The notes under the pieces are model-generated. The model searched no databases. It was given only the letters and a program-made list of their open reading frames with translations, and was not told the origin of the DNA. A program made the translations under genes and the position numbers. DNA of 64,000 nt from Pararhizobium sp. A13 (GTDB lineage Bacteria > Pseudomonadota > Alphaproteobacteria > Rhizobiales > Rhizobiaceae), in NCBI RefSeq assembly GCF_040126305.1, contig NZ_CP149511.1, forward strand, positions 186,001 to 250,000. The letters are read 5' to 3'. Positions 1 to 64,000 of this stretch are shown one piece after another (the first letter of the stretch is position 1; every line of letters begins with the position of its first letter).

Positions 1-1
1 C

Positions 2-1174
2 AAGGCTCGAGCCACGCTTGATACCGCCAGAGCAGGACTTTTTCCGTCGCTCGACGGTTCTGCCTCCGCCACGCACGAGGGTAACGAAGGCGACGACCTT
101 AACAAGATTACGGCGGGGACAAATAAAAGTGGCGCTCTCGATGCCGCATGGGAACTCGACCTATTCGGCAAGACCAAGAAAGAGACACAAGCCGCGACGT
201 CACGAGCCCATGGTCAGATCTGGTCGTGGCATGACGTACGGATTTCCGTTGCGGCCGAAGTCGGCGATTACTATGTCCAGTATCGCGCTTGCCGTCAGCT
301 CGAACGGCTTTACCGGGATGAGCTGGCTTCGCAGAAAGAAACAATCCGTGTCACGGAAAAATCGGCTCAGTCAGGATTTACATCGACGGCCGATCTGGCG
401 CTTGCCCGTGCGAGCGCAGCAACATCTTCTTCCAACTTGACTGCTCAGCGTGGGGATTGCGAGATCATTGTCAAATCGCTGGTCCAACTGACAGGCGGCG
501 ATGAACTCGTCGTCAGAAAACTTCTGGAGCAGGGAAAGAACCGCATTCCTCAGCCACCTGCGCTGGGAATCGCGTCAGTACCCGCTGAGGTCTTGAGGCA
601 AAGACCTGACATCAATGCCCTGGAAGCGGAAGTCGCAGCGACGATCGCAGACGTTGGTGCAGCAAAAGCTGACTTGTATCCCAGTCTCAGCTTGAGTGGA
701 TCGATTTCAATCAGCGAGTCCACCGTGACGGGCAGATCAGTCCCATGGTCATTCGGGCCTGCTCTGTCGATACCGCTGCTTGATGGCGGGACAAGAAGGG
801 CGGCGGTCAGAAGCGCCGTCGCGGACTATGATATTGCTGTCGCGAGTTACAAGTCTGGCGTCTTGAGTGCTGTCGCCGAAGTCGAGATGGCCCTCATCCG
901 GGTCAATACGGCGCTGCGGCGGGTCACCGATGCCAAAACCGCGGCTGACAATTATCAAAGCTATTTCAGCTCAGTCGACCAGAACTGGAAGTCCGGCGGG
1001 GTCAGTATCCTTGACCGCGAAGAAGCCCGTCGGTCGGCGCAATCGGCCGCAATCACCCTCATCGAAATCAGGCGCGACGCGGTCCAATACTGGATTGCCC
1101 TCTACAAATCTTTGGGAGGCGGCTGGTCCGCCCCGGATGACGCCTCGATTGCCTCTGTCAATGGAATACACTGA
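2..1174 (+). CDS. RND efflux outer-membrane factor, NodT family (5' truncated by window)
   Basis: Frame 2 is open from the first bases to a TGA at 1172-1174 (about 390 residues), so the true start lies outside the window. It belongs to the TolC/NodT class of outer-membrane channel lipoproteins that complete tripartite efflux pumps. Visible signatures are the early stretch ARAGLFPSLDGSAS, the later VLRQRPDINALEAE and the repeat-like LYPSLSLSGS, the two internally related halves typical of this trimeric barrel/alpha-tunnel family. The stop overlaps the adaptor start by one base (TGATG), indicating one operon. An ATG at 437 in the same frame is internal. Substrate cannot be read from the sequence. 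Confidence 0.9.
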   Translation, partial: KARATLDTARAGLFPSLDGSASATHEGNEGDDLNKITAGTNKSGALDAAWELDLFGKTKKETQAATSRAHGQIWSWHDVRISVAAEVGDYYVQYRACRQLERLYRDELASQKETIRVTEKSAQSGFTSTADLALARASAATSSSNLTAQRGDCEIIVKSLVQLTGGDELVVRKLLEQGKNRIPQPPALGIASVPAEVLRQRPDINALEAEVAATIADVGAAKADLYPSLSLSGSISISESTVTGRSVPWSFGPALSIPLLDGGTRRAAVRSAVADYDIAVASYKSGVLSAVAEVEMALIRVNTALRRVTDAKTAADNYQSYFSSVDQNWKSGGVSILDREEARRSAQSAAITLIEIRRDAVQYWIALYKSLGGGWSAPDDASIASVNGIH

Positions 1175-2304
1175 TGCGTAGATTTGCCTTCATTCCTCTC
1201 GCGATGGCGCTCGCCTTAACGCCCCATTTTGCGCTCCCCCTTACGGCCCAGGGCCAGGAAGTCGAACAAAACGACACTCGAGCGGCGGCATTGACCGTCA
1301 GTGTTGTCAAACCAGAGGTTTCGTTGTGGCCGGTGACTATCCCGGCGAGTGGTCGACTTGCTGCATGGCATGAGGCGATAATTGCCGCCGAGGTCAGCGG
1401 ACTGAGGATCATTGATGTCAAGGCGGATGTCGGTACATCCGTGAATAAAGGCGACCTGCTCGTGCAGTTCGCGCCCGAGACCTCGCAAGCGGAACTTGAA
1501 CAACAGCAAGCTGCCGTCGAAAAGGCTAAAGCCGCCTTGGAACAAGCAACCATCGACGCCGAGCGCGCCCGCGGATTGACGGGCTCCGGTGCGCTATCAA
1601 CGCAGCAGACGACAGAATACCTGATTACGGAGCGTAAAGCGAAAGCCGAACTCTTTTCTGCGCAAGCCGCGTTGGCATCCGCGCAACTCACATTGGATCG
1701 CACCAAAATTTACGCGGTAGACGATGGGGTCATTTCCGAACGCTCGGCATCTCTTGGAAACGTCGTCACCGCCGGCGACGAACTGTTCAAGCTCATCCGA
1801 CAGAACCGGGTCGAATGGAAGGCCGAGTTGCCGATCAAGCGTTTGGCTGACGTCAAAAACGGTACAAAGGCGATCATCCCCACGCCGGTGGGTGACGTCC
1901 GCGGTGAGGTCAGGCTGATTTCGCCGACGACATCGACTGACAATGGTCGAGTGACGGTCTATGTTGCCTTGCATCCCGATGCAGGCATGCCGCAACCGAA
2001 GACCGGCATTCTGGCCAGTGGTTATTTTGAATTTGATCGCACTGTTGCGCTGACGGTCCCCGCAACTGCCGTTACCCTGAGGGACGGCTTCTCCTACGTG
2101 TTCATTGTGAACGAGGCAGACCAGCCGACTGTCACGCGCAAGCGTGTCGAGATCGGTCGGCGACAGAACGACCGCGTCGAACTCGTTTCGGGAATTGAAA
2201 AGAATGACAAGGTGGTGACCTCCGGCGGCGCATTCCTCGCGGACGGTTCAACTGTGCGGGTATCAGAAGGTTCTGCAACCGCCAACAAGGAGGAGACAAA
2301 ATGA
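1174..2304 (+). CDS. RND efflux periplasmic adaptor (membrane fusion protein)
   Basis: 376 residues with an N-terminal signal peptide (MRRFAFIPLAMALALTP, hydrophobic to about residue 25). It has the order expected of an HlyD/AcrA-type adaptor: lipoyl half-motif (AAEVSGLRIIDVKADVG), alpha-hairpin rich in Glu/Gln/Ala (about 100-165), second lipoyl half (YAVDDGVISERSASLGNVV), beta-barrel, then a C-terminal membrane-proximal domain. It joins the inner-membrane pump to the outer-membrane factor. The start overlaps the upstream stop, and the stop overlaps the pump start (ATGA at 2301-2304), so all three are translationally coupled. Confidence 0.93.
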   Translation: MRRFAFIPLAMALALTPHFALPLTAQGQEVEQNDTRAAALTVSVVKPEVSLWPVTIPASGRLAAWHEAIIAAEVSGLRIIDVKADVGTSVNKGDLLVQFAPETSQAELEQQQAAVEKAKAALEQATIDAERARGLTGSGALSTQQTTEYLITERKAKAELFSAQAALASAQLTLDRTKIYAVDDGVISERSASLGNVVTAGDELFKLIRQNRVEWKAELPIKRLADVKNGTKAIIPTPVGDVRGEVRLISPTTSTDNGRVTVYVALHPDAGMPQPKTGILASGYFEFDRTVALTVPATAVTLRDGFSYVFIVNEADQPTVTRKRVEIGRRQNDRVELVSGIEKNDKVVTSGGAFLADGSTVRVSEGSATANKEETK

Positions 2305-5300
2305 ATTTCTCCTCCTGGTCAATCCGCAATCCCGTTCCCTCAATCCTGCTTTTTGCATTGTTGACCGCTTGTGGCCTGTGGGCCTTCAATCGTCTCGACG
2401 TGCAAAATTTTCCCGATATGGATCTTCCAACGATTGAAATCAGCGCTTCGCTCGACGGGGCGGCAGCTGCTCAGCTCGAGACGGAAGTGGCACGCAAGAT
2501 CGAAGATGAGCTGACTGGTCTGACACAGCTCGATTCTGTCACCACGACGATCACTGACGGCTCTGTAACCATCTCTGTCGCGTTCAAAGTCGGAAAAAAT
2601 ACTCAAGTCGCGCTGGACGAGGTGAAAAGCGCTGTCGACCAGGCGCAAGATGACCTGCCAGAGGAAATGAATGCACCAACCGTCTCGAAACTGTCCCTGA
2701 ATGCTTCGCCGCTGATTACCTATGTGGTGCGTTCCGACAAACTGGACGATGCGGAACTGTCGTGGTTCATCGATAACGACATGTCACGAGCGCTGATGGC
2801 TGTGGAAGGTGTCGGCGAAGTCGGCCGCCTGGGAGGCGTCGACAGAGAAGTCAGGGTGGAGCTCAACGCAAACCTGCTCGATGGCTTGGGATTGACCGCA
2901 AACGACGTCAACGGGCAGCTTGAAGCGGTGCAATCCGATCTGTCAGGCGGCAAAGGACGAATTGGCGGCGAAAGCCAGTCTGTCCGCACCTTGGCGGCTG
3001 CAGACAATGCCGATCAGCTTGGCGGAACGCCTATTCCTCTGCCAAAGGGAAGCTGGGTTCGACTGGATGAACTCGGCACGGTCACCGATTCCCACAGCGA
3101 CGTCACCTCGCTCGCCTATCTGAACGGCAAACCGGTCATTGCGGCCCAGATCAAGCGTTCCAAAGGGTACTCCGATATCGCGGTCACCGAGAATGTCCGC
3201 GAAGCGATGAAAGTGTTTGCCGCGGCCAATCCCCTTGTGACAATCGAGGAAGCCTACAACACGATTGTTCCGACCGAGCAGAATTATGAATCGTCGATGC
3301 ACATGGTCTACGAGGGCGCTCTGATCGCAATCTTCGTGGTTTTGCTGTTTCTTCGCGATTGGCGCGCGACGCTTCTGGCCGCCGTTGCATTGCCGCTGTC
3401 GATCATACCCACGTTTCTCGTGATGTACCTGCTCGACTACACCTTGAACACGATCACGCTCTTGGCGCTGTCATTGGTCGTTGGAATTCTCGTCGACGAC
3501 GCGATTGTCGAGATTGAGAACATCGAGCGACACCTCAATATGGGCAAAAGTCCGTTCGACGCGGCCATGGAAGCGGCAGACGAAATAGGACTGGCGGTTA
3601 TCGCAACCACGTTCACATTGGTCGCCGTGTTTTTGCCCACGGCCTTCATGGGCGGAATTCCGGGCATCATCTTCAAGCAATTCGGCATCACGGCTTCCGT
3701 TGCCGTTCTTGCCTCTCTCCTGGTAGCGCGGTTGATCACGCCGATGATGGCGGCATACATTATGAAGGCAAGTGGCACGAAGCACGAAGGGGACGGCCGC
3801 TTGATGCGCTCCTATCTTTGGCTCGTAAGAGGCGCACTTCGGCGCCGCTGGATACCGGTGCTCGGGACGGCAGGATTCCTGGCGTTCACCGTCCTGCTTC
3901 TTACCAATCTGTCGACTGGCTTTTTTCCGGCGTCCGACGACGGGCAGACCCAGGTTTCCATAACCACGCCTCCCGGGTCGACGATTGAGTCGACTGACGA
4001 AGCCGCGCGAAAGGCATCCGAGATCATCGCTGGCGTGGATCATGTCACCTCGGTGTTTCAGGCAACAGGCACTGCCTCGACCGGCGGCATGAACAGTACG
4101 TCGAATGCAAGCATCGACAGTGCCACGATCGTCGTCAATCTCACACCGATCGACGACCGCGATATCAAGCAGTCACAAATCGAAGCGGATTTGCGCAAGG
4201 CTTTGGAGCGGTTGCCCGGTGTTCGTGTGGAAATCGGCTCGGGCGGCAATGGCACGGAGCTCACTCTCACGCTGGCGGGCGATGACTCCGAACTTCTGGA
4301 GCAGGCAGCGGCAAGCCTTGAGGCCGATCTGCGTACCCTGCCAGGTATCGGCAACGTGACGTCATCGGCAGCTATGCAATCGCCGGAGGTTACAATCAAA
4401 CCGGATATGGCGGAAGCCGCGTCTCTGGGTGTAACGTCCCAGGCTATCGCCGAGGCTATTCGGGTCGCGACCGCAGGCGCCTATGACGCCGCCTTGTCGC
4501 AGCTCAATCTACCCGAACGCCAGGTGCCCATCCGGGTAATGCTCGACACAACAAGCCGACAGTCACTCGATGCAATATCCTTGATCCCTGTTGAGGGCAA
4601 AGAAGGCAATGTTTCGCTCGGTGCCGTTGCCGACATCTCTCTGGGATCCAGCCCAAGCGAAATCGATCGGCTCGATCGGTCACGCAATGTCTCGCTGACT
4701 GTCGAACTGAATGGGAGGAACCTGTCAGACGTAATGGCGCAGGCAGCTCAGTTGCCCAGCTACCAGAACTTGCCGCAAGGCGTGAAATTTGTCGAACAGG
4801 GCGAACTCAAGCGTCAAAGCGAGCTGTTCAGCAGTTTCGGCACCGCCATGGCGATAGGCATCTTCTGCATCTACGCCGTTCTGGTCCTTCTCTTCCATGA
4901 TTTCCTTCAACCCATCACTATCCTGATGGCCCTGCCGCTGGCGCTTGGCGGGGCGATGCTACCGCTAGTTCTCAGTGGTACAAGCTTCTCGATGCCGGCG
5001 GTGATCGGTCTGCTGCTCTTGATGGGCATCGTCTCAAAAAACTCAATTCTACTTGTCGAGTACGCTATTGAGGCCCGCAGAGCTGGCATGTCCCGTTTTG
5101 ATGCGCTCGTCGATGCATGTCACAAGCGTGCCCGACCGATCGTCATGACAACCATCGCCATGGCCGGCGGCATGCTTCCGGCGGCGCTCAGCCTTGTGTC
5201 GGGCGACTCCAGCTTTCGCCAACCCATGGGCGTCGTCGTGATCGGCGGCCTGATTACCTCGACCTTCTTGAGCCTTCTGGTCATCCCGGTGGTCTTCACA

Positions 5301-5360
5301 CTGCTGGATGATGTGCTGAGATCGTTCAATGTACGGTTTTCAAAGAGTAAGGCCGCGTAG
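2301..5360 (+). CDS. RND efflux pump, inner-membrane permease (HAE-1-like)
   Basis: 1019 residues, the usual length for an AcrB/MexB-class proton antiporter. A first membrane helix near residues 12-30 is followed by a large periplasmic domain, a helix bundle around residues 335-500, a second periplasmic domain and a C-terminal bundle ending near residue 1005. The proton-relay helix carries the hallmark VDDAIVEIENIERH. It would export a hydrophobic or cationic compound with the adaptor and channel encoded upstream. No regulator is visible beside it, so inducer and substrate stay unknown. Transcription is followed after about 45 bp by insertion-sequence debris. Confidence 0.93.
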   Translation: MNFSSWSIRNPVPSILLFALLTACGLWAFNRLDVQNFPDMDLPTIEISASLDGAAAAQLETEVARKIEDELTGLTQLDSVTTTITDGSVTISVAFKVGKNTQVALDEVKSAVDQAQDDLPEEMNAPTVSKLSLNASPLITYVVRSDKLDDAELSWFIDNDMSRALMAVEGVGEVGRLGGVDREVRVELNANLLDGLGLTANDVNGQLEAVQSDLSGGKGRIGGESQSVRTLAAADNADQLGGTPIPLPKGSWVRLDELGTVTDSHSDVTSLAYLNGKPVIAAQIKRSKGYSDIAVTENVREAMKVFAAANPLVTIEEAYNTIVPTEQNYESSMHMVYEGALIAIFVVLLFLRDWRATLLAAVALPLSIIPTFLVMYLLDYTLNTITLLALSLVVGILVDDAIVEIENIERHLNMGKSPFDAAMEAADEIGLAVIATTFTLVAVFLPTAFMGGIPGIIFKQFGITASVAVLASLLVARLITPMMAAYIMKASGTKHEGDGRLMRSYLWLVRGALRRRWIPVLGTAGFLAFTVLLLTNLSTGFFPASDDGQTQVSITTPPGSTIESTDEAARKASEIIAGVDHVTSVFQATGTASTGGMNSTSNASIDSATIVVNLTPIDDRDIKQSQIEADLRKALERLPGVRVEIGSGGNGTELTLTLAGDDSELLEQAAASLEADLRTLPGIGNVTSSAAMQSPEVTIKPDMAEAASLGVTSQAIAEAIRVATAGAYDAALSQLNLPERQVPIRVMLDTTSRQSLDAISLIPVEGKEGNVSLGAVADISLGSSPSEIDRLDRSRNVSLTVELNGRNLSDVMAQAAQLPSYQNLPQGVKFVEQGELKRQSELFSSFGTAMAIGIFCIYAVLVLLFHDFLQPITILMALPLALGGAMLPLVLSGTSFSMPAVIGLLLLMGIVSKNSILLVEYAIEARRAGMSRFDALVDACHKRARPIVMTTIAMAGGMLPAALSLVSGDSSFRQPMGVVVIGGLITSTFLSLLVIPVVFTLLDDVLRSFNVRFSKSKAA

Positions 5361-5404
5361 CATGCTGCTGATGGCAATCGCGGAGAAGCCCGCTGGAGTA
5401 TTTT

Positions 5405-5806
5405 TATCTAAGATCGCGGGGAGGCCTGACGACCAAAATTCACATGATTGTCGACGCTTTGGGCAATCCTGTTGCTGTGTCGCTCACACCGGGGCAGCAA
5501 TTCGACCTCAGCCAAGCCGCGTCTTTGCTGGAAGAAGTCGAGGCGTTTCCGGCAGACAAGGCCTATGATGCCGATGCGTTGATCGAGGTTCTCACAGACC
5601 GCAGCATCACCGCGGTCATCCCGTCCAAAGCCAATAGGCTTGTCCAGCGTGACACCGACTTCGCGCTCTACAGAGAACGTAACCTTGTCGAGCGGTTCTT
5701 CTGCAAACTCAAAGGTTTCAGAGCAATTGCAACCCGCTATGACAAACTGGCAAAAACCTTCCTCGCCGCAATCCAACTCGTCTGCATCGTCTCTTGGTTC
5801 AACTGA
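5405..5806 (+). pseudogene. IS5-family transposase, 3' fragment
   Basis: In frame with an ATG at 5444, the reading frame begins abruptly with SRGGLTTKIHMIVD and runs to a TGA at 5804-5806. It contains DKAYDAD (second catalytic Asp) and ERNLVERFFCKLK (catalytic Glu) of the DDE domain of IS5-group (IS427-like) transposases. The N-terminal half, with the first Asp, is missing, so the element is dead. The bases after the stop (GACGACACGCTC, about 5805-5816) may be the old right terminal repeat. It separates the efflux operon from the tartrate region and marks a past insertion and rearrangement. Confidence 0.85.
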
Positions 5807-5881
5807 CGACACGCTCTAATACAATGGACGCCTATCGTCTTTGACGGGTGAGCATGGCTGACCAGGTGGGTTTGGCAAGAC

Positions 5882-6796
5882 TTAGGCCTGCTCCGCATAT
5901 CGACCGATATTTTTATTGAGCAGTTCCAGCAACTGGTCCCGACCTGGATCGCGAACAGCTTTGGTCCAGGCGACTGCGAGCGGCAGTTTTCGCAATGATG
6001 ATCCATCAGCGCTCGCGAGAGGAACGAAGGTCACCCCGGATACTGCCAGTTTCGCTGTCCAGCGCGGAACGATGGCGGACCCGATGCCTGCTGCAACGAG
6101 GTTTATGATTGTCTGCTTCTCGTCGGCAATCTGCGCTATACGCGGGTGTAGCCCGGCATCCTCGAACAGTTTCATCGTCAGATCGTAGCTGTGCGGGCGA
6201 GAGCGACGCTCGGGCACGATAAGGGGCTCGTCTCCCAGTTCTTTGACGGATACGCGGTCGCCGCCGGCTAGCGGATGCGTGACGGCCAGGGCAATAACGG
6301 GCGTTTCGTGGGCCAGGGTGCGAACGGCCAGATTGCGGCTCAGTCCGTCTCGGGGCCGAATGAAGACGATATCCAGTCGCCCGGCAATCAATTTTGGAAT
6401 GAGGCGGATGGACTTGTCCTCGACCAGTTGAGTGACAATGCCTGGACACTGCTCACGGAAATCGTGCAGCAACGGCGGTATGAGGCCTGCGGCAGCACTG
6501 TCGATCGCGCCGATGCGCAGCACGGTCGCCTGCTGGTTTTTCCTGGATCGAAACTCTTCCGCGAGTGCTTGCAAGCGATGGAGAAGGGGTCTCACCTCTT
6601 CGAGCAGGGCGGCTCCGTCTTCCGTTAACGAGACACTCCGCGTCGTACGGGACATGAGGCGGGTGCCCAGGGATTCTTCGAGCAATCTGACATGCCTTCC
6701 CAAGGATGCTGGGAGCAATCCCATTTTTTGAGCTGCTCTGCCGAAATGCAGTTCTTCGGCAACTGCCACAAAGCACTTCAATTGTTCCAGTTCCAT
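5882..6796 (-). CDS. ttuA: LysR-type regulator of the tartrate operon
   Basis: 304 residues with an N-terminal winged HTH ([18 protein letters not shown], then [23 protein letters not shown]) and a type-2 periplasmic-binding-like effector domain. It is divergent from the MFS/tartrate dehydrogenase genes, exactly the place of ttuA in the Agrobacterium vitis ttuABCDE arrangement, so it probably activates ttuB-E in response to tartrate or a breakdown product. The symbol rests on synteny and family, not on a checked alignment. The shared upstream gap (6797-6918) should hold its binding sites. Confidence 0.8.
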
Positions 6797-6809
6797 GGAG
6801 CACCGATTG

Positions 6810-6830
6810 TATCATTTGATTATATAATTA
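6810..6830. promoter_or_regulatory. candidate LysR box between ttuA and ttuB
   Basis: The divergent gap is AT-rich and contains the perfect palindrome ATTATATAAT (6819-6828) preceded by ATTGTATCATTT. LysR proteins bind imperfect T-N11-A dyads in such divergent gaps, so this is the best site for autorepression and activation of the ttuB operon. The assignment is by position and composition only. Confidence 0.4.
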
Positions 6831-6918
6831 GAGCAACATAGCGTTGAAGGGAAGCGAGAATTAGCGTCTGTTGATGACGCAGGAGGTGCGTCGAATTGAT
6901 CATTGGGAGGAGTTCGCT

Positions 6919-8220
6919 ATGAATGGCGACCTGGAGACGCGCGTCCTGCGCAAAATCACTCTGCGCATCGTGCCGTTCATTATGGCACTTTATCTCATCG
7001 CCTTCATCGACCGGGTAAACATCGGCTTTGCGGCATTGACGATGAACGAGGATCTCGGGTTTTCGCCGACCGTATTCGGCATCGGCGCAGGCATTTTCTT
7101 CATCGGCTATTTCCTGTTCGAAGTGCCTTCGAACCTCATCCTTAACAAGGTTGGCGCTCGCATCTGGATCGCCCGCGTCATGATCACCTGGGGACTCGTC
7201 TCCGGTGCCATGGCTTTCATTCAGGGAACGACAAGTTTTTATACGCTGCGTTTCCTTCTCGGTATCGCGGAAGCCGGGTTTTTCCCAGGCATCATCCTCT
7301 ATCTCAGCTTTTGGTTTCCCGCCCGTCGCAGAGCAGCGGTAACGGCGATGTTCATGGCAGCAGCACCGATTGCGACAGCCATTGGGTCGCCGATTTCCGG
7401 TGCACTGCTGGAGATGCACGGATTTCTGGGTCTCACCGGTTGGCAGTGGATGTTCCTGATCGAGGCAGTTCCTGCGATCGTGCTCGGCGTGGTCGTGCTG
7501 TTCTACCTGACCGACCGCCCGGAGAAAGCTAACTGGCTGACGACCGAAGAGCGGAACTGGCTGGTGGAAACAATGGCTAAAGAGAACGCTGGAAAGTCGA
7601 AGGCGAGCCACAGTGTGTGGGCGGGCTTGGCGGATCGGCGCGTTCTTGCCCTTGCGCTCGTCTACTTCGGCACGTCCGCCGGCCTTTACACGTTGGGAAT
7701 CTGGGCGCCGCAGATCATCAAGGAGTTCGGTCTGTCGTCCTTCCAGGTCGGCATGCTGAATTCAATTCCAGCGATATTCGCTGTCGTCGGCATGGTTCTG
7801 TGGGCACGCCATTCCGACAAGTCGGGCGAAAGAACCTGGCATGTGGTGGCCGCCTGCCTGCTCGCCTCGGCGGGCCTTGCCTTCGCGACCGGTGCCACCA
7901 CTGTCTTCGCCGTCCTTGCTGCGCTGACCCTGGTCAATATCGGCATCAGCGCGTCGAAACCACCGCTTTGGAGCATGCCCACGCTCTTCCTCTCCGGGCC
8001 GGCGGCCGCAGCGGGTATTGCCACCATCAATTCGATTGGCAACCTGGGTGGCTTCGTTGGTCCCTCGATGATCGGCTGGATCAAGGACGTCACCGGCAGT
8101 TTTGCGGGTGGCCTCTACTTCGTCGCCGCGTTGCTGGTCGTATCCGCGATCGTGACGCTCGTGCTGTCGCGCACCGCACCGGAAAACGGGGCCAAGGTCG
8201 CCTCAGTCCAAAATCGTTAA
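6919..8220 (+). CDS. ttuB: MFS transporter, anion:cation symporter family (tartrate uptake)
   Basis: 433 residues with about 12 hydrophobic segments. Near the N-terminus are the family signatures LIAFIDRVNIGFAAL and SNLILNKVGARIW of the ACS family, which includes TtuB, GarP and phthalate permeases. An in-frame ATG at 6871 exists, but GGGAGGAG lies 6 bp before the ATG at 6919 and the protein then aligns in length with the family. As the first gene of the operon it would import tartrate or a related hydroxy-acid by proton symport. The next gene follows after 21 bp. Confidence 0.85.
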   Translation: MNGDLETRVLRKITLRIVPFIMALYLIAFIDRVNIGFAALTMNEDLGFSPTVFGIGAGIFFIGYFLFEVPSNLILNKVGARIWIARVMITWGLVSGAMAFIQGTTSFYTLRFLLGIAEAGFFPGIILYLSFWFPARRRAAVTAMFMAAAPIATAIGSPISGALLEMHGFLGLTGWQWMFLIEAVPAIVLGVVVLFYLTDRPEKANWLTTEERNWLVETMAKENAGKSKASHSVWAGLADRRVLALALVYFGTSAGLYTLGIWAPQIIKEFGLSSFQVGMLNSIPAIFAVVGMVLWARHSDKSGERTWHVVAACLLASAGLAFATGATTVFAVLAALTLVNIGISASKPPLWSMPTLFLSGPAAAAGIATINSIGNLGGFVGPSMIGWIKDVTGSFAGGLYFVAALLVVSAIVTLVLSRTAPENGAKVASVQNR

Positions 8221-8240
8221 ATCTCAAAGTGGAGCATAGA

Positions 8241-9312
8241 CATGCGTGAATACAAGATTGCGGCCATTCCTGCGGATGGGATTGGCCCAGAGGTGATAGC
8301 GGCGGGTCTTCAGGTTCTGGAGGCGCTGGAACAGCGCAGCGGCGACTTCAAGATCCACTCCGAGACCTTCGACTGGGGTTCGGACTATTATAAGAAGCAT
8401 GGCGTGATGATGCCGGCCGACGGGCTGGAGAAGTTGAAGAAGTTCGACGCGATCTTTTTCGGTGCCGTGGGCGCTCCGGACGTTCCCGACCACATCACGC
8501 TGTGGGGCCTGCGCCTGCCGATCTGCCAGGGGTTCGACCAGTACGCCAATGTGCGCCCGACGAAGATCCTGCCCGGCATCACGCCGCCCTTGCGCAATTG
8601 CGGTCCGGGCGATCTCGACTGGGTGATCGTGCGGGAGAACTCCGAAGGCGAATATTCCGGCCATGGCGGCCGCGCCCATCGCGGCCTGCCGGAAGAGGTC
8701 GGCACGGAAGTGGCGATCTTCACCCGCGTCGGCGTCACCCGCATCATGCGCTACGCCTTCAAACTGGCCCAGGCGCGCCCGCGCAAGCTGCTGACAGTCG
8801 TCACCAAGTCGAACGCCCAGCGCCATGGCATGGTCATGTGGGACGAGATCGCGGCCGAAGTGTCGAAGGAATTCCCGGACGTCACCTGGGACAAGATGCT
8901 GGTCGATGCGATGACGGTGCGCATGACGCTGAAGCCGGAGACGCTCGACACGATCGTTGCGACCAACCTGCATGCCGACATCCTGTCTGACCTCGCCGGT
9001 GCTCTTGCCGGCTCGCTCGGCGTCGCGCCGACCGCCAACATCGACCCGGAGCGCCGTTTCCCGTCAATGTTCGAGCCGATCCACGGCTCGGCCTTCGACA
9101 TCACCGGCAAGGGTATCGCCAACCCGATCGCCACTTTCTGGACGGCAGCGCAGATGCTCGAGCATCTCGGTGAACGCGAGGCCGCCGCGCGGCTGATGAG
9201 CGCCGTCGAGCGCGTGACTGAAGCAGGCATCCTAACGCCTGACGTCGGTGGCACCGCCAACACGAAGCAAGTCACCGACGCCGTATGCGAGGCAATCGCA
9301 GGCTCAAATATC
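8241..9312 (+). repeat. 1072-bp direct repeat, copy 1 (ttuC body)
   Basis: The repeat spans from one base before the ATG of ttuC to the sixth codon before the stop region. It matches 14015-15086 at an offset of 5774 bp; the only difference I found is C at 8880 versus T at 14654, a synonymous Asp codon change. The flanks on both sides differ completely, so the duplicated unit is essentially the coding sequence alone. Confidence 0.92.
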
Positions 9313-9336
9313 CTGAAGATGGCTGCTGCCGAATGA
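8242..9336 (+). CDS. ttuC: tartrate dehydrogenase/decarboxylase, copy 1
   Basis: 364 residues of the beta-decarboxylating isopropylmalate/isocitrate dehydrogenase family. TtuC-type enzymes use NAD and Mn to convert tartrate to oxaloglycolate or D-glycerate. Seen are VIVRENSEGEYSGHGG (substrate and metal region), the Asp-rich helix NLHADILSDLAGALAGSLG (metal ligands) and EPIHGSAFDITG (nucleotide-binding loop). The stop overlaps the next start (ATGA 9333-9336), coupling it to ttuD. From 8241 to 9312 the DNA is repeated at 14015-15086 with one base different; only the last residues (LKMAAAE) are unique to this copy. Confidence 0.9.
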   Translation: MREYKIAAIPADGIGPEVIAAGLQVLEALEQRSGDFKIHSETFDWGSDYYKKHGVMMPADGLEKLKKFDAIFFGAVGAPDVPDHITLWGLRLPICQGFDQYANVRPTKILPGITPPLRNCGPGDLDWVIVRENSEGEYSGHGGRAHRGLPEEVGTEVAIFTRVGVTRIMRYAFKLAQARPRKLLTVVTKSNAQRHGMVMWDEIAAEVSKEFPDVTWDKMLVDAMTVRMTLKPETLDTIVATNLHADILSDLAGALAGSLGVAPTANIDPERRFPSMFEPIHGSAFDITGKGIANPIATFWTAAQMLEHLGEREAAARLMSAVERVTEAGILTPDVGGTANTKQVTDAVCEAIAGSNILKMAAAE

Positions 9337-10601
9337 CCTGGAACGATGTGTCCGCTCGCCAGGTGCTGCGTCGAATCTTCGACGCAGCCGTTGCCAGCGC
9401 GGATCCGCAGACTGCGGTTATCAACAACCTCCCAGAACGCCCAAGAGCTCGCTGCGTCGTTGTGGGTGCGGGCAAGGCGTCGGCCGCGATGGCGGCCGCG
9501 ATCGACGCCGCCTGGCCTGATGTCGATCTCTCGGGCATCGTGGTAACTCGCTATGGCCACGCCGTTCCGGCCGGGCGCATCGAAATCCTCGAAGCCTCCC
9601 ATCCCGTCCCGGATGAAATGAGCATCAAGGCTGCAGAGAAGATATTCGCTGCCGTCCAGGGCCTTGGCCCGGACGATCTCGTGGTGGCTCTCATCTCCGG
9701 CGGGGGATCGTCATTGCTCGTCTCGCCGGCAGGCAAGATGACTTTGGCCGACAAAAAGGCGGTCAACCAGGCGCTGCTCTCCAGCGGCGCCACGATTTCC
9801 GAGATGAATACTGTCCGCAAGCATCTTTCCGCCATCAAGGGCGGACATCTGGCGCGCGCGGCACGACCCGCGAGGCTGCTGACACTGGTCATCTCCGATG
9901 TACCGGGCGATGATCCATCGGAGATCGCGTCCGGCCCAACGGTCGCGGATCCGACCACCATGGCGGATGCCCGCGCGATCGTCGCCCACTATGGCATTGA
10001 CTTACCGGAGGCTGCGCGGTCAGTGCTGACACAAGGCATTGAGACGCCGAAGGTCGGGGAGGTTGAAGGCGAAATTCGTCTGATTGCTGCCCCCTCCATT
10101 GCGCTCAACGCTGCGGCGGCGGTCGCGCAGAAAGCCGGACTGCGTCCACTGATCCTCGGAGATGCCCTGGAAGGCGAAGCTCGCGAGATGGGTCGCATAA
10201 TGGCGGGCATCGCGCTGTCCGCGCGTGATAAGGGCCTGCCTGTAGCGGCACCTGCCGTCATACTGTCCGGCGGTGAGGGCACCGTTTCGCTCGGGGCCAC
10301 GACCGCAGGCCGCGGCGGACGAAACACGGAATTTCTGCTCAGCCTGGCTATTGCTCTCAAAAGGGCTGAGGGCATCTGGGCCATCGCCGGCGATACCGAT
10401 GGCATCGACGGCGTAGAGGATGCAGCCGGGGCGCTGGTGGCGCCGGACAGCACCACTCGGATGCGCGTAGCGGGCATCGATCCACGCGCAACGCTGGCCG
10501 CCCATGACAGCTACTCGGCCTTCAAGGCCGTCGGCGACCTTGTGATCACCGGCCCAACGCTCACGAATGTCAATGACATCCGCGCAATTCTCATAAGTTA
10601 G
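9333..10601 (+). CDS. ttuD: glycerate 2-kinase / hydroxypyruvate reductase-like (MOFRL family)
   Basis: 422 residues in two parts: an N-terminal Rossmann-like DUF4147 domain with VVVGAGKASAAMAAA and LISGGGSSLLVSP, and a C-terminal MOFRL domain with LSGGEGTV and RGGRNTEF. Family members long called hydroxypyruvate reductase (TtuD) are mostly glycerate 2-kinases. In this operon the product would take D-glycerate from the tartrate dehydrogenase reaction to 2-phosphoglycerate. The ATG at 9333 overlaps the ttuC stop and gives the normal length; an in-frame ATG at 9285 lies inside ttuC and has no ribosome site. Confidence 0.88.
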   Translation: MTWNDVSARQVLRRIFDAAVASADPQTAVINNLPERPRARCVVVGAGKASAAMAAAIDAAWPDVDLSGIVVTRYGHAVPAGRIEILEASHPVPDEMSIKAAEKIFAAVQGLGPDDLVVALISGGGSSLLVSPAGKMTLADKKAVNQALLSSGATISEMNTVRKHLSAIKGGHLARAARPARLLTLVISDVPGDDPSEIASGPTVADPTTMADARAIVAHYGIDLPEAARSVLTQGIETPKVGEVEGEIRLIAAPSIALNAAAAVAQKAGLRPLILGDALEGEAREMGRIMAGIALSARDKGLPVAAPAVILSGGEGTVSLGATTAGRGGRNTEFLLSLAIALKRAEGIWAIAGDTDGIDGVEDAAGALVAPDSTTRMRVAGIDPRATLAAHDSYSAFKAVGDLVITGPTLTNVNDIRAILIS

Positions 10602-10609
10602 GTTTGGAC

Positions 10610-12058
10610 ATGTATATACGCAACAACCGGCGGTCGAAGATCGTCGCGACGGTCGGCCCGGCTTCAAATTCGCCCGACATGCTTCGGTCGCTGTTTCACG
10701 CCGGTGTCGACACGTTCCGCCTGAACTTCAGTCATGGCACCCGGGCGGATCATGCTGAGGTCTACCGGACCATCAGGGCTCTTGAGCAGGAACAGGATGC
10801 AGCCATCGCCGTCCTGCAGGATCTTCAGGGTCCGAAGATCAGGATCGGAGTGCTGGCGCATGGCAGGCTTGATCTCGCGCGCGGATCCACAATTGGATTT
10901 GTCTTCGGCCAGGAGGGTGGCGAAGGAATGAACGACATTCCGCTACCTCATCGGGAGATTTTCGAGGTAGCGGTGCCCGGGATGGACCTCCTGATCGACG
11001 ACGGCAGAGTAAAGGTCCGGACCATGGAAGTGATGGACGGGCGTCTTGTTTGCGAGGTCATCAATGGAGGAACCCTGTCTAACCGCAAGGGGGTCAACGT
11101 GCCCGGCGCGATCCTCGACATTTCCCCGCTCACGGCGAAAGATCGTGAGGACCTGGAATTCGGGCTCGAGCTTGGCGTCGACTGGGTCGCACTCTCTTTC
11201 GTTCAGCGGGCACGCGACATGATCGAAGCCCGGTCCCTCGTTGGAGACAGGGCTGGCCTCATTGCCAAGATCGAGAAGCCGTCCGCCCTCTATGACATCG
11301 AGGATATTGTCAGGCTTTCGGACGGCATCATGGTTGCGCGAGGTGATCTCGGCGTTGAGATCCCGCCGGAGGACGTTCCGGGCAAGCAGAAGGAAATCAT
11401 CCGTGCATGCCGGCTAGCGGCCAAGCCCGTGATTGTCGCCACACAGATGCTCGACTCGATGGTCAGTTCGCCAACGCCGACGCGTGCTGAGGCCTCGGAC
11501 GTTGCCGGTGCCATCTATGATGGGGCAGATGCCGTCATGCTTTCCGCTGAGTCCGCAACAGGCGCCTATCCGGTGGAGGCGGTCGAAATGATGAGCCGAA
11601 TCATCGAGAAGACGGAGAAGCACAAGCACTACCGGCCAATCGTTGAGGCAACGGAGCCCGATGTCGCTCAGTCACCGCCGCACGCGGTTGCCACCGCGGC
11701 CGCCAATGTTGCCGTGGCCCTGGGCTCGCCGGTTTTGGTTGCCTACACATCGAGCGGAACAACCGCGGCCAGGATTTCGCGTGCTAGACCGGCCTCACCC
11801 ATTCTTGCCCTCGCTCCGTCCGAACAGGTTGCGCGCCAACTCAACCTGTTCTGGGGTGTGGTCGGCGTGCGATCACCGAATGTCCATACCTATGAGGCCT
11901 CATTGCTTCACGCGCAACAGGCCGCGCTGGATACCAAACTGGCAAATCCGTCCGATCACATTGTCATCGTGGCTGGATTTCCATTCGCGCAACGGGGCAG
12001 CACCAACAATCTCCGTGTTGTGCAGATCGCCGCAACCGAGAATCTAGAGATTGCGTAG
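10610..12058 (+). CDS. ttuE: pyruvate kinase
   Basis: 482 residues, usual length for a bacterial pyruvate kinase. Motifs include NFSHGTRADH, ILQDLQGPKIRIG-like (VLQDLQGPKIRIG), the catalytic Lys loop LIAKIEKPSAL, ARGDLGVEIPPEDVP and MLDSMVSSPTPTRAEASDVA. It converts phosphoenolpyruvate to pyruvate and closes the tartrate, glycerate, 2-phosphoglycerate, PEP route encoded upstream. It starts 8 bp after the ttuD stop; an in-frame TTG at 10604 is less likely. Its last 15 bases overlap the 3' end of the convergent GntR gene. Confidence 0.92.
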   Translation: MYIRNNRRSKIVATVGPASNSPDMLRSLFHAGVDTFRLNFSHGTRADHAEVYRTIRALEQEQDAAIAVLQDLQGPKIRIGVLAHGRLDLARGSTIGFVFGQEGGEGMNDIPLPHREIFEVAVPGMDLLIDDGRVKVRTMEVMDGRLVCEVINGGTLSNRKGVNVPGAILDISPLTAKDREDLEFGLELGVDWVALSFVQRARDMIEARSLVGDRAGLIAKIEKPSALYDIEDIVRLSDGIMVARGDLGVEIPPEDVPGKQKEIIRACRLAAKPVIVATQMLDSMVSSPTPTRAEASDVAGAIYDGADAVMLSAESATGAYPVEAVEMMSRIIEKTEKHKHYRPIVEATEPDVAQSPPHAVATAAANVAVALGSPVLVAYTSSGTTAARISRARPASPILALAPSEQVARQLNLFWGVVGVRSPNVHTYEASLLHAQQAALDTKLANPSDHIVIVAGFPFAQRGSTNNLRVVQIAATENLEIA

Positions 12059-12787
12059 ATTGTATCGAGCAATAAGAGGGATCAGCGCATCATGGGCATG
12101 TTTCCGGTGCAGCCGTGCCGAGCGGCTTGCCGCATCGGCATCACCTCGCTCGATTGCATCTATGATTTCCGCATGCTCGCCGGCCGAGTGCAGCGGCAAG
12201 GGGCGCAGGTTGAGGGTAAACATGCGGGCGCGATGCAATTGATCGGCGACAGTCCCCGCCATCCGCATGAGGCGGCTGTTTCCGCTCTCTGTTACGAGGG
12301 TCTGATGAAAATCCTCATCCGCGACGGCCCATCGTGGAAGGTCGTTGTCAGCCAATGCATCCACCATCCCCGTTGTGGCGGCCTTCAGGAGTTGGATGAC
12401 GGGCCCGCGCTCTTCCATCGGGAGCCGGGCGAGTCGTGCCGCCGCTGCCCCCTCGAGCGCGGTGATGACTTCGTAGATTTCCTCGATATCCGCGGGAGAC
12501 AGGGCACAGATTATGATGCCCTTCTTGGGAAGTATCCGGACCAGCCCGTCTTCCTGCAGTCGCGCCATGGCTTCGTGCACCGGCGTCCGGCTCATGCCGA
12601 GCTGACGCGCAATTTCAATTTCCGCGGCCTGGTATCCGGGAGGAAATGCGTTGGAGCGTATCGCCTCTTTGATGGCGAGATAGGCGGCCGAAACCCGACC
12701 CGAAACGGTGCTGTCGGCGTTTGCTGAATTCTGTTCTGCGACCGGATCGCGCGGTGCGGCTCCGAGAATCTCAATCGTCTTGATCAT
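12044..12787 (-). CDS. GntR-family regulator, FadR/FCD type
   Basis: 247 residues. The N-terminal winged HTH contains EIEIARQLGMSRTPVHEAMARLQEDGLV and is followed by an all-helical FCD effector domain that typically binds a carboxylate through a metal (Asp and His around DEDFHQTL). It is divergent from the tripartite tricarboxylate transporter genes and most likely represses them until substrate is present. The unusual 3' overlap with pyruvate kinase could make transcription of the two regulons interfere. Confidence 0.87.
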   Translation of the reverse strand: MIKTIEILGAAPRDPVAEQNSANADSTVSGRVSAAYLAIKEAIRSNAFPPGYQAAEIEIARQLGMSRTPVHEAMARLQEDGLVRILPKKGIIICALSPADIEEIYEVITALEGAAAARLARLPMEERGPVIQLLKAATTGMVDALADNDLPRWAVADEDFHQTLVTESGNSRLMRMAGTVADQLHRARMFTLNLRPLPLHSAGEHAEIIDAIERGDADAASRSARLHRKHAHDALIPLIARYNLRNL

Positions 12788-12836
12788 GAACTGCCTAAAG
12801 TTGTTTCAACGCTCGTTATAGCCTCTCTCAAGGTGC

Positions 12837-12880
12837 TTGACAAACGGGTGTACATCGATAAATGTAAGCTTGCATGCAAG
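12837..12880 (+). promoter_or_regulatory. candidate promoter and GntR operator of the tct/ttuC operon
   Basis: TTGACA at 12837-12842 is followed by a weak -10 (ATAAAT at 12858-12863, 15-bp spacing) and then by the perfect palindrome CTTGCATGCAAG (12869-12880). The palindrome lies between the promoter and the binding-protein gene and upstream of the divergent GntR gene, the classic place for a GntR/FCD repressor site. Palindrome is seen; promoter call and repressor assignment are inference. Confidence 0.45.
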
Positions 12881-12935
12881 ATGGCATGGAAAAGGATGTG
12901 GAGGCATCCTTCGCGATCTCAGGGAGGAAAGCGCG

Positions 12936-13904
12936 ATGAAAAAGGTACTGTTGTCCCTCACGGGTGTCCTGTTTGCCATGTCCAGCCATCTGGCGCTGGC
13001 GCAGGAGAACTATCCAGATAGACCAATTACAATCGTGGTGCCCGCCGCAGCCGGAGGGCCGAGTGATACTGTGGCGCGCCTGGTGGCCCAGTCGATGTCC
13101 AAGACGCTGGGTCAGCAGGTGCTGATCGAAAACATGGGCGGTGCCGGCGGCTCTCTTGGTGCCGCAACCGTGGCGCAGGCGGACCCCGATGGCTATCGGC
13201 TGCTGCTCTATCATATTGGCGTAGCAACCTTCGCCGCGCTCTACCCCAACCTGACCTACAAGCCGATCGAAGACTTTTCCAGCGTCGGGCTGATCACCGA
13301 AGTTCCGATGACGGTCGTCGGCAGGAAGGATTTCGAGCCGAAGACGTTCACCGATCTCGTTTCCTATTTGAAGGCGAACGGGCCTGCCGTCACCTTCGGG
13401 ACCGCTGGCACGGGTGCCGTTTCCGATCTCTGCGGCAGGTTGCTGCAGGATGCCCTCGACACCAAGATCACGCTGGTGCCTTACAAGGGCATGGGCCCCG
13501 CGATGACCGATCTCATTGGCGGCCGCATCGATCTCGCCTGCGACCAGACGACCAATACCATGACCCAGCTCAAGGCCGGCGAGGTTCATCCCTATGCAAT
13601 CACGACGAAGGCGCGGATCGGCGTGCTGCCGGATCTTCCGACCGTCGCGGAGAGCGGCCTGCAAGGGTTCGAACTCAGCGCCTGGCATGCGCTGTGGGCG
13701 CCCAAGGAAACGCCTGAAGCCATCCGCAACAAGCTTGCAGAAGCGCTCCGCGCCGCACTCAAGGATCCGGTCGTGATCGAGCGTTTTGCAAGCCTCGGAA
13801 CCGCACCAGTTTCGGAAGATCTGGCGACACCGGCGGCGCTTGACCAGAAGTTCGCGTCTGAAGTCAAGCGACTGACGAAGCTGATCAGCGAGAGCGGCAA
13901 GTAA
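12936..13904 (+). CDS. tripartite tricarboxylate transporter binding protein (TctC/Bug family)
   Basis: 322 residues with a clear signal peptide (MKKVLLSLTGVLFAMSSHLALAQ) and the Bug-family opening YPDRPITIVVPAAAGGPSDTVARL, then VLIENMGGAGGSLG. Such periplasmic proteins deliver di- or tricarboxylates and other organic acids to the TctAB membrane complex. The ATG at 12936 has AGGGAGGA at the right distance; the upstream in-frame ATG at 12837 lies in the promoter. A perfect 11-bp stem-loop follows the stop. The neighbouring ttuC suggests a tartrate-like ligand. Confidence 0.9.
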   Translation: MKKVLLSLTGVLFAMSSHLALAQENYPDRPITIVVPAAAGGPSDTVARLVAQSMSKTLGQQVLIENMGGAGGSLGAATVAQADPDGYRLLLYHIGVATFAALYPNLTYKPIEDFSSVGLITEVPMTVVGRKDFEPKTFTDLVSYLKANGPAVTFGTAGTGAVSDLCGRLLQDALDTKITLVPYKGMGPAMTDLIGGRIDLACDQTTNTMTQLKAGEVHPYAITTKARIGVLPDLPTVAESGLQGFELSAWHALWAPKETPEAIRNKLAEALRAALKDPVVIERFASLGTAPVSEDLATPAALDQKFASEVKRLTKLISESGK

Positions 13905-13912
13905 GCTCAGTT

Positions 13913-13937
13913 GGGTCGGCGGCCGCGCCGCCGACCC
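13913..13937 (+). other. intercistronic stem-loop after the tctC-like gene
   Basis: Perfect 11-bp stem GGGTCGGCGGC / GCCGCCGACCC with a CGC loop, 8 bp after the stop codon. No T-run follows, so it is more likely an mRNA-stabilising or partial-attenuation element that favours binding-protein expression than a full terminator. Confidence 0.7.
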
Positions 13938-14014
13938 GTCACTCGTCATGGCAACGAGCCATGAACCCGGCGCTTGATACGGAGCGCGATATCCTCGAAT
14001 AGGAGCGAACTTCC

Positions 14015-15086
14015 CATGCGTGAATACAAGATTGCGGCCATTCCTGCGGATGGGATTGGCCCAGAGGTGATAGCGGCGGGTCTTCAGGTTCTGGAGGCGC
14101 TGGAACAGCGCAGCGGCGACTTCAAGATCCACTCCGAGACCTTCGACTGGGGTTCGGACTATTATAAGAAGCATGGCGTGATGATGCCGGCCGACGGGCT
14201 GGAGAAGTTGAAGAAGTTCGACGCGATCTTTTTCGGTGCCGTGGGCGCTCCGGACGTTCCCGACCACATCACGCTGTGGGGCCTGCGCCTGCCGATCTGC
14301 CAGGGGTTCGACCAGTACGCCAATGTGCGCCCGACGAAGATCCTGCCCGGCATCACGCCGCCCTTGCGCAATTGCGGTCCGGGCGATCTCGACTGGGTGA
14401 TCGTGCGGGAGAACTCCGAAGGCGAATATTCCGGCCATGGCGGCCGCGCCCATCGCGGCCTGCCGGAAGAGGTCGGCACGGAAGTGGCGATCTTCACCCG
14501 CGTCGGCGTCACCCGCATCATGCGCTACGCCTTCAAACTGGCCCAGGCGCGCCCGCGCAAGCTGCTGACAGTCGTCACCAAGTCGAACGCCCAGCGCCAT
14601 GGCATGGTCATGTGGGACGAGATCGCGGCCGAAGTGTCGAAGGAATTCCCGGATGTCACCTGGGACAAGATGCTGGTCGATGCGATGACGGTGCGCATGA
14701 CGCTGAAGCCGGAGACGCTCGACACGATCGTTGCGACCAACCTGCATGCCGACATCCTGTCTGACCTCGCCGGTGCTCTTGCCGGCTCGCTCGGCGTCGC
14801 GCCGACCGCCAACATCGACCCGGAGCGCCGTTTCCCGTCAATGTTCGAGCCGATCCACGGCTCGGCCTTCGACATCACCGGCAAGGGTATCGCCAACCCG
14901 ATCGCCACTTTCTGGACGGCAGCGCAGATGCTCGAGCATCTCGGTGAACGCGAGGCCGCCGCGCGGCTGATGAGCGCCGTCGAGCGCGTGACTGAAGCAG
15001 GCATCCTAACGCCTGACGTCGGTGGCACCGCCAACACGAAGCAAGTCACCGACGCCGTATGCGAGGCAATCGCAGGCTCAAATATC
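14015..15086 (+). repeat. 1072-bp direct repeat, copy 2 (ttuC body)
   Basis: Second copy of the unit at 8241-9312, with one base different (T at 14654). It is bounded on the left by a different ribosome-binding region and on the right by a different C-terminal codon and stop. Confidence 0.92.
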
Positions 15087-15092
15087 ATCTGA
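14016..15092 (+). CDS. ttuC: tartrate dehydrogenase/decarboxylase, copy 2
   Basis: 358 residues, identical to copy 1 over residues 1-357 by reading, with the C-terminus reduced to ...SNII where copy 1 reads ...SNILKMAAAE. AGGAG lies 12-16 bp before the ATG at 14016; an in-frame ATG at 13974 precedes it, but the repeat boundary and the family start both point to 14016. It stands between the binding-protein gene and the small membrane-subunit gene of a tripartite tricarboxylate transporter, so tartrate dehydrogenase can be made under the GntR-controlled promoter as well as under ttuA control. Confidence 0.9.
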   Translation: MREYKIAAIPADGIGPEVIAAGLQVLEALEQRSGDFKIHSETFDWGSDYYKKHGVMMPADGLEKLKKFDAIFFGAVGAPDVPDHITLWGLRLPICQGFDQYANVRPTKILPGITPPLRNCGPGDLDWVIVRENSEGEYSGHGGRAHRGLPEEVGTEVAIFTRVGVTRIMRYAFKLAQARPRKLLTVVTKSNAQRHGMVMWDEIAAEVSKEFPDVTWDKMLVDAMTVRMTLKPETLDTIVATNLHADILSDLAGALAGSLGVAPTANIDPERRFPSMFEPIHGSAFDITGKGIANPIATFWTAAQMLEHLGEREAAARLMSAVERVTEAGILTPDVGGTANTKQVTDAVCEAIAGSNII

Positions 15093-15132
15093 ACGGGAAC
15101 ACCGTCAGAGGAGGCCAGAGGGGGAGGAGACC

Positions 15133-15600
15133 ATGGCTACACTCGAAAAGACCACCCGGAAAAACCTGATTGCCGGTGGCATATTCATCGCCATCGCGGC
15201 CGATTTCGCTGTGCAGGGTCTACGGTATGAGTTCGGGACCGCGACACAGATGGGACCGGGCTTTTTACCGGTGGTTCTTGCTTTCGTACTGGGTGCATTG
15301 GGCGTCGTCATCGGCCTTGATGGCTTGCGCACTGAGCCGGAGCCGACCGATGGTTCCGTCCCCTGGCGCGGACTCGTCCTCATCTGTCTCGCACTTGCCA
15401 TCTTTGCAGCCGGAGCCCGCGATCTTGGGCTCGTACCCGTCGTCCTGCTTTGCACGTTCATGACGGCACTCGCGTCCCGCCGAAATTCGCTGGTATCGGC
15501 GGCTATGATGGCCGCCGTCATCGCCACTCTTTGCTATCTGGTCTTCAAGGTCGGGCTGGCAGTTGCCATTCCGACTTTCGGGCCGGTTTTCGGACTATGA
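15133..15600 (+). CDS. tripartite tricarboxylate transporter small membrane subunit (TctB family)
   Basis: 155 residues with four to five hydrophobic segments and the family stretch TQMGPGFLPVVLAFVLGALG. GGGGAGGAGA sits just before the ATG at 15133. TctB pairs with the large permease TctA encoded 10 bp downstream to move organic acids delivered by the TctC-type protein. The in-frame ORF extends back to 15022 inside ttuC copy 2, but that part is an out-of-frame shadow of ttuC. Confidence 0.85.
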   Translation: MATLEKTTRKNLIAGGIFIAIAADFAVQGLRYEFGTATQMGPGFLPVVLAFVLGALGVVIGLDGLRTEPEPTDGSVPWRGLVLICLALAIFAAGARDLGLVPVVLLCTFMTALASRRNSLVSAAMMAAVIATLCYLVFKVGLAVAIPTFGPVFGL

Positions 15601-15610
15601 GGTGCTTACC

Positions 15611-17119
15611 ATGATGGATCTGATCTCGAATCTTGCCCTTGGCTTCGAAACGGCTCTCACGCCGATAAACATCGTCTGGTGTTTCGTTGGCGTGCTGCTG
15701 GGCACGCTCGTTGGCGTGTTGCCCGGCATCGGGCCGACGGCGACGATCGCGATGCTTCTGCCGATCACTTCTACATTCTCCCCAGTAACCTCGCTCATCA
15801 TGCTGTCGGGCATCTACTACGGCGCCCAATACGGCGGGTCCACAACAGCAATCCTCATCAACCTGCCGGGGGAAAGTTCTTCGGCGGTGACAGCGATCGA
15901 TGGCTATCAGATGGCCCGGAAGGGGCGTGCCGGCCAGGCATTGGCAACCGCGGCGCTCGGATCGTTCTTCGCAGGCTGCGTGGCAACCCTGCTGCTGGCG
16001 ATCGCCGCTCCGCCGCTTGCCTCCATCGCGCTCGAATTCGGTGCGCCGGAATATTTTGCCCTGATCGTTCTCGGGCTGCTCGTTTCGATCTCACTCGCTC
16101 ACGGTTCCGTCCTGAAGGCGCTGGGTATGATCGTCATCGGCTTGCTGCTTGGGACCGTGGGCCAGGACATCTATACGGGCGAGGAGCGCTTCACGTTCGG
16201 TCGCCTGGAATTGTCGCAGGGGATCAACTTCGTCTCGATTGCCGTCGGGATATTCGGGGTCTCCGAAATCTTCCGCAACCTTCAGAATGAACACGCGCGC
16301 GAAGTCGGCGTGAAGCACGTCACGAACCTTTGGCTGACGAAAGATGATTTCCGGCGGATTATCGGCCCTGTCCTGCGGGGAACGGCGCTTGGCTCGCTTC
16401 TCGGCGTATTGCCGGGCGGCGGCCACGTACTAGCGTCCTTTGCCAGCTATTCGGTCGAGAAGAACCTGTCGAAAAATCCGGCGGAGTTTGGCCATGGCGC
16501 GATCGAAGGCGTAGCCGGACCCGAGAGCGCCAACAACGCAGCGGCGCAGACGTCCTTCATTCCGCTGCTCACCCTCGGCATTCCGGCCCATCCGGTCATG
16601 GCACTCATTGTTGGCGCATTCATCCTGCAGGGGATCACGCCGGGGCCGGACGTCATTACCAGCCAGCCGGCGCTGTTCTGGGGCATCATCGCATCGATGT
16701 GGATCGGCAACCTGCTGCTGGTGATCCTCAACCTGCCACTGATCGGGCTGTGGGTGAAGATGCTGACCATTCCCTACCGTATGCTGTTTCCGGCCATCGT
16801 CACCTTTGCCTCGATCGGATGTTATTCCATCAACAACAACCCCTTCGACGTCTATGCCATCATCGTCTCCGGCATACTCGGCTACGTCCTGATCCGTGTG
16901 GGCTGCGAACCTGCACCCCTTCTGCTGGGCTTCGTTCTGGGCCCGCTGCTCGAGGAGCATCTCCGTCGGGCGATGATTATCTCCCGCGGTGACGCGACGG
17001 TGTTCGTCACAAACCCGATCGCTGCATCGCTGCTCGGCTTGGGTCTGGTCTGCGTAATCCTGGCGCTCCTACCATCGATCCGTTCCAAGCGCGACCAGGT
17101 GTTCGTAGAAGACGACTGA
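15611..17119 (+). CDS. tripartite tricarboxylate transporter large permease (TctA family)
   Basis: 502 residues with about 11-12 membrane segments. Diagnostic loops are GVLPGIGPTATIAMLLPIT and TTAILINLPGESSSAVTAIDG near the N-terminus, and a related GVLPGGGHVLASF motif in the second half, reflecting the inverted repeat of the family. Two ATGs are adjacent (15611 and 15614); either may start. It ends the GntR-controlled operon and probably imports the tartrate-like acid used by ttuC copy 2. Confidence 0.92.
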   Translation: MMDLISNLALGFETALTPINIVWCFVGVLLGTLVGVLPGIGPTATIAMLLPITSTFSPVTSLIMLSGIYYGAQYGGSTTAILINLPGESSSAVTAIDGYQMARKGRAGQALATAALGSFFAGCVATLLLAIAAPPLASIALEFGAPEYFALIVLGLLVSISLAHGSVLKALGMIVIGLLLGTVGQDIYTGEERFTFGRLELSQGINFVSIAVGIFGVSEIFRNLQNEHAREVGVKHVTNLWLTKDDFRRIIGPVLRGTALGSLLGVLPGGGHVLASFASYSVEKNLSKNPAEFGHGAIEGVAGPESANNAAAQTSFIPLLTLGIPAHPVMALIVGAFILQGITPGPDVITSQPALFWGIIASMWIGNLLLVILNLPLIGLWVKMLTIPYRMLFPAIVTFASIGCYSINNNPFDVYAIIVSGILGYVLIRVGCEPAPLLLGFVLGPLLEEHLRRAMIISRGDATVFVTNPIAASLLGLGLVCVILALLPSIRSKRDQVFVEDD

Positions 17120-17639
17120 TGCCGGGCATTCGCTTTTTGTCTGGAGCGAGGGCGAGTTTTCAAGTGCTGCGAGTGCGATAGTTACCTCAATGTTTCGCGA
17201 CTGTCGCATCTCCGAAAAGTTCCATAAATCGGCTTACGCCGCGAACGGTGATCTCAGGATTTCCCGGACCTCTTTCACAGCCGACAGTGATATAACCGCT
17301 CTTTCAAGTTTGTATCCGGCATCCGATCGGCCACCTGCGGACCAAAGATCGACTTGGCGGCCGAGCAAGTTACCCACATTGAGTCCGTTATAGTCGGCTA
17401 CCGGTCTCTATGAGATTCAGGCGTGTAGGAATAGCAATTATACCAGATGTTGGCTTTTCCAAGCACAACCATGACACTCTCTGCCCACGACAGGGGAGGC
17501 TCGTTCGGTTTCGTTTGCACGGACGTAGGCAATTGCTATCTCCTCTCCAAAAATCGGCGGTAGCCAATCGATTGTCTTTCTTCCATATCGGCGGCGCTAC
17601 GGAAGTATCGAGAAATATCAGCGTCCACCGCGCGCTTGG
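17120..17639. other. 520-bp intergenic stretch, no gene recognised
   Basis: Lies between the convergent tctA-like gene and transketolase C-half. All frames hold only short ORFs without recognisable domains. GC is lower than in the neighbours and no clear terminator hairpin with a T-run was found. It may be the worn junction of two catabolic islands. Confidence 0.6.
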
Positions 17640-18632
17640 TCAGGCAGCCGGGGGGGGCCTGATGACGTCTGCGGCGACGGACCGGATACCGGCTGCATCG
17701 AGCTTGTAATGGGCGTAGAGATGCGTCGGCGGTGCGATCAGGCTGTATTCGTCATATATGCCGTGCCGTTTCAGACGCACGGGCATTCCTTCATCCGACA
17801 GTACCTCCGCGACGGCGCCGCCAAGGCCGCCGAGAACGTTGTGTTCTTCAACGGTCATGATGCGTCGGCACCCGGCGGCCGCATTAAGGATTGCGTCCCT
17901 GTCGATCGGCTTGACGGTCGCCATGTCGATAAAACCGACGCTGTAGCCTTCAGCCCGAAGGGCTCTTGTGGCCTCCAGGCCGGGATGGACGGTGGAGCCT
18001 GTTGCGATGATCGTCAGGTCCGTTCCCTCGAAATGCACGATGGCCTTTCCGAACGTGAAGGGCAGGCGATCTGGATAGACCTCGGGATCCCGGCCGCGTT
18101 GGATGCGGATATAGATGGGGTCCGGGTAGTCGTTCGACGCCTTGATGACCTCCATCAGCTGGTTTGCATCGGCGGGCGCCACGACGGTGAGGTTGGCGAT
18201 GGAGCGCGCAATGGCAAGGTCTTCCGTGGCGTGATGGGATGTTCCGTAGAATCCGAGCGAGATACCGGCGTGGTGGCCGATCAGGCGCACGGGAAGTTTG
18301 GAGTAGGCAACGTCCATGCGGATCTGCTCGCAACAGAGCAGGGCAAGGAAGGAGGCGAAGGTCGCGACGTAGGGTTTCATCCCGACCGCTGCCATGCCGG
18401 CGGCGGCCGACACCATGTTCTGCTCGGAAATCCCGAACTGCACGAAGCGGTCCGGCTGCGCCTTGTGAAACTTCGACAGGCCGTTGGAATATTGCAGATC
18501 CGCCGTTCCCGCGACGATCGGTTCGCCGCGCGCCACCAGTTCGAGCAGGGCATCGGAGAGGGCATCGAGGCCGGGGGTCATGGCGTTCAGCTGGCGATAC
18601 TGCCAGGACTTGTCGGAAAGTGGCTTGTTCAT
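17640..18632 (-). CDS. transketolase, C-terminal half (pyrimidine plus C-terminal domains)
   Basis: 330 residues. This half of a split transketolase has the pyrimidine-binding domain with FGISEQNMVSAAAGMA (catalytic Glu), followed by HHATEDLAIAR and a C-terminal domain with the loop MTVEEHNVLGGLGGAVAE. It must pair with the N-half encoded just upstream; the two coding regions are separated by one base (TGA then G then ATG at 18632). Split transketolases are used in specialised sugar pathways (for example apulose 4-phosphate cleavage) rather than the housekeeping pentose pathway. A run of eight G (17650-17657) lies in its last codons. Confidence 0.9.
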   Translation of the reverse strand: MNKPLSDKSWQYRQLNAMTPGLDALSDALLELVARGEPIVAGTADLQYSNGLSKFHKAQPDRFVQFGISEQNMVSAAAGMAAVGMKPYVATFASFLALLCCEQIRMDVAYSKLPVRLIGHHAGISLGFYGTSHHATEDLAIARSIANLTVVAPADANQLMEVIKASNDYPDPIYIRIQRGRDPEVYPDRLPFTFGKAIVHFEGTDLTIIATGSTVHPGLEATRALRAEGYSVGFIDMATVKPIDRDAILNAAAGCRRIMTVEEHNVLGGLGGAVAEVLSDEGMPVRLKRHGIYDEYSLIAPPTHLYAHYKLDAAGIRSVAADVIRPPPAA

Positions 18633-18633
18633 C

Positions 18634-19527
18634 TCAGATCTCCATGGCCTCGATTTCGGCAACAGCACGGGCAGCGTCGGACGGATCGAGATATCCGAGG
18701 TGCCAACCCGGCTCGGTTTCCATGTAAGAAACGCCTTTACCCTTCACTGTCTGCGCGATCACCATGACCGGCTTCGTCCGATCCGCATCTGCTTTTAATC
18801 TCCGCAGGAGGGTGGTGACGTCTGCCATATCGTGGCCGTCGACGACGTGCGTCTCCCAGCCGAAAGCGCGCCATTTCTCTTCGATGGGCTCGACCCCGAC
18901 GACGTCGTCGACGGCGCCGTCGAGTTGGTAGCCGTTGCGGTCGATGATGCCGATGAGGCGGCCGAGCCTATTGTGGGCGCCGAACAGCGCTGCCTCCCAG
19001 ACCTGACCCTCCTGAAGCTCGCCATCGCCGATCATGACGAAGGTGAAGAAATCCTGGCCAAGCATGCGTGCCGCCAACGCCATTCCGCAACCGGCTGAAA
19101 GTGCGTGGCCGATCGAACCGGAGCTGAAGTCGATTCCCGCCACCTTAGTCATGTCGGGGTGGTCGCCGAGCGGACTGCCGAGCCGCGTATAGCCGTCGAG
19201 AAGAGCGGGATCGATAAAGCCGAGATCCGCGAGGATCGGAAACAGGCCGACGGCGGCGTGTCCCTTGCCCATCATGAAGCGATCGCGATCCTGCCATTTC
19301 GGGTCCCCGCGCCGCAGGTTCATCACATCGTAGTAGAGCGCCGAGAAGAGTTCGGCGGCTGAGAAGACCGATGTGTAGTGGCCGACCTTGGCGATTTCGA
19401 TCAGCCGGATGGTTTCGAGCCGGCAGAATTTTGCCCTGTCCTTGAGGTAGGCGATTTCGTCTGCGGTGGGGCGGAACCGTTCATCGTTCGAACGCGGGTT
19501 GGCTTCAGCAAAGTCGGGTTTGGTCAC
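18634..19527 (-). CDS. transketolase, N-terminal half (thiamine diphosphate-binding)
   Basis: 297 residues when started at the GTG at 19527, which has GAGGA at good distance; the reading frame stays open to a TTG at 19581. The TPP/Mg motif is present as GDGELQEGQVWEA followed by IIDRNGYQLDG, and MGKGHAAVGLFP and SLGDHPD form the rest of the site. It forms the active site together with the C-half gene downstream. It is divergent from the amidohydrolase gene, and the 192-bp gap between them should hold the control region. Confidence 0.9.
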   Translation of the reverse strand: MTKPDFAEANPRSNDERFRPTADEIAYLKDRAKFCRLETIRLIEIAKVGHYTSVFSAAELFSALYYDVMNLRRGDPKWQDRDRFMMGKGHAAVGLFPILADLGFIDPALLDGYTRLGSPLGDHPDMTKVAGIDFSSGSIGHALSAGCGMALAARMLGQDFFTFVMIGDGELQEGQVWEAALFGAHNRLGRLIGIIDRNGYQLDGAVDDVVGVEPIEEKWRAFGWETHVVDGHDMADVTTLLRRLKADADRTKPVMVIAQTVKGKGVSYMETEPGWHLGYLDPSDAARAVAEIEAMEI

Positions 19528-19719
19528 GTCAAGTCCTCGTCGTTCCGCGCTGCCGGTAGAGGCGAACGCGATTGCGACCAAGACTTAACAAGTTGAAAGC
19601 GCGCCCGCAGCCGCTTTTCTCTGAAAACAATCTTCGAATTTTCCAAAGAAAATAACGGGTTCGCCTGTGTTACTCACCGAACATCTATCGTGCAGAAATC
19701 CCAGACGAGGAGATATCGG

Positions 19720-20730
19720 ATGAAAGACGGGATGTTCGTTTTCGATGCTGCGGTACACACACAAGACTTCGGCGACAATCAGATCAAGGACGGAAGCGAC
19801 GGGAGGCGGGTCCGCCTGCTGCGATCGCAGATCACGGGCTTCATCAACCTGACGGGCCGCAAGGGTCCGCCGCCGGAAACCTCGACCTTCTCCAATCCGG
19901 ACCTGGAGTGGGGCAACAAGATGCTGTTCGAAAACTCCGATACCGACATGGCATCCGCCTGCTCGGTGCCACTGTTCTCGCATTGGCGGGCGGGCCTCGG
20001 CCCCGTCGAGCTCAGCGATGCCTTCGCCAAGTCGAACCCGAAGCGTGTCGTCCTGACCGGCGGGGTCGATCCGGCCTATCACGGGCTCGATTTCGCGCTG
20101 AAGGAAATGGAGCGGCAGGTCAAGGAACTGGGTGCCGTCAGCATGAAATTCTACCAGTATCAGCGCCGCGGATGTTCCTGGCGGGCCGACGATCGGGACA
20201 TTGCCTATCCGCTGTGGGAAAAGGCAATCGATCTCGGGATCAAGATGGTGCAGTTCCACAAGGGTTTTCCGCTGGAGCTCGGCCCTGTCGAGGCATTCAA
20301 GCCGAACGATATCCAGTATGCAGCAGCCGATTTTCCGGAGCTGAATTTCGGAATCCATCATCTCGGCGATCCCTATGTCGACGAAACTATCTCGATTGCC
20401 AGCCGCTTCGACAACATCTTCCTCATTCTGCCGCTCTGGTTCAACCAGTACTACCTGCAGCCCTGGAAGATGCTGGAGCGGCTCGGCGAAGCCCTGCTTT
20501 TCGTCGGCTCGGACCGGATCTGCTACGGATCGGAGGCTTTCATTTGGCCGCATGTCCAGACCTACATCGACACCTTGGCCAATCTCGAAATGCCCGAAGA
20601 ACTCCAGGAACGCTACGGCTATCCGGAGATCACGCGCGAGATGAAGGAGAACATGCTCGGCAAGGCGTTCGCGCGGGGGATGGGGATCGATATCGAGGCG
20701 AAGAAGATCGAACTGGGGCTGGTGGCATGA
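19720..20730 (+). CDS. amidohydrolase-superfamily protein with altered metal site
   Basis: 336 residues of the amidohydrolase_2 (ACMSD-like) TIM-barrel family, which hydrolyses or decarboxylates carboxylated rings, lactones and amides. The normal opening DxHxH is FDAAVHTQ here, so the first metal His is Ala. Later elements are KFYQYQRRG, HKGFPLELGP, FGIHHLGDP and, instead of the usual FGSD, YGSEAF. Metal binding may therefore differ or be lost. GAGGAGA precedes the ATG at 19720; an upstream GTG at 19690 is in frame but lacks a ribosome site. The stop overlaps the NifU-like start (ATGA). Confidence 0.8.
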   Translation: MKDGMFVFDAAVHTQDFGDNQIKDGSDGRRVRLLRSQITGFINLTGRKGPPPETSTFSNPDLEWGNKMLFENSDTDMASACSVPLFSHWRAGLGPVELSDAFAKSNPKRVVLTGGVDPAYHGLDFALKEMERQVKELGAVSMKFYQYQRRGCSWRADDRDIAYPLWEKAIDLGIKMVQFHKGFPLELGPVEAFKPNDIQYAAADFPELNFGIHHLGDPYVDETISIASRFDNIFLILPLWFNQYYLQPWKMLERLGEALLFVGSDRICYGSEAFIWPHVQTYIDTLANLEMPEELQERYGYPEITREMKENMLGKAFARGMGIDIEAKKIELGLVA

Positions 20731-21053
20731 GTGGGGCACCATCTATCTCGCCCGAAGCGCTGGAAGCGGCATTCGCCCGGGTGCGGCCGCTTATTCTCGG
20801 CCATGGCGGTGATATCGAGGTATCCGATATTTCCGCCGAGGGTGTCGTCAATATCCGGCTTCTGGGCGCCTGCAAGGCATGCCCCAACATGGCGATGACC
20901 TATGTGGGGCCGATCCGTTCCTACCTGATGGATGTGGACGGCGTGACGGATGTCCGGTGCGAGCAGGTCAACGTCGGGCCGAAAGCGCTCGACCGACTTG
21001 CGCGCAGACTGGGCGCGCGTCCGATCCCGGCGGCTGCCTCTCCCGTGCCGTAG
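20727..21053 (+). CDS. NifU C-terminal-domain (Fe-S scaffold) protein
   Basis: 108 residues, a free-standing NifU_N-less scaffold domain with the diagnostic LRPLILGHGGDIE-like start (VRPLILGHGGDIE) and the cluster-binding CxxC (GACKACP, Cys49 and Cys52). Such proteins hold a transient [4Fe-4S] cluster for transfer to a client. It is translationally coupled to the amidohydrolase, which is not an Fe-S family, so either that protein or another enzyme of the pathway is an unexpected client. No Fe-S dehydratase is visible nearby. Confidence 0.85.
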   Translation: MSGAPSISPEALEAAFARVRPLILGHGGDIEVSDISAEGVVNIRLLGACKACPNMAMTYVGPIRSYLMDVDGVTDVRCEQVNVGPKALDRLARRLGARPIPAAASPVP

Positions 21054-21151
21054 ACCCTACACTCCGGGAATATGATCGAACAAAAAGATGCGGGGGCCTG
21101 GCTCCCGCATCTTTGTTTGGAGAGCCGCGACTGCGTCGCGGCATGCCGCTT

Positions 21152-22219
21152 TCAGGGGATGATCTTTTCAGCGCGTAGGCGATCGAAGACATCGATGAAT
21201 GATTGTTCGGTGTCTTGGGTTTCTGTAAAGCCCAGCGCCCGTGCCTTGGCCGTCGAATGCACGCATTCCATCGGACGGCCGAGATCTAGATCGGTGTGCC
21301 AGGCGGAGGCAAGCTTGTTGAGCGTGTTGGGTTGCAGGCCATGCGCCTTGACGAGTTCGTCCCATGCGGGGCCGGACCCTTTCATCTGGTCTACGAGCGA
21401 ATTGAATTCGCCCGGATAGTCGGCGACCGGAACGCCAAAATAGTCGGCGATGCGCTGCCACAGTTGCTCCCACCGGAAGACGTCGCCGTTCACCGCATTG
21501 AACGCTTCGTTTCGGGCATTCGGCTCGGTACCCGCCCACACGATCTGCTTGGCAAGGATTCGAGCGTCCGTGATGTCATTCAGGCCCCGATAGGCGGTGG
21601 CGCTGCCGGGAAAGCGGAAGGGTTGCCCCGTCGCCTTGCAGATCGAGGCATGCGTTGCCAGCGTGGCGCCGATGTTCATCAGGTTGCCGACCGCATAGCC
21701 GATAATGGTATGAGACCGGTGCACCGACCAGCCGAAGCCGTATTTCGCACCGTAATCCATCACCACGTCTTCGAGCTCGTAGTAGAAGTTCTTCTTGTGT
21801 AAACGGGGCGCCGACTCCCGGAACGGCGTGACCGGGTTGACCTTGCCGTAGTCCTCGAAGGGTCCGAGATAGTGTTTGGTGCCGGTGACGACGCCGACAT
21901 GCTGTACGCTGCCTTTCTCGACGAAGGCATCGAGCACCGTGCGCAGCATGTTGCCATTCAGACGGATGTTCTCGTCCTCGTTGGCGCCGAGCGTCCAGGA
22001 GCAGTAGAAGATGTGAGTGGGGGCGAGATCTGAAAGCGAGGCGATCGCTGCCTCCCGGTCAAGCAGGTCGACACTGTGCGACCGGATGTAGGAAGCGCCG
22101 ACCGGCGGTCGCCTCGACAGCCCATGGATTTCCCAACCACCTTCGCTGCGAAGATGCTCGGCCACATTCAATCCGACGATCCCGGTTGCCCCGACGATCA
22201 GCGCGCGCTTCTGGTACAT
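21152..22219 (-). CDS. PRISE-type SDR reductase (progesterone 5-beta-reductase/iridoid synthase-like)
   Basis: 355 residues. An extended SDR with the NAD(P) loop GATGIVGLNVAEHL and family-specific TGTKHYLGPF and KNFYYELED, the latter carrying the Tyr that in plant PRISE enzymes replaces the usual YxxxK. PRISE enzymes reduce activated C=C bonds of enones. AGAGAGGT precedes the ATG at 22219; the frame continues upstream to 22489 only as a shadow. It is divergent from a LysR gene (22329), the likely regulator. Substrate unknown; an enone made from an oxidised sugar or aromatic compound is possible. Confidence 0.82.
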   Translation of the reverse strand: MYQKRALIVGATGIVGLNVAEHLRSEGGWEIHGLSRRPPVGASYIRSHSVDLLDREAAIASLSDLAPTHIFYCSWTLGANEDENIRLNGNMLRTVLDAFVEKGSVQHVGVVTGTKHYLGPFEDYGKVNPVTPFRESAPRLHKKNFYYELEDVVMDYGAKYGFGWSVHRSHTIIGYAVGNLMNIGATLATHASICKATGQPFRFPGSATAYRGLNDITDARILAKQIVWAGTEPNARNEAFNAVNGDVFRWEQLWQRIADYFGVPVADYPGEFNSLVDQMKGSGPAWDELVKAHGLQPNTLNKLASAWHTDLDLGRPMECVHSTAKARALGFTETQDTEQSFIDVFDRLRAEKIIP

Positions 22220-22328
22220 ATCTACCTCTCTTGTTTGGAAAGAGGATGGAGGATGGCTGCTGACACGCTTGCCGGAAATCCCCTTCGCGGAATAAGTAAA
22301 ATGAAAATTGTTCACAGATGGAGCCGCC

Positions 22329-23243
22329 ATGCAAAATCGCGCGTTGGAGATGGAGGTATTCGTCTGCGTTGCCGAGTCCGGCAGCTTTTCAAATGCGGCC
22401 GAGAAACTAGGGCTTTCTCCATCGGCAATCAGCAAGCTCGTCGCGCGACTTGAACAGCGTTTGGGCGTGCAACTCGTCGTCCGCTCCACGCGGTCGCTGC
22501 GCCTGACATCGGAAGGCGAGGCATTTCACTCCCTGTCTCGATCCATCCTGCAGGATATCTCTGTGGTGGAAGCCCAGGTCGCACGGCAGTCCGAAAGTGC
22601 CGCCGGCGTTCTCAAGGTGAGCTGCAACGTTCCGTTCGGGGTCCACGCCGTCTGTCCGCTGATCCCACAGTTCCTGGCCGAGAATACCGGCATGAAAATC
22701 GATCTGGAGCTCAGCGACGAGCCCGTCGATCTCATCCTGGAACGGACCGATCTGGCGATCCGCACGGGAAGTCTGCAGGATTCATCCATGAAGACGAGGC
22801 GCCTCCTGAATTCGCCACGGCATGTGGTGGCAAGCCCGGAATACCTGCGCCTGCATGGCAGCCCGGGTCACCCTAACGACCTGAGGAAACACAACTGCCT
22901 GACCATTGCCGGCAAACCGCAGCACTCCACGTGGAATTTCAGAGATGTCGACGATAGCGGCGTCGGGATCGTGGTTCCGGTTGCCGGCAATCTCGCGGTC
23001 AACAACGGCGAAACGCTAAGGTGTTTTGCGCTTGCGGGGCTCGGTATTGCCAGGCTTTCCGAATTCCACGTCGGCAGGGACCTGGAGGAGGGGAGGCTGG
23101 TTGCGCTGCTGACCAAGTACGACGCACAAGAGGCCGAACCTATCAGCGCCATCTATTCCGCACAGTCCCATGTCCCTCAGCGGATCCGGCGTTTTCTCGA
23201 CTTCCTCGTCGCCAATCTTGCCGATTCCAACCGATCAAAATGA
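22329..23243 (+). CDS. LysR-family regulator
   Basis: 304 residues with N-terminal HTH (VAESGSFSNAAEKLGLSPSAISKLVARLEQ) and RSTRSLRLTSEGEAF, followed by an effector domain of the PBP2_CrgA-like group. The ATG at 22329 has GGAG upstream; a TTG at 22308 is in frame. It is divergent from the PRISE reductase gene and heads a row of three regulators, so it probably controls that reductase. Confidence 0.88.
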   Translation: MQNRALEMEVFVCVAESGSFSNAAEKLGLSPSAISKLVARLEQRLGVQLVVRSTRSLRLTSEGEAFHSLSRSILQDISVVEAQVARQSESAAGVLKVSCNVPFGVHAVCPLIPQFLAENTGMKIDLELSDEPVDLILERTDLAIRTGSLQDSSMKTRRLLNSPRHVVASPEYLRLHGSPGHPNDLRKHNCLTIAGKPQHSTWNFRDVDDSGVGIVVPVAGNLAVNNGETLRCFALAGLGIARLSEFHVGRDLEEGRLVALLTKYDAQEAEPISAIYSAQSHVPQRIRRFLDFLVANLADSNRSK

Positions 23244-23269
23244 TCATTTGATAAATTATCACTTGATCA
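23241..23269. promoter_or_regulatory. 29-bp near-perfect palindrome, candidate TetR operator
   Basis: Arms TGATCATTTGATAA and TTATCACTTGATCA flank a central A; 12 of 14 arm positions pair. It lies directly after the LysR stop and about 140 bp before the TetR gene. Size and symmetry suit a TetR dimer pair, so autoregulation is the natural reading. It could also form a hairpin ending the LysR transcript (ATTTCTT follows). Confidence 0.5.
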
Positions 23270-23406
23270 TTTCTTGGGCTGGTGTTACCCATATTCTTGC
23301 CTAGGGAGTGGGCATCAGTGGTTTTGGACCTAAGACAAGGCCGGAGCCAAAACTGTTTCGATAGCGGGAAGGACGGCGGCGGCAATGCTGCCGGAACTGG
23401 CGGAAC

Positions 23407-24072
23407 ATGCAAAAGGCAGTCAAAAAATATCTCGATGCCGCCGATCGCGAGCAGCAGATTCTCGACTTTGCGATCACCTACGTCGCGCAGCGTGGCCTGA
23501 GCTTCACAACGCGGGAACTGGCCGATGCGCTCGGCGTGTCGCAGCCGCTTCTGTACAGGTATTTCAAGAACCGCGATGAACTTCTGAGGAAGATCTACGA
23601 CGAGGTGTATCTAAAGCGTTGGGATCCGAACTGGAATGCCCAGCTTTCCGACCGCACCATTCCGATACGCACACGCCTGATCCGCTACCTGAAGGCCTAT
23701 ACGGAAGCCATCCTGGACGAGCGGTGGATCCGCATTTTCATCGCATCCGCGCTTGAAGACCCCCAGATCAGCAAGCGATATCTCGGGCTCCTTCATGAAA
23801 CGACGTTTCCCCTGATCTACAGGGAGATCGCCGCGGAAGCGGGCGTCACGCCGCCGACAGGCGAGGCTGCCGACGAGCTCGCATTGGAGATCGTCTGGGG
23901 GTTTCACTCAAGTTTCTTCTATTTCGGCGTTCGGAAATACATCTACCGCAACAAGATCCCCGAAAATCTTGATCCCGTCATCGAGGCGCGCGTCGATGTC
24001 TTCGTCACGGGACTTTCCGAAAGCATGAGCCGCATGGGCACGTATATTTCGGCGATGGAGGGCTCGAAATGA
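23407..24072 (+). CDS. TetR-family regulator
   Basis: 221 residues. The HTH is typical: FTTRELADALGVSQPLLYRYFKNRDELL at about residues 36-63, followed by a helical ligand domain ending in GLSESMSRMGTY. It overlaps the next LysR gene by ATGA (24069-24072), so the two regulators are co-translated. Target and ligand unknown; the palindrome at 23241-23269 is the best operator candidate. Confidence 0.88.
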   Translation: MQKAVKKYLDAADREQQILDFAITYVAQRGLSFTTRELADALGVSQPLLYRYFKNRDELLRKIYDEVYLKRWDPNWNAQLSDRTIPIRTRLIRYLKAYTEAILDERWIRIFIASALEDPQISKRYLGLLHETTFPLIYREIAAEAGVTPPTGEAADELALEIVWGFHSSFFYFGVRKYIYRNKIPENLDPVIEARVDVFVTGLSESMSRMGTYISAMEGSK

Positions 24073-25013
24073 ACAGTATCCAGGACCTCCGCGTTTTTTC
24101 CGAGATCGTCAAATCCAACAGCTTCTCGATGGCGGCCACAAAGCTCGGTCTTTCGCCAGCGACGATGAGCGGGCGCCTGAAGGCGCTCGAGGACCATTTC
24201 GGCGTGGCGCTGCTGAAGCGGACGACCCGTTCTTTGAGCCTGACGGAGGAGGGGAAGTATCTATTCGAGACGTCGAAGGCGATCATCGATGATTTCGAAA
24301 AACTGGACAAGACGATGCGTGCCCGCAAGGGGTGCGCATTCGGCACGGTGACGATCGCAGCGCCGGCAGACTTCGGACGCAAATATCTGGTTCCGCTGAC
24401 GAACGAGTTCGGCAAAGACCACCCGGAGGTGGGCTTTCGCTTGATCTTCGGAGCTGATGACGTGAACCTCGTCGAGAACGAGTGCGATATGGCGATCCGG
24501 TTCGGCGCTGTGCCGGACAGTGCGCTGACCACCCGAAAACTCGGTGCAAATCCGATCGTGACGTGCGCGTCGCCGGCCTATCTCGACCGGTTCGGCGTTC
24601 CGGAGGCGCCGAATGACCTTGCGAACCATAACTGTCTTATCTATCTCGACGGCAAACTTCCCAACGACAAATGGTCGTTCGCAGCCGACGGGGAGCAGAG
24701 TATCGTTCGGGTCAGCGGCAACCGCCTTGTGTCCGACTGGACGGCGCTTATCGATCTCGCGCAGTCCGGGCAGGGTATCATCCACGCGTCGTCATGGGAT
24801 GTCTGTCACGCGCTCGAGGCGGGCACGCTGGTGCCGGTCCTGCTGGATTTCCAGGAAGAGCCCGCCATCATCCATCTGTTGTCCGAGCAGAGGCACAGGC
24901 TGCCGCTCAGAACAGTGGAGTTCATTGATTTTCTCATTCGGCGGGTCAAGCGCATGAGCCGCAGCGTGGAACTCAGCCTGCGGCCCCCTCTCGAGCTCTG
25001 CGGCGCCGCCTAG
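24069..25013 (+). CDS. LysR-family regulator
   Basis: 314 residues, with HTH VKSNSFSMAATKLGLSPATMSGRLKALEDHFG and RTTRSLSLTEEGKYL. The effector domain has VTIAAPADFGRKYLVPL, the usual start of the first subdomain. It is coupled to the TetR gene upstream and followed 76 bp later by an SDR dehydrogenase gene that it may control directly or co-operatively. Confidence 0.88.
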   Translation: MNSIQDLRVFSEIVKSNSFSMAATKLGLSPATMSGRLKALEDHFGVALLKRTTRSLSLTEEGKYLFETSKAIIDDFEKLDKTMRARKGCAFGTVTIAAPADFGRKYLVPLTNEFGKDHPEVGFRLIFGADDVNLVENECDMAIRFGAVPDSALTTRKLGANPIVTCASPAYLDRFGVPEAPNDLANHNCLIYLDGKLPNDKWSFAADGEQSIVRVSGNRLVSDWTALIDLAQSGQGIIHASSWDVCHALEAGTLVPVLLDFQEEPAIIHLLSEQRHRLPLRTVEFIDFLIRRVKRMSRSVELSLRPPLELCGAA

Positions 25014-25089
25014 CAGAAAATTGTTTCAGTCGAATGTCTTCAACCGGCAGCCTCGCGGCTTTGCCGAACGATCAAACGTGGAGTTTCGA

Positions 25090-25872
25090 ATGGATTATGG
25101 CCTGAAAGACAAACACATCCTCGTCACGGGCGGTGCGACCGGCATCGGACTTGCCATCGCAAAAGCCTTCGCCGATGAGCATGCGGACGTCACGGTAAGC
25201 GGTCTGAGCGATGCGGAGGTGGAAGGTGCATGCGCGGCGATCGGACCGCAGTGCCGCGGCCGGCCGGGAGATCTGACCGCCGAGGGTGAGGCGCAGGCTC
25301 TCTACCAGCTCGCCATCAGTCGCAAGCCGGTGGATATCCTCGTCAACAGCGTCGGCATCTTCGAGGTCAGGGACTTCTTCGAGACGACGGACGAGCACTG
25401 GTTTCGCTATTTCGATGTCAACGTCATGACCGGCGTGCGGATGGCGCGCCTTGCGCTAAAGGACATGCTGGCACGCGGCGAAGGCAGCGTTGTCTTCGTC
25501 GGCAGTGAAAGCGGCGTGAAGCCGCAGGCCTGGATGCCGCATTATGGCGCGATGAAGACTTGTATTCTCGGCGTGTCGAGGGCCCTGGCCGAACTGACCA
25601 AAGGCACCCGCGTCCGCGTGAATACCATTCTACCCGGTCCGACCGACACGGATGCCGTCAAGCGATACCACGAAGAGATCGCAAAGGAACGCGGCGTGAC
25701 CCGCGCGGATGTGGTCGCCAAATATTTCGATGACACGGAACCGACCTCCCTGATCCGCAGGATGATCGAGCCCCTGGAGATCGCCCGAAGCGTCGTCCAT
25801 CTGGCGTCATCGCCTCATCTCAACGGCATGGCGATGCGGGCCGAAGGCGGCACGATCCGGTCAATTCTTTAG
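25090..25872 (+). CDS. SDR-family dehydrogenase
   Basis: 260 residues, classical SDR with TGGATGIGLAIAKAF, NSVG in place of the usual NNAG, a Ser in VGSESG and HYGAMKT as the YxxxK catalytic motif. The long loop after strand 6 (TDTDAVKRYHEEIAKERGV) resembles sugar or polyol dehydrogenases. The ATG at 25090 has GGAG nearby; the frame is open back to a TTG at 25021. Probably oxidises a hydroxyl of the substrate imported by the ABC system downstream. Confidence 0.85.
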   Translation: MDYGLKDKHILVTGGATGIGLAIAKAFADEHADVTVSGLSDAEVEGACAAIGPQCRGRPGDLTAEGEAQALYQLAISRKPVDILVNSVGIFEVRDFFETTDEHWFRYFDVNVMTGVRMARLALKDMLARGEGSVVFVGSESGVKPQAWMPHYGAMKTCILGVSRALAELTKGTRVRVNTILPGPTDTDAVKRYHEEIAKERGVTRADVVAKYFDDTEPTSLIRRMIEPLEIARSVVHLASSPHLNGMAMRAEGGTIRSIL

Positions 25873-25992
25873 GCGCGCGATGCGGACTCAAATCTTCTTC
25901 AGCATTGCTGAAGAGTGAATTCGACAGCAGGCCCTCAATGTAAATAAGAATTCGCGCTATCAAGGACTTACGCGAATTTCGGGAGGAGCTTC

Positions 25993-26757
25993 GTGAGCCA
26001 TTTCGACCTCACTGACAAAAAGGCGTTCGTCACCGGCGCCGGCAGCGGCCTCGGCCAGGCGATCGCCATCGCCTACGCCCAGGCGGGCGCCGATGTTGCG
26101 TGCCTGGATCTTGGTTCCAGCAAGGGTCTAGACGAGACGGTCCGGTTGATCGGCGCCCTGGGGCGCACAGCAATCGCTCTTGAGGGCGACGTGACCGATC
26201 CTGACTCCGTCGATCGTGCTTTTGCCAAGGCGGAGAACGCTTTGGGGCCTGTCGACATCGCAGCCAACAGTGCAGGCGTCGTCGACGTCTCCCCTGCCGA
26301 GCGTTTGCCCCGGGCGCAATATCTGCGGCTGATGGAGATCAACTTGAACGGACTGTTCTGGTCCTGTCAGGCGGAGGGTCGGCGAATGCTGCAGCGCGGT
26401 CGTGGTTCCATCCTCAACATGGCGTCGATCTGTGGCTCGACGGCCATCACCGGTCTTGAGCAAGCTCATTACGATGCGAGCAAGGCCGGCGTCATCCGCC
26501 TCACCAAGAGCCTGGCGGCCGAGTGGGCCTCAAGGGGCGTGCGGGTCAATTGCCTGAGCCCGGGCTTTATGGCGACGCCAATGAACAGCCGTGCGGAGGT
26601 CGCGGAGCATGTCCGCCGGTTCGCATCGATGACGCCGATGCAGCGCATGGGCCAGCCCCACGAGATCGGCGGCCCGGCGGTTTTCCTGGCAAGCGCGGCA
26701 GCAAGCTACTGCACCGGCGTCGATCTCAACGTCGATGGCGGCTTTCTATCAATCTGA
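25993..26757 (+). CDS. SDR-family dehydrogenase
   Basis: 254 residues with TGAGSGLGQAIAIAYAQAGA, NSAG, Ser in ICGSTAITG and YDASKAG; the C-terminus CTGVDLNVDGGF is typical of polyol/sugar and 3-ketoacyl-type SDRs. Start is a GTG at 25993 preceded by GGGAGGAG. It leads the ABC transporter operon: the binding-protein gene begins 22 bp downstream. Confidence 0.87.
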   Translation: MSHFDLTDKKAFVTGAGSGLGQAIAIAYAQAGADVACLDLGSSKGLDETVRLIGALGRTAIALEGDVTDPDSVDRAFAKAENALGPVDIAANSAGVVDVSPAERLPRAQYLRLMEINLNGLFWSCQAEGRRMLQRGRGSILNMASICGSTAITGLEQAHYDASKAGVIRLTKSLAAEWASRGVRVNCLSPGFMATPMNSRAEVAEHVRRFASMTPMQRMGQPHEIGGPAVFLASAAASYCTGVDLNVDGGFLSI

Positions 26758-26779
26758 ACAACAAAGGAGGAGAGAGACT

Positions 26780-27712
26780 ATGTTTGGGATTTCAAAACTG
26801 ACTGGCGCGGTGTTCGTGTCGCTCATGGCGGGTACGGCGTTCGCACAACCGCTGAAGATCGGCTGGATCCAGGGCAATGCTGCATTCCAGGCCGAACAGC
26901 GCACACAGGACGGGTTCAAGAAGTATCTGGCCGACAACAGTATTTCCGACTGGGAAGTTACCTTCCTCGATTCCGCCGGAGCGGCCGAGAAGGTTGCCAA
27001 CAATATCGACGACGCGGTCAATCGTGGCGTTGACGTGATCTACATCACTTATGCCGACCTGCGCGCCTCCAGCAATGCGCTGAAGAGCGCCGAGGCGGCC
27101 AAGATCCCGGTCTACACGGTAGACTCCGGCTGGATCCCCGGATCTACAGCCGACATTACCACCAACAACTGGCAGATGTCGGCCGAGGTTTCGCTCAGCC
27201 TCATCAGCCAGATGAAGGGCAAGGGCAACCTGATCATCATCACCACCGACAAGATCAAGCCGGTGCGGGAGCGCACGGATACGCTGAGAGCGATCCTGAA
27301 GGAATATCCCGAGGTCAAGATCATCGGCGAATACAACTTCGACGTTGCCAATTTCTACCAGGAAACGCTTAACGCAGTGCAGGATTTTGCAACGCGTTAC
27401 GGCAGCGACATCAACGCCGTGTGGACACCGTGGGATGAGCCTGCCCAGGCCGCCATTACCGCACTTCAGGGCGCTGGCCTCAACGTGCCGGTGTCCGGAA
27501 TGGACGGTCACCCTGAGGCGATCAAGGCCGTATGCGCAAAGGACTCCATGTTCGTCGCCACAGGCCGCCAGCAGTTCGAGGAATGGGGTGCGAAGCTGGC
27601 CGAATATGCCAAGCGCGCAAAGGTCGACGGCGAGGATCCGAAGTCGGTCACGAACGGCAAGGACATCGTCTACTACGGCGCCACGCTGTTTACCAAGGAC
27701 AACTGCCAGTAA
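26780..27712 (+). CDS. sugar ABC transporter binding protein (RbsB class)
   Basis: 310 residues, signal peptide MFGISKLTGAVFVSLMAGTAFA, then the type-1 periplasmic fold (Peripla_BP_4) with IGWIQGNAAFQAEQRT and VDVIYITYADLRASSNAL. Such proteins bind pentoses, hexoses or related polyols and feed an RbsA/RbsC complex. AAAGGAGGAG precedes the ATG. A GC-rich hairpin follows the stop and separates it from the ATPase gene. Confidence 0.88.
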   Translation: MFGISKLTGAVFVSLMAGTAFAQPLKIGWIQGNAAFQAEQRTQDGFKKYLADNSISDWEVTFLDSAGAAEKVANNIDDAVNRGVDVIYITYADLRASSNALKSAEAAKIPVYTVDSGWIPGSTADITTNNWQMSAEVSLSLISQMKGKGNLIIITTDKIKPVRERTDTLRAILKEYPEVKIIGEYNFDVANFYQETLNAVQDFATRYGSDINAVWTPWDEPAQAAITALQGAGLNVPVSGMDGHPEAIKAVCAKDSMFVATGRQQFEEWGAKLAEYAKRAKVDGEDPKSVTNGKDIVYYGATLFTKDNCQ

Positions 27713-27721
27713 CTCCTCCCA

Positions 27722-27744
27722 GGCGGGCGGCTGCGCCGCCTGCC
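27722..27744 (+). other. intercistronic stem-loop after the binding-protein gene
   Basis: Arms GGCGGGCGGC and GCCGCCTGCC with a TGC loop (one G-T wobble), 9 bp after the stop and 15 bp before the ATPase start. No T-run. Expected to protect the binding-protein message and lower read-through or translation of the ATPase. Confidence 0.65.
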
Positions 27745-27759
27745 GAACCCTATAGGTGC

Positions 27760-29298
27760 ATGATGGCAATCGCGCTGGAAAACATCTCTAAGCAATGGCC
27801 GGGCACGCTTGCGCTCGACAACGTCTCGATCGAGATCCGGGAAGGGCGCGTGCACGGCGTTGTCGGCGAAAATGGCGCCGGCAAATCCACCCTTATGGGC
27901 GTTCTGAGCGGCGCCGTCATGCCGACGAACGGCACGCTGCGCATGGCAGGCCACGCGATCGCTTTCGAAAATCCGGCCGCGGCGGTGGCGACCGGTGTCT
28001 CGCTTGTTTCGCAGGAAGGCAATCTGGTGCCCCATCTGACGGGCGCGGAAAACATCTGCCTCGGCTTCGAACCCGCCAAGGGCGGCTTCTTTATCAATCG
28101 GGGGCAGGTTGTGCGACAGGCCGAAGAACTGGCGCGGCAATGGTTTCCCGACACGCCCATACAGCTGAACCGCCGTGTCGACGAGCTGCCCTATGCCGAT
28201 CAGAAGGTCGTGGAAATCCTGCGGGCGCTGCATTCGCGTCCCAAGGTCCTTATCCTCGACGAGCCGACGGCAACCCTGCCGGCCAAGGAAAAACAGAGCC
28301 TGTGGAACCTGATCCACACGCTCTCCCAGACCGGGATGTCCGTCGTCCTGATCAGCCACTTCCTGCAGGAGGTCATTGATCTCTCGGATGAGATCACCGT
28401 GCTGCAGGATGGACGCAAGGTCAGCCATCTCGTCAAGAGCGAGGGCGAGATCACGGAACGGCAGCTGATCGACCTCATGCTGAACCGGGCCCAGAGGGGC
28501 GAGACCAATTATCATTTCGATACAACGGCGATGGAGAACCGGGAAAAGGATCTCGGAGAAACCGTCGTGAACGTAAAGGACTGGGCGGGAGATCATTTTT
28601 CCGTTTCGCAGATCTCGGTCCGGCGTGGCGAGATCCTCGGCTTGATCGGCCTGACTGGCTCTGGCCATTTCGAGTTCGCCCAATCGCTGTTCGAGCCGTC
28701 GAAGGCAGCGTCCGGCCACTACGAGTTCATCGGTCGGAATGTCGGCCGGGCAACCGTGCGCGACATGAAGCGCGCTGGTGCCGCCCTCGTGCCGGACCAC
28801 CGGATGATCAATGCAATGGTGTCCGACTGGACCGTGCGGGAAAACATGTCCATGGCGGGCGTGCGCGAAACAAGCATCAAGCCCTTCGGCCTTATCCAGC
28901 GACGGCGGGAAAACGACGAAGCACTCCGTCTGATCAAGCGTCTCAACATCAAGACGTCTTCCGCCGAAGCCAAGATCGTCGAGCTCAGCGGCGGCAACAA
29001 GCAGAAGGTCTCGGTGGCGAAATGGCTGTTCGCCGCCGAGGAACGGTATTCGCTCTTCGTCTTTCTCGAACCCACCGAAGGCGTGGATGTCGGGGCAAAG
29101 CGCGAGATTCACGAACTCATCAAGAAACTGGCCGATCAGGGTGCTGCCGTGGTGCTTGCATCCAGCGACCTTCTCGAGGTCGCCTATGTGGCCGATCGCG
29201 TCGTGCCGTTCCGGCAGGGCCGCAACAGCGACGAGATCGAACGCAAGGATTTCAATGAAGCGGCCTTCATCAATGCAATTGCGGGAGTGACACAATGA
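27760..29298 (+). CDS. sugar ABC transporter ATPase, two nucleotide-binding domains (RbsA class)
   Basis: 512 residues. NBD1 has Walker A GENGAGKST (Lys42) and Walker B LILDEPTATL, but its signature is degenerate (LPYADQKVVEI). NBD2 has a degenerate Walker A (LTGSGHFEF), a good signature LSGGNKQK and a Walker B reading FLEPTEGVD, where Leu436 replaces the Asp. The composite sites are thus asymmetric. ATGs at 27760 and 27763 are adjacent. The stop overlaps the permease start (ATGA at 29295). Confidence 0.88.
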   Translation: MMAIALENISKQWPGTLALDNVSIEIREGRVHGVVGENGAGKSTLMGVLSGAVMPTNGTLRMAGHAIAFENPAAAVATGVSLVSQEGNLVPHLTGAENICLGFEPAKGGFFINRGQVVRQAEELARQWFPDTPIQLNRRVDELPYADQKVVEILRALHSRPKVLILDEPTATLPAKEKQSLWNLIHTLSQTGMSVVLISHFLQEVIDLSDEITVLQDGRKVSHLVKSEGEITERQLIDLMLNRAQRGETNYHFDTTAMENREKDLGETVVNVKDWAGDHFSVSQISVRRGEILGLIGLTGSGHFEFAQSLFEPSKAASGHYEFIGRNVGRATVRDMKRAGAALVPDHRMINAMVSDWTVRENMSMAGVRETSIKPFGLIQRRRENDEALRLIKRLNIKTSSAEAKIVELSGGNKQKVSVAKWLFAAEERYSLFVFLEPTEGVDVGAKREIHELIKKLADQGAAVVLASSDLLEVAYVADRVVPFRQGRNSDEIERKDFNEAAFINAIAGVTQ

Positions 29299-30284
29299 CC
29301 ATCATAGCAACGTCCGAACGAGACATTGTCGTCAGAAAGATCAGCGTCGGCATGCTGGCGCAGAAATATAGCACGCTGGTGGTGCTCGTCGTCCTGTTCA
29401 TCGGCTTTTCGGTCGCCACCGACCGGTTTTTCACGAGCACGAACCTCGTCAATATCCTCCAACAGATATCCATGCTGACCATCGTCGCGGTCGGCCTGAC
29501 ATTCGGTTTTGCGGCCAAGGAAATGGACCTTTCCGTCGGCTACGTGGTCGGTTTGGCAGGCCTGTTGTGTCCGCTTCTCATGGTCGGTGGAACGCCGATA
29601 CCGCTTGCGATCCTTGCGGCACTGGGCGCCGGTCTTGCCGTCGGGCTGATCAATTCCGCACTCGTGGTGGGAATCGGCGTTCCCTCGCTGATCGCAACGC
29701 TCGCAGCCGGATCGATCCTCTGGGGCATCAATTTCATCATCTCCGGCGGACGCGCGATCTATGGCGGGATTCCCGACGGTTACCTCATATTGGGGCAGGG
29801 AAAAATCGGGGCGTTCTTTCCCTATCCGGCGCTGATCATGCTTCTCGTCGTCGGGGTGTCCTGGTTCGTTATGGAGCGCACGACGTTCGGGCGCTACCTT
29901 TATGCCGTCGGAGGCAATGCTCGCGCGGCGGAATTGTCCGGAATCAACGTAAAATCCTATCGGGTTTACGGCCTGGCGCTGAGTTCGTTCTTCGCGGCGA
30001 TCTCCGGCATCATCCTGTCGGCGCGTCTCGGATCGGGCCAGCCAAATGGTGGCGAGACCTATCTTCTTGACGGCCTGGCCGCAGTCTTCATTGGCATGAC
30101 GATGCTTCGCCCCGGCACAGCCACCGTCATGGGGACGTTCTTCGGCGCTCTGCTTATCGGGATCATGAACAACGGCCTGAACCTGATAGGCATGGACACG
30201 TACATCCAAAGCATCGTCAAAGGGGTGATCATCGTCATTGCTGTCTCGGTCGTGTCCCGATCGACGAAATTGAGGCTCCTCTGA
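29295..30284 (+). CDS. sugar ABC transporter permease (RbsC class)
   Basis: 329 residues with about 8-10 membrane segments, the family loop VGLTFGFAAKEMDLSVG and YLYAVGGNARAAELSGINV before the coupling region. It forms the channel energised by the ATPase encoded upstream, to which it is translationally coupled. Confidence 0.9.
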   Translation: MTIIATSERDIVVRKISVGMLAQKYSTLVVLVVLFIGFSVATDRFFTSTNLVNILQQISMLTIVAVGLTFGFAAKEMDLSVGYVVGLAGLLCPLLMVGGTPIPLAILAALGAGLAVGLINSALVVGIGVPSLIATLAAGSILWGINFIISGGRAIYGGIPDGYLILGQGKIGAFFPYPALIMLLVVGVSWFVMERTTFGRYLYAVGGNARAAELSGINVKSYRVYGLALSSFFAAISGIILSARLGSGQPNGGETYLLDGLAAVFIGMTMLRPGTATVMGTFFGALLIGIMNNGLNLIGMDTYIQSIVKGVIIVIAVSVVSRSTKLRLL

Positions 30285-30406
30285 AATGGGCACGGGCCGA
30301 TGTGAATGCTGCCTACCATCCTGGAGTGGTCGCGCTTGACTGTTCCCTACGCCTTTGTTGCATTCTGCCTGTCACGCGACAGGAGAGCGCACAGGAGGAC
30401 TCTGCA

Positions 30407-31195
30407 ATGGATCTGAAATTGACGGACAAGGTCGTGATCGTCACGGGCGCGAGTTCGGGCATAGGGTTTGAAACGACAAAAAGCTTCCTGTCGGAGGGAG
30501 CGCTTGTCGTCGGCGTCAGCCGCGACATGCAGCCACTTGCCGCGGTGGCCGATCCCGGCCGCTGCGCCACGATCGAGCTGGATCTTGCCGTCCGGGGTTC
30601 AGAGGCGGCCGTTGCCGGCCTTGCATTGGAACGTTTCGGCCGGATCGACATCCTGTTCAACAATGCCGGGATCTGCCCGACCCGGACAGGATTCCTCGAC
30701 GTGAGCGACGACGATTGGGACCAGACGCTCAATCTCAATCTCGGCGGTTATATCCGCATGTCGCGTGCGGTATTGCCGGCCATGTTGCGGCAGGGAAAGG
30801 GCGTGATCGTTCATTGCGGCTCCGAAGCCGGACGCATGCCGCATCCGCTGCTGCCGGACTACAGCACGTCTAAGGCCGCCATAACCATGCTTTCAAAGGC
30901 GTTGGCCCGTGAGTTCACGTCGCAAGGCATTCGATCCAACGTTGTCGCGCCGGCGCATATTCGCACCGAGCTTTGGGACCGGCCCGGCGGCTTTCTGCAT
31001 GCGCTCGCGGAGCGCTACGGGACGTTGCCTGACGATGCCGTCAAGGCCTTTCTGAAAGATGCGCGGATACCCGCGGGACGACTTGGGACGGTGGCGGACG
31101 TGGCCTCCGCAGTCCTGTACCTCGCGTCGGAGCTTTCTGATTTCATCAGTGGCGACGTCATCAACGTCGATGGCGGCGTGCTGCCCACCACATGA
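30407..31195 (+). CDS. SDR-family dehydrogenase
   Basis: 262 residues: TGASSGIGFETTKSF, NNAG, Ser in HCGSEAG, YSTSKAA and SGDVINVDGG. ACAGGAGGA precedes the ATG at 30407, while the ORF stretches to 30302 without a ribosome site. Third SDR of this cluster and probably co-transcribed with the transporter (123 bp after the permease) and with the cupin gene downstream. Confidence 0.87.
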   Translation: MDLKLTDKVVIVTGASSGIGFETTKSFLSEGALVVGVSRDMQPLAAVADPGRCATIELDLAVRGSEAAVAGLALERFGRIDILFNNAGICPTRTGFLDVSDDDWDQTLNLNLGGYIRMSRAVLPAMLRQGKGVIVHCGSEAGRMPHPLLPDYSTSKAAITMLSKALAREFTSQGIRSNVVAPAHIRTELWDRPGGFLHALAERYGTLPDDAVKAFLKDARIPAGRLGTVADVASAVLYLASELSDFISGDVINVDGGVLPTT

Positions 31196-31218
31196 GACTA
31201 ACTCGATAGGAAAACGTC

Positions 31219-31605
31219 ATGTCGGATTTGGCAAACGATCAGCACATCAGCGAACTGCGACAAGAACTCGCTGAAGCTCAAACGAACGGATACGTTGGGC
31301 AGGTACTGGCAACCGAGACGAATGAAGTCCGCATCTGGAAGATATTGCTTAAGCCAGGCGAGCGCATCGGATACCACCGACACCAGCTAAACTACTTCTG
31401 GGTCGCGGTGAGTTCCGGCAAATCGAGGTCTCGGCTGTCTACAGGCGAAACGGTGGAGACAGAGTATACGCCGGGCGATTGCAGATATTTCAGCTTTGGC
31501 GCCGGCCAGCATATGACACATGACCTCACCAACATCGGCGATACCGATTTGCTTTTTACAACCGTCGAGTTGAAGAGATCGGCCAATCCGCCGTTGGCTT
31601 TGTAG
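31219..31605 (+). CDS. small single-domain cupin
   Basis: 128 residues. A RmlC-like cupin with the first motif represented by KPGERIGYHRHQLNYFWVAVSSG (His-x-His) and the second by GAGQHMTHDLTN. Function unassigned; stand-alone cupins of this size act as sugar isomerases, lyases or small-molecule sensors. It begins 24 bp after the SDR stop and ends the operon. Confidence 0.75.
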   Translation: MSDLANDQHISELRQELAEAQTNGYVGQVLATETNEVRIWKILLKPGERIGYHRHQLNYFWVAVSSGKSRSRLSTGETVETEYTPGDCRYFSFGAGQHMTHDLTNIGDTDLLFTTVELKRSANPPLAL

Positions 31606-31858
31606 GGAAGACGTCTATTTCGGTCCGATTCCACTTGTTGGTTGAAAAGTGGAGCGAACCTCTGGCGCTGGGCCGACGAGGCGTTCCAAATTAAGCCGCT
31701 TGCCAGGCAAGTTGGATTTCAAATTCTTCAGGTGATCGGGAGTCAAGCGCCGAACCTAGCCGCGTCGCGTAGTAGATTCATCGATGAACTGGCCACCCAA
31801 AACTGCGTGGTGTTCAAATGGCCATTGGCTGGCCATCTGAACAAGCCAAGCGCCGCAC

Positions 31859-32542
31859 CTATTGTTTGCGCTCTCTTATTTTTGGCAGGTTGCTCAAGAG
31901 AGATCCGCACGCCTTGCGAATGTGGCTAACCAGCAGCTCCGTCGCCAGCGCCACATTTCGCTCTCGACAAGCAGCAAGTATCTGCCGGTGCTCTCGATCA
32001 TCCACACCTGTGCCACCCGACAAGGTCAACTGAATGCGAAGATAACGTTCTATCCGATCGTTGACGGACCGGATGAGATTGAGCAGGAAGGGCTTGTCGG
32101 CATCCTCATAGAGACACGAGTGAAACTGCCAGTTCAATTCAGCCCAGCGAGCAACGTCGGTCTCACGCGCGAATGCATCGCAATATTCTTCGGCTCGCTG
32201 AAACGTACGGTCGGTCATGCGCGGTATCGACAGTCGTAGAGCATTGGCCTCCAACATGCCTCTGACTTCAAAAATTTCCGCGATCTCAGGATCGGTAATG
32301 CTCGTTACGACGGCCCCGCGATTTCGTTGAAACTCAACGAGACCTTCGGCTTCCAGGCGCTTTAGGGCTTCCCGGACAGGAATTTTGCTGACGTCAAAAA
32401 GCTTGGCTATATCATCCTGACGGATGGGCTCGTCTTCATCCAGGACGCCGGTGACAATCGCCTCGCGGATATATTTTGCGATGATATCAGAGGTCGGTGG
32501 CGTGTTGCCAAGGGATGGCAAATTCTGGGCTTTTAGCGGCAA
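31859..32542 (-). CDS. GntR-family repressor, FCD type, of the imino-acid cluster
   Basis: 227 residues. HTH: QDDIAKLFDVSKIPVREALKRLEAEGLVEF, followed by an FCD effector domain. It is divergent from the dimethylformamidase-like gene, and the gap between them has the palindrome ATCGTATACGAT, which recurs before the other transcription units of the cluster. It is therefore the likely regulator of the whole set. A partial site (TATACGAT at 32602-32609) lies close to its own start and would allow autoregulation. Confidence 0.88.
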   Translation of the reverse strand: MPLKAQNLPSLGNTPPTSDIIAKYIREAIVTGVLDEDEPIRQDDIAKLFDVSKIPVREALKRLEAEGLVEFQRNRGAVVTSITDPEIAEIFEVRGMLEANALRLSIPRMTDRTFQRAEEYCDAFARETDVARWAELNWQFHSCLYEDADKPFLLNLIRSVNDRIERYLRIQLTLSGGTGVDDREHRQILAACRERNVALATELLVSHIRKACGSLLSNLPKIRERKQ

Positions 32543-32624
32543 TGTTCACTCCATAATCGGCAGTCGCCCGACGCGTAAGGCGCATCGAATAACGTAGCAT
32601 ATATACGATCTCACTTCATGTGTC

Positions 32625-32646
32625 TTGACTCATAATCGTATACGAT
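32625..32646 (+). promoter_or_regulatory. operator/promoter 1 of the imino-acid regulon
   Basis: TTGACT (32625-32630) is followed by the 12-bp perfect palindrome ATCGTATACGAT (32635-32646), about 35 bp upstream of the dimethylformamidase-like gene. Here the palindrome sits inside the spacer, 6 bp closer to the -35 than in the other copies. Confidence 0.65.
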
Positions 32647-32681
32647 ATTCTATATAGGCGATACGAAGCGGATTGCGAGCG

Positions 32682-34868
32682 ATGAACGGGCAAAAAATAC
32701 CTGCACTGGTTGGATATGTTGAGCCTCTGAGTGCCGCACCGGGTGGCAGCTTGCATTTCAAGATCTCATCGCGAGGCGATCGCCCCGTCACCGGGCGGGC
32801 TCTTCGACTGATCTGCTGTGATCCCAACCCAGACGGCCCCGGCATAAAGACCGAGGAGGCCGACTTCGGTCTCGCCGACCAATATCCCGCGATGGAGCAA
32901 CAGGCCTATCTTGGCTCATGCGCATTCGGCCCTATTCCGGTTTTGAGCGATTATGCCGCGGTCAAGGTCGATCTGATGGTGATGCCGACTTTGCATTCCG
33001 ATTCCGCTCAGACGCTTTTCTCATTGCAGAATGCCGATGGGACCGCAGGCGTGGCATTGGTCGTCCGTGACAACAAGCTGTTCCTCCAGCAGTTGGGCAC
33101 GGAGCACTCCTATGAGGTGGGCGCCGGGTTGGACAAGGATTGTTGGTCCCGTCTCGAGGTCGCTTTCGATCTGGGCGGCGTCTCAGTGGTAGTCTCGCGG
33201 GAACCACAAAGAGCGGCCGACGACAAGAATGGCGTCAACCTTTCGCATATCACGAGCCGCGTGCTGGCCGGAGCCGATCATATCTGCTTCGCCGGCTTGT
33301 GGCGGGGGCACCCTGAACAGGCCTTCAATGGCGCGATCGAAAATCCATCGCTGAGTGTAACGCGTGTGGAGGCAGCAGCATCGGAGCAGGTGCCGGCGTG
33401 GGAGGTCATAGCCAACTGGAATTTCGGTGGAGACGCCCGTGAAACCTGGGTGGCAGACGAGAGGGAGAAGGAGCGGCGACTTTCATTGATAAACATGCCG
33501 ACCCGCGCCGTCAGGTCGTCGGCATGGTCCGGTCGAAATATGGATTGGAAACAGGCGCCGCTCGAATACGCAGCGATCGCCTTTCATTCCGACGATCTCA
33601 GTGATTGCGGCTGGCAGACGACGATCCAAATTGATGTGCCTGAGGACACGCGCTCAGGGGTCTACGGACTTGAGATAGATAACGGCGTCAGCAAGGATAC
33701 GATCCCGTTCTATGTCATCCCCGGGGAAAGAACAGACCGACAGAAGATCGTATTCCTGGCCCCGACGTTCACCTACATGGCCTACGCGAACTTCGCTCGA
33801 GGCAACTTTGCCGGCGAACTCGCGGAAAGAGTGGCCGCCTGGAATGCTTATCCGCACAATCCCGATGAGGTAGGTACCTACGGATATTCCACCTACAGCC
33901 GACATCCCGACGGCTCCGGCATAACCTTGTCGTCACGTCTGCGTCCCATCCTGACCATGCGCCCGCACTATCTCGTCTACTTCGATCCGAAGGGATCTGG
34001 CATGCGGCATTTTCCAGCGGACTCGCATCTGACAGATTGGCTTGAGGAAAAGGGCTTCGCCTTCGATGTGATCACGGATGAGGATCTCGATCGGGACGGT
34101 TTGGCCGCCCTGTCACCCTACGATGTCGTCCTGACAGGGACGCATCCCGAGTATCACACCCGGCGCACTGTCGAGGCCCTCATCGCTTATCGGGAATCCG
34201 GGGGTAACCTCATGTATCTTGGCGGCAATGGCTTCTATTGGAAGATCGGCCGTCACAGTGACATGCCTCACTTGATCGAGGTTCGACGTGCCGAAGGCGG
34301 AATGCGGGTGTGGGCAAGCCAGCCAGGGGAATATTACCATCAGCTCGACGGCGAGTATGGTGGCTTGTGGCGCCGCAATGGAATTCCTCCTCAGAAAGTT
34401 GCGGGCGTCGGGTTTACGGCCGAAGGAGGATTCGAAGGCTCTTATTACCTTCGGACTTCTGCCTCTTACCGGGACGACCTCGCATTTCTTTTCGAAGGCA
34501 TATCGCCTGATGAACGTATCGGCGACTTCGGATTGTCCGGAGGCGGAGCGGCCGGCTTCGAGATCGATCAGGCAGCGGCCGACCTCGGCACGCCAGATTT
34601 TGCGACGATTGTCGCTTTTTCCGAAGGCCACGGGACGTCGTTCCACACAACGTTTGAGGAACTTCTGCTGCCGGGCGTATTCGACGGAACACCGCGAGAG
34701 CACGGCGGCATAAGCGCCAACCTCGTCTACGGACAGTCTGAAACGGGCGGCGGTCTCTTTGCCGTCGGCTCGATCACATTTTGCGGGAGCCTTTCGCACA
34801 ACAACTACAACAACAATGTCTCGCGCCTCCTCGAGAATTGCCTGCGGAAGTTCCTGGCCGATGACTGA
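32682..34868 (+). CDS. N,N-dimethylformamidase large-subunit-like protein
   Basis: 728 residues. The C-terminal two thirds match the N,N-dimethylformamidase beta-subunit-like domain: FLAPTFTYMAYANF, STYSRHPDGSG, THPEYHTRRT. In Paracoccus dimethylformamidase a mononuclear iron is held by two Tyr and one carboxylate; Tyr365 or Tyr368, Tyr405 and Glu490 are the likely equivalents here (motif-based inference). Residues 60-230 look like a lectin/laminin-G-like sandwich. No small subunit is encoded beside it. The start at 32682 (ATG) is preferred over TTG 32673. It overlaps the next gene by 8 bp, so it works in imino-acid or amide catabolism rather than alone. Confidence 0.82.
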   Translation: MNGQKIPALVGYVEPLSAAPGGSLHFKISSRGDRPVTGRALRLICCDPNPDGPGIKTEEADFGLADQYPAMEQQAYLGSCAFGPIPVLSDYAAVKVDLMVMPTLHSDSAQTLFSLQNADGTAGVALVVRDNKLFLQQLGTEHSYEVGAGLDKDCWSRLEVAFDLGGVSVVVSREPQRAADDKNGVNLSHITSRVLAGADHICFAGLWRGHPEQAFNGAIENPSLSVTRVEAAASEQVPAWEVIANWNFGGDARETWVADEREKERRLSLINMPTRAVRSSAWSGRNMDWKQAPLEYAAIAFHSDDLSDCGWQTTIQIDVPEDTRSGVYGLEIDNGVSKDTIPFYVIPGERTDRQKIVFLAPTFTYMAYANFARGNFAGELAERVAAWNAYPHNPDEVGTYGYSTYSRHPDGSGITLSSRLRPILTMRPHYLVYFDPKGSGMRHFPADSHLTDWLEEKGFAFDVITDEDLDRDGLAALSPYDVVLTGTHPEYHTRRTVEALIAYRESGGNLMYLGGNGFYWKIGRHSDMPHLIEVRRAEGGMRVWASQPGEYYHQLDGEYGGLWRRNGIPPQKVAGVGFTAEGGFEGSYYLRTSASYRDDLAFLFEGISPDERIGDFGLSGGGAAGFEIDQAAADLGTPDFATIVAFSEGHGTSFHTTFEELLLPGVFDGTPREHGGISANLVYGQSETGGGLFAVGSITFCGSLSHNNYNNNVSRLLENCLRKFLADD

Positions 34869-35892
34869 GAAGAATAATTCCCAAGACGCACGCATCACCT
34901 TTCAGGAGCTGAAATCGCTCCTGAAGGCGATTTTCGTCAACAATCGCACCTCATCAGAGACAGCAGATATTCTGGCGGAGAACTGCGCCGCATGCGAACG
35001 AGACGGTGTGCTCAGCCATGGCATTTTCCGCGTGCCTGGCTATGTCGATTCACTCAGATCGGGTTGGGTGAATGGCCTGACGGTCCCCGATGTGGCGCGT
35101 CTGGGGCCGTCGTTCATTCGGATCGATGCGCGCAACGGCTTTGCCCAGAGGGCGCTTGCCTCTGCGGACCCGCTGATCCGACGCACCGTTCGCGAGGCTG
35201 GCATAGCCATTGTTGCTACCCGCAATTCTCATCATTTCAGTGCGTTGTGGCCGGATGTCGAGCCTTTTGCCTTGGCCGGGTACATGGCTATCACCGCGGT
35301 GAACGGACTTGCGAACGTGGTTCCTCATGGTGGTCGGCAGGCTGTTTACGGGACCAACCCCATTGCTTTTGCCGTGCCGGTTTACAATGCCCAGCCGCTG
35401 GTCATCGACCAGGCCACCAGCGTGATGGCGAATGGCGAGGTCCGTCTGCATGCTCTCGCCAACAATCCCGTTCCGGATGGGACAGGCGTTGACCGTGACG
35501 GCAACCCCACGACGGACCCTCACGCGATTTTAGCGGGTGGGGCACTGAACACTTTCGGTGGTTACAAGGGCTCGTCTATCGCTCTGTTTGTCGAGATTCT
35601 TGCGGGAGCGGTCACGGGCGGGCAATTCTCGTTCGAAAATGACTTCACCGGCTTTCCCGGAGCGCAGACACCAAAGGCGGGGCAACTCCTGATCGTGATC
35701 GACCCCAATTGGGGCGGTTCGACGAATTTTGAATCTCGTCTGGCGCTTCTCTGCGCTCAGCTGGCCGACGCTGGTCAGGATCGGTTGCCCGGTGCACGAC
35801 GGTTCACGAACCGTGCAGCCGCCGAGCAATTCGGCATCCCGATCGCAATGGATGAACTTCAGCGGCTTCGGACGCTGGCGAGCAAAGGCTAG
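34861..35892 (+). CDS. LDH2/malate dehydrogenase-family cyclic imine reductase
   Basis: 343 residues of the Ldh_2 family, with DGVLSHGIFRVPGYVDSL near the start (the Ser-His pair of the site), HHFSALWPDVEPFA and YGTNPIAFAVP. Members include delta1-piperideine/pyrroline-2-carboxylate reductases (DpkA-like), ureidoglycolate and sulpholactate dehydrogenases. The surrounding genes favour imine reduction to proline or pipecolate with NADPH. Some canonical mid-region (the IDxATS segment is present as VIDQATSVMA) looks shortened. Its start lies within the last codons of the upstream gene. Confidence 0.8.
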   Translation: MTEKNNSQDARITFQELKSLLKAIFVNNRTSSETADILAENCAACERDGVLSHGIFRVPGYVDSLRSGWVNGLTVPDVARLGPSFIRIDARNGFAQRALASADPLIRRTVREAGIAIVATRNSHHFSALWPDVEPFALAGYMAITAVNGLANVVPHGGRQAVYGTNPIAFAVPVYNAQPLVIDQATSVMANGEVRLHALANNPVPDGTGVDRDGNPTTDPHAILAGGALNTFGGYKGSSIALFVEILAGAVTGGQFSFENDFTGFPGAQTPKAGQLLIVIDPNWGGSTNFESRLALLCAQLADAGQDRLPGARRFTNRAAAEQFGIPIAMDELQRLRTLASKG

Positions 35893-35933
35893 TGAAATCC
35901 TAAGACCGTTTACTCAAATATGAAGGTTGCGAC

Positions 35934-36362
35934 ATGACGCTTGATAAAAACAGACTTGAACTGCGGCGGGGCCTGACCCCAGTGCAGGTGGACCAACTGG
36001 TGGACCTCTTTCAGCAGGAGTGGTGGACCAAGGGCCGCCAGAAAGCGGATGTCGAAAGGCTGATGTCGTACGCCGGGCCGATCTTCGCTTTCATCGATCC
36101 GCTGAACGGGGAACTGGTCGCCTTCGCGCGCGCCATGACGGACGGCGTCTACAAAGCCATGATCTTCGATATCATCGTCAAGGATACGTGGCGGAACACG
36201 GGGCTTGGTCGGCTCCTGATGGACACCGTCATGACGGATCCAGTCCTCTCGGAAGTCAAGCATCGCGAACTCTATTGCCTCGAGGAAATGGTGCCCTTTT
36301 ACGAAAAATGGGGCTTCACGGCCAATTTGCCCGGCCTCTTCTTCATGCGCCAGTCGTCCTGA
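35934..36362 (+). CDS. GNAT-family N-acetyltransferase
   Basis: 142 residues. The acetyl-CoA-binding motif A is VKDTWRNTGLGRLLMDTV, followed by FYEKWGF, the usual last strand of GNAT proteins. Start ATG 35934 with GAAGG upstream. In an amino-acid catabolic operon it may detoxify or label an amine; the substrate cannot be predicted. Confidence 0.85.
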   Translation: MTLDKNRLELRRGLTPVQVDQLVDLFQQEWWTKGRQKADVERLMSYAGPIFAFIDPLNGELVAFARAMTDGVYKAMIFDIIVKDTWRNTGLGRLLMDTVMTDPVLSEVKHRELYCLEEMVPFYEKWGFTANLPGLFFMRQSS

Positions 36363-36410
36363 GATGAGGCGATCTAGACTCGATAGAGGCACGGGACGTT
36401 GAGGCGACCA

Positions 36411-37577
36411 ATGACTACCGATCATACTGTTCTTGAAGCCGATTATGCCGTGATCGGTCTTGGAGTGATGGGCGCATCCGCGCTTTATTTTCTGTCTCGT
36501 TCTGGTGGGAAAGTCGTTGGTATCGACAAATACAGTCCTCCACACCGCCATGGGGCGAGCCATGGCGGCTATAAAGTGACAAGAGAGGCTGTCGCCGAAG
36601 GTCCCGCCTACCTTCATTTTGTCCGGCGCTCGAATGCGCTCGTGCGTGACCTCAAGCGCCACTACAACGTCAATCTGATGCAGCGTACTGGAACGCTAAT
36701 CATCGGATCAGAGGCCGCAACCAGCTCCAACAGTTTTCTGCACGATACCGTTCAGATCGCTCAAGCCAATGAGATTGAGCACAAGACCTTCTCCTCCAAG
36801 GACTTGAAGAAGCTCTATCCACAGCTCACAGGCGTGGCCAACGAAGACGCAGGTTACTTTGAGCCGAATGCCGGCTTCATCCGTCCTGAGCCATTGCTGA
36901 ACCTGCAAATCGCGCTTGCCAAGCAAGCCGGCGCCGAGATTTTAGAGAATACGGCGGTCACTCGGATAACACCGATCGCCGGCGGCGTAGAAATAGAGGC
37001 CGACGGATTGCGGATCCGCGCACGACAGGTCGTCCTCGCTGCTGGCAGGTGGGCGGACCATCTCCTTGGCGGTGGGTTTGCAAATCTACTGTCCGTCACC
37101 CCGCAAAGAACGTTCACGTTCAAAGCACTCGACACTGCCGCCTATCAACCGAGCAGGTTTCCGACCTTGATGTGGTTCCGCGAGAGCGTTAGCGGCGAAT
37201 GCGCGACTGTCTTTCCGCTCGACGGATCGGAGAATGGGGTGAAGTTTTTCGTGGCTGACACGGAGAGGGATCAGCGCATCGGCATGTCTGGCGACCAATT
37301 TTACCAGCATCACGTCCAACCGTTCTTCGGGGGCATTTCATCAGCATTGCTGGCATCGGAAACGTGCTTCTACACATCGACACCAGATCATGGATTTGTG
37401 CTGGATTGGCATCCGGATATTCCGGGTCTGTTTTTGGTGTCGGCCTGTTCGGGGCATGGTTTCAAGCACGCGTTGGGGATCGGGGAGACCGTAGCTGCCT
37501 TGCTTGCCGGAAAGGCGGTTCATGATCTATCGGCGTTCAGCCTGGAAAGATTTTCCGCCAGCCTGCCACGCCGGTAA
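36411..37577 (+). CDS. flavoprotein oxidase of the monomeric sarcosine/N-methyl-amino-acid oxidase family
   Basis: 388 residues. Dinucleotide loop YAVIGLGVMGASALYFL, then the covalent-FAD segment ETCFYTSTPDHGFVLD with Cys319 at the position that binds flavin in MSOX and MTOX, and SACSGHGFKHALGIGE near the end. The family oxidises secondary amines such as sarcosine, N-methyltryptophan, L-pipecolate or proline to imines, with H2O2. Here it would supply a cyclic imine for the reductases beside it. GAGG precedes the ATG at 36411. Confidence 0.86.
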   Translation: MTTDHTVLEADYAVIGLGVMGASALYFLSRSGGKVVGIDKYSPPHRHGASHGGYKVTREAVAEGPAYLHFVRRSNALVRDLKRHYNVNLMQRTGTLIIGSEAATSSNSFLHDTVQIAQANEIEHKTFSSKDLKKLYPQLTGVANEDAGYFEPNAGFIRPEPLLNLQIALAKQAGAEILENTAVTRITPIAGGVEIEADGLRIRARQVVLAAGRWADHLLGGGFANLLSVTPQRTFTFKALDTAAYQPSRFPTLMWFRESVSGECATVFPLDGSENGVKFFVADTERDQRIGMSGDQFYQHHVQPFFGGISSALLASETCFYTSTPDHGFVLDWHPDIPGLFLVSACSGHGFKHALGIGETVAALLAGKAVHDLSAFSLERFSASLPRR

Positions 37578-37606
37578 GCGCGCTCCACGAAAGGGGAGAA
37601 ACCATC

Positions 37607-37636
37607 TTGACTCGCGATAGATATCGTATACGATAT
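37607..37636 (+). promoter_or_regulatory. operator/promoter 2 of the imino-acid regulon
   Basis: TTGACT (37607-37612), 16-bp spacer, TACGAT (37629-37634) as -10, overlapped by the 16-bp perfect palindrome ATATCGTATACGATAT (37621-37636). It is the strongest site of the set, about 55 bp before the dehydratase gene. A bound repressor would cover the -10 directly. Confidence 0.72.
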
Positions 37637-37690
37637 TCGAAATACCAAAACTGATAAACGGTAAATTGGCCGTTAACGAGAGGGAGCAAC

Positions 37691-38698
37691 ATGAAATTCG
37701 ATCGGTTCTTGACCACAGTCGAGCTGCACACTTGCGGCGAAACCTTCCGCCTGGTCACCCAGGGGCTGCCCAAAATTCCGGGCAAGACCATTATCGAACG
37801 TATCGCCTGGCTCGAACAGAACGCCGATCATTATCGTCGGGCAGTGCTTCTGGAGCCCCGCGGCCATAAGGATCTCTATGGTGGATATCTGACCGAACCG
37901 GTCAGTCCCGAAGCCGACTTCGGCGTGATCTTTCTCAACAACATGGGATATAGCCCGCACTGCGGTCACGGCGTCATTGCCTTGGCGACCGCCGCTGTAG
38001 AAATGGGCTGGATTGATCGGAAAGCGCCGGAAACGAAGGTTGGCATCGATGTGCCTTGTGGCTTTATCGAGGCCTATGTCCAATGGGACGGTGAACGTGT
38101 CGGCTCGGTTCGGTTCGTCAACGTACCCTCATTCATTTTCAGCCGTGACGTGACCGTTCAGACGCCGACCTTCGGTGAGGTGACGGGCGATGTCGCCTAC
38201 GGCGGCGCCACATATTTCTACGTCGATGCCAGGAAGTTCGGCGTGGAAATCCGGGAGCACGACGCTCAGCGCGTCATGCAGCTTGGATACGAGATCAAGG
38301 CCGCCGTTAACGCCAAGATGCCGTTTGTGCATCCGGAAATCCCGGAGTTCAACGACGTGTACGGAGTGATGGTCTATGGCGATCCCCGGCACGAGGGGTC
38401 CACGCAGGCCAATTGCTGCGTCTATGGCGACCGAGCCGTTGATCGCTCGCCCACCGGCACTGGTACGGCCGGCCGAACTGCGCAGCTCTATCTTCGGGGT
38501 GAAATGGCCTCCTCCGACACGCTCGTCAATGAATCGATCATCGGCACGATTTTCAAAGGACGCGTGATTTCCGAAACGAAGGTCGGGGAACTTGATGCGG
38601 TCATCACGGAAGTGGAAGGCAGTGCGCATATTTGCGGCTTTGCTAACTGGGTGATCGACGAAGCCGATCCGCTCAAGTTCGGTTTTCGGGTGATCTGA
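37691..38698 (+). CDS. trans-3-hydroxy-L-proline dehydratase (proline racemase superfamily, Cys/Thr type)
   Basis: 335 residues. The first catalytic residue is present as Cys91 in SPHCGHGVIA, whereas the second Cys of proline racemase is Thr255 in DRSPTGTGTAGR. The Cys/Thr pair is the hallmark of trans-3-hydroxy-L-proline dehydratases (as in the human enzyme), which give delta1-pyrroline-2-carboxylate. The gene overlaps the following OCD-type reductase by TGATG at 38696-38700, and that reductase uses exactly this imine. Both points agree on the function. Confidence 0.88.
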   Translation: MKFDRFLTTVELHTCGETFRLVTQGLPKIPGKTIIERIAWLEQNADHYRRAVLLEPRGHKDLYGGYLTEPVSPEADFGVIFLNNMGYSPHCGHGVIALATAAVEMGWIDRKAPETKVGIDVPCGFIEAYVQWDGERVGSVRFVNVPSFIFSRDVTVQTPTFGEVTGDVAYGGATYFYVDARKFGVEIREHDAQRVMQLGYEIKAAVNAKMPFVHPEIPEFNDVYGVMVYGDPRHEGSTQANCCVYGDRAVDRSPTGTGTAGRTAQLYLRGEMASSDTLVNESIIGTIFKGRVISETKVGELDAVITEVEGSAHICGFANWVIDEADPLKFGFRVI

Positions 38699-39612
38699 TG
38701 ACGATCCAACGGTTCGATGCGACATCCACGGAGACCCTGCTTCCCTTCAAAATGCTTGTCGGGGAGCTGGAGAAAGCCGTGGCGGAATATGCTGCCGGTA
38801 AGATCGCCAGTCCGGAGCGGTTGGTCGTCCCTCTGGCGGCTGGCGGTGTCATGCTCTCCATGCCCGCCGGCGCTCAAGACATTGCAACCCACAAGTTGGT
38901 CAATGTGTGCCCTTCGAATTTCTCCCGCAATCTGGCGACGATCAACGGAGAAGTCGTGGCCTATGACGCTGTCACCGGCGTCTCTCTGTTCGCCCTCGAC
39001 GGCCCGACTGTCACGGGTCGGCGGACGGCGGCGGTAACGCTGTTGGCGATCAGCCGACTTCGGAAAACACCGCCGAAGGCTATCGCGATCATTGGCACTG
39101 GCAAGCAGGCGTCGACCCATGCGCAGGCGCTCTCATCCTTCTATCCCGGTGTCGACCTTGTCGTCGCCGGAATTTCCGAACAGGAGGAGGAGCAGTTTTG
39201 CGCCAGGCATTCTTCCTGCACCGTCAAGCCTTTTGCGGACCGCGATTGGTCACGTATTGACGTTGTCGTTACGCTGACCACAAGCAAGACGCCGGTTTAT
39301 GCAGAAGCGGCAGTGCAGGATCGGCTTATTGTGGGAGTAGGGGCGTTTACGCCGGACGCGGCCGAAGTGGGCAGGGAGACGATATTGGCTAGTACCGTTC
39401 TCGTCGACGATCCCGCCGGCGCGCGCCATGAGGCTGGTGATCTCATTCAGGCCGGCGTCGATTGGTCTGGCGTGATCTCCCTCGGCGAGGTGCTCCAGGG
39501 CACGGCAAATGTTGCAGGGCCAGTGTTCTTCAAGAGCGTCGGTTGCGCAGCCTGGGATCTCGCGGCCTGCCGAGTGGCGCGTGAGATGATTGCGGAGGGC
39601 ACGACAGGTTAA
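38698..39612 (+). CDS. delta1-pyrroline-2-carboxylate reductase (ornithine cyclodeaminase/mu-crystallin family)
   Basis: 304 residues. Features are PERLVVPLAAGGVMLSMPA, the NAD(P) loop IIGTGKQASTHAQAL and VGVGAFTPDAAEV of the OCD/mu-crystallin family. Its closest functional type is the LhpI-like ketimine reductase that turns delta1-pyrroline-2-carboxylate (and often piperideine-2-carboxylate) into L-proline or L-pipecolate. It is coupled to the dehydratase by a 1-base overlap, giving trans-3-hydroxyproline to proline in two steps. Confidence 0.87.
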   Translation: MTIQRFDATSTETLLPFKMLVGELEKAVAEYAAGKIASPERLVVPLAAGGVMLSMPAGAQDIATHKLVNVCPSNFSRNLATINGEVVAYDAVTGVSLFALDGPTVTGRRTAAVTLLAISRLRKTPPKAIAIIGTGKQASTHAQALSSFYPGVDLVVAGISEQEEEQFCARHSSCTVKPFADRDWSRIDVVVTLTTSKTPVYAEAAVQDRLIVGVGAFTPDAAEVGRETILASTVLVDDPAGARHEAGDLIQAGVDWSGVISLGEVLQGTANVAGPVFFKSVGCAAWDLAACRVAREMIAEGTTG

Positions 39613-39620
39613 CGCCTGCA

Positions 39621-39649
39621 TTGACTCCGGAAGACTATCGTATACGATA
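39621..39649 (+). promoter_or_regulatory. operator/promoter 3 of the imino-acid regulon
   Basis: TTGACT (39621-39626), 16-bp spacer, TACGAT (39643-39648), overlapped by the 14-bp palindrome TATCGTATACGATA (39636-39649). Spacing is identical to operator 2. It directs the ABC transporter operon. Confidence 0.7.
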
Positions 39650-39704
39650 TCCTAATATGCCTACGCTTGAAGGAACTTTGTGACAGCAGGAAACTGATAC
39701 CAGT

Positions 39705-39718
39705 CGACGTATACGATA
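39705..39718 (+). promoter_or_regulatory. secondary half-perfect operator before the binding-protein gene
   Basis: CGACGTATACGATA keeps the central CGTATACG and the right arm, while the left arm is degenerate. It lies 69 bp after operator 3 and 46 bp before the gene, so two repressor dimers could act together. Confidence 0.5.
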
Positions 39719-39763
39719 GCCGATATGCGAAAATAAAATGGATAAGAAAGAGAGGAACTGAAA

Positions 39764-40585
39764 ATGAAGAAAATGATCCCGCTTATGGCTCTTGCCGCTG
39801 CAACGATCTGCGGCTCGGCTGCCCATGCAGACCAACTTGACGACATTATCGGTGCAGGCAAGCTTCGTTGCGCGGTGCAACTCGACTTCCCGCCAAACGG
39901 CTCGCGTGATGCTGACAACAATCCGATCGGTTTCGACGTGGATTACTGCAACGACCTCGGCAAGGCGCTGGGTGTCGAAGTCGAGATCGTGGACACCCCG
40001 GAAAACGACCGCATCCCCGCGGTGTTGTCGGGCCGGGCTGATGTGGCCGTTGCCGTCGCCTCTGATACTCTCGAACGCGCGAAAACCGTGGGTTTCTCGA
40101 TCCCCTATTTCGTGTTTGAGACGATCGTGTTGGTTCGCGAAGATTCAGGCATCAAGGGACCGGACGGTATCAAGGGGCACCCAGTCGGCGGCCCGGCCGG
40201 CGCGTACGAAACGCTTGCGCTCGCCGAAGAGGTCAAAAAGATGAGCGATTCCAGCACGCAGTTGCTGACATTCCAAAGCCAGTCCGACACGTTCCTGGCG
40301 CTTGGACAAAAGCGCATCGATGCGACCTACACCACTTCAACGATTGCTGCGGCAATCATCGAGTCCGGCAAGTATCCGGGCCTGAAGGTGGTCGGAGCCG
40401 CTCCGGTCGATGCCGACTATTGCGCCCTGATCGTCAAGCGTCAGGAACAGGGCTGGCTCAACTATGTCAACCTGTTCCTGAACCGCCAGGTTCGCTCCGG
40501 TCGCTACGCGGAACTCTACAAGAAGTGGATTGGCGAGGATGCCGGCGCGGCGCCGGACCTCACCGTTGCCGGCGCATATCGATAA
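39764..40585 (+). CDS. polar amino-acid ABC transporter binding protein
   Basis: 273 residues, signal peptide MKKMIPLMALAAATICGSAAHA, then the SBP_bac_3 fold with GKLRCAVQLDFPPNGSRDADNNPIGFDVDYC and SGRADVAVAVASDTLERAK. It belongs to the His/Glu/Gln/Arg-type family and, by context, should bind hydroxyproline, pipecolate or a related imino acid. A very strong stem-loop follows. Confidence 0.9.
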   Translation: MKKMIPLMALAAATICGSAAHADQLDDIIGAGKLRCAVQLDFPPNGSRDADNNPIGFDVDYCNDLGKALGVEVEIVDTPENDRIPAVLSGRADVAVAVASDTLERAKTVGFSIPYFVFETIVLVREDSGIKGPDGIKGHPVGGPAGAYETLALAEEVKKMSDSSTQLLTFQSQSDTFLALGQKRIDATYTTSTIAAAIIESGKYPGLKVVGAAPVDADYCALIVKRQEQGWLNYVNLFLNRQVRSGRYAELYKKWIGEDAGAAPDLTVAGAYR

Positions 40586-40607
40586 CCAGTGTCTGTCTCA
40601 TCAGAAG

Positions 40608-40639
40608 GTGGCGCCCGATCGTAATCGATCGGGCGCCAC
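40608..40639 (+). other. 14-bp perfect stem-loop between binding protein and permease genes
   Basis: Arms GTGGCGCCCGATCG and CGATCGGGCGCCAC with a TAAT loop. Nothing resembling a T-run follows. It is in the 217-bp gap before the first permease gene and is the strongest hairpin of the window; expected to stabilise the binding-protein transcript and attenuate the rest. Confidence 0.75.
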
Positions 40640-40802
40640 TGGAGAGCTCAAATGCGTCTCCAAAAAGCGAGAGCGCTTTCAGCGCTTCCATCGCCAATGG
40701 ACACAAGGTCAAGCCGGCTCGCGAACACTTCTTATGCTCTTAAATTCGTATTTGCGCGCATGGCTGCGGCCCGCGGACGCTTACCGAGAATGAGGTAGCA
40801 AA

Positions 40803-41465
40803 ATGGACTATCAATTTCAGTGGAGGCCGGTCCTTCGCGCGCTTCCCGAGATGCTGTGGGGCGCTCTGGAAACGATCGAGATCGCCGGCCTGGCCATGGC
40901 GTTCGGGACGATTCTCGCCATTTTCCTGGCGCTCGGCAAACGGTCAGGCAAAAATTACCTGTCCTTGCCCGCCGACGTGTGGATCGAGACGGCCAGAAAC
41001 ACCCCGGCGCTCTTCCAGATCTACATGCTTTATTTCGGCCTGGGTTCGCTTGGCCTGCACGTTAGCTCCTATGCCGCCCTGTTGTTCGGTATCACCTTCA
41101 ACAATGCCGGCTACCTTGCCGAGACCTTCCGCGGCGGCTTCTCGGCCGTTCCGGAGACGCAGACGCGGGCGGCGCGTTCCCTCGGACTGGGGGCCGTGCA
41201 GACCATGTGGCATATCGTGATCCCGCAGATGCTGCGCGCGGTTTTCCACGCCATGACCAACCAGATGGTGTGGTCCATCCTGATGAGTTCCTTGGGGGTC
41301 ATTGTCGGCGTGACCACGGATCTTACGGGCGTCACCCAGGAGCTCAATGTCGTGACCTATAGAACCTTCGAGTATTTCTTCGTCGCGGCTTGCCTCTACT
41401 ACATCATTTCCAAGCTCTTCACGGTGTCGGCGCGCATCGTGGCTTGGCGCTTGTTCCGTTACTAG
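40803..41465 (+). CDS. polar amino-acid ABC transporter permease 1 (HisM/HisQ type)
   Basis: 220 residues with about five membrane helices. The family stretches are TIEIAGLAMAFGTILAIF, ETARNTPALFQIYMLYFGL and the EAA loop ETFRGGFSAVPETQTRAARSLGL. Partner of the permease encoded 9 bp later; together they form the heterodimeric channel. Confidence 0.92.
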   Translation: MDYQFQWRPVLRALPEMLWGALETIEIAGLAMAFGTILAIFLALGKRSGKNYLSLPADVWIETARNTPALFQIYMLYFGLGSLGLHVSSYAALLFGITFNNAGYLAETFRGGFSAVPETQTRAARSLGLGAVQTMWHIVIPQMLRAVFHAMTNQMVWSILMSSLGVIVGVTTDLTGVTQELNVVTYRTFEYFFVAACLYYIISKLFTVSARIVAWRLFRY

Positions 41466-41474
41466 GAGGCCGCT

Positions 41475-42128
41475 ATGTATTTTGGTGGATCATTCACGTG
41501 GGGCGACTTCCAGTTCCTGCTTTCGGGAGCCGTGACCACGCTCGCGATTACCCTCGCCGCCGTCGTGATCGGGACTGTCCTGGGCGTCTTGTTCGGCCTT
41601 GTGAGAGCAAGCGCTCCCTGGTGGATCGGCAACACGCTCGGCGCCGTCCTTGACGTATTCCGGTCCGTGCCGCTCCTCATTCAGCTCGTGTTGTTCAATT
41701 CGTTCAACAGCATGCTCAGGCTGAACTGGCCGACCTTTGCTGTCGGCTGCATATGTCTGGGAATCTACGCTTCGGCCTTCTGCACCGAGATCGTCAGAAG
41801 TGGCGTCGGTGCAGTTCCCCAGACGACACGCAGGGCCGCCCGATCTCTCGGTCTCAGCTGGCGGCAGGAACTGACCTCTATCACCCTGCCGATAGCCACC
41901 CGGGTCGTCTTTCCGAGCTGGATCGGGCTAACGCTCGGCGTGATGAAAGACACAGCGCTCGTCTTATGGATCGGCATCGTTGAACTTCTGCGGAGTTCGC
42001 AGATCGTAACATCGCGCGTTCAAGAACCCTTGCTGATCTTGGGCATCACCGGGCTGATCTACTTCGTAATGAGCTTTCCAATCGCCAGGCTCGGAAATCA
42101 ACTTGAGAAAAAGTGGGGCACCCAATGA
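41475..42128 (+). CDS. polar amino-acid ABC transporter permease 2
   Basis: 217 residues. Contains VTTLAITLAAVVIGTVLGVL, VFRSVPLLIQLVLF and the EAA loop EIVRSGVGAVPQTTRRAARSLGL. AGGAGG precedes the ATG, and its stop overlaps the ATPase start (ATGA at 42125). Confidence 0.92.
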   Translation: MYFGGSFTWGDFQFLLSGAVTTLAITLAAVVIGTVLGVLFGLVRASAPWWIGNTLGAVLDVFRSVPLLIQLVLFNSFNSMLRLNWPTFAVGCICLGIYASAFCTEIVRSGVGAVPQTTRRAARSLGLSWRQELTSITLPIATRVVFPSWIGLTLGVMKDTALVLWIGIVELLRSSQIVTSRVQEPLLILGITGLIYFVMSFPIARLGNQLEKKWGTQ

Positions 42129-42844
42129 TCGCAATTGAGAATGTACACAAGCAATTCGGCCCGCTGCACGTGCTGAAAGGCGTGGATCTGACGGTGAAGA
42201 AGGGCGAAGTCCTGTCAATGATCGGCGGTTCGGGGTCCGGCAAGTCCACGATGTTGATGTGCATAAACGGCCTGGAGGGCATCCAGCAGGGGCGCATAAA
42301 GGTCGATGGCGTGGAAGTTCACGCCAAGACCACGGACCTCAACAAGCTACGCCGCCGGATCGGTATCGTGTTTCAGCAGTGGAATGCATTCCCCCACCTC
42401 ACAGTCCTGGAGAACGTCACACTTGCTCCGAGGAAAGTCCTCGGAAAATCCAAGGACGAGGCGGAAGCGATCGCTATCGAGCAACTGTCTCACGTTGGAT
42501 TGAAGGAAAAGCTCGCGGTGTTTCCATCTCGCCTGTCCGGTGGACAGCAGCAACGAATGGCGATCGCAAGGGCGCTTGCCATGTCGCCAGACTACATGTT
42601 GTTCGACGAGGTTACCTCAGCCCTCGATCCGCAGTTGGTCGGCGAAGTTTTGGACACGCTTCGCATGTTGTCGAAAGAAGGGATGACCATGATCGTCGTT
42701 ACACACGAGATGCGGTTCGCCCGCGAAGTTTCGGATCGGATCGCCTTCTTCAAGGAAGGCCGTATCCACGAGATCGGTTCGCCGGAGCAGATATTCGATC
42801 ACCCCCAGAAACCGGAAACTGCGGCCTTCCTGAAGTCCATTTGA
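42125..42844 (+). CDS. polar amino-acid ABC transporter ATPase (HisP/GlnQ type)
   Basis: 239 residues, a complete NBD: Walker [10 protein letters not shown], signature [16 protein letters not shown], Walker [13 protein letters not shown] and H-loop VTHEMRFA. It powers the two permeases upstream. The ATG at 42125 is favoured over the GTG at 42113 since it is coupled to the permease stop. Confidence 0.94.
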
Positions 42845-42890
42845 ACACCGCAATCGCGTCCAGTCTTCTACGCAATCAAGGAACGAAAAA

Positions 42891-43919
42891 TTGCGCTCAT
42901 CCAAGATCGTCCACGTCGTCAGCTGCCATGCCGAAGGTGAAGTCGGCGACGTCATTGTCGGCGGCGTCGCGCCTCCTCCAGGAGCAACCATTTGGGAGCA
43001 GTCCCGCTGGATCGCCGAAGACGAAAACCTGCGCAACTTCGTCCTGAACGAACCGCGTGGCGGTGTCTTCCGGCATGTCAATCTGCTGGTGCCGCCGAAG
43101 AACCCGAAGGCGCAGATGGGCTGGATCATCATGGAGCCTGTCGATACGCCCCCGATGTCGGGGTCGAACGCGATGTGCGTCTCGACGGTTCTGCTCGACA
43201 CCGGGATCATCCCGATGGAAGAACCGATCACGCGCATGGTCCTGGAGGCACCCGGCGGTTTGATCGAAGTCGAAGCTGAATGCCGCAACGGCAAGGCCGA
43301 CCGTATCCGCGTCCGCAACGTTCCGTCTTTTGCTGACAAGCTCGACGTAAAGATCGAAGTCGACGGGGTCGGCACGGTAACCGTTGACACCGCATATGGC
43401 GGCGACAGCTTCGTCATCGTCGACGCCGCTTCGCTCGGCCTGAACCTCAGCCCCGACCAGGCGCGTGACATTGCGCGCATAGGCGTGAAGATTACAGATG
43501 CCGCCAACGAACAGCTCGGATTCAAACATCCTGCGAACGACTGGAGCCACATCTCCTTCTGCCAGATGACCGATCCTGTCGTCATGAAGGATGGTGTTCT
43601 GCGCGGCAAGAACGCCGTCGCGATCCGGCCGGGCAAGATCGATCGTTCGCCTTGCGGCACTGGCTGCTCCGCACGCATGGCTGTCCTCCATGCCAAGGGA
43701 CAGATGAAGGTCGGCGACAAGTTCGTCGGCACGTCGCTCCTGGACAGCGAGTTCCATTGCAGCATCAATCAGGAACTGGACATCAACGGCACGTCCGCAA
43801 TCAGCCCGATAATTTCGGGCCGCGCCTGGATCATCGGAACGAAGCAACTGATGGTCGACCCTGCCGATCCGTTCCAAGGCGGATACCGCGTCTCCGATAC
43901 CTGGCCGATGGACAATTGA
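42891..43919 (+). CDS. proline-racemase-superfamily enzyme, Ser/Cys type
   Basis: 342 residues, start TTG at 42891 with AAGGAA at good distance; the conserved N-terminus [14 protein letters not shown] begins only seven residues later, so no later start fits. The catalytic pair is Ser90 (PPMSGSNAM, Cys in proline racemase) and Cys255 ([12 protein letters not shown]). Ser/Cys members have been described as 4-hydroxyproline 2-epimerases and 3-hydroxyproline dehydratases. With the Cys/Thr enzyme at 37691 it would widen the range of hydroxyproline isomers handled. It ends the transporter operon. Confidence 0.82.
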
Positions 43920-43929
43920 GGCGTCCACT

Positions 43930-43995
43930 ATGCCGATAGTTAAGGTCGAACTCTTTCCGGGCCGCAGTCCGGAGAAAAAGGCAGAACGCATGTGA
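43930..43995 (+). pseudogene. 4-oxalocrotonate tautomerase stub
   Basis: An ATG 10 bp after the racemase stop opens the typical tautomerase N-terminus MPIVKVELFPGRSPEKKAE (Pro1 is the catalytic base), but a TGA stops it after 21 codons; the intact family is 60 to 75 residues. A broken relic of an aromatic meta-cleavage or related gene. Confidence 0.7.
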
Positions 43996-44025
43996 ACGCC
44001 CGGCGCGCAAGGCGACAAAATCGCC

Positions 44026-44054
44026 TTGACATGCACAAGATATCGTATGCGATG
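44026..44054 (+). promoter_or_regulatory. orphan copy of the imino-acid operator/promoter
   Basis: TTGACA (44026-44031), 16-bp spacer, TGCGAT (44048-44053), overlapped by TATCGTATGCGATG (44041-44054), two changes from the perfect palindrome. Geometry equals operators 2 and 3, yet no intact plus-strand gene follows; the fragments beyond it run on the other strand. Confidence 0.55.
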
Positions 44055-44210
44055 TCTGAAATCTTCGCGAATAAAGTCGCGCTCCTCCAATGCGTCACGC
44101 CCGACCAGCTCGAAACCGAGAATATCGATCCAGAAACGCAGCGACGTCTCGAGGGACGAAACGGTGATCCCGAAATGATGGACGGAGATGCCGGACGCAG
44201 CCTCACGCAT
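44055..44210 (-). pseudogene. glyoxalase/VOC-superfamily protein, 5' fragment
   Basis: From an ATG at 44210 the minus strand reads VHHFGITVSSLETSLRFWIDILGFELVGRD, the typical first module of VOC (glyoxalase/dioxygenase) proteins, and then loses similarity at about 44055 where the orphan promoter begins. The start overlaps the stop of the dioxygenase fragment by 8 bp, as in an operon. Confidence 0.7.
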
Positions 44211-44517
44211 TGCCGCGATCTTCCCGGAACAGATAGAGTGCCTGCTGCATGGGGCGGTCGGAGAAGGAGAAGAGAACGCTGTCCTCGTCGCTCTCATGCC
44301 GCACGTGATGCCACGACGGCACGACGAAGATATCGCGCTTGCCCCATTCGATGATCGTGTCCTTGCCGATATGTGTCCGGCCGCGCCCTTCGATCGGGAC
44401 AAAAACGGTGGCGTCCGTCGAGCGATGTGGAGACGTCGTCAACCCTCTGGGCAAGAGCTGTATGAAGGTCCCGATGGTCGCCATCGCGTGTACGGGGGAT
44501 GGTGCCGATATTGCCAC
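44203..44517 (-). pseudogene. gentisate 1,2-dioxygenase-like cupin, C-terminal fragment
   Basis: 104 codons on the minus strand with TIGTFIQLLPRGLTTSPHRSTDATVFV, EGRGRTHIGKD, IEWGKRDIFVVPSWHHVRHE: the last cupin of gentisate and related ring-cleaving dioxygenases, which are normally about 350 residues. The N-terminal two thirds are gone. Together with the VOC and tautomerase pieces it is the debris of an aromatic-degradation operon. Confidence 0.75.
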
Positions 44518-44666
44518 TCATCTCAAGGATCGTGAATTTGATCTCGTCGACCCTTGTCGCGCTAAAGGTTGAGATGGAGTTGCTGCCGATCTTGCAGATC
44601 GTCGCTTTGATCGTTTGTCAGCGAGGATATCTTGATATACTCCGAAGGCCCCCAAGGCGGGATGAG

Positions 44667-45713
44667 TTAGGTTCGCGTCCGGACACCGCTCGACCGTCTG
44701 CTCGCAACCGTTGTCAGTATCGCGGCGACGATGATGACGGCTCCGGTCGATGCTTGGACATAGAAGGATGGAACCTGAGCCAGCGTCAGCAGATTGTTGA
44801 TGACGCCGATCAAAAGCACGCCGCTTACGACGCCGATGATCGTACCCCGGCCACCGCCCAGGCTCACACCACCAATAACCGCGGCTGCGAAGGCACTGAA
44901 GATGATCCCTTGACCTTGCGTTGTCACCGCAGAGTCCAACCGCCCGGTCATCAAAATGCCCGCCAACCCAGCCAATAGGGCTGCGAAAATGAACGCCGAC
45001 CAAATCACTCTGTCCACTTTGATGCCAGCAGCCCGCGCAGCGTCTTCATTACCGCCGATCGCGTACAACGCTCGTCCATAGCGGTGATATTGGAAGACCA
45101 GGCCGACCACGATAGCAACAAGCACAAATACGAGCACCGCGACCGGGATTCCAAGCAGTTTTTCGGAACCGAGGTAAGTCAGTGCCTTGCCCGGTGAATA
45201 AATGGAACGGCCGTTGGAAATGATCAGAACGCCACCGCGCAGCAGCACAAGCAGACCCAAGGTCGAGATGAACGGATTGAGGCCAACCCGCACGACCATG
45301 AAGCCGTTGAACCAGCCGATGAATCCGGCGGTTCCCAATGCCACGAACAAACCCGCCCAGGCCGGTAATTCTATCCCCAGGCCGCCTGCTGTCGCGGGAA
45401 CCAATGTGACAGCCGCAAACATCGGCGCGAAACCAACGATGCCCTCAAGAGAAAGGTCAAGGCGACCAATAAGGACCACGAATGTCAGTCCAATTGTGGT
45501 CAATCCCAGCACGCTGATCTGCTCGAGAATATTGATAAGATTGATCGTCGTGGCAAAATTCGGCGCCACAATGGCGCCTACGATGACAAGCACGAGAAGC
45601 ACAGGATACATTGTGAAACCGTCGGCGACGAAAGCGCTACCAAAAGCGGAAAGGCGCGACTGTCCCAAATTCCGCTTTTCCAGTTTTGAGTTGCTCACCA
45701 TTTCCAAGCTCAT
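44667..45713 (-). CDS. sugar ABC transporter permease (RbsC class)
   Basis: 348 residues with about 9-10 membrane helices. Typical loops are ISVLGLTTIGLTFVVLIGRLDLSL and ALYAIGGNEDAARAAGIKVDRV. It is the last gene of a minus-strand transporter operon; its ATG overlaps the ATPase stop (45710-45713). Confidence 0.9.
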   Translation of the reverse strand: MSLEMVSNSKLEKRNLGQSRLSAFGSAFVADGFTMYPVLLVLVIVGAIVAPNFATTINLINILEQISVLGLTTIGLTFVVLIGRLDLSLEGIVGFAPMFAAVTLVPATAGGLGIELPAWAGLFVALGTAGFIGWFNGFMVVRVGLNPFISTLGLLVLLRGGVLIISNGRSIYSPGKALTYLGSEKLLGIPVAVLVFVLVAIVVGLVFQYHRYGRALYAIGGNEDAARAAGIKVDRVIWSAFIFAALLAGLAGILMTGRLDSAVTTQGQGIIFSAFAAAVIGGVSLGGGRGTIIGVVSGVLLIGVINNLLTLAQVPSFYVQASTGAVIIVAAILTTVASRRSSGVRTRT

Positions 45714-47209
45714 ATCACGCCCTCCATACGCAAGATTAAGTCTTTCATCGTATATTCGCCCACAAGCTCGTCCACGATGCGTCCTTCGAAAACGATGACG
45801 ACCCGGTTGGCCAGTTGTACAATTTCGTCCTCTTCATCAGAGACGACGATGACCCCCAGGCCTTTGCTGGCGAGATCGCGAAGCAGCGCGTAGAGTTGTT
45901 CCTTGGCCCCGACGTCGACGCCACGGGTGGGGCTGAGAGCCACGATGGCCTCGGGGTTGCGGCACAGGGCGCGCGCGAAGACGACCTTCTGTTGGTTCCC
46001 GCCGCTCAATTGGCTGACCGCTTGGTCGAGCGACGATGCGATCACGTTCGTCTGCTGGGCAAGGCGGCCAACATGGCTGGCTTCTCTTCCCTTGTTGATA
46101 AAACCGAATGTTCCGGACAGCATTTCAAGCCCGCCGATCGCCACATTCTCCCGAACCCCAAGTATGCCGACATACCCGCTGGCATGACGATCCGTCGGAA
46201 CCAAGCCTATCGTCGGGAACGATCCGCGCGGGGACGTAATTTCTCCGCTCGCGGGATTTAGCTGCCCGGCGAGAATCATAGCCAGCGCTTCCTTTCCGCT
46301 ACCGACAGGACCGGCCAGAGCGACGATCTCGCCCGGGCGCACCTGGAAGTCGATATCGTTCTCCGCCAACTGGTCGATTCGAATAGCTTTTGCCTGAAGC
46401 AAGGCCGGCTCCTGGTGTCTGGTGTGGTCCTCGCGGACGCTACGAACGGTCTTTTCCCCCATCATGATGTCTGCGATGGTTTCAACGTCGAGCCCACTCA
46501 CGGGTTCACGCGCCTTCACGACTTGCCCATCCCTCAGGATGGTCACCGTGTCTGCGACCTCGAAAATTTCATCGAGATGGTGCGAGATATAAATGAACGA
46601 GACGCCGGCGGCTTTGAGCAGCTTCACCTGGTCAAAGAGCATTCGTTTCTCTGCGTTGCTCAGTGCCGCAGTCGGCTCGTCGAGGATCATCACCGGGACG
46701 CCCCGGTTCAATGCCTTCATGATTTCCAGAAGCTGCCGCGTGCCCGCGCCCAATTCTCCCGCGAGCGAATTGGGGCGAATGTCCATGTTCCATTTGTCGA
46801 GCAGCTCGGTAGCCCGCGCCAGCATGTGCCCATGGCTTACAATGCCATACTTCTTTTGAACGATCGGGTTTTCCAGAAAGAGATTCTCGGCAACCGTGAG
46901 CAGGTTGAAGAGCTGCGGCGTCTGTTGGACATGCGCTATGACGTTGCGAATGCTTGCCGCGTAGCTGTGACCGTTCGCTTCGACTTCAGTGTCCGCGATC
47001 CTGATCGTCCCGGTGTCGGCCGGCGTGAAGCCACTCATAGTGGAAACCAGGGTGCTTTTTCCTGCGCCGTTTCGGCCCAACAGGGCGTGAACCTCACCGT
47101 GCATGACGGTGAAATCCACGCCGAGTAGCGCGCGCGTAGAACCAAAGGTCTTGGCGATGTTGCGCATCTCTACGATGGGTCGCTTATTGTCCATGATCCT
47201 TTGGTCCAC
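45710..47209 (-). CDS. sugar ABC transporter ATPase, two NBDs (RbsA class), NBD2 degenerate
   Basis: 499 residues. NBD1: Walker A GRNGAGKST, Walker B MILDEPTAAL, signature degenerate (LGAGTRQLLEI). NBD2: signature LSGGNQQKVVFARAL, but Walker B reads VALSPTRGVD, so both the Asp and the catalytic Glu are replaced. Start is a GTG at 47209 with AAGGGG at proper distance; the in-frame ATG at 47194 has its purine stretch too close. It works with the permease downstream and the binding protein upstream. Confidence 0.88.
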   Translation of the reverse strand: MDQRIMDNKRPIVEMRNIAKTFGSTRALLGVDFTVMHGEVHALLGRNGAGKSTLVSTMSGFTPADTGTIRIADTEVEANGHSYAASIRNVIAHVQQTPQLFNLLTVAENLFLENPIVQKKYGIVSHGHMLARATELLDKWNMDIRPNSLAGELGAGTRQLLEIMKALNRGVPVMILDEPTAALSNAEKRMLFDQVKLLKAAGVSFIYISHHLDEIFEVADTVTILRDGQVVKAREPVSGLDVETIADIMMGEKTVRSVREDHTRHQEPALLQAKAIRIDQLAENDIDFQVRPGEIVALAGPVGSGKEALAMILAGQLNPASGEITSPRGSFPTIGLVPTDRHASGYVGILGVRENVAIGGLEMLSGTFGFINKGREASHVGRLAQQTNVIASSLDQAVSQLSGGNQQKVVFARALCRNPEAIVALSPTRGVDVGAKEQLYALLRDLASKGLGVIVVSDEEDEIVQLANRVVIVFEGRIVDELVGEYTMKDLILRMEGVI

Positions 47210-47229
47210 GGCTTATCCCCTTTCGATGG

Positions 47230-48294
47230 TTACTGGCCGAGCTTGTTGGCCCACAAGTCAGGCGAGTCGACATTGTCGGCCGTAACCAGCGTCGCGTTCA
47301 GCTGATACTGCGGTCCAACAGGGGTATCGATCACTTGCCCATCGTCACGGGGGCCGACCTCGATCTTGCCGCCACCGGAGACAAGCTCGATAAGTTCAGC
47401 CGTCTTGTCAGCGTAAGCGCTCAAGGGCTGAGACACCGTCGCATCGAGGGCTTTGTCACGGATCAGCTGCAGTCCCTGGGGCGTTCCATCGATTGCGACG
47501 CGGATTACCGATTCCGGATCGCCAGCGGCAGCACCCTTGCTTGCCGCATTCAACTGCGCGTTGACCGCCGACGCCATGAGTTCTGATGCCATGAAGATGC
47601 CATTCAGAGACGGGTTTTGGGTGAGCACATTCTGCGCTGCGTCCGCGGCCATATCCGCAGTCCATTCCGTCGGCCGCTGGATCAACTTAACCTTCGGTCC
47701 AAGTTCTTTCAGGGTATCGGCGAAACCCTTGGAGCGATCAAGGCCATTCGGCGTGGTCAAGGCACCTTGCAGCTCAAGGACCATGCAACTGTTGTCTGCC
47801 CAGCACGCCTTGCCCTTAAGACGCTTCACCATTTCCTTGGCGCCCTGAGCGCCAGCGTTGATGTTATCGGCGCGCACAGTGGCGGTTACTTTGCCGCCTG
47901 CGGGGCTATCGTCGATCGAGAAGACGAGGACGTTTGATTCGTTCGCCTTCTTGACCACCGGGACAATGCCCGCCGCATCGATCGGAGCAAAGACAATCAC
48001 GTTCGCTCCATTTGCGATCAGGTTCTGAAGCGCATCGACCTGAGCCGCGATATCTCCATTGGGGTCGGGAGCTCCAACCAAGGTGAACCCCTTGGCGTCG
48101 AACGCCTTCTTCGACAGATCGAGCATCAGGGTCTGGAAATCATCTTTCAGGAATTTCGGGGTGAATCCAATCCTGACGTCCGATTTTTTGTCCTGCGCAA
48201 TGCCGGTTCCGGCAGTCAACGCAAACAGCAGCGCGCTCGCTACAATCACGCCGGTGGACTGCCGCCGGGTCAGTAGTTGCTTTGTAAGTTTCAT
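47230..48294 (-). CDS. sugar/cyclitol ABC transporter binding protein
   Basis: 354 residues, signal peptide with VIVASALLFALTAGTGIAQ, then a Peripla_BP_4 domain (IGFTPKFLKDDFQTLMLD, FAPIDAAGIVPVVKKANE, TVRADNINAGAQGA). Similar binding proteins in rhizobia take inositol, rhizopine or pentoses; inositol-type ligand is suggested by the IolG-like gene upstream. GGAGGAAG precedes the ATG at 48294. Unlike the other binding-protein genes there is no room for a hairpin before the ATPase (20 bp). Confidence 0.85.
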   Translation of the reverse strand: MKLTKQLLTRRQSTGVIVASALLFALTAGTGIAQDKKSDVRIGFTPKFLKDDFQTLMLDLSKKAFDAKGFTLVGAPDPNGDIAAQVDALQNLIANGANVIVFAPIDAAGIVPVVKKANESNVLVFSIDDSPAGGKVTATVRADNINAGAQGAKEMVKRLKGKACWADNSCMVLELQGALTTPNGLDRSKGFADTLKELGPKVKLIQRPTEWTADMAADAAQNVLTQNPSLNGIFMASELMASAVNAQLNAASKGAAAGDPESVIRVAIDGTPQGLQLIRDKALDATVSQPLSAYADKTAELIELVSGGGKIEVGPRDDGQVIDTPVGPQYQLNATLVTADNVDSPDLWANKLGQ

Positions 48295-48511
48295 TTCTTC
48301 CTCCACTTGGTTTCGTGGTTCGGCCGTTCCCCGGAAGGGGTACGACGCACCACTTCTGCCCTCTGTGCCCTCCACAAAGGGGTCCGGTTTTGCGATTTTA
48401 AACCGCAAATACTGTTTCGGTGCTCGAATGGCGGGCACTGAAAAAACCTTCGCTGGATCTCCTCCCAGGTTGGGTCCACCGTCCTCCCGGCAGACCCGCG
48501 CGATCGATGTC

Positions 48512-49522
48512 TTAGGCAGTGACTTCGGACACCTGCACCAAACGGCGCTCTTTCATTGAGATGTAAGCGGCTTCGGCAAGGATGAGGGCTCGGCGCCCGT
48601 CTTCGAAGCTGGCCAAAGGGACTGCCCCCTTCTCGACGCAATCCACGAAACCGTCGATCTCGGCCATGAACGCTTCAAGATAGCGTTCGAGGAAAAAGAA
48701 CTGATAGGGTTCGCTGGCTTCGACGGACTTGCTTGTGAAACGCCGCAACTCGTGTGGCCTGCGATTGTCCGAGATCAGCATGCCGTCGCTTCCCATCAGC
48801 TCGACCCGCTGGTCATAGCCATAGACGGCCGTGCGTGAATTATTGATGTGGCATTGCTTGCCCGAGGCGGTCCGCAGGACGAACATTGCACTGTCCACCT
48901 CGTTCAAATCCGCACCGAGAGCGGGATCGATCAGAGCATTTGCAACTGCGAAGATTTCGGTTGGTTCTTCTCCGAGCATGAAGCGGGCAAGGTCGAAGTC
49001 ATGAATCGTCATGTCGCGGAACAAACCGCCGGCGGCTTCCAGATAGGCACGCGGTGGGATGGCCGGATCTCGGGATGTGATGATGACCTGATGCAGTTCG
49101 CCGATCTCTCCGGCCAGCATCGCGGCGCGCGCTGCACTGTGGCCAGGGTCGTAACGCCGATTGAACCCCAACTGGATAGGAATTTTGGTATCGCCGATCT
49201 TGGCGGCGCACACGTTGACGCGTGCAAGATTGAGATCGATCGGTTTTTCGCACAGGACCGCCTTGCCCGCCGCCACAGCCATTTCGATATAGTCTGCGTG
49301 CGTCGGCGTCGCCGTGGCGATCAGAACGGCATCTACCTTGTCTGAAGCGAATATTTCGTCGGCGCTGGCTGCGGCCGTCACACCCAGTGCCGCAGCGACC
49401 TTTTCCGCGGATGGGCGGTGGACGTCAAAAACCGCAGCCAACTCGGCGCGCGTATGGCGTGCTACATTGGCGGCATGCATTTGCCCAATGCGACCGCATC
49501 CAAGAACGGCAATACGTAACAT
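48512..49522 (-). CDS. iolG: inositol 2-dehydrogenase-like oxidoreductase (Gfo/Idh/MocA)
   Basis: 336 residues. Rossmann loop VLGCGRIGQMHAANV, CEKPIDLNLA (catalytic Lys), FNRRYDPGH and DMTIHDFDLARFMLG (Asp and His of the site) match myo-inositol 2-dehydrogenases closely. It oxidises a cyclitol hydroxyl to a ketone with NAD. Likely in the same transcript as the binding protein/ABC genes, 217 bp downstream of it. Other inositol isomers or rhizopine are possible substrates. Confidence 0.8.
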   Translation of the reverse strand: MLRIAVLGCGRIGQMHAANVARHTRAELAAVFDVHRPSAEKVAAALGVTAAASADEIFASDKVDAVLIATATPTHADYIEMAVAAGKAVLCEKPIDLNLARVNVCAAKIGDTKIPIQLGFNRRYDPGHSAARAAMLAGEIGELHQVIITSRDPAIPPRAYLEAAGGLFRDMTIHDFDLARFMLGEEPTEIFAVANALIDPALGADLNEVDSAMFVLRTASGKQCHINNSRTAVYGYDQRVELMGSDGMLISDNRRPHELRRFTSKSVEASEPYQFFFLERYLEAFMAEIDGFVDCVEKGAVPLASFEDGRRALILAEAAYISMKERRLVQVSEVTA

Positions 49523-49551
49523 CCAAATTCCTCCCGGTTATTCATGACGCA

Positions 49552-49585
49552 TTTTTGCATCAGTTTTTGCATATCAGACGCAAAA
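49552..49585. promoter_or_regulatory. TTTTGC/GCAAAA repeats between iolG-like gene and SDR gene
   Basis: TTTTTGCAT occurs twice with a 12-bp period (49552-49560, 49564-49572), and TTTTGC (49565-49570) pairs with GCAAAA (49580-49585) over a 9-bp gap. Similar elements lie at 52931-52961 and 61941-61956. Probably operators of the LacI or hybrid regulator controlling both divergent units. Confidence 0.45.
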
Positions 49586-49669
49586 CATGTTGCACCATTG
49601 CACGTTTGTCAATACAAATTCCGCAAGGATGCAATGCGCAACGTTTATTGCGGAAAGAAGAGGAGTCGA

Positions 49670-50488
49670 ATGAACAAAGTCGATGGAAAGATCGCAGTGG
49701 TTACCGGTGGAACGCAGGGCCTTGGCGCGGCTATCGCAACACGGTTGGCGGAAGCAGGCGCCGCTGGCCTAGTGACCTGTGGCCGAAACCGTGCAAAAGG
49801 TGAAGCCGTCGCCGCAAGCATCCGCGCGAAAACCGGATGCACCGTTCGCTTCGTTCAGGCCGACCTTGAAAGGGTTGCCGACTGCCGGGCGATATTCGAC
49901 GCCACGGACGAGGCCTTCGGGCGCGTGGATATCCTGGTGAATGCCGCTGGCCTTACGGATCGCGGCGACATTCTGACGACCGACGAGGATTTGTTTGACC
50001 GCATGTTCGCTGTCAACGCGCGGGCTCCGTTCTTCCTCATGCAGGAAGCAATTCGACGGATGGTGCGCGACAATATCGAAGGTGCTATTGTAAATATCGG
50101 CTCAACCTCTGCGCTCGCCGGCCAGCCGTTCATTTCGCCCTACTGCGCATCCAAGGCAGCCTTGGCGACGTTCACTCGGAATACCGCGTTCGCGGCCATG
50201 AGAAACAAAATCCGGGTGAACCAGCTGAACATTGGATGGATGGCATCTGATGGAGAAGATCGGATTCAGCGGGAATATCATGGCGCTGACGAAAACTGGC
50301 TTGAAAAAGCGGCTGCCGACCAACCCTTCGGGCGTCTTCTTGCGCCAGAAGAAGTGGCCAAGGCGGTTGCGTTTCTTGCCTCGGATGATGCCGGTCTCAT
50401 GACGGGGTCTGTGATCAATTTTGACCAATCCGTATGGGGTGCATATCCGTTTGCGCCTCCGACGCCGGTGGCGAAGCTCGCGGTATAA
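49670..50488 (+). CDS. SDR-family dehydrogenase
   Basis: 272 residues with TGGTQGLGAAIATRLAEAGA, NAAG, Ser in IGSTSALAG and YCASKAA. AAGAGGAG precedes the ATG at 49670. It is divergent from the inositol dehydrogenase gene and convergent with the hybrid regulator; a cyclitol or keto-sugar is the likely substrate. The last residues (WGAYPFAPPTPVAKL) resemble polyol-type SDRs of Rhizobiales. Confidence 0.86.
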   Translation: MNKVDGKIAVVTGGTQGLGAAIATRLAEAGAAGLVTCGRNRAKGEAVAASIRAKTGCTVRFVQADLERVADCRAIFDATDEAFGRVDILVNAAGLTDRGDILTTDEDLFDRMFAVNARAPFFLMQEAIRRMVRDNIEGAIVNIGSTSALAGQPFISPYCASKAALATFTRNTAFAAMRNKIRVNQLNIGWMASDGEDRIQREYHGADENWLEKAAADQPFGRLLAPEEVAKAVAFLASDDAGLMTGSVINFDQSVWGAYPFAPPTPVAKLAV

Positions 50489-50492
50489 ACGC

Positions 50493-51656
50493 CTAAAAGA
50501 TGGCACAGTTATAGCGGGTGAAAACCTGGCTTTGCGTTATGCGATTGACAGGTTGGATCCCCCGCCGTGCCATCTTTATACATTCGACCGACAAGGCGAT
50601 CTCCCGCTCGAAATCATGCCCGATCGCAATGTCCATAATGCCTCTTTCGAGCAATGATCGGGAATTCATATTCAGTTCGTGGCCGACGAACACAGTCGTA
50701 TTGCTGATGCGCTCGTCCTCGAGTGCGCGTCCGACTCCAAGGTTTGCACCTGATACGTTATAGATTGCGGCTGGCGGACCGTTCTTCCCAATATAGCGGC
50801 GCACCGCTTCGTAGATCACGTCCACGCTCTCGTTCGAGCTGACTTTTTCCTCGATAGCCAAGGTGGGAAATTCCGAACGGAGGACATGGCGAAAACCTTG
50901 CTCGCGGTCCTGATGGCAACGAAAAGGAACGCTGTAGACAAACAGCACCTGACCGCTCTCACCACGGGGCAGCATACGACCACAAAGCCAGCCCGCTGTG
51001 GCGCCGGATACATACTGGTCCGATCCGACATAGGCGGTTCTTCCGGATGAAGGCAGGTCCGTCGTTAGACAAATGACGGGAATGCCGCGCCCCGTGATGA
51101 CCCTAACGGCATCATTTACCGCTGGGTGCTCTCTGGCAACCAATATGATGCCGTCCGAGGCCGCTGCAGCCGCTTCCATCCGCCGCGCAAAATCGTTGGG
51201 ATCGACCATATAGGAAACATGCAGCTCAGCCTTGATTTCCACCGATGGGTTTTGAAGGCAGAAATTCTTGGCGGCGGTTTCCGCAGTCTCGACGAACGAC
51301 CGCCCTGAATCGGCAAAAAGATGAAGGCGTAGCGCCTTTGGCATCTCAGGGAAGGTTAAAGTTCCAGCATCCAGATGTTTGGCCTCTTCCATCGATGCAG
51401 ACAGATGCTCCTGCAAAACAGCTTGGAATTCGCGATAGCCCGAGAAACCCAAGCTTTGGACAAGCCGCACAACACTGGAAGCATTGACCCCGCAACGTCG
51501 CGCCACCTCAGAGCTTGAAAGCAGCGCAGTCGTGCCGAGATTCGCAATGAAGAAATTGGCAAGCCTCCGCGCCCCTTTTCCTAAATCGCCCTGGGCCGCA
51601 TTCAGGATTGAGAGCAGTTCGTTGGCGGTCTGGGGCTTTGGTCGTGGCTGGTTCAT
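50493..51656 (-). CDS. hybrid regulator: RpiR-type HTH joined to LacI-type sensor
   Basis: 387 residues. Residues 12-88 form an RpiR/HTH_6 domain (GKGARRLANFFIANLGTTAL, SSEVARRCGVNASSVVRLVQSLGFSGYREF). From about residue 105 to the end runs a LacI-type sugar-sensing domain (periplasmic-binding fold), not the SIS domain usual in RpiR proteins. The sensor is clearly paralogous to that of the LacI protein encoded next door (shared CLTTDLPSS, LPRG/LPRE, SVPFRC, REQGF/REMGF). AAAGGAAA precedes the ATG at 51656. It likely controls the cyclitol genes on both sides. Confidence 0.88.
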   Translation of the reverse strand: MNQPRPKPQTANELLSILNAAQGDLGKGARRLANFFIANLGTTALLSSSEVARRCGVNASSVVRLVQSLGFSGYREFQAVLQEHLSASMEEAKHLDAGTLTFPEMPKALRLHLFADSGRSFVETAETAAKNFCLQNPSVEIKAELHVSYMVDPNDFARRMEAAAAASDGIILVAREHPAVNDAVRVITGRGIPVICLTTDLPSSGRTAYVGSDQYVSGATAGWLCGRMLPRGESGQVLFVYSVPFRCHQDREQGFRHVLRSEFPTLAIEEKVSSNESVDVIYEAVRRYIGKNGPPAAIYNVSGANLGVGRALEDERISNTTVFVGHELNMNSRSLLERGIMDIAIGHDFEREIALSVECIKMARRGIQPVNRITQSQVFTRYNCAIF

Positions 51657-51830
51657 GGTATTTCCTTTGAAACAACCATAGCCAAGCTATGCAAGTATGC
51701 AACATCGATTGCGTTGGTGCATGCTACATGAGTTTTGCGAGAACAAGGGGCGACCTATCGAACGTCGCGAAGCTTTTCTTCCGGGAACTCGATAACCCTT
51801 CTCCTCCGGCGGGTAGTCTCGTGCTGACGA

Positions 51831-52859
51831 TCAGAGTCCGCAGTTGTACCGGGTGTGCACGAGTATTTGGGAGTGAGACGGCTCAGCCGTCACGCCGTTC
51901 AAGTTTTCCTTTATCCACCTGGCCGCCGCCGCAAGTTCGCTGACAAAGTCGTGGGAGATCACGTAATCCATGATCCCCGATTCAAGCAAGCCGCGGGAAT
52001 GGTTCGTCAGTTCATGCCCAACGAACACTGTTTCGTCAGCTTTGCCAGCGTTCTCCAGCGCCTTTGCGATGCCGCGATTTGCGCCGGCGACGTTATAAAT
52101 CGCGGCAGGGTGGCCGTTCGCTTCAAAATACCGGGTTAGTTGCTCGCATGTGTTCTCCGGCCGCTCGTCCGAGATCACGCGCTCCTCGATCTTCAGGTGG
52201 TGGAAATCGGAACGCAGAACTCTGCGAAATCCCATTTCACGCTCTTGCTGGCAACGAAAGGGCACGCTCATGACGATCAGGATGCTGTTGCGTTCCCTGG
52301 GCAGAGCGTTGCCGATCAGCAGCGCCGCCACACTGCCGGCTGCGTGCTGGTCGTTTCCTATATAGACGCTCCTTCGGGAGCTCGGAAGATCCGTCGTTAG
52401 ACAGACGACCGGGATGCTTATGGTTCGAAGTTTTCGTATGGCGCGATTGATCGCGGGGTGTTCGCGCGCGATGATCACGACGCCATCGGCGCCGCCACCT
52501 TCCTGCTCGATCTGTCTGGCGAAAGCGATAGGATCGACGGCGCTGGTGGTCACATAGGTACCCTCGACCTCCACGCCGGAAACGCTCCGATTGACGTCCG
52601 AGGCAGCTGCAGCCATGGCCGCGTTGAACGTTTCGCCGGAGTCGCAAAAGAGCCGGATCTGGACGGGCGCATCGCTGTCGGAGCGTTCGTTCTTCAACTT
52701 TTCGAGCGCTCCCAAGACACGCGCTCTGGTTCGTTCCCTGACGCCGTCACGATTGTTCAGGACCCTGTCGACTGTTGCTGGACCAACCCCTGCCAGCCGA
52801 GCGATTTCATGAACCGTCGGGCCTTTCCACGTACCGGAATTCAAGCGATTTGCCACCAT
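51831..52859 (-). CDS. LacI-family repressor
   Basis: 342 residues with a canonical LacI HTH (TVHEIARLAGVGPATVDRVLNNRDGV at about 15-40) and the same sensor type as the hybrid regulator. It lacks the typical hinge sequence of many LacI members but keeps the RTRARVLGALEKL linker. Divergent from the sugar ABC operon at 53057, hence its probable repressor. AAAGGAG before the ATG at 52859. Confidence 0.9.
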   Translation of the reverse strand: MVANRLNSGTWKGPTVHEIARLAGVGPATVDRVLNNRDGVRERTRARVLGALEKLKNERSDSDAPVQIRLFCDSGETFNAAMAAAASDVNRSVSGVEVEGTYVTTSAVDPIAFARQIEQEGGGADGVVIIAREHPAINRAIRKLRTISIPVVCLTTDLPSSRRSVYIGNDQHAAGSVAALLIGNALPRERNSILIVMSVPFRCQQEREMGFRRVLRSDFHHLKIEERVISDERPENTCEQLTRYFEANGHPAAIYNVAGANRGIAKALENAGKADETVFVGHELTNHSRGLLESGIMDYVISHDFVSELAAAARWIKENLNGVTAEPSHSQILVHTRYNCGL

Positions 52860-52930
52860 CGGGTCTCCTTTGTGAGGTGAAAGACATCATTGGTGGAATA
52901 TCGCCTAAGTACAAGTCAATTATTCCAGTA

Positions 52931-52961
52931 TTTTGCGTATAAATTGTGCTTTGCAGCAAAA
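52931..52961. promoter_or_regulatory. candidate LacI operator before the sugar ABC operon
   Basis: The 11-bp palindrome TTTGCAGCAAA (52950-52960) lies in the divergent gap, with a further TTTTGC at 52931-52936 that pairs with the GCAAAA at 52956-52961. Symmetric GC-centred sites like this are standard for LacI proteins. Confidence 0.55.
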
Positions 52962-53056
52962 ATGATGCAAAAACAATCATAGAATGGGCGTCATAGTCCT
53001 TGAATGATGTTCTTCCAATCCACGAAAATAGGGTCGTAAAGAGGAGGAGGACCCCT

Positions 53057-54088
53057 ATGAACTTCAAAAAATCCATGCTGCTGTCTGCTCTGCTGTCTGC
53101 CACCGCGATTGGTGGTGTTGCCCATGCACAGGACAGCGAAAAGCAGTACCGTTTCGTCATGGTCTCGCATATTGGCTCGAACGATCCGAACATGGGCTGG
53201 CTGACCAAGTCGATGGAAGAGTTCGAGAAGAGATATCCGAACGTCAAGACCGAGTATATCTCGACCAACAACTACTCCGTCCAAGAGCACGTTCGCCTGC
53301 TCGAGCAGGCGATCTCGACCAACCCGGACGGCATTGCCGTGCCGATCGTCAGCTCCGATGCCTTCGAAGGCCCGCTGCGCAAGGCGATTGAAGCCGGCAT
53401 CCCGGTCGTCGCCTTCAACATTCCCGATGGCCGCCCGGAGGGAGAACGCATTCCCTATCTCACCTACGTCGGCGGTGACGAATACCTCACCGGCAAGAAG
53501 CTCGGCGAGTACGCTCTGCAGAAGGTTGAAGCAGGTGAGATTCCGAAGCCCACTCATGTGGTCTGCGCCAGCCATGACTCCGCACACCAGGGCCTCAAGG
53601 CTCGCTGCGCAGGCATGAAGGAAGTAATGGAGAAGGCGGGCGCCAAGTTCGACGAACTCTTCATCGGTGCGGAGCCGGCGACGGCGCGCAACACGCTGCA
53701 ATCCTTCCTGCAGGCCAATACGGATACCAACTATATCTTCACGGTCGCCGGCTGGTCGTCCCCTTGGGCCTGGGGTGTCGCCAACGAAATGAAGCTCGAT
53801 CCCGATGTTGATGACAAGGGCGTGACCGTCCTGACCGTCGACGAAGGTCCGGTGTCGATCGAAGGCGTGCGTGCCGGACACATTCTCGCGACGAACAGCC
53901 AGGGTTTCTGGCTGCAGGGCTACGCTCCGATGGAGTGGCTCTACTGGAACAAGCGGTTCGGTTTGGCGCCGCAGTCTGATATCCTGACCGGCCCGGTCAT
54001 TATCAACAAGGACAACGCTGACAAGTGGGCCGAGCTGGTTCGTGGTGTCTTCGGTGACAAGGCCTACGACGAGCAGAACACCTGGTAA
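53057..54088 (+). CDS. sugar ABC transporter binding protein
   Basis: 343 residues, signal peptide MNFKKSMLLSALLSATAIGGVAHA, then Peripla_BP_4 with VMVSHIGSNDPNMGW, TNPDGIAVPIVSSDAFEG and ARNTLQSFLQANTDTNYIF. GAGGAGGA is 6-12 bp upstream of ATG 53057. First gene of a six-gene transcript with ABC, dehydrogenase and isomerase genes. A long stem-loop follows its stop. Confidence 0.9.
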   Translation: MNFKKSMLLSALLSATAIGGVAHAQDSEKQYRFVMVSHIGSNDPNMGWLTKSMEEFEKRYPNVKTEYISTNNYSVQEHVRLLEQAISTNPDGIAVPIVSSDAFEGPLRKAIEAGIPVVAFNIPDGRPEGERIPYLTYVGGDEYLTGKKLGEYALQKVEAGEIPKPTHVVCASHDSAHQGLKARCAGMKEVMEKAGAKFDELFIGAEPATARNTLQSFLQANTDTNYIFTVAGWSSPWAWGVANEMKLDPDVDDKGVTVLTVDEGPVSIEGVRAGHILATNSQGFWLQGYAPMEWLYWNKRFGLAPQSDILTGPVIINKDNADKWAELVRGVFGDKAYDEQNTW

Positions 54089-54101
54089 GGGTTCCTCCCG
54101 G

Positions 54102-54138
54102 GAGGGCGGCCGGATGCAACGAGCGTCCGGCTGCCCTC
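54102..54138 (+). other. stem-loop after the binding-protein gene
   Basis: Arms GAGGGCGGCCGGA and TCCGGCTGCCCTC (13 bp, one G-T wobble) with an 11-base loop, 13 bp after the stop. No T-run. Same arrangement as after the other binding-protein genes of the window. Confidence 0.7.
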
Positions 54139-54157
54139 ATCTGTCTGCGCGGCCGCT

Positions 54158-55147
54158 ATGTCGCGCACTGAAACCAGTGAGCATAGTATCATGAAACAGC
54201 TTGTGCGAAGCCAGGGCTTCGGCGCCATTATCGGCGTCGCCGTCATGCTTGCCGTCTTCACGGTGATCGATTTTTCCGGCTGGTGGACCGTACAGACCCT
54301 CGCCAACGTCACCCAGTTCACCTCCATTCTGGCCTTCGTGGCAATGGGCCAGGCACTGGTCATCATGACAAAGGAAATCGATCTGTCCGTGGGGTCGGTC
54401 TACGGGCTGGCAGGTGTCGCCTTCATCACGATGGAACCAGCGCTCGGCGTGTTTGGTTCTCTTTTCCTGGCGCTCGCCATAGCGGCGCTCGTCGGATTTC
54501 TGCAGTCCATTGCCGTCGTCAAGGGACAATTGCCGTCGATGATCGTGACCCTCGGCGGCCTCTTCGCGGCCCGCGGCGTTATCTATGTGTGGACGGGTGG
54601 TTCCGTTCACAATTTTTCCCCTGCCGCGCGCAACCATCCGCTTACCCGCCTGTTGGGCGGCGAGTTGTTCGGTATCGAAGCCGCCATCTTCTGGCTGGTT
54701 GCGGTCGCTGCAATCCTCGGGATCCTGCTGTGGGCGACACCGTTCGGAAACAGGCTTCTGGCAACCGGGGGTAGCCGGGAGAGTGCTGAATCGCGCGGTG
54801 TCCGCACCGATCGCATCAAGGTCGCCGCCTTCGTTCTCTGCTCCTTGATGGCTGGGTTCGCCGGGATACTGACTTTGTGCAACCAGCCGCAAACCCACGT
54901 GACACTCGGCGAAAACATGGAGCTTGAGGCGATCTCGGCAGCGGTCATCGGCGGCTGTCTACTCAGCGGCGGGCGCGGGTCGATCCTCGGCGCCATTCTG
55001 GGGGCGCTCATCGTCGTCAGCTTCCGCTATGAACTCATCGCACTTGGCGCACCGTCTTCCTGGTACATCACCTTTGTCGGTGTCGTGCTTATCGTGGCGG
55101 TCATCTTCAACCAGAAACTGGCCCGTTTCCTCGGGCACAGCGTTTGA
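54158..55147 (+). CDS. sugar ABC transporter permease A
   Basis: 329 residues with about 8-10 membrane segments, loops FVAMGQALVIMTKEIDLSVGSVYG and LLATGGSRESAESRGVRTDRIK. Starts at 54158 or, less probably, at 54191; neither has a strong ribosome site, perhaps because of the hairpin just upstream. Forms a channel with a second permease encoded after the ATPase. Confidence 0.87.
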   Translation: MSRTETSEHSIMKQLVRSQGFGAIIGVAVMLAVFTVIDFSGWWTVQTLANVTQFTSILAFVAMGQALVIMTKEIDLSVGSVYGLAGVAFITMEPALGVFGSLFLALAIAALVGFLQSIAVVKGQLPSMIVTLGGLFAARGVIYVWTGGSVHNFSPAARNHPLTRLLGGELFGIEAAIFWLVAVAAILGILLWATPFGNRLLATGGSRESAESRGVRTDRIKVAAFVLCSLMAGFAGILTLCNQPQTHVTLGENMELEAISAAVIGGCLLSGGRGSILGAILGALIVVSFRYELIALGAPSSWYITFVGVVLIVAVIFNQKLARFLGHSV

Positions 55148-55164
55148 TGCGGGAGGACGCTCAG

Positions 55165-55941
55165 ATGACGAACAATCAACCCCTTATCCAGGTCAAGAAC
55201 CTGGACCTTCACTTTGGCGCGTTCCACGCCCTCAAGAACGTCTCTGTGGATTTTCGTGCCGGCGAACTGATCGGACTGGTGGGCGACAATGGCGCCGGCA
55301 AGACGACGTTGATCCGCGTCCTCTGTGGCATCTATGCGCCGAGTTCAGGCGAGGTCTTCTTCGACGGCAAGAAGGTCGAGAAGTTTCACCCGAAGCTTGC
55401 CATCGACCAGGGTATCGAAACCATTCAGCAGTCCGTTGGACTTTGCGACAATCTGTCGATTGCACGCAATTTCTACCTGGGGCGGGAGCCGGTAAAGCGT
55501 ATCCTCGGCATCCCCTTCCTCGACCTCGGCAAGATGCGCGAGAAGTCCAGCCGCGTTATCCGCCAGTTTGGCCTTCGCGAGAACGTTTCGGCCGATGACG
55601 AGGTGGAACGCCTTTCCGGCGGCGAGCGCCAGTCCGTGAAGATCGGCCGGGCCGTCGAATTCAAGAATCGCGTGGTCATTATGGACGAGCCGACGAACCA
55701 TCTCTCGGTGCGCGAGCGTGAACATGTCAACGAGCTTGCGGTACAGCTGAAAGAGCAAGGCCTGCTCGTCATATATATCACCCACGACATCTTCCAGGTG
55801 CACAAGCTCGCCGACCGTATCGTCATCATGGAAAACGGCGAAAAGGTCGCCGATGCCTCCACGGACTCGATGACCGCCGAGGCGCTCGAGGAGGTTATCC
55901 GCCAGGGCGGTCGCGTCGTCGAAAATCCGAGGGCCGTCTGA
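55165..55941 (+). CDS. sugar ABC transporter ATPase, single NBD (FrcA-like)
   Basis: 258 residues, one complete NBD: Walker A GDNGAGKTT, signature LSGGERQSVKI, Walker B VVIMDEPTNHLS, H-loop ITHDIF. Unlike the other two sugar ATPases of the window it is not duplicated, so it acts as a homodimer. The ATG at 55165 has GGGAGGA upstream and is preferred over the ATG at 55147. It overlaps permease B by TGATG. Confidence 0.92.
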   Translation: MTNNQPLIQVKNLDLHFGAFHALKNVSVDFRAGELIGLVGDNGAGKTTLIRVLCGIYAPSSGEVFFDGKKVEKFHPKLAIDQGIETIQQSVGLCDNLSIARNFYLGREPVKRILGIPFLDLGKMREKSSRVIRQFGLRENVSADDEVERLSGGERQSVKIGRAVEFKNRVVIMDEPTNHLSVREREHVNELAVQLKEQGLLVIYITHDIFQVHKLADRIVIMENGEKVADASTDSMTAEALEEVIRQGGRVVENPRAV

Positions 55942-56915
55942 TGGGATTGTCGGCGGCCAAACCTCTCATCCGGCGCCATGCGGAAATCGGTATCTTCCTC
56001 ATCGGTGCGGTGCTGATCGTCATATTCGCCTCGACCTCCGACGGCAGATGGGCCAACCTGTACAATATCGGCACGATCATGCAGGTGACGGCGACGCTGG
56101 GGCTGATGAGCCTGGGTGTGGCGCTGGTCATCGGCACGGGCGAGATCGACATCTCGGTCGGATCGACCTTTGGCATGGGCGCGCTGACCTATCTCTGGCT
56201 CGCGGCGCATGTCGACCCCTTGATCGCGGCCCTCGCCGCAATCGTCGTCGGCGCCGCCATCGGGTTCTTCAACGGGGTGCTTGTCACCTGGACTCGCACG
56301 CCATCGCTCATCATCACCCTCGGTACGTTGATGATCTTTCGCGGCATTGCCATCGCATTGACCGAGGGATTTTCGTTTTCGATTCCCTATGCGGCGCGCA
56401 AAGGCTGGAGCTATTTCCTGCTTGGCGGAGACCAGTTCCTCGGCTTCAATACCGCACTCTACTGGCTGATCGCCGTGCTGGTCGTCCTGATGGTGATGCT
56501 GAAGGCGATGCCGTTCGGCAACCGGCTCCTCGCGGTCGGCGGCTCGGCCGAGAGCGCCCATTCCCGTGGCGTCCGCGTCGATCGCATAAAGCTTTCCGCC
56601 TTTGTTCTCTGTGGTGTGCTCGCAGGTTTCGCAGGGGCGCTTGAGGCTGGTAAGCTCGGCTTCGCCGATGGTTCGATGGGGCGTCTCATGGAACTGCAGG
56701 CGATCGCCTCCTGCGTGCTCGGCGGCTGTCTGCTCGCGGGCGGGCGAATTTCTCTTCCCGGCGCATTGATGGGGGCTTTCGTGCTGTCGTCGATACAGTC
56801 CTATCTCGTTGTTACAGGCGTGCAGCCTCAGTGGTTCATTTTGATACTTGGCGTGATCGTGGTGCTTGCGGCCTATGGCGACAAGTCTTTGCGCCAGTGG
56901 GCTCTCAGAAAATAA
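55941..56915 (+). CDS. sugar ABC transporter permease B
   Basis: 324 residues, about 8-10 membrane segments, loops LMSLGVALVIGTGEIDISVGSTFG and LLAVGGSAESAHSRGVRVDRIK. Paralogous to permease A over the whole length, so the transporter probably uses an A/B heterodimer. Coupled to the ATPase by a 1-base overlap. Confidence 0.9.
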   Translation: MGLSAAKPLIRRHAEIGIFLIGAVLIVIFASTSDGRWANLYNIGTIMQVTATLGLMSLGVALVIGTGEIDISVGSTFGMGALTYLWLAAHVDPLIAALAAIVVGAAIGFFNGVLVTWTRTPSLIITLGTLMIFRGIAIALTEGFSFSIPYAARKGWSYFLLGGDQFLGFNTALYWLIAVLVVLMVMLKAMPFGNRLLAVGGSAESAHSRGVRVDRIKLSAFVLCGVLAGFAGALEAGKLGFADGSMGRLMELQAIASCVLGGCLLAGGRISLPGALMGAFVLSSIQSYLVVTGVQPQWFILILGVIVVLAAYGDKSLRQWALRK

Positions 56916-56926
56916 AGGCACTACGA

Positions 56927-57937
56927 ATGTCGATCAGAATAGCGATCATTGGCGCGGGTATCATGGGCGCCGACCACGCCCGTATCGTCTCCGAGGACCT
57001 GCCGGGAGCGACCCTTCAGGTGGTGTGTGATGCTTCCCCGGTGCGCGCTCGCAAGATAGCTGAAGAATGCGGTGCGGCGGACGTCTCCGGCGATCCGGTC
57101 GGGACCATCAAGCGTGGCGATGTTGACGCGATTGTGATTGCCAGCCCCGACGAAACCCATGCGCCGCTTTCTCTCGCCGCAATCGAGGCCGGAAAGCCGG
57201 TCCTGTGCGAGAAGCCCTTGTCGCAGAGCTCGAAGGCCTGCCTGGAGGTGATCGACGCTGAAGTGTCGCGCGGCAGGCAGTTCGTCCAGCTTGGCTTCAT
57301 GCGCCGCTTCGATCCCTCTTACCGGGATATGAAGGCGATGCTCGACGACGGCTCGCTCGGCAACGCCCACATGATGCACAACTTCCACCGGAACGTGGAG
57401 GCGCCGGCGAACTTCACGGGCCAGATGGCGATCACCAATTCCGCCCCCCATGAATTCGATGTCGCGCGATTTGTTCTGGGAGCCGACTACAAGGCAATTT
57501 CCGTCTTCCAGCCAGCCGGCGTCGACGCATCGAAGACCGGAGCGCCGGTGTTCATGGTTCTGGAAACCGACAAGGGCCAGCTCGTCAATATCGAGATCAA
57601 CAACAACGCCGCATATGGCTACGACGTTCGTGGCGAACTCATCGGCGAGAAGGGGTCGATCCTCCTGAACGCGCCCGTCCATACGCGCCAAAACGGTCAA
57701 CTGATGGCCTATGAGCGTTATGCGCCCGACTGGCGCCCGCGCTTCGCGGAAGCTTACCGGTTGCAGAACAAGGCGTTCCTGAGCTTCGTTCGAACCGGTC
57801 TATTCCCGGCGATCGCTTCCGATGCCTGGGACGGCTATTGCGCAGCCCTTGTCGCAGAAGCCGGCGTCGAGGCGCTTCAAACGCGCGAACGTGTCACCAT
57901 TGCAAAGGCGGAGAAGCCGTCTCTCTACAACCGGTAA
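56927..57937 (+). CDS. Gfo/Idh/MocA-family dehydrogenase (inositol dehydrogenase-like)
   Basis: 336 residues: IIGAGIMGADHARIV, VIASPDETHAPLSLAAIEAGKPVLCEKP (active Lys), GFMRRFDPSY and NSAPHEFDVARFVLG. It starts 12 bp after permease B. It oxidises or reduces a sugar/cyclitol hydroxyl with NAD(P). Together with the isomerase-like gene following it, it could act on inositol isomers or generate 3-keto-glycosides; the sequence alone does not decide. Confidence 0.83.
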   Translation: MSIRIAIIGAGIMGADHARIVSEDLPGATLQVVCDASPVRARKIAEECGAADVSGDPVGTIKRGDVDAIVIASPDETHAPLSLAAIEAGKPVLCEKPLSQSSKACLEVIDAEVSRGRQFVQLGFMRRFDPSYRDMKAMLDDGSLGNAHMMHNFHRNVEAPANFTGQMAITNSAPHEFDVARFVLGADYKAISVFQPAGVDASKTGAPVFMVLETDKGQLVNIEINNNAAYGYDVRGELIGEKGSILLNAPVHTRQNGQLMAYERYAPDWRPRFAEAYRLQNKAFLSFVRTGLFPAIASDAWDGYCAALVAEAGVEALQTRERVTIAKAEKPSLYNR

Positions 57938-57949
57938 AAGGATATATTC

Positions 57950-58909
57950 ATGAAACTCGGCTTCGTGTCCGACAGCCTCGGCGGCATGTCTTTTGAGGCG
58001 CTTCTCGACAACGCGGCGCGGCTTGGTGTCTCTGGCGTCGAGATAAACACCGGCGGCTGGTCGACCGCGCCGCATTTCGATCTCTCGATAATGAAATCCA
58101 GCGCCGATGCGCGCCGTAATTTCGCCAAAGCCTTCGAGAGCCGCGGGCTTGAGGTGATTGCGCTCAACGCCAACGGCAATCCTTTGCACCCCACGCAGCC
58201 GGAACAAGGCGAATGCCTCAAGGACACGATCCGTATTGCCGGTGAGATGGGCATCAAGACGGTCTGTGCCATGTCCGGCCTTCCGGCGGGGCGGGAGGGC
58301 GACCTGATGCCGAACTGGGTCGTCTCCTCCTGGCCGCCGGAGACGCAGGAAATCCTGCGGTATCAGTGGGAGGAGAAGCTTTTGCCGTTCTGGACGGAGG
58401 TTGCTTCGCTTACCAAAGAGTGCGGCGTCGAGCGCATTGCACTCGAACTCCACGGCAGTCAGTGCGTCTACAACGTTCCATCGCTGCTCAAGCTACGCAC
58501 CGCCATCGGCCCGGTCATCGGTGCAAATCTCGATCCTTCGCATCTCTTCTGGATGGGGGCCGATCCGCTTGTTGCCGCGGAAGCTCTTGGCGCCGCCGTT
58601 TATCATGTTCACGCCAAGGACACCCTGCTCAACACGCCTGTCCAGGCGACGACGTCGTTGCTGGAAAACGGTTCGCTCCTCAATATTCAGGGACGAAGCT
58701 GGTCCTACATTACGCTTGGCTTTGGTCATGGTGAGGAATGGTGGCGGCAGTTCTGCTATCGCCTGAAGTTGGCGGGCTATGACGGCTGGCTTTCAGTCGA
58801 GCACGAGGACGTGCTGCTCAACAGCCTCGAAGGGCTGGAGAAGTCCATTGTCTTGCTCAAGGGCGTCATGCCCGTTGCCGAAAGCGATTTCAAACCACAG
58901 GCAATCTGA
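57950..58909 (+). CDS. sugar phosphate isomerase/epimerase-like TIM-barrel protein
   Basis: 319 residues of the xylose isomerase-like TIM-barrel family (AP_endonuc_2). Metal-binding stretches are ALELHGSQC, NLDPSHLFWMG, HVHAKDT and SVEHED. Members include IolE, IolH, L-ribulose epimerases and beta-eliminating lyases of 3-keto-glycosides. It follows the dehydrogenase by 12 bp (AAAAGGAT before the ATG), so it probably handles its keto product. Confidence 0.82.
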   Translation: MKLGFVSDSLGGMSFEALLDNAARLGVSGVEINTGGWSTAPHFDLSIMKSSADARRNFAKAFESRGLEVIALNANGNPLHPTQPEQGECLKDTIRIAGEMGIKTVCAMSGLPAGREGDLMPNWVVSSWPPETQEILRYQWEEKLLPFWTEVASLTKECGVERIALELHGSQCVYNVPSLLKLRTAIGPVIGANLDPSHLFWMGADPLVAAEALGAAVYHVHAKDTLLNTPVQATTSLLENGSLLNIQGRSWSYITLGFGHGEEWWRQFCYRLKLAGYDGWLSVEHEDVLLNSLEGLEKSIVLLKGVMPVAESDFKPQAI

Positions 58910-59012
58910 CGGCTCTCGTTCGTCACACAACGTCATTTTACCTCCGTGTTCGTGGTATCGGTCGCGGAGATGCCGCGGCGTCTGAGCGAACACCTTTAAG
59001 AGGAAGCGTTCA

Positions 59013-59339
59013 ATGCAACCGAATATCGATTCCCCGCCCAGGTCGCTGCTCGAGTTGAAGTGCCTGATTGCGAAGCGAGATATTGTTTTTCCGGAGCGCT
59101 TGGAATGTGTCGCCAGGCAGATTTTGAAAGAGCCCGAGCTTGTCGCGTTCGGAAGCACGGTAATGATTGCACGCAAATGCAATGTTTCAGAAACCACAGT
59201 GCTGAGGCTACCCAAGCACGTCGGGCTGCAAACATTCACAGATCTGAAGCTCCTTTTTCAAAACCACCTCCGCGATGCTACTTCGAAGGGGGCTCTTAGG
59301 CCGCTAATTTCCGACCCACGCGCCAAAGTATACAGCTAA
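59013..59339 (+). CDS. sensorless RpiR-type HTH protein
   Basis: 108 residues, only the HTH_6 domain: RDIVFPERLECVARQILKEP, MIARKCNVSETTVLRLPKHVGL, FTDLKLLFQNHL. The C-terminal SIS sugar-phosphate domain of normal RpiR proteins (about 280 residues) is absent and a stop follows at 59337. AAGAGGAAG precedes the ATG. It could be a truncated relic or a small constitutive DNA-binding protein. It follows the isomerase gene in the same direction. Confidence 0.72.
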   Translation: MQPNIDSPPRSLLELKCLIAKRDIVFPERLECVARQILKEPELVAFGSTVMIARKCNVSETTVLRLPKHVGLQTFTDLKLLFQNHLRDATSKGALRPLISDPRAKVYS

Positions 59340-59523
59340 TCACTGAAGTCTCATCTCGTCCGAGGGGCCAATGCAATCGGCGCTCTGCCACAAGGCGTTA
59401 GCATACGGACAATGAACCAGCCGGGTTGCCCGCGCTCGGCGGACCACCCGGAGGAAGCTTGTTCGACACTGGTCACGGCCTGCTTCCGGCAGGCCAAACG
59501 TGGCGAACCGGGCTAGGTCCCAG
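59340..59523. other. convergent gap with a short GC-rich hairpin
   Basis: The gap between the RpiR-type gene and the IolE-like gene contains GGCCTGC-TTCCG-GCAGGCC (59477-59495), possibly part of a bidirectional terminator; T-runs are lacking on both sides. Confidence 0.4.
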
Positions 59524-60423
59524 CTACTGGATAACGTCGTAGCCAGCGGCGGCCATAACTCTCAGGAGTTCTTTGTGACCAATCTTGGCCATTGCCAGTG
59601 GCGGATTCTTCACGGGATCCTGTTCTGCTTCAACGACGAACCAGCCTTCGTAACCATGAGACGCCAAGCGTTTGACAATCTCCTCGAAGTCGAGGCTTCC
59701 GTCACCTGGGACTGTAAACGCACCCTTTACGACCGCATCCAGGAAGCTCTCCTTCGCCCGATCCAGCGAGTCTATCACGCTCTGCCTGACATCCTTTGTA
59801 TGAACGTGAGAAATTCGCTTCTGGTGGTTATCGATCACGCGCAGAACGTCCCCGCCAGCAAATGCCATGTGCCCTGCGTCGAACAGGAGCGGAAGACCCT
59901 CGCCCGAGTGCTGCATAAGAAGATCGAGTTCTTCCTCGGTTTCTATCGGTGCCGCCATGTGATGATGATAGGCAATCGGCATGCCTTGCTCTGCGCACCA
60001 TTCACCGAACGTCGTCATTTTACGGCCGTAAACCTTGATCTCGTCTTCGGACAGCTTGCGCTTGGTGGCGAGCGGCGCGTTGCGATCACCCTGGATCGTT
60101 CCGGCGGTTTCGCCGTAGACGATGCAAGGCGCATTGACGGCTTTGAAGAGTTCCATCTGCCCGGCGATACGGTCCTTTTCGGCTTCAATATCACCGTCGA
60201 GGAGAAGGCCGGAAAACCAGCCACCGCAGACACTCATCCCTTGTTGATCGAGAATTGGCCTGAGGATGGCGGCATCCATCGGGAAACGACGGCCGGTTTC
60301 CATACCTGTGAAGCCTGCCTCTCGCGCTTCGGCAAGGCAGCCTTCAAGCGAGATATCACCGCTGAGTTCCGCCAAGTCGTCGTTCCACCACGCAATAGGG
60401 GCGATACCAAGTTTTGCTTTCAT
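59524..60423 (-). CDS. iolE: myo-inosose-2 dehydratase-like TIM-barrel protein
   Basis: 299 residues: LGIAPIAWWNDDL (diagnostic start of IolE), TGMETGRRFP, AYHHHMAAPIETEEELD, LLFDAGHMAFAGGD and HVHTKDVRQSV supply the metal ligands. IolE removes water from 2-keto-myo-inositol. Start ATG at 60423 with GGAG upstream; the frame is open to 60543 but only as leader. It is alone on its strand and divergent from the dioxygenase gene. Confidence 0.85.
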   Translation of the reverse strand: MKAKLGIAPIAWWNDDLAELSGDISLEGCLAEAREAGFTGMETGRRFPMDAAILRPILDQQGMSVCGGWFSGLLLDGDIEAEKDRIAGQMELFKAVNAPCIVYGETAGTIQGDRNAPLATKRKLSEDEIKVYGRKMTTFGEWCAEQGMPIAYHHHMAAPIETEEELDLLMQHSGEGLPLLFDAGHMAFAGGDVLRVIDNHQKRISHVHTKDVRQSVIDSLDRAKESFLDAVVKGAFTVPGDGSLDFEEIVKRLASHGYEGWFVVEAEQDPVKNPPLAMAKIGHKELLRVMAAAGYDVIQ

Positions 60424-60764
60424 TTCAAACTCCGACTCTCTTCGTCGATATTGATGGTGCCAAGGTCGAAATCGCGGGCGTCTTAGTTCGCTCGGAACCA
60501 TGCCGCATTTCGGTCTACCTCCGCATGAGTTTAGTCCATACAAAATAAATATTGACAGTTCAAGATTTTCGCAAAGAATATTGCATAAATCTCACAGGCA
60601 CATCGCTGGACGCAAGAAAGCTAGAGGCGCTTCAAAAGTTTTTCGGTGAGGAAATCAATTGAGTTCGCGTTCCTGCGGATTTCGCATCAGCGCATCCATG
60701 CAAAACGCCAAGTGGTGAGGTGGGAACGCTCGACGCAGGGAGCGGCTTTAGGAGGAGGCGAAGA
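60424..60764. promoter_or_regulatory. 341-bp divergent control region
   Basis: Between iolE-like and dioxygenase genes. Low-GC core with TTGACA (60552-60557) and a possible -10 GAATAT (60576-60581) reading rightwards, followed by TTGCATAAAT, a relative of the TTGCA elements seen at other units of this region. No gene recognised in it. Confidence 0.4.
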
Positions 60765-61901
60765 ATGAAGACCGATCTTTCCGATTTTCGGGCACAGGTT
60801 GAAGTTGCAACGCGTGCAGAGGACTATCCTTTGGCGGTCGATATCCTGTCGAAGGTTCCGATCTATGAGGGCCGAAAAGTCGGTGAAGGGCATGGTCGGG
60901 AATGGGCCCGGGTACTTGGAGAAGGACCTGGAGTCTATGTAATCCGGAACGCTTTTACGAACCTTGACGCCCTTGATGAAGCGTCTGGCGTGTTCCAGTC
61001 CATCATCGCGGAGGAGCGAGAGGGAGGAAATGCGGCGGGTGATCATTTTGCCATGGCGGGGGCCAACGATCGGGTCTGGAACAGTCTGCAGAAGCTATGC
61101 CTCCGGGCGCCGCGGGTTTATTCGCGATACATCGGCAATCCTGTCATCGAAATTGCCTGCCGCTCCTGGCTGGGTCCAGGCTACCAGATGGCAACCCAAG
61201 TGAACCAGGTTCGACCGGGCGGAAAGGCGCAGGCTGCCCATCGCGATTATCATCTCGGCTTTATGACCGCCCCGCAAATGGAGCAGTTTCCGGAACACGT
61301 TCACGCGTTTGGACCCAGGCTTGTCCTGCAGGGTGGCGTGGCTCATTGCGACATGCCAGTCGAAAGCGGAACAACAAAGTTGCTCCCCCATTCGCAGCGC
61401 TATTTGCCGGGGTACATTGCGGCGACCGAGCAGATCTTTAGGGACTATTTTGAGGAGAATTTTATTCAGCTCCCGCTCGGGAGGGGAGATGTCATCTTCT
61501 TCAGTCCTGCGCTTTTCCACGCCGCCGGCGCGAACCGGACGACGAATGTCGTGCGCTTGGTCAACCTGCTTCAGGTCGCGTCACCTTTTGCCAAGCACAT
61601 GGAGAGCTTGGATAGGACGGCCATGTGCATGGCGGTTTATCCCCATTTGGCGGAACTGCCGCATGCCGAGATGAAAGCGGTGATTGCGGCGACCGCCGAC
61701 AGCTACCCGTTCCCCACAAATCTGGACAATGACCCGCCCATCGGCGGTCTCGCCCCGCCTTCCCAACAGGACATCGTGATGAGGGCCGTGGAGGAGGGAT
61801 GGTCCCTCGGTAGGCTTAGCGAAGCTTTGACCCATCACGAAGAACGGCGTGCCGCTCGACAGTTACGCGCGGATGCGGTGCCAGCGTTTTTCGGAACCTA
61901 G
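60765..61901 (+). CDS. phytanoyl-CoA dioxygenase-family Fe(II)/2-oxoglutarate oxygenase
   Basis: 378 residues. The iron ligands are visible as HRD in QAAHRDYHLGF and the distal His in PALFHAAGANRTTNVVRLVNLL, with the Arg of RTT/RLV likely to bind 2-oxoglutarate. Such enzymes hydroxylate or O/N-demethylate small molecules. AGGAGGAGG precedes the ATG at 60765. In a cyclitol cluster an O-methyl-inositol (pinitol, ononitol) demethylation is conceivable but unproven. Confidence 0.82.
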   Translation: MKTDLSDFRAQVEVATRAEDYPLAVDILSKVPIYEGRKVGEGHGREWARVLGEGPGVYVIRNAFTNLDALDEASGVFQSIIAEEREGGNAAGDHFAMAGANDRVWNSLQKLCLRAPRVYSRYIGNPVIEIACRSWLGPGYQMATQVNQVRPGGKAQAAHRDYHLGFMTAPQMEQFPEHVHAFGPRLVLQGGVAHCDMPVESGTTKLLPHSQRYLPGYIAATEQIFRDYFEENFIQLPLGRGDVIFFSPALFHAAGANRTTNVVRLVNLLQVASPFAKHMESLDRTAMCMAVYPHLAELPHAEMKAVIAATADSYPFPTNLDNDPPIGGLAPPSQQDIVMRAVEEGWSLGRLSEALTHHEERRAARQLRADAVPAFFGT

Positions 61902-62361
61902 CTGCGGTGTGCGCAATTAAATGTTTTAATTAAAATAGTGTGCAATTTTTATTGCAAAATAAGTTTGACCACGCTACCCTGTATTCTGGAGTGCGGTTAT
62001 GCCGCGAAAGGGAGGAAAACTCGTGCCGGGCACCATTTGAAATTCCGATAGCGTGCGATCCCCTGCGACGTGATGCCCAAGTGGCGGATCGCGCATGGTG
62101 TATTGATCGTCTCAGCGGAATTGAGGATCGATCAAGGCGCGTGTTTGATCGCCACCTGATCACGGGTTGCGTGCGGCTACAGCTGCATCGTCACCAATTC
62201 CGAACGCATACCAAATTCATCATCAAAGAACCAACGCCTGTCACCGGGTGAGGGCGGGGTTCGTGTGAAGCAAAATAAGTGTTTGGGCGGAGCATCTGCC
62301 ACCCCCTCATCATACGGGCAGCGCGAACGCTGCCCGTAGATCGACCTCGAAGGAACGCCAA
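61902..62361. other. 460-bp gap with promoter-like and relic features
   Basis: Contains TGCAAT-TTTT-ATTGCA (61941-61956, operator-like or a weak terminator of the oxygenase gene), then a strong ribosome-binding site AAAGGGAGGAAAA (about 62007-62019) followed by a GTG at 62023 that stops after five codons, and an 11-bp hairpin at 62313-62338. No intact gene. Confidence 0.5.
62313..62338 (+). other. 11-bp perfect stem-loop before the last Gfo/Idh/MocA gene
   Basis: Arms TACGGGCAGCG and CGCTGCCCGTA with a CGAA tetraloop, 23 bp upstream of the ATG at 62362. It resembles the hairpins that follow binding-protein genes elsewhere in the window, although no binding-protein gene precedes it here. Confidence 0.65.
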
Positions 62362-63483
62362 ATGAAAAAGAAATTACGGCTTGGTCTGATCGGATCGGGT
62401 TTTATGGGTAAAACGCACGTTTTCGGTTTTGCCGCTGCACAGCGCGTTTTTGATCTTCCTTATGAGGTCGAATTGACGTGCATCGCGGACGTGACGATGG
62501 CACAAGCAGAAGCCGCGTGCACAGCTCTCGGCTTTGAGAACGCCACGGACGACTGGCGCAAGATGATTGATGATCCGTCGTTGGACGTGATCGATATCAC
62601 GGCGCCGAACGCGCTCCATAAGGAAATGGCTCTGGCAGCCATCGCCGCCGGAAAACACGTCTATTGCGAGAAGCCGTTGGCGCCCTTGTCCGCGGACGCC
62701 CGCGAAATGGCAGAAGCTGCCGAACGCGCCGGCATCAAGACGCAAGTTGGTTTCAACTACCTCTGCAATCCCATTCTCAGCCTTGCCCGCGAAATGATTG
62801 ACGCCGGAGAATTGGGTGAAATCCGAGGCTACCGCGGCCTGCACGCGGAAGATTACATGGCCGACGCAAATGGCCAGTTTACGTTCCGCCACGATCCGGC
62901 CGGCGGCGGCGCCCTGGCTGACATCGGCAGCCATGCCTTGGCGACTGCCGAATTCCTGCTTGGTCCGATCACGCGGGTGCTTGGTGATTGCATTACGGTT
63001 ATCGGTTCGCGGCCGGACGGCAAGGGTGGCACGCGTACGGTTGAGACGGACGATGTAGCGCGGGCATTTCTGCGTTTCGAAAACGGGGCCAACGGGTCTA
63101 TCGAGGGCAATTGGATTGCCACCGGCCGCAAGATGCAACACGATTTCGAAGTTTACGGCACAAAGGGCGCGCTTTCGTTTTCACAAGAGCGCTTCAACGA
63201 ACTCCATTTCTTCTCGACAAGCGATGCCAAGGGTCGTCAGGGTTTTCGGCGCATTGAAGCCGGACCGGATCACTCCCCCTACGGCCGCTTCTGCGTCGCC
63301 CCAGGTCACCAGCTCGGGTTCAACGATCTGAAAGCGATTGAGGTAGCCGGTTATCTGGAAGCGATTGCGGGAGTCCGGCCCGAACCCTTCAACTTTCGAG
63401 CGGGCTTGCGAATTCAGACCCTTGTCGAAACGATCCAAAAGTCTTCGCGCAGCGAGAGGTGGCTTGCCGTGGACGGTGCGTGA
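62362..63483 (+). CDS. Gfo/Idh/MocA-family dehydrogenase
   Basis: 373 residues: LGLIGSGFMGKTHVFGF, ITAPNALHKEMALAAIAAGKHVYCEKPLAPL (active Lys), GFNYLCNPILSLAREM, ADIGSHALATAEFLLG. Longer than the two others (336) and of a different subgroup, with TRTVETDDVARAFLRFENG in the C-terminal sheet. GAAGGAA precedes the ATG. Probably the third oxidoreductase of the cyclitol/glycoside region. Confidence 0.83.
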   Translation: MKKKLRLGLIGSGFMGKTHVFGFAAAQRVFDLPYEVELTCIADVTMAQAEAACTALGFENATDDWRKMIDDPSLDVIDITAPNALHKEMALAAIAAGKHVYCEKPLAPLSADAREMAEAAERAGIKTQVGFNYLCNPILSLAREMIDAGELGEIRGYRGLHAEDYMADANGQFTFRHDPAGGGALADIGSHALATAEFLLGPITRVLGDCITVIGSRPDGKGGTRTVETDDVARAFLRFENGANGSIEGNWIATGRKMQHDFEVYGTKGALSFSQERFNELHFFSTSDAKGRQGFRRIEAGPDHSPYGRFCVAPGHQLGFNDLKAIEVAGYLEAIAGVRPEPFNFRAGLRIQTLVETIQKSSRSERWLAVDGA

Positions 63484-63800
63484 TGGATGAGGAAAAGCGG
63501 CTTGGCGTCGCAGGCTGTCGGAACGTCCGGGTCGATCTGACAGGGGGCAAACTGTGAGCGGTGCTTACGGCTATCACCTGTGTGCCGAAGCAGTGTGCTC
63601 GAATGGGACGGATTGGTGGCGATCGGCCTAGCAGCAGATTGTCACCGCTGCTCTTCAGGCACGCACAGAACTGCACCCCACCCGGCCAATTTCATAACAG
63701 TCCGTCCATCCGTCCCGCAGTTCTCAATAAGGTGCCGTCCCGTGAGGACGGCCACCACCAATTGCTGGGAAAACTTAAAACTAATGTGAGGAAATAAAAA
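63484..63800. other. 317-bp gap before pntA, no gene recognised
   Basis: Short ORFs only, none recognisable. Near its end a bulged hairpin (CCGTCC / GGACGG, 63735-63751) lies about 50 bp before the pntA start and may be a leader structure. Confidence 0.45.
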
Positions 63801-64000
63801 TGATCGTTGGCGTGCCGAAGGAAATTTTCGGTGGAGAGCATCGAGTCGCCTTGACGCCGGAGTCTGCTTTGCAATTGGCGAAACTCGGCCATTCTGTCGC
63901 TATCGAAACAGGTGCCGGTCTTAAGGCTGGCTTTAGCGATCAAGCCTACATTTCAGTGGGCGTGGATGTTTTTCCCGACAGCGACAGCCTCTACGCCAGC
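63801..64000 (+). CDS. pntA: NAD(P) transhydrogenase subunit alpha (N-terminal part, cut by window)
   Basis: 66 residues visible: MIVGVPKEIFGGEHRVALTP, ESALQLAKLGHSVAIETGAG, AGFSDQAYISVGVDVF. This is the first domain of the PntA/alanine dehydrogenase family; TPESALQL and the GGEHRVAL form favour the transhydrogenase, which interconverts NADH and NADPH using the proton gradient. TGAGGAAAT precedes the ATG. The rest lies beyond the window. Confidence 0.8.

Follow-up and report, generated by a model that had tools for sequence, protein, structure and literature searches.

What does a relative of N,N-dimethylformamidase (DMFase) do among genes for cyclic imino acids? The question is raised by a gene island of Pararhizobium sp. 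A13, a bacterium of soil or plants, lying in the window analysed here (the whole stretch of 64,000 nucleotides). The set of genes named in the preliminary description is present there, and coordinates and Pfam families bear out every one of them. A GntR/FCD regulator (31859..32542; Pfam GntR and FCD) is on the minus strand, and the other genes are on the plus strand. First come the DMFase-family amidohydrolase, hereafter DMFL (32682..34868; PF20254, with DMFA2_C at 296.2 bits against a cut-off of 27), an LDH2-family protein (34861..35892; Ldh_2, 301 bits) whose start overlaps the DMFL stop by 8 bases, a GNAT acetyltransferase (35934..36362; Acetyltransf_1, 36 bits) and an MSOX/MTOX-type flavin oxidase (36411..37577; DAO, 152 bits). 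They are followed by the hydroxyproline dehydratase PRS1 (37691..38698) and an OCD-family reductase (38698..39612; OCD_Mu_crystall, 117 bits). Then come a family 3 substrate-binding protein (39764..40585; SBP_bac_3, 115 bits), two ABC permeases (40803..41465 and 41475..42128), an ABC ATPase (42113..42844) and PRS2 (42891..43919), a second enzyme of the racemase superfamily; the two Pro_racemase matches score 363 and 444 bits. The permeases and the ATPase are assigned from the annotation of amino acid ABC genes of Agrobacterium vitis, to which they are 80%, 77% and 85% identical, and from conservation of the locus. No Rfam match lies within 30000-46000, and no tRNA was found in the window. The genes, their families, the iron ligands, the operator sharing and the linkage reported below are computed.

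What kind of enzyme is DMFL? With the start taken as the ATG at 32682, three codons inside the longest ORF, it has the 728 residues described before. The earlier label of dimethylformamidase-like holds for the family and fails for the closest relative: among PDB sequences, N-acetyl-(R)-beta-phenylalanine acylase (8i5a, 8huy) gives 579 bits over residues 3-727, nearly full length, against 342 bits for the large subunit of Paracoccus DMFase (6lvb). The named substrate of the acylase is a beta-amino acid amide, whereas the neighbours of DMFL act on cyclic imino acids. With DMFase, DMFL shares the C-terminal domain, the Tyr/Tyr/Glu set, and the catalytic His and Asn. Tyr399, Tyr440, Glu521, His519 and Asn547 of DMFase align with Tyr368, Tyr405, Glu490, His488 and Asn516 of DMFL (positions counted by hand). 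The Tyr/Tyr/Glu ligands, whose loss the preliminary description had named as fatal to its proposal, are thus present, and together with Asn516 they are invariant in an alignment of 21 sequences. The position of His488, equivalent to the essential His519, is His in the window and Gln in 3 of the 21 (P0036, P0080 and P0087). DMFL is predicted to hold an iron centre, Fe(Tyr)2(Glu), with Tyr368, Tyr405 and Glu490 as ligands. To our knowledge, the DMFase family has few known natural substrates. Without the small subunit, DMFase has no activity (PMC7686228); unlike in DMFase, no small-subunit candidate is evident among the genes called in the DMFL operon.

Which pathway do the neighbours of DMFL belong to? 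PRS1 scores 598.5 against the equivalog cut-off of 540 for NF045511 and has the Cys91/Thr255 pair. The OCD protein, lhpI in NCBI naming, scores 430.6 against 400 for the pyrroline/piperideine-2-carboxylate reductase family NF045512. In the NCBIfam scan neither LDH2 nor DMFL reached a family cut-off. The best PDB match of LDH2 is delta1-piperideine-2-carboxylate reductase (1wtj/2cwh), which scores 381 bits where the second-ranked structure reaches 141, so LDH2 is predicted to be a delta1-pyrroline/piperideine-2-carboxylate reductase and fits the same route as the dehydratase. The imine reductase DpkA is presumably of the LDH2 family as well. PRS2 belongs to NF047722 (635.9 against 550), has Ser90/Cys255 and matches PDB 4k8l/1tm0; it may be a t3Hyp dehydratase and/or a hydroxyproline epimerase. 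The oxidase falls in NF008425, N-methyl-L-tryptophan oxidase (309.5 against 257), and its Cys319, described before as the site of covalent flavin, does align with the flavin-linking Cys315 of monomeric sarcosine oxidase (position counted by hand). A proline dehydrogenase gene is present in the genome. In eLife 2014 e03275 and PMC5144071, a trans-3-hydroxy-L-proline cluster consists of a dehydratase and an OCD- or LDH2-type reductase, the LDH2 (MLD2) superfamily being one of the two named for this reductase in e03275. The island resembles such a cluster in PRS1 and OCD above the equivalog cut-offs, an LDH2 nearest the solved reductase, an ABC transporter and a regulator; unlike the cluster, it adds a DMFase-family amidohydrolase and a GNAT protein.

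Is the first operon separate from the hydroxyproline genes? The preliminary description held that the trans-3-hydroxyproline route explains only 37691-39612 and set the first operon apart. The perfect palindrome ATCGTATACGAT lies between GntR and DMFL (32635..32646), upstream of PRS1 (37623..37634) and upstream of the transporter (39637..39648). These are the 3 exact copies in the 6.36-Mb genome, where 0.16 copies are expected from the base composition of the window. A second operator copy, GACGTATACGAT, is found upstream of the transporter at 39706-39717. Since the exact form of the operator is common to three operons and occurs nowhere else in the genome, the split into two is not supported; the nearness of the first-operon LDH2 to a piperideine-2-carboxylate reductase speaks against it too. 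In related loci the palindrome core stands upstream of PRS1 in 17/17, of DMFL in 16/17 and of the binding protein in 16/17. The GntR protein likely binds this shared palindrome, and the island is best read as one GntR-controlled regulon of three operons under one operator. The operator also offers a read-out: compounds that induce the three promoters should be substrates of the pathway or near them.

Is the association conserved? The neighbourhood survey proposed earlier, for DMFL beside LDH2 and MSOX-type genes, was carried out on 17 related loci of alpha- and gammaproteobacteria; two of these (L036 and G002) are one genome and several are close kin. GntR, LDH2, GNAT, PRS1 and the four transporter genes accompany DMFL in all 17. 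The oxidase is accessory (8 loci), as are the OCD reductase (6) and PRS2 (8). Phyllobacterium sophorae (L039), which is not a pathogen, is among the carriers. PRS1 occurs in 2 of 201 relatives, exactly the two with a close DMFL. In two Paraburkholderia loci with a diverged DMFL (55-56% identity), PRS1 and LDH2 still adjoin, and the binding protein is of another type; within the clade, the tie of DMFL to PRS1 and LDH2 outlasts exchange of the transporter genes. In one of these two loci, L049 (the other being L051), LDH2 is the same reductase type as that of the window. In L081, L085, L111 and L112 an LDH2 likewise lies next to DMFL, but no case of a wider DMFL-LDH2 pairing was counted from them: PDB 2g8y is the nearest structure to the L085 neighbour, which makes it a different type of reductase, and the L112 neighbour was scanned against NCBIfam only. 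Outside the clade, PRS1 is found without DMFL in 8/8 loci examined, with an OCD reductase in 7 of these 8, which means that the known route needs no amidohydrolase. In dehydratases of clusters without DMFL, including five loci of a phylum sample with PRS1 and OCD, Asp occupies the position near the catalytic Cys where the island PRS1 has Pro89.

Then what would DMFL contribute? We propose, at a probability of roughly one half, that GntR controls a route opened by DMFL, which would split an amide to release a cyclic imino acid that the dehydratase and reductases then lead to L-proline. The periplasmic binding protein and the ABC transporter would import the substrate, an N-acylated or amide-linked cyclic imino acid. 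Cytosolic DMFL would hydrolyse its tertiary amide, a bond like that of dimethylformamide, at the Fe(Tyr)2(Glu) centre. PRS1 would dehydrate the freed compound, of trans-3-hydroxy-L-proline type, to delta1-pyrroline-2-carboxylate, and LDH2, here with the OCD reductase, would reduce this to L-proline for the proline dehydrogenase of the genome. The flavin oxidase and PRS2 may supply this ketimine pool from further imino acids, and GNAT may act in the same pathway. The idea of a cyclic imino-acid island whose DMFase-family enzyme might release an imino acid from an amide had been put forward in the preliminary description, and it is supported by the 17/17 linkage and the kept ligands. In its favour, too, are the N-acyl amino acid acylase as nearest solved relative and an A. 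vitis plasmid on which the module and its operators recur with an M20 amidohydrolase, DMFL being absent from that cluster. That the substrate of DMFL is an amide of a cyclic imino acid we infer from this context. The amide-cutting step looks new to pathways of the hydroxyproline type. The more specific claim is tentative and somewhat short of an even chance: that cyclic imino acids bearing an N-acyl group, as tertiary amides, are degraded by an undescribed route, which an iron(Tyr)2Glu amidohydrolase opens and alongside which a dehydratase lineage (Pro89) has adapted.

Why is there an acetyltransferase beside a putative deacylase? This neighbour sits awkwardly with an amide-hydrolysis route. 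One explanation is a protection cycle. Free hydroxyproline would be imported, GNAT would place an acetyl group on a toxic imino acid or on the open-chain amine of the ketimine, and DMFL would take it off again once the route is able to accept the compound. GNAT adjoins DMFL/LDH2 in 17/17 loci. It also stays with LDH2 in the module of A. vitis plasmid pAvCG78b (NZ_CP056050), which is like the island in GntR, PRS1, LDH2, GNAT, oxidase, transporter and operators; in this one case the cluster differs from it in lacking DMFL and carrying an amidohydrolase of M20 type. Moreover, comparison of binding proteins gives no preference for an N-acylated ligand. In 18 module binding proteins and three of A. 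vitis the carboxylate Arg is kept and an Asp is absent, with Thr in the four rows read out; the Asp is present in E. coli HisJ, ArgT, GlnH, ArtJ and ArtI. We take the Arg to hold the carboxylate, and the role of the Asp site is likewise assumed. Among seven other distinct, distant binding proteins used as controls, the Asp is present in those of L051, L111, L112 and L157 and replaced by Ser in that of L052 and both of L133. Because L133 has PRS1 and OCD and no DMFL, the missing Asp says nothing for an N-acylated ligand and was dropped as a sign of one. Against the cycle, GNAT has no match in either of the Paraburkholderia loci where DMFL stands with PRS1 and LDH2, and family membership names no substrate for it. 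We consider the cycle unlikely. Among the 120 of 162 GNAT relatives listed, full-length ones have either at least 65% identity or about 53% or less, with few in the latter group. An imino-acid context is not common to seven relatives at 37-45% identity; two of these sit behind amino-acid ABC genes.

Might DMFL instead cut peptide bonds before hydroxyproline, for example in peptide antibiotics or protein fragments, and not a small N-acyl group? The M20 metallopeptidase of A. vitis has some similarity to dipeptidases, and its module, unlike the island, also has two dehydratases, an oligopeptide transporter and a gamma-glutamyltransferase, with no match to OCD or PRS2. An M1 peptidase adjoins one scanned DMFL relative (L110), and a passage of PMC5144071 proposes peptide antibiotics as a natural source of free hydroxyprolines. 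However, the binding protein of the window is of small amino-acid type, and DMFase, a family member with published substrates, acts on small formamides; peptide cleavage is also improbable. It is less probable still that DMFL serves an unrelated amide of the same habitat and is merely co-regulated with imino-acid genes. Relatives of DMFL outside the module do have varied gene contexts, and PRS1 is absent near them in 9/11 loci at 50-57% identity and 52/52 below, some of these loci being shortened by contig ends, yet the persistence of the tie to PRS1 and LDH2 through transporter exchange argues otherwise. The least credible reading, a first operon for N-methylated amino acids in which an N-acyl-N-methyl amide is the substrate of DMFL and the product passes to the sarcosine-oxidase-like enzyme and to LDH2, as an imine reductase that would also take N-methyl amino acids, has the NF008425 membership with Cys319 and a use of DpkA for making N-alkylated amino acids (in part of PMC7356990) on its side, but the oxidase is absent in 9/17 loci while PRS1 is in 17/17.

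What would the proposed amide-hydrolysing hydroxyproline route mean? The context links one clade of the DMFase family to imino-acid metabolism and makes its substrates testable. If the route is true, it provides a natural substrate class for one branch of the family and a candidate gene for the N-acyl-proline acylase activity, which was reported long ago and for which no sequence is known to us. Hydroxyproline catabolism would then have an amide-hydrolysing entry masked by the annotation 'N,N-dimethylformamidase'. Among the papers searched, none treats dimethylformamidase together with hydroxyproline or together with a beta-phenylalanine acylase, and none mentions an acetyl-beta-phenylalanine acylase or a proline acylase. 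Dimethylformamidase with acylase gave a match on thermostable enzymes, and a section of PMC10308929 mentions a dimethylformamidase gene near rhodopsins.

In our judgement the island (31859..43919) joins a known kind of hydroxyproline pathway to a new amide-hydrolysing branch. An ORF check and family scans returned its named genes and their families as the preliminary description gave them. The gene of the dimethylformamidase-like protein (DMFL, 32682..34868, plus strand, 728 residues) overlaps by 8 bases, from the ORF coordinates, the LDH2 gene (34861..35892, plus strand) of a predicted pyrroline/piperideine-2-carboxylate reductase; the acetyltransferase GNAT (35934..36362) and an MSOX/MTOX-type oxidase (36411..37577) come next with gaps of 41 and 48 bases. 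PRS1 (37691..38698, plus strand), a trans-3-hydroxyproline (t3Hyp) dehydratase-type enzyme of the proline racemase superfamily, and OCD (38698..39612, plus strand), from an unrelated reductase family for the same reaction, overlap by one base. Both permease genes and the ATPase gene are closely packed, and the second racemase-superfamily gene, PRS2 (42891..43919, plus strand), lies 46 bases further on. The translation units of the island were read from these gaps.

Is this neighbourhood conserved elsewhere? A one-genome-per-species scan gave 235 confirmed DMFL relatives, and the best 80 of the 235 were examined: 17 are 62-86% identical to DMFL, 11 are at 50-57% and 52 are lower, the 62% boundary having been chosen after the neighbourhoods had been viewed. 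With a gene counted as present when it matched at more than 45% identity across half of the query, DMFL is accompanied in 17/17 of the closest loci, which are non-independent samples with some close kin among them, by the GntR regulator (31859..32542, minus strand, in the island), LDH2, GNAT, PRS1, the binding protein, two permeases and the ATPase. The survey proposed in the preliminary description did find a conserved neighbourhood, always with LDH2 and in 8/17 loci with the MSOX-type oxidase; PRS2 is present in 8/17 and OCD in 6/17. Rhizobium, Agrobacterium, Shinella, Phyllobacterium, Mesorhizobium, Ancylobacter, Gluconacetobacter and Pseudomonas are among the hosts. Pairwise distances of DMFL, LDH2, GNAT, PRS1 and GntR intercorrelate at 0.86-0.95 in these loci (one PRS1 row is partial), while correlation to those five proteins is 0.39-0.59 for the binding protein and permeases and 0.71-0.83 for the ATPase. 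On these values, the enzymes travel together, and the transporter has been swapped in part of the set.

The genes also share an operator. Copies of the palindrome ATCGTATACGAT precede three genes: DMFL (copy at 32635), PRS1 (37623) and the binding-protein gene (39637). With at most 2 mismatches it has 6 sites in the window; 100 shuffles averaged 1.5 sites and never exceeded 5. Across the full 6.36 Mb of the genome the 12-mer has 3 exact matches, all inside the island, against about 0.16 copies expected from the window base composition; the reversed control pattern has 0 matches in that genome. Its core CGTATACGATA, counted with at most 1 mismatch on both strands so that a palindromic site can score twice, gives 106 matches in 360 kb of the 17 related loci versus 8 in the 1117 kb that 57 other DMFL-family loci span. 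The core is found no more than 350 bases ahead of PRS1 in 17/17 related loci, and of DMFL and the binding protein in 16/17 each; the sole exception for both is L044, where the transporter genes precede DMFL. Because GntR is constant in presence and position, we infer that it binds this operator. The module is real and conserved, and reads as a single regulon.

Three of the four Pseudomonas modules (L045 at 13762-14985, L047 and L058) have a flavoprotein gene with the island operator upstream. The L045 protein, the one scanned, resembles D-amino acid dehydrogenase most closely, with a score below the cut-off; this flavoprotein may replace the sarcosine-oxidase-like enzyme. Directly downstream of PRS2, at 44042-44053, a degenerate operator ATCGTATGCGAT with 1 mismatch stands behind TTGACA; short relic-like ORFs lie near it on the minus strand, including a cupin-type piece seen by eye at 44203-44517. 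They are possibly the leftovers of one more operon.

What is DMFL? Acylating the nitrogen of a cyclic imino acid yields a tertiary amide, like dimethylformamide, and such amides are poor substrates for most aminoacylases. Among solved proteins DMFL matches N-acetyl-(R)-beta-phenylalanine acylase best, at 579 bits, with N,N-dimethylformamidase next (342). Residues Tyr399, Tyr440, Glu521, His519 and Asn547 of the latter, named in PMC7686228, align with Tyr368, Tyr405, Glu490, His488 and Asn516 of DMFL by hand count, so that the Tyr/Tyr/Glu ligands on which the preliminary description had made its proposal depend are in place; the position of His488 is Gln in 3/21 aligned relatives. Since no signal peptide is evident by eye at its start, DMFL is probably cytosolic. 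Nine neighbours of out-of-module relatives, chosen by us (8/16 listed and one of L112), were scanned: two amidases, two class III aminotransferases, an Amidohydro_3 protein, an asparaginase-family protein and an M1 peptidase, yet a PLP-dependent enzyme and a TauD dioxygenase were also among them. Such neighbours agree with, but do not prove, varied substrates for a family of amide hydrolases.

Burkholderiales relatives in L052-L057, L060 and L061 lie beside ABC transporter genes. The scanned L052 neighbours are a class III aminotransferase, a branched-chain-type binding protein and a LacI regulator, whose ORF clusters recur in eight loci; such contexts would suit N-acyl-beta-amino acids as substrates. 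On Paraburkholderia phymatum pBPHY02 (L137, 9163-11011) a DMFL relative is interrupted by an IS630 element, near a class III aminotransferase and a LacI regulator as in L052.

Agrobacterium vitis plasmid pAvCG78b shares with the island GntR, LDH2, GNAT, oxidase, transporter and operators, and holds two PRS1 and three binding proteins. DMFL is absent from this cluster; in a search covering the plasmid, the sole relative (E <=1e-100) is 35% identical and far off. LDH2, GNAT and oxidase are followed in the same orientation by an M20-family amidohydrolase (TIGR01891, 329.9 bits, cut-off 153.75); it scores similarly to the acetyl-diaminobutanoate deacetylase DoeB2, below the DoeB2 cut-off. If amide hydrolysis is the required step, finding an amidohydrolase of an unrelated kind where the module is otherwise equal would be as expected. 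Three plasmid records with the same identities were counted as one case, one being examined. On Agrobacterium tumefaciens pAt2 (L141, 14992-16648) GNAT adjoins an N-methyltryptophan-oxidase-type gene; the annotation shows no further module gene close by.

How often does PRS1 occur with DMFL? Among 201 relative genomes PRS1 (E <=1e-90) is in 2, and these are the two whose DMFL exceeds 80% identity; 27 others have DMFL-family matches of at most 43% and no PRS1 at 1e-90. In a phylum sample of 398 genomes PRS1 (1e-100) is in 6, our own and five others. The five pair it with OCD (5/5), 4/5 with a regulator resembling that of the Paraburkholderia locus L049; neither DMFL nor LDH2 is in the 20 kb examined, and these genomes, searched as a set without a positive genome among them, have no DMFL match at 1e-20 with a query that gave matches in both genome searches. 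DMFL (1e-150) is in 4/398, overlapping the PRS1 carriers in our own genome only. Of 10 plasmid records with a PRS1 relative, 4 were examined, one being A. vitis; no DMFL was seen by PRS1 on those of Paraburkholderia sprentiae, Rhizobium leguminosarum and Burkholderia cenocepacia, nor OCD at the R. leguminosarum locus. From these counts, and within the sample searched, PRS1 is commonly paired with OCD, its pairing with LDH2 and DMFL being the variant.

Two of the 11 loci at 50-57%, L049 and L051 from kindred Paraburkholderia, again have DMFL adjoining PRS1, with an LDH2; in L049 its best PDB match is the same solved reductase as for the island LDH2 (236 bits, next 133). Their binding protein is nearest the branched-chain type, under its cut-off, and the regulator, another GntR type by eye, has probably changed as well. 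Both group with the 17 in the DMFL tree (support 0.86) and in the PRS1 tree (no support values), so the link seems to go back to a single old event and to have persisted despite transporter change. PRS1 is in 0/52 DMFL loci below 50% identity, some of which end early at contig ends.

Position 89 of PRS1, two residues ahead of catalytic Cys91, is Pro in the window, all 17 loci, L049a, L051a and one A. vitis copy, Ala in the second A. vitis copy, and Asp in 9/9 outside copies (L049b, L130-L134, L138-L140). The Pro89 copies form one branch, and may have it through shared descent; Pro89 is a lead toward altered specificity, not proof. PRS2 has the pair Ser90/Cys255, with 4k8l and 1tm0 as nearest solved relatives. 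Passages of eLife e03275 report their cluster as mixed, with 4-hydroxyproline epimerase and t3Hyp dehydratase, name OCD and LDH2 (MLD2) as ketimine reductase superfamilies, and report that MLD2 members beside racemase-family genes reduce proline ketimine; a passage of PMC5144071 also names two unrelated reductases for the route.

Three more proline-racemase-family genes lie outside the island (C1:1562105, C2:902678 and C3:251924), the first with a proline dehydrogenase domain, part of a 1275-residue frame, about 6.5 kb away. Directly before the island, 30407-31605 encodes an SDR-type oxidoreductase and a small cupin-like protein without the island operator; in the 17 loci the latter has 0 matches and the SDR only 30-36% matches. 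Three sugar-type ABC transporter clusters, seen by eye from ORF starts, surround the island at 26780-30281, 44670-48306 and 53057-56912.
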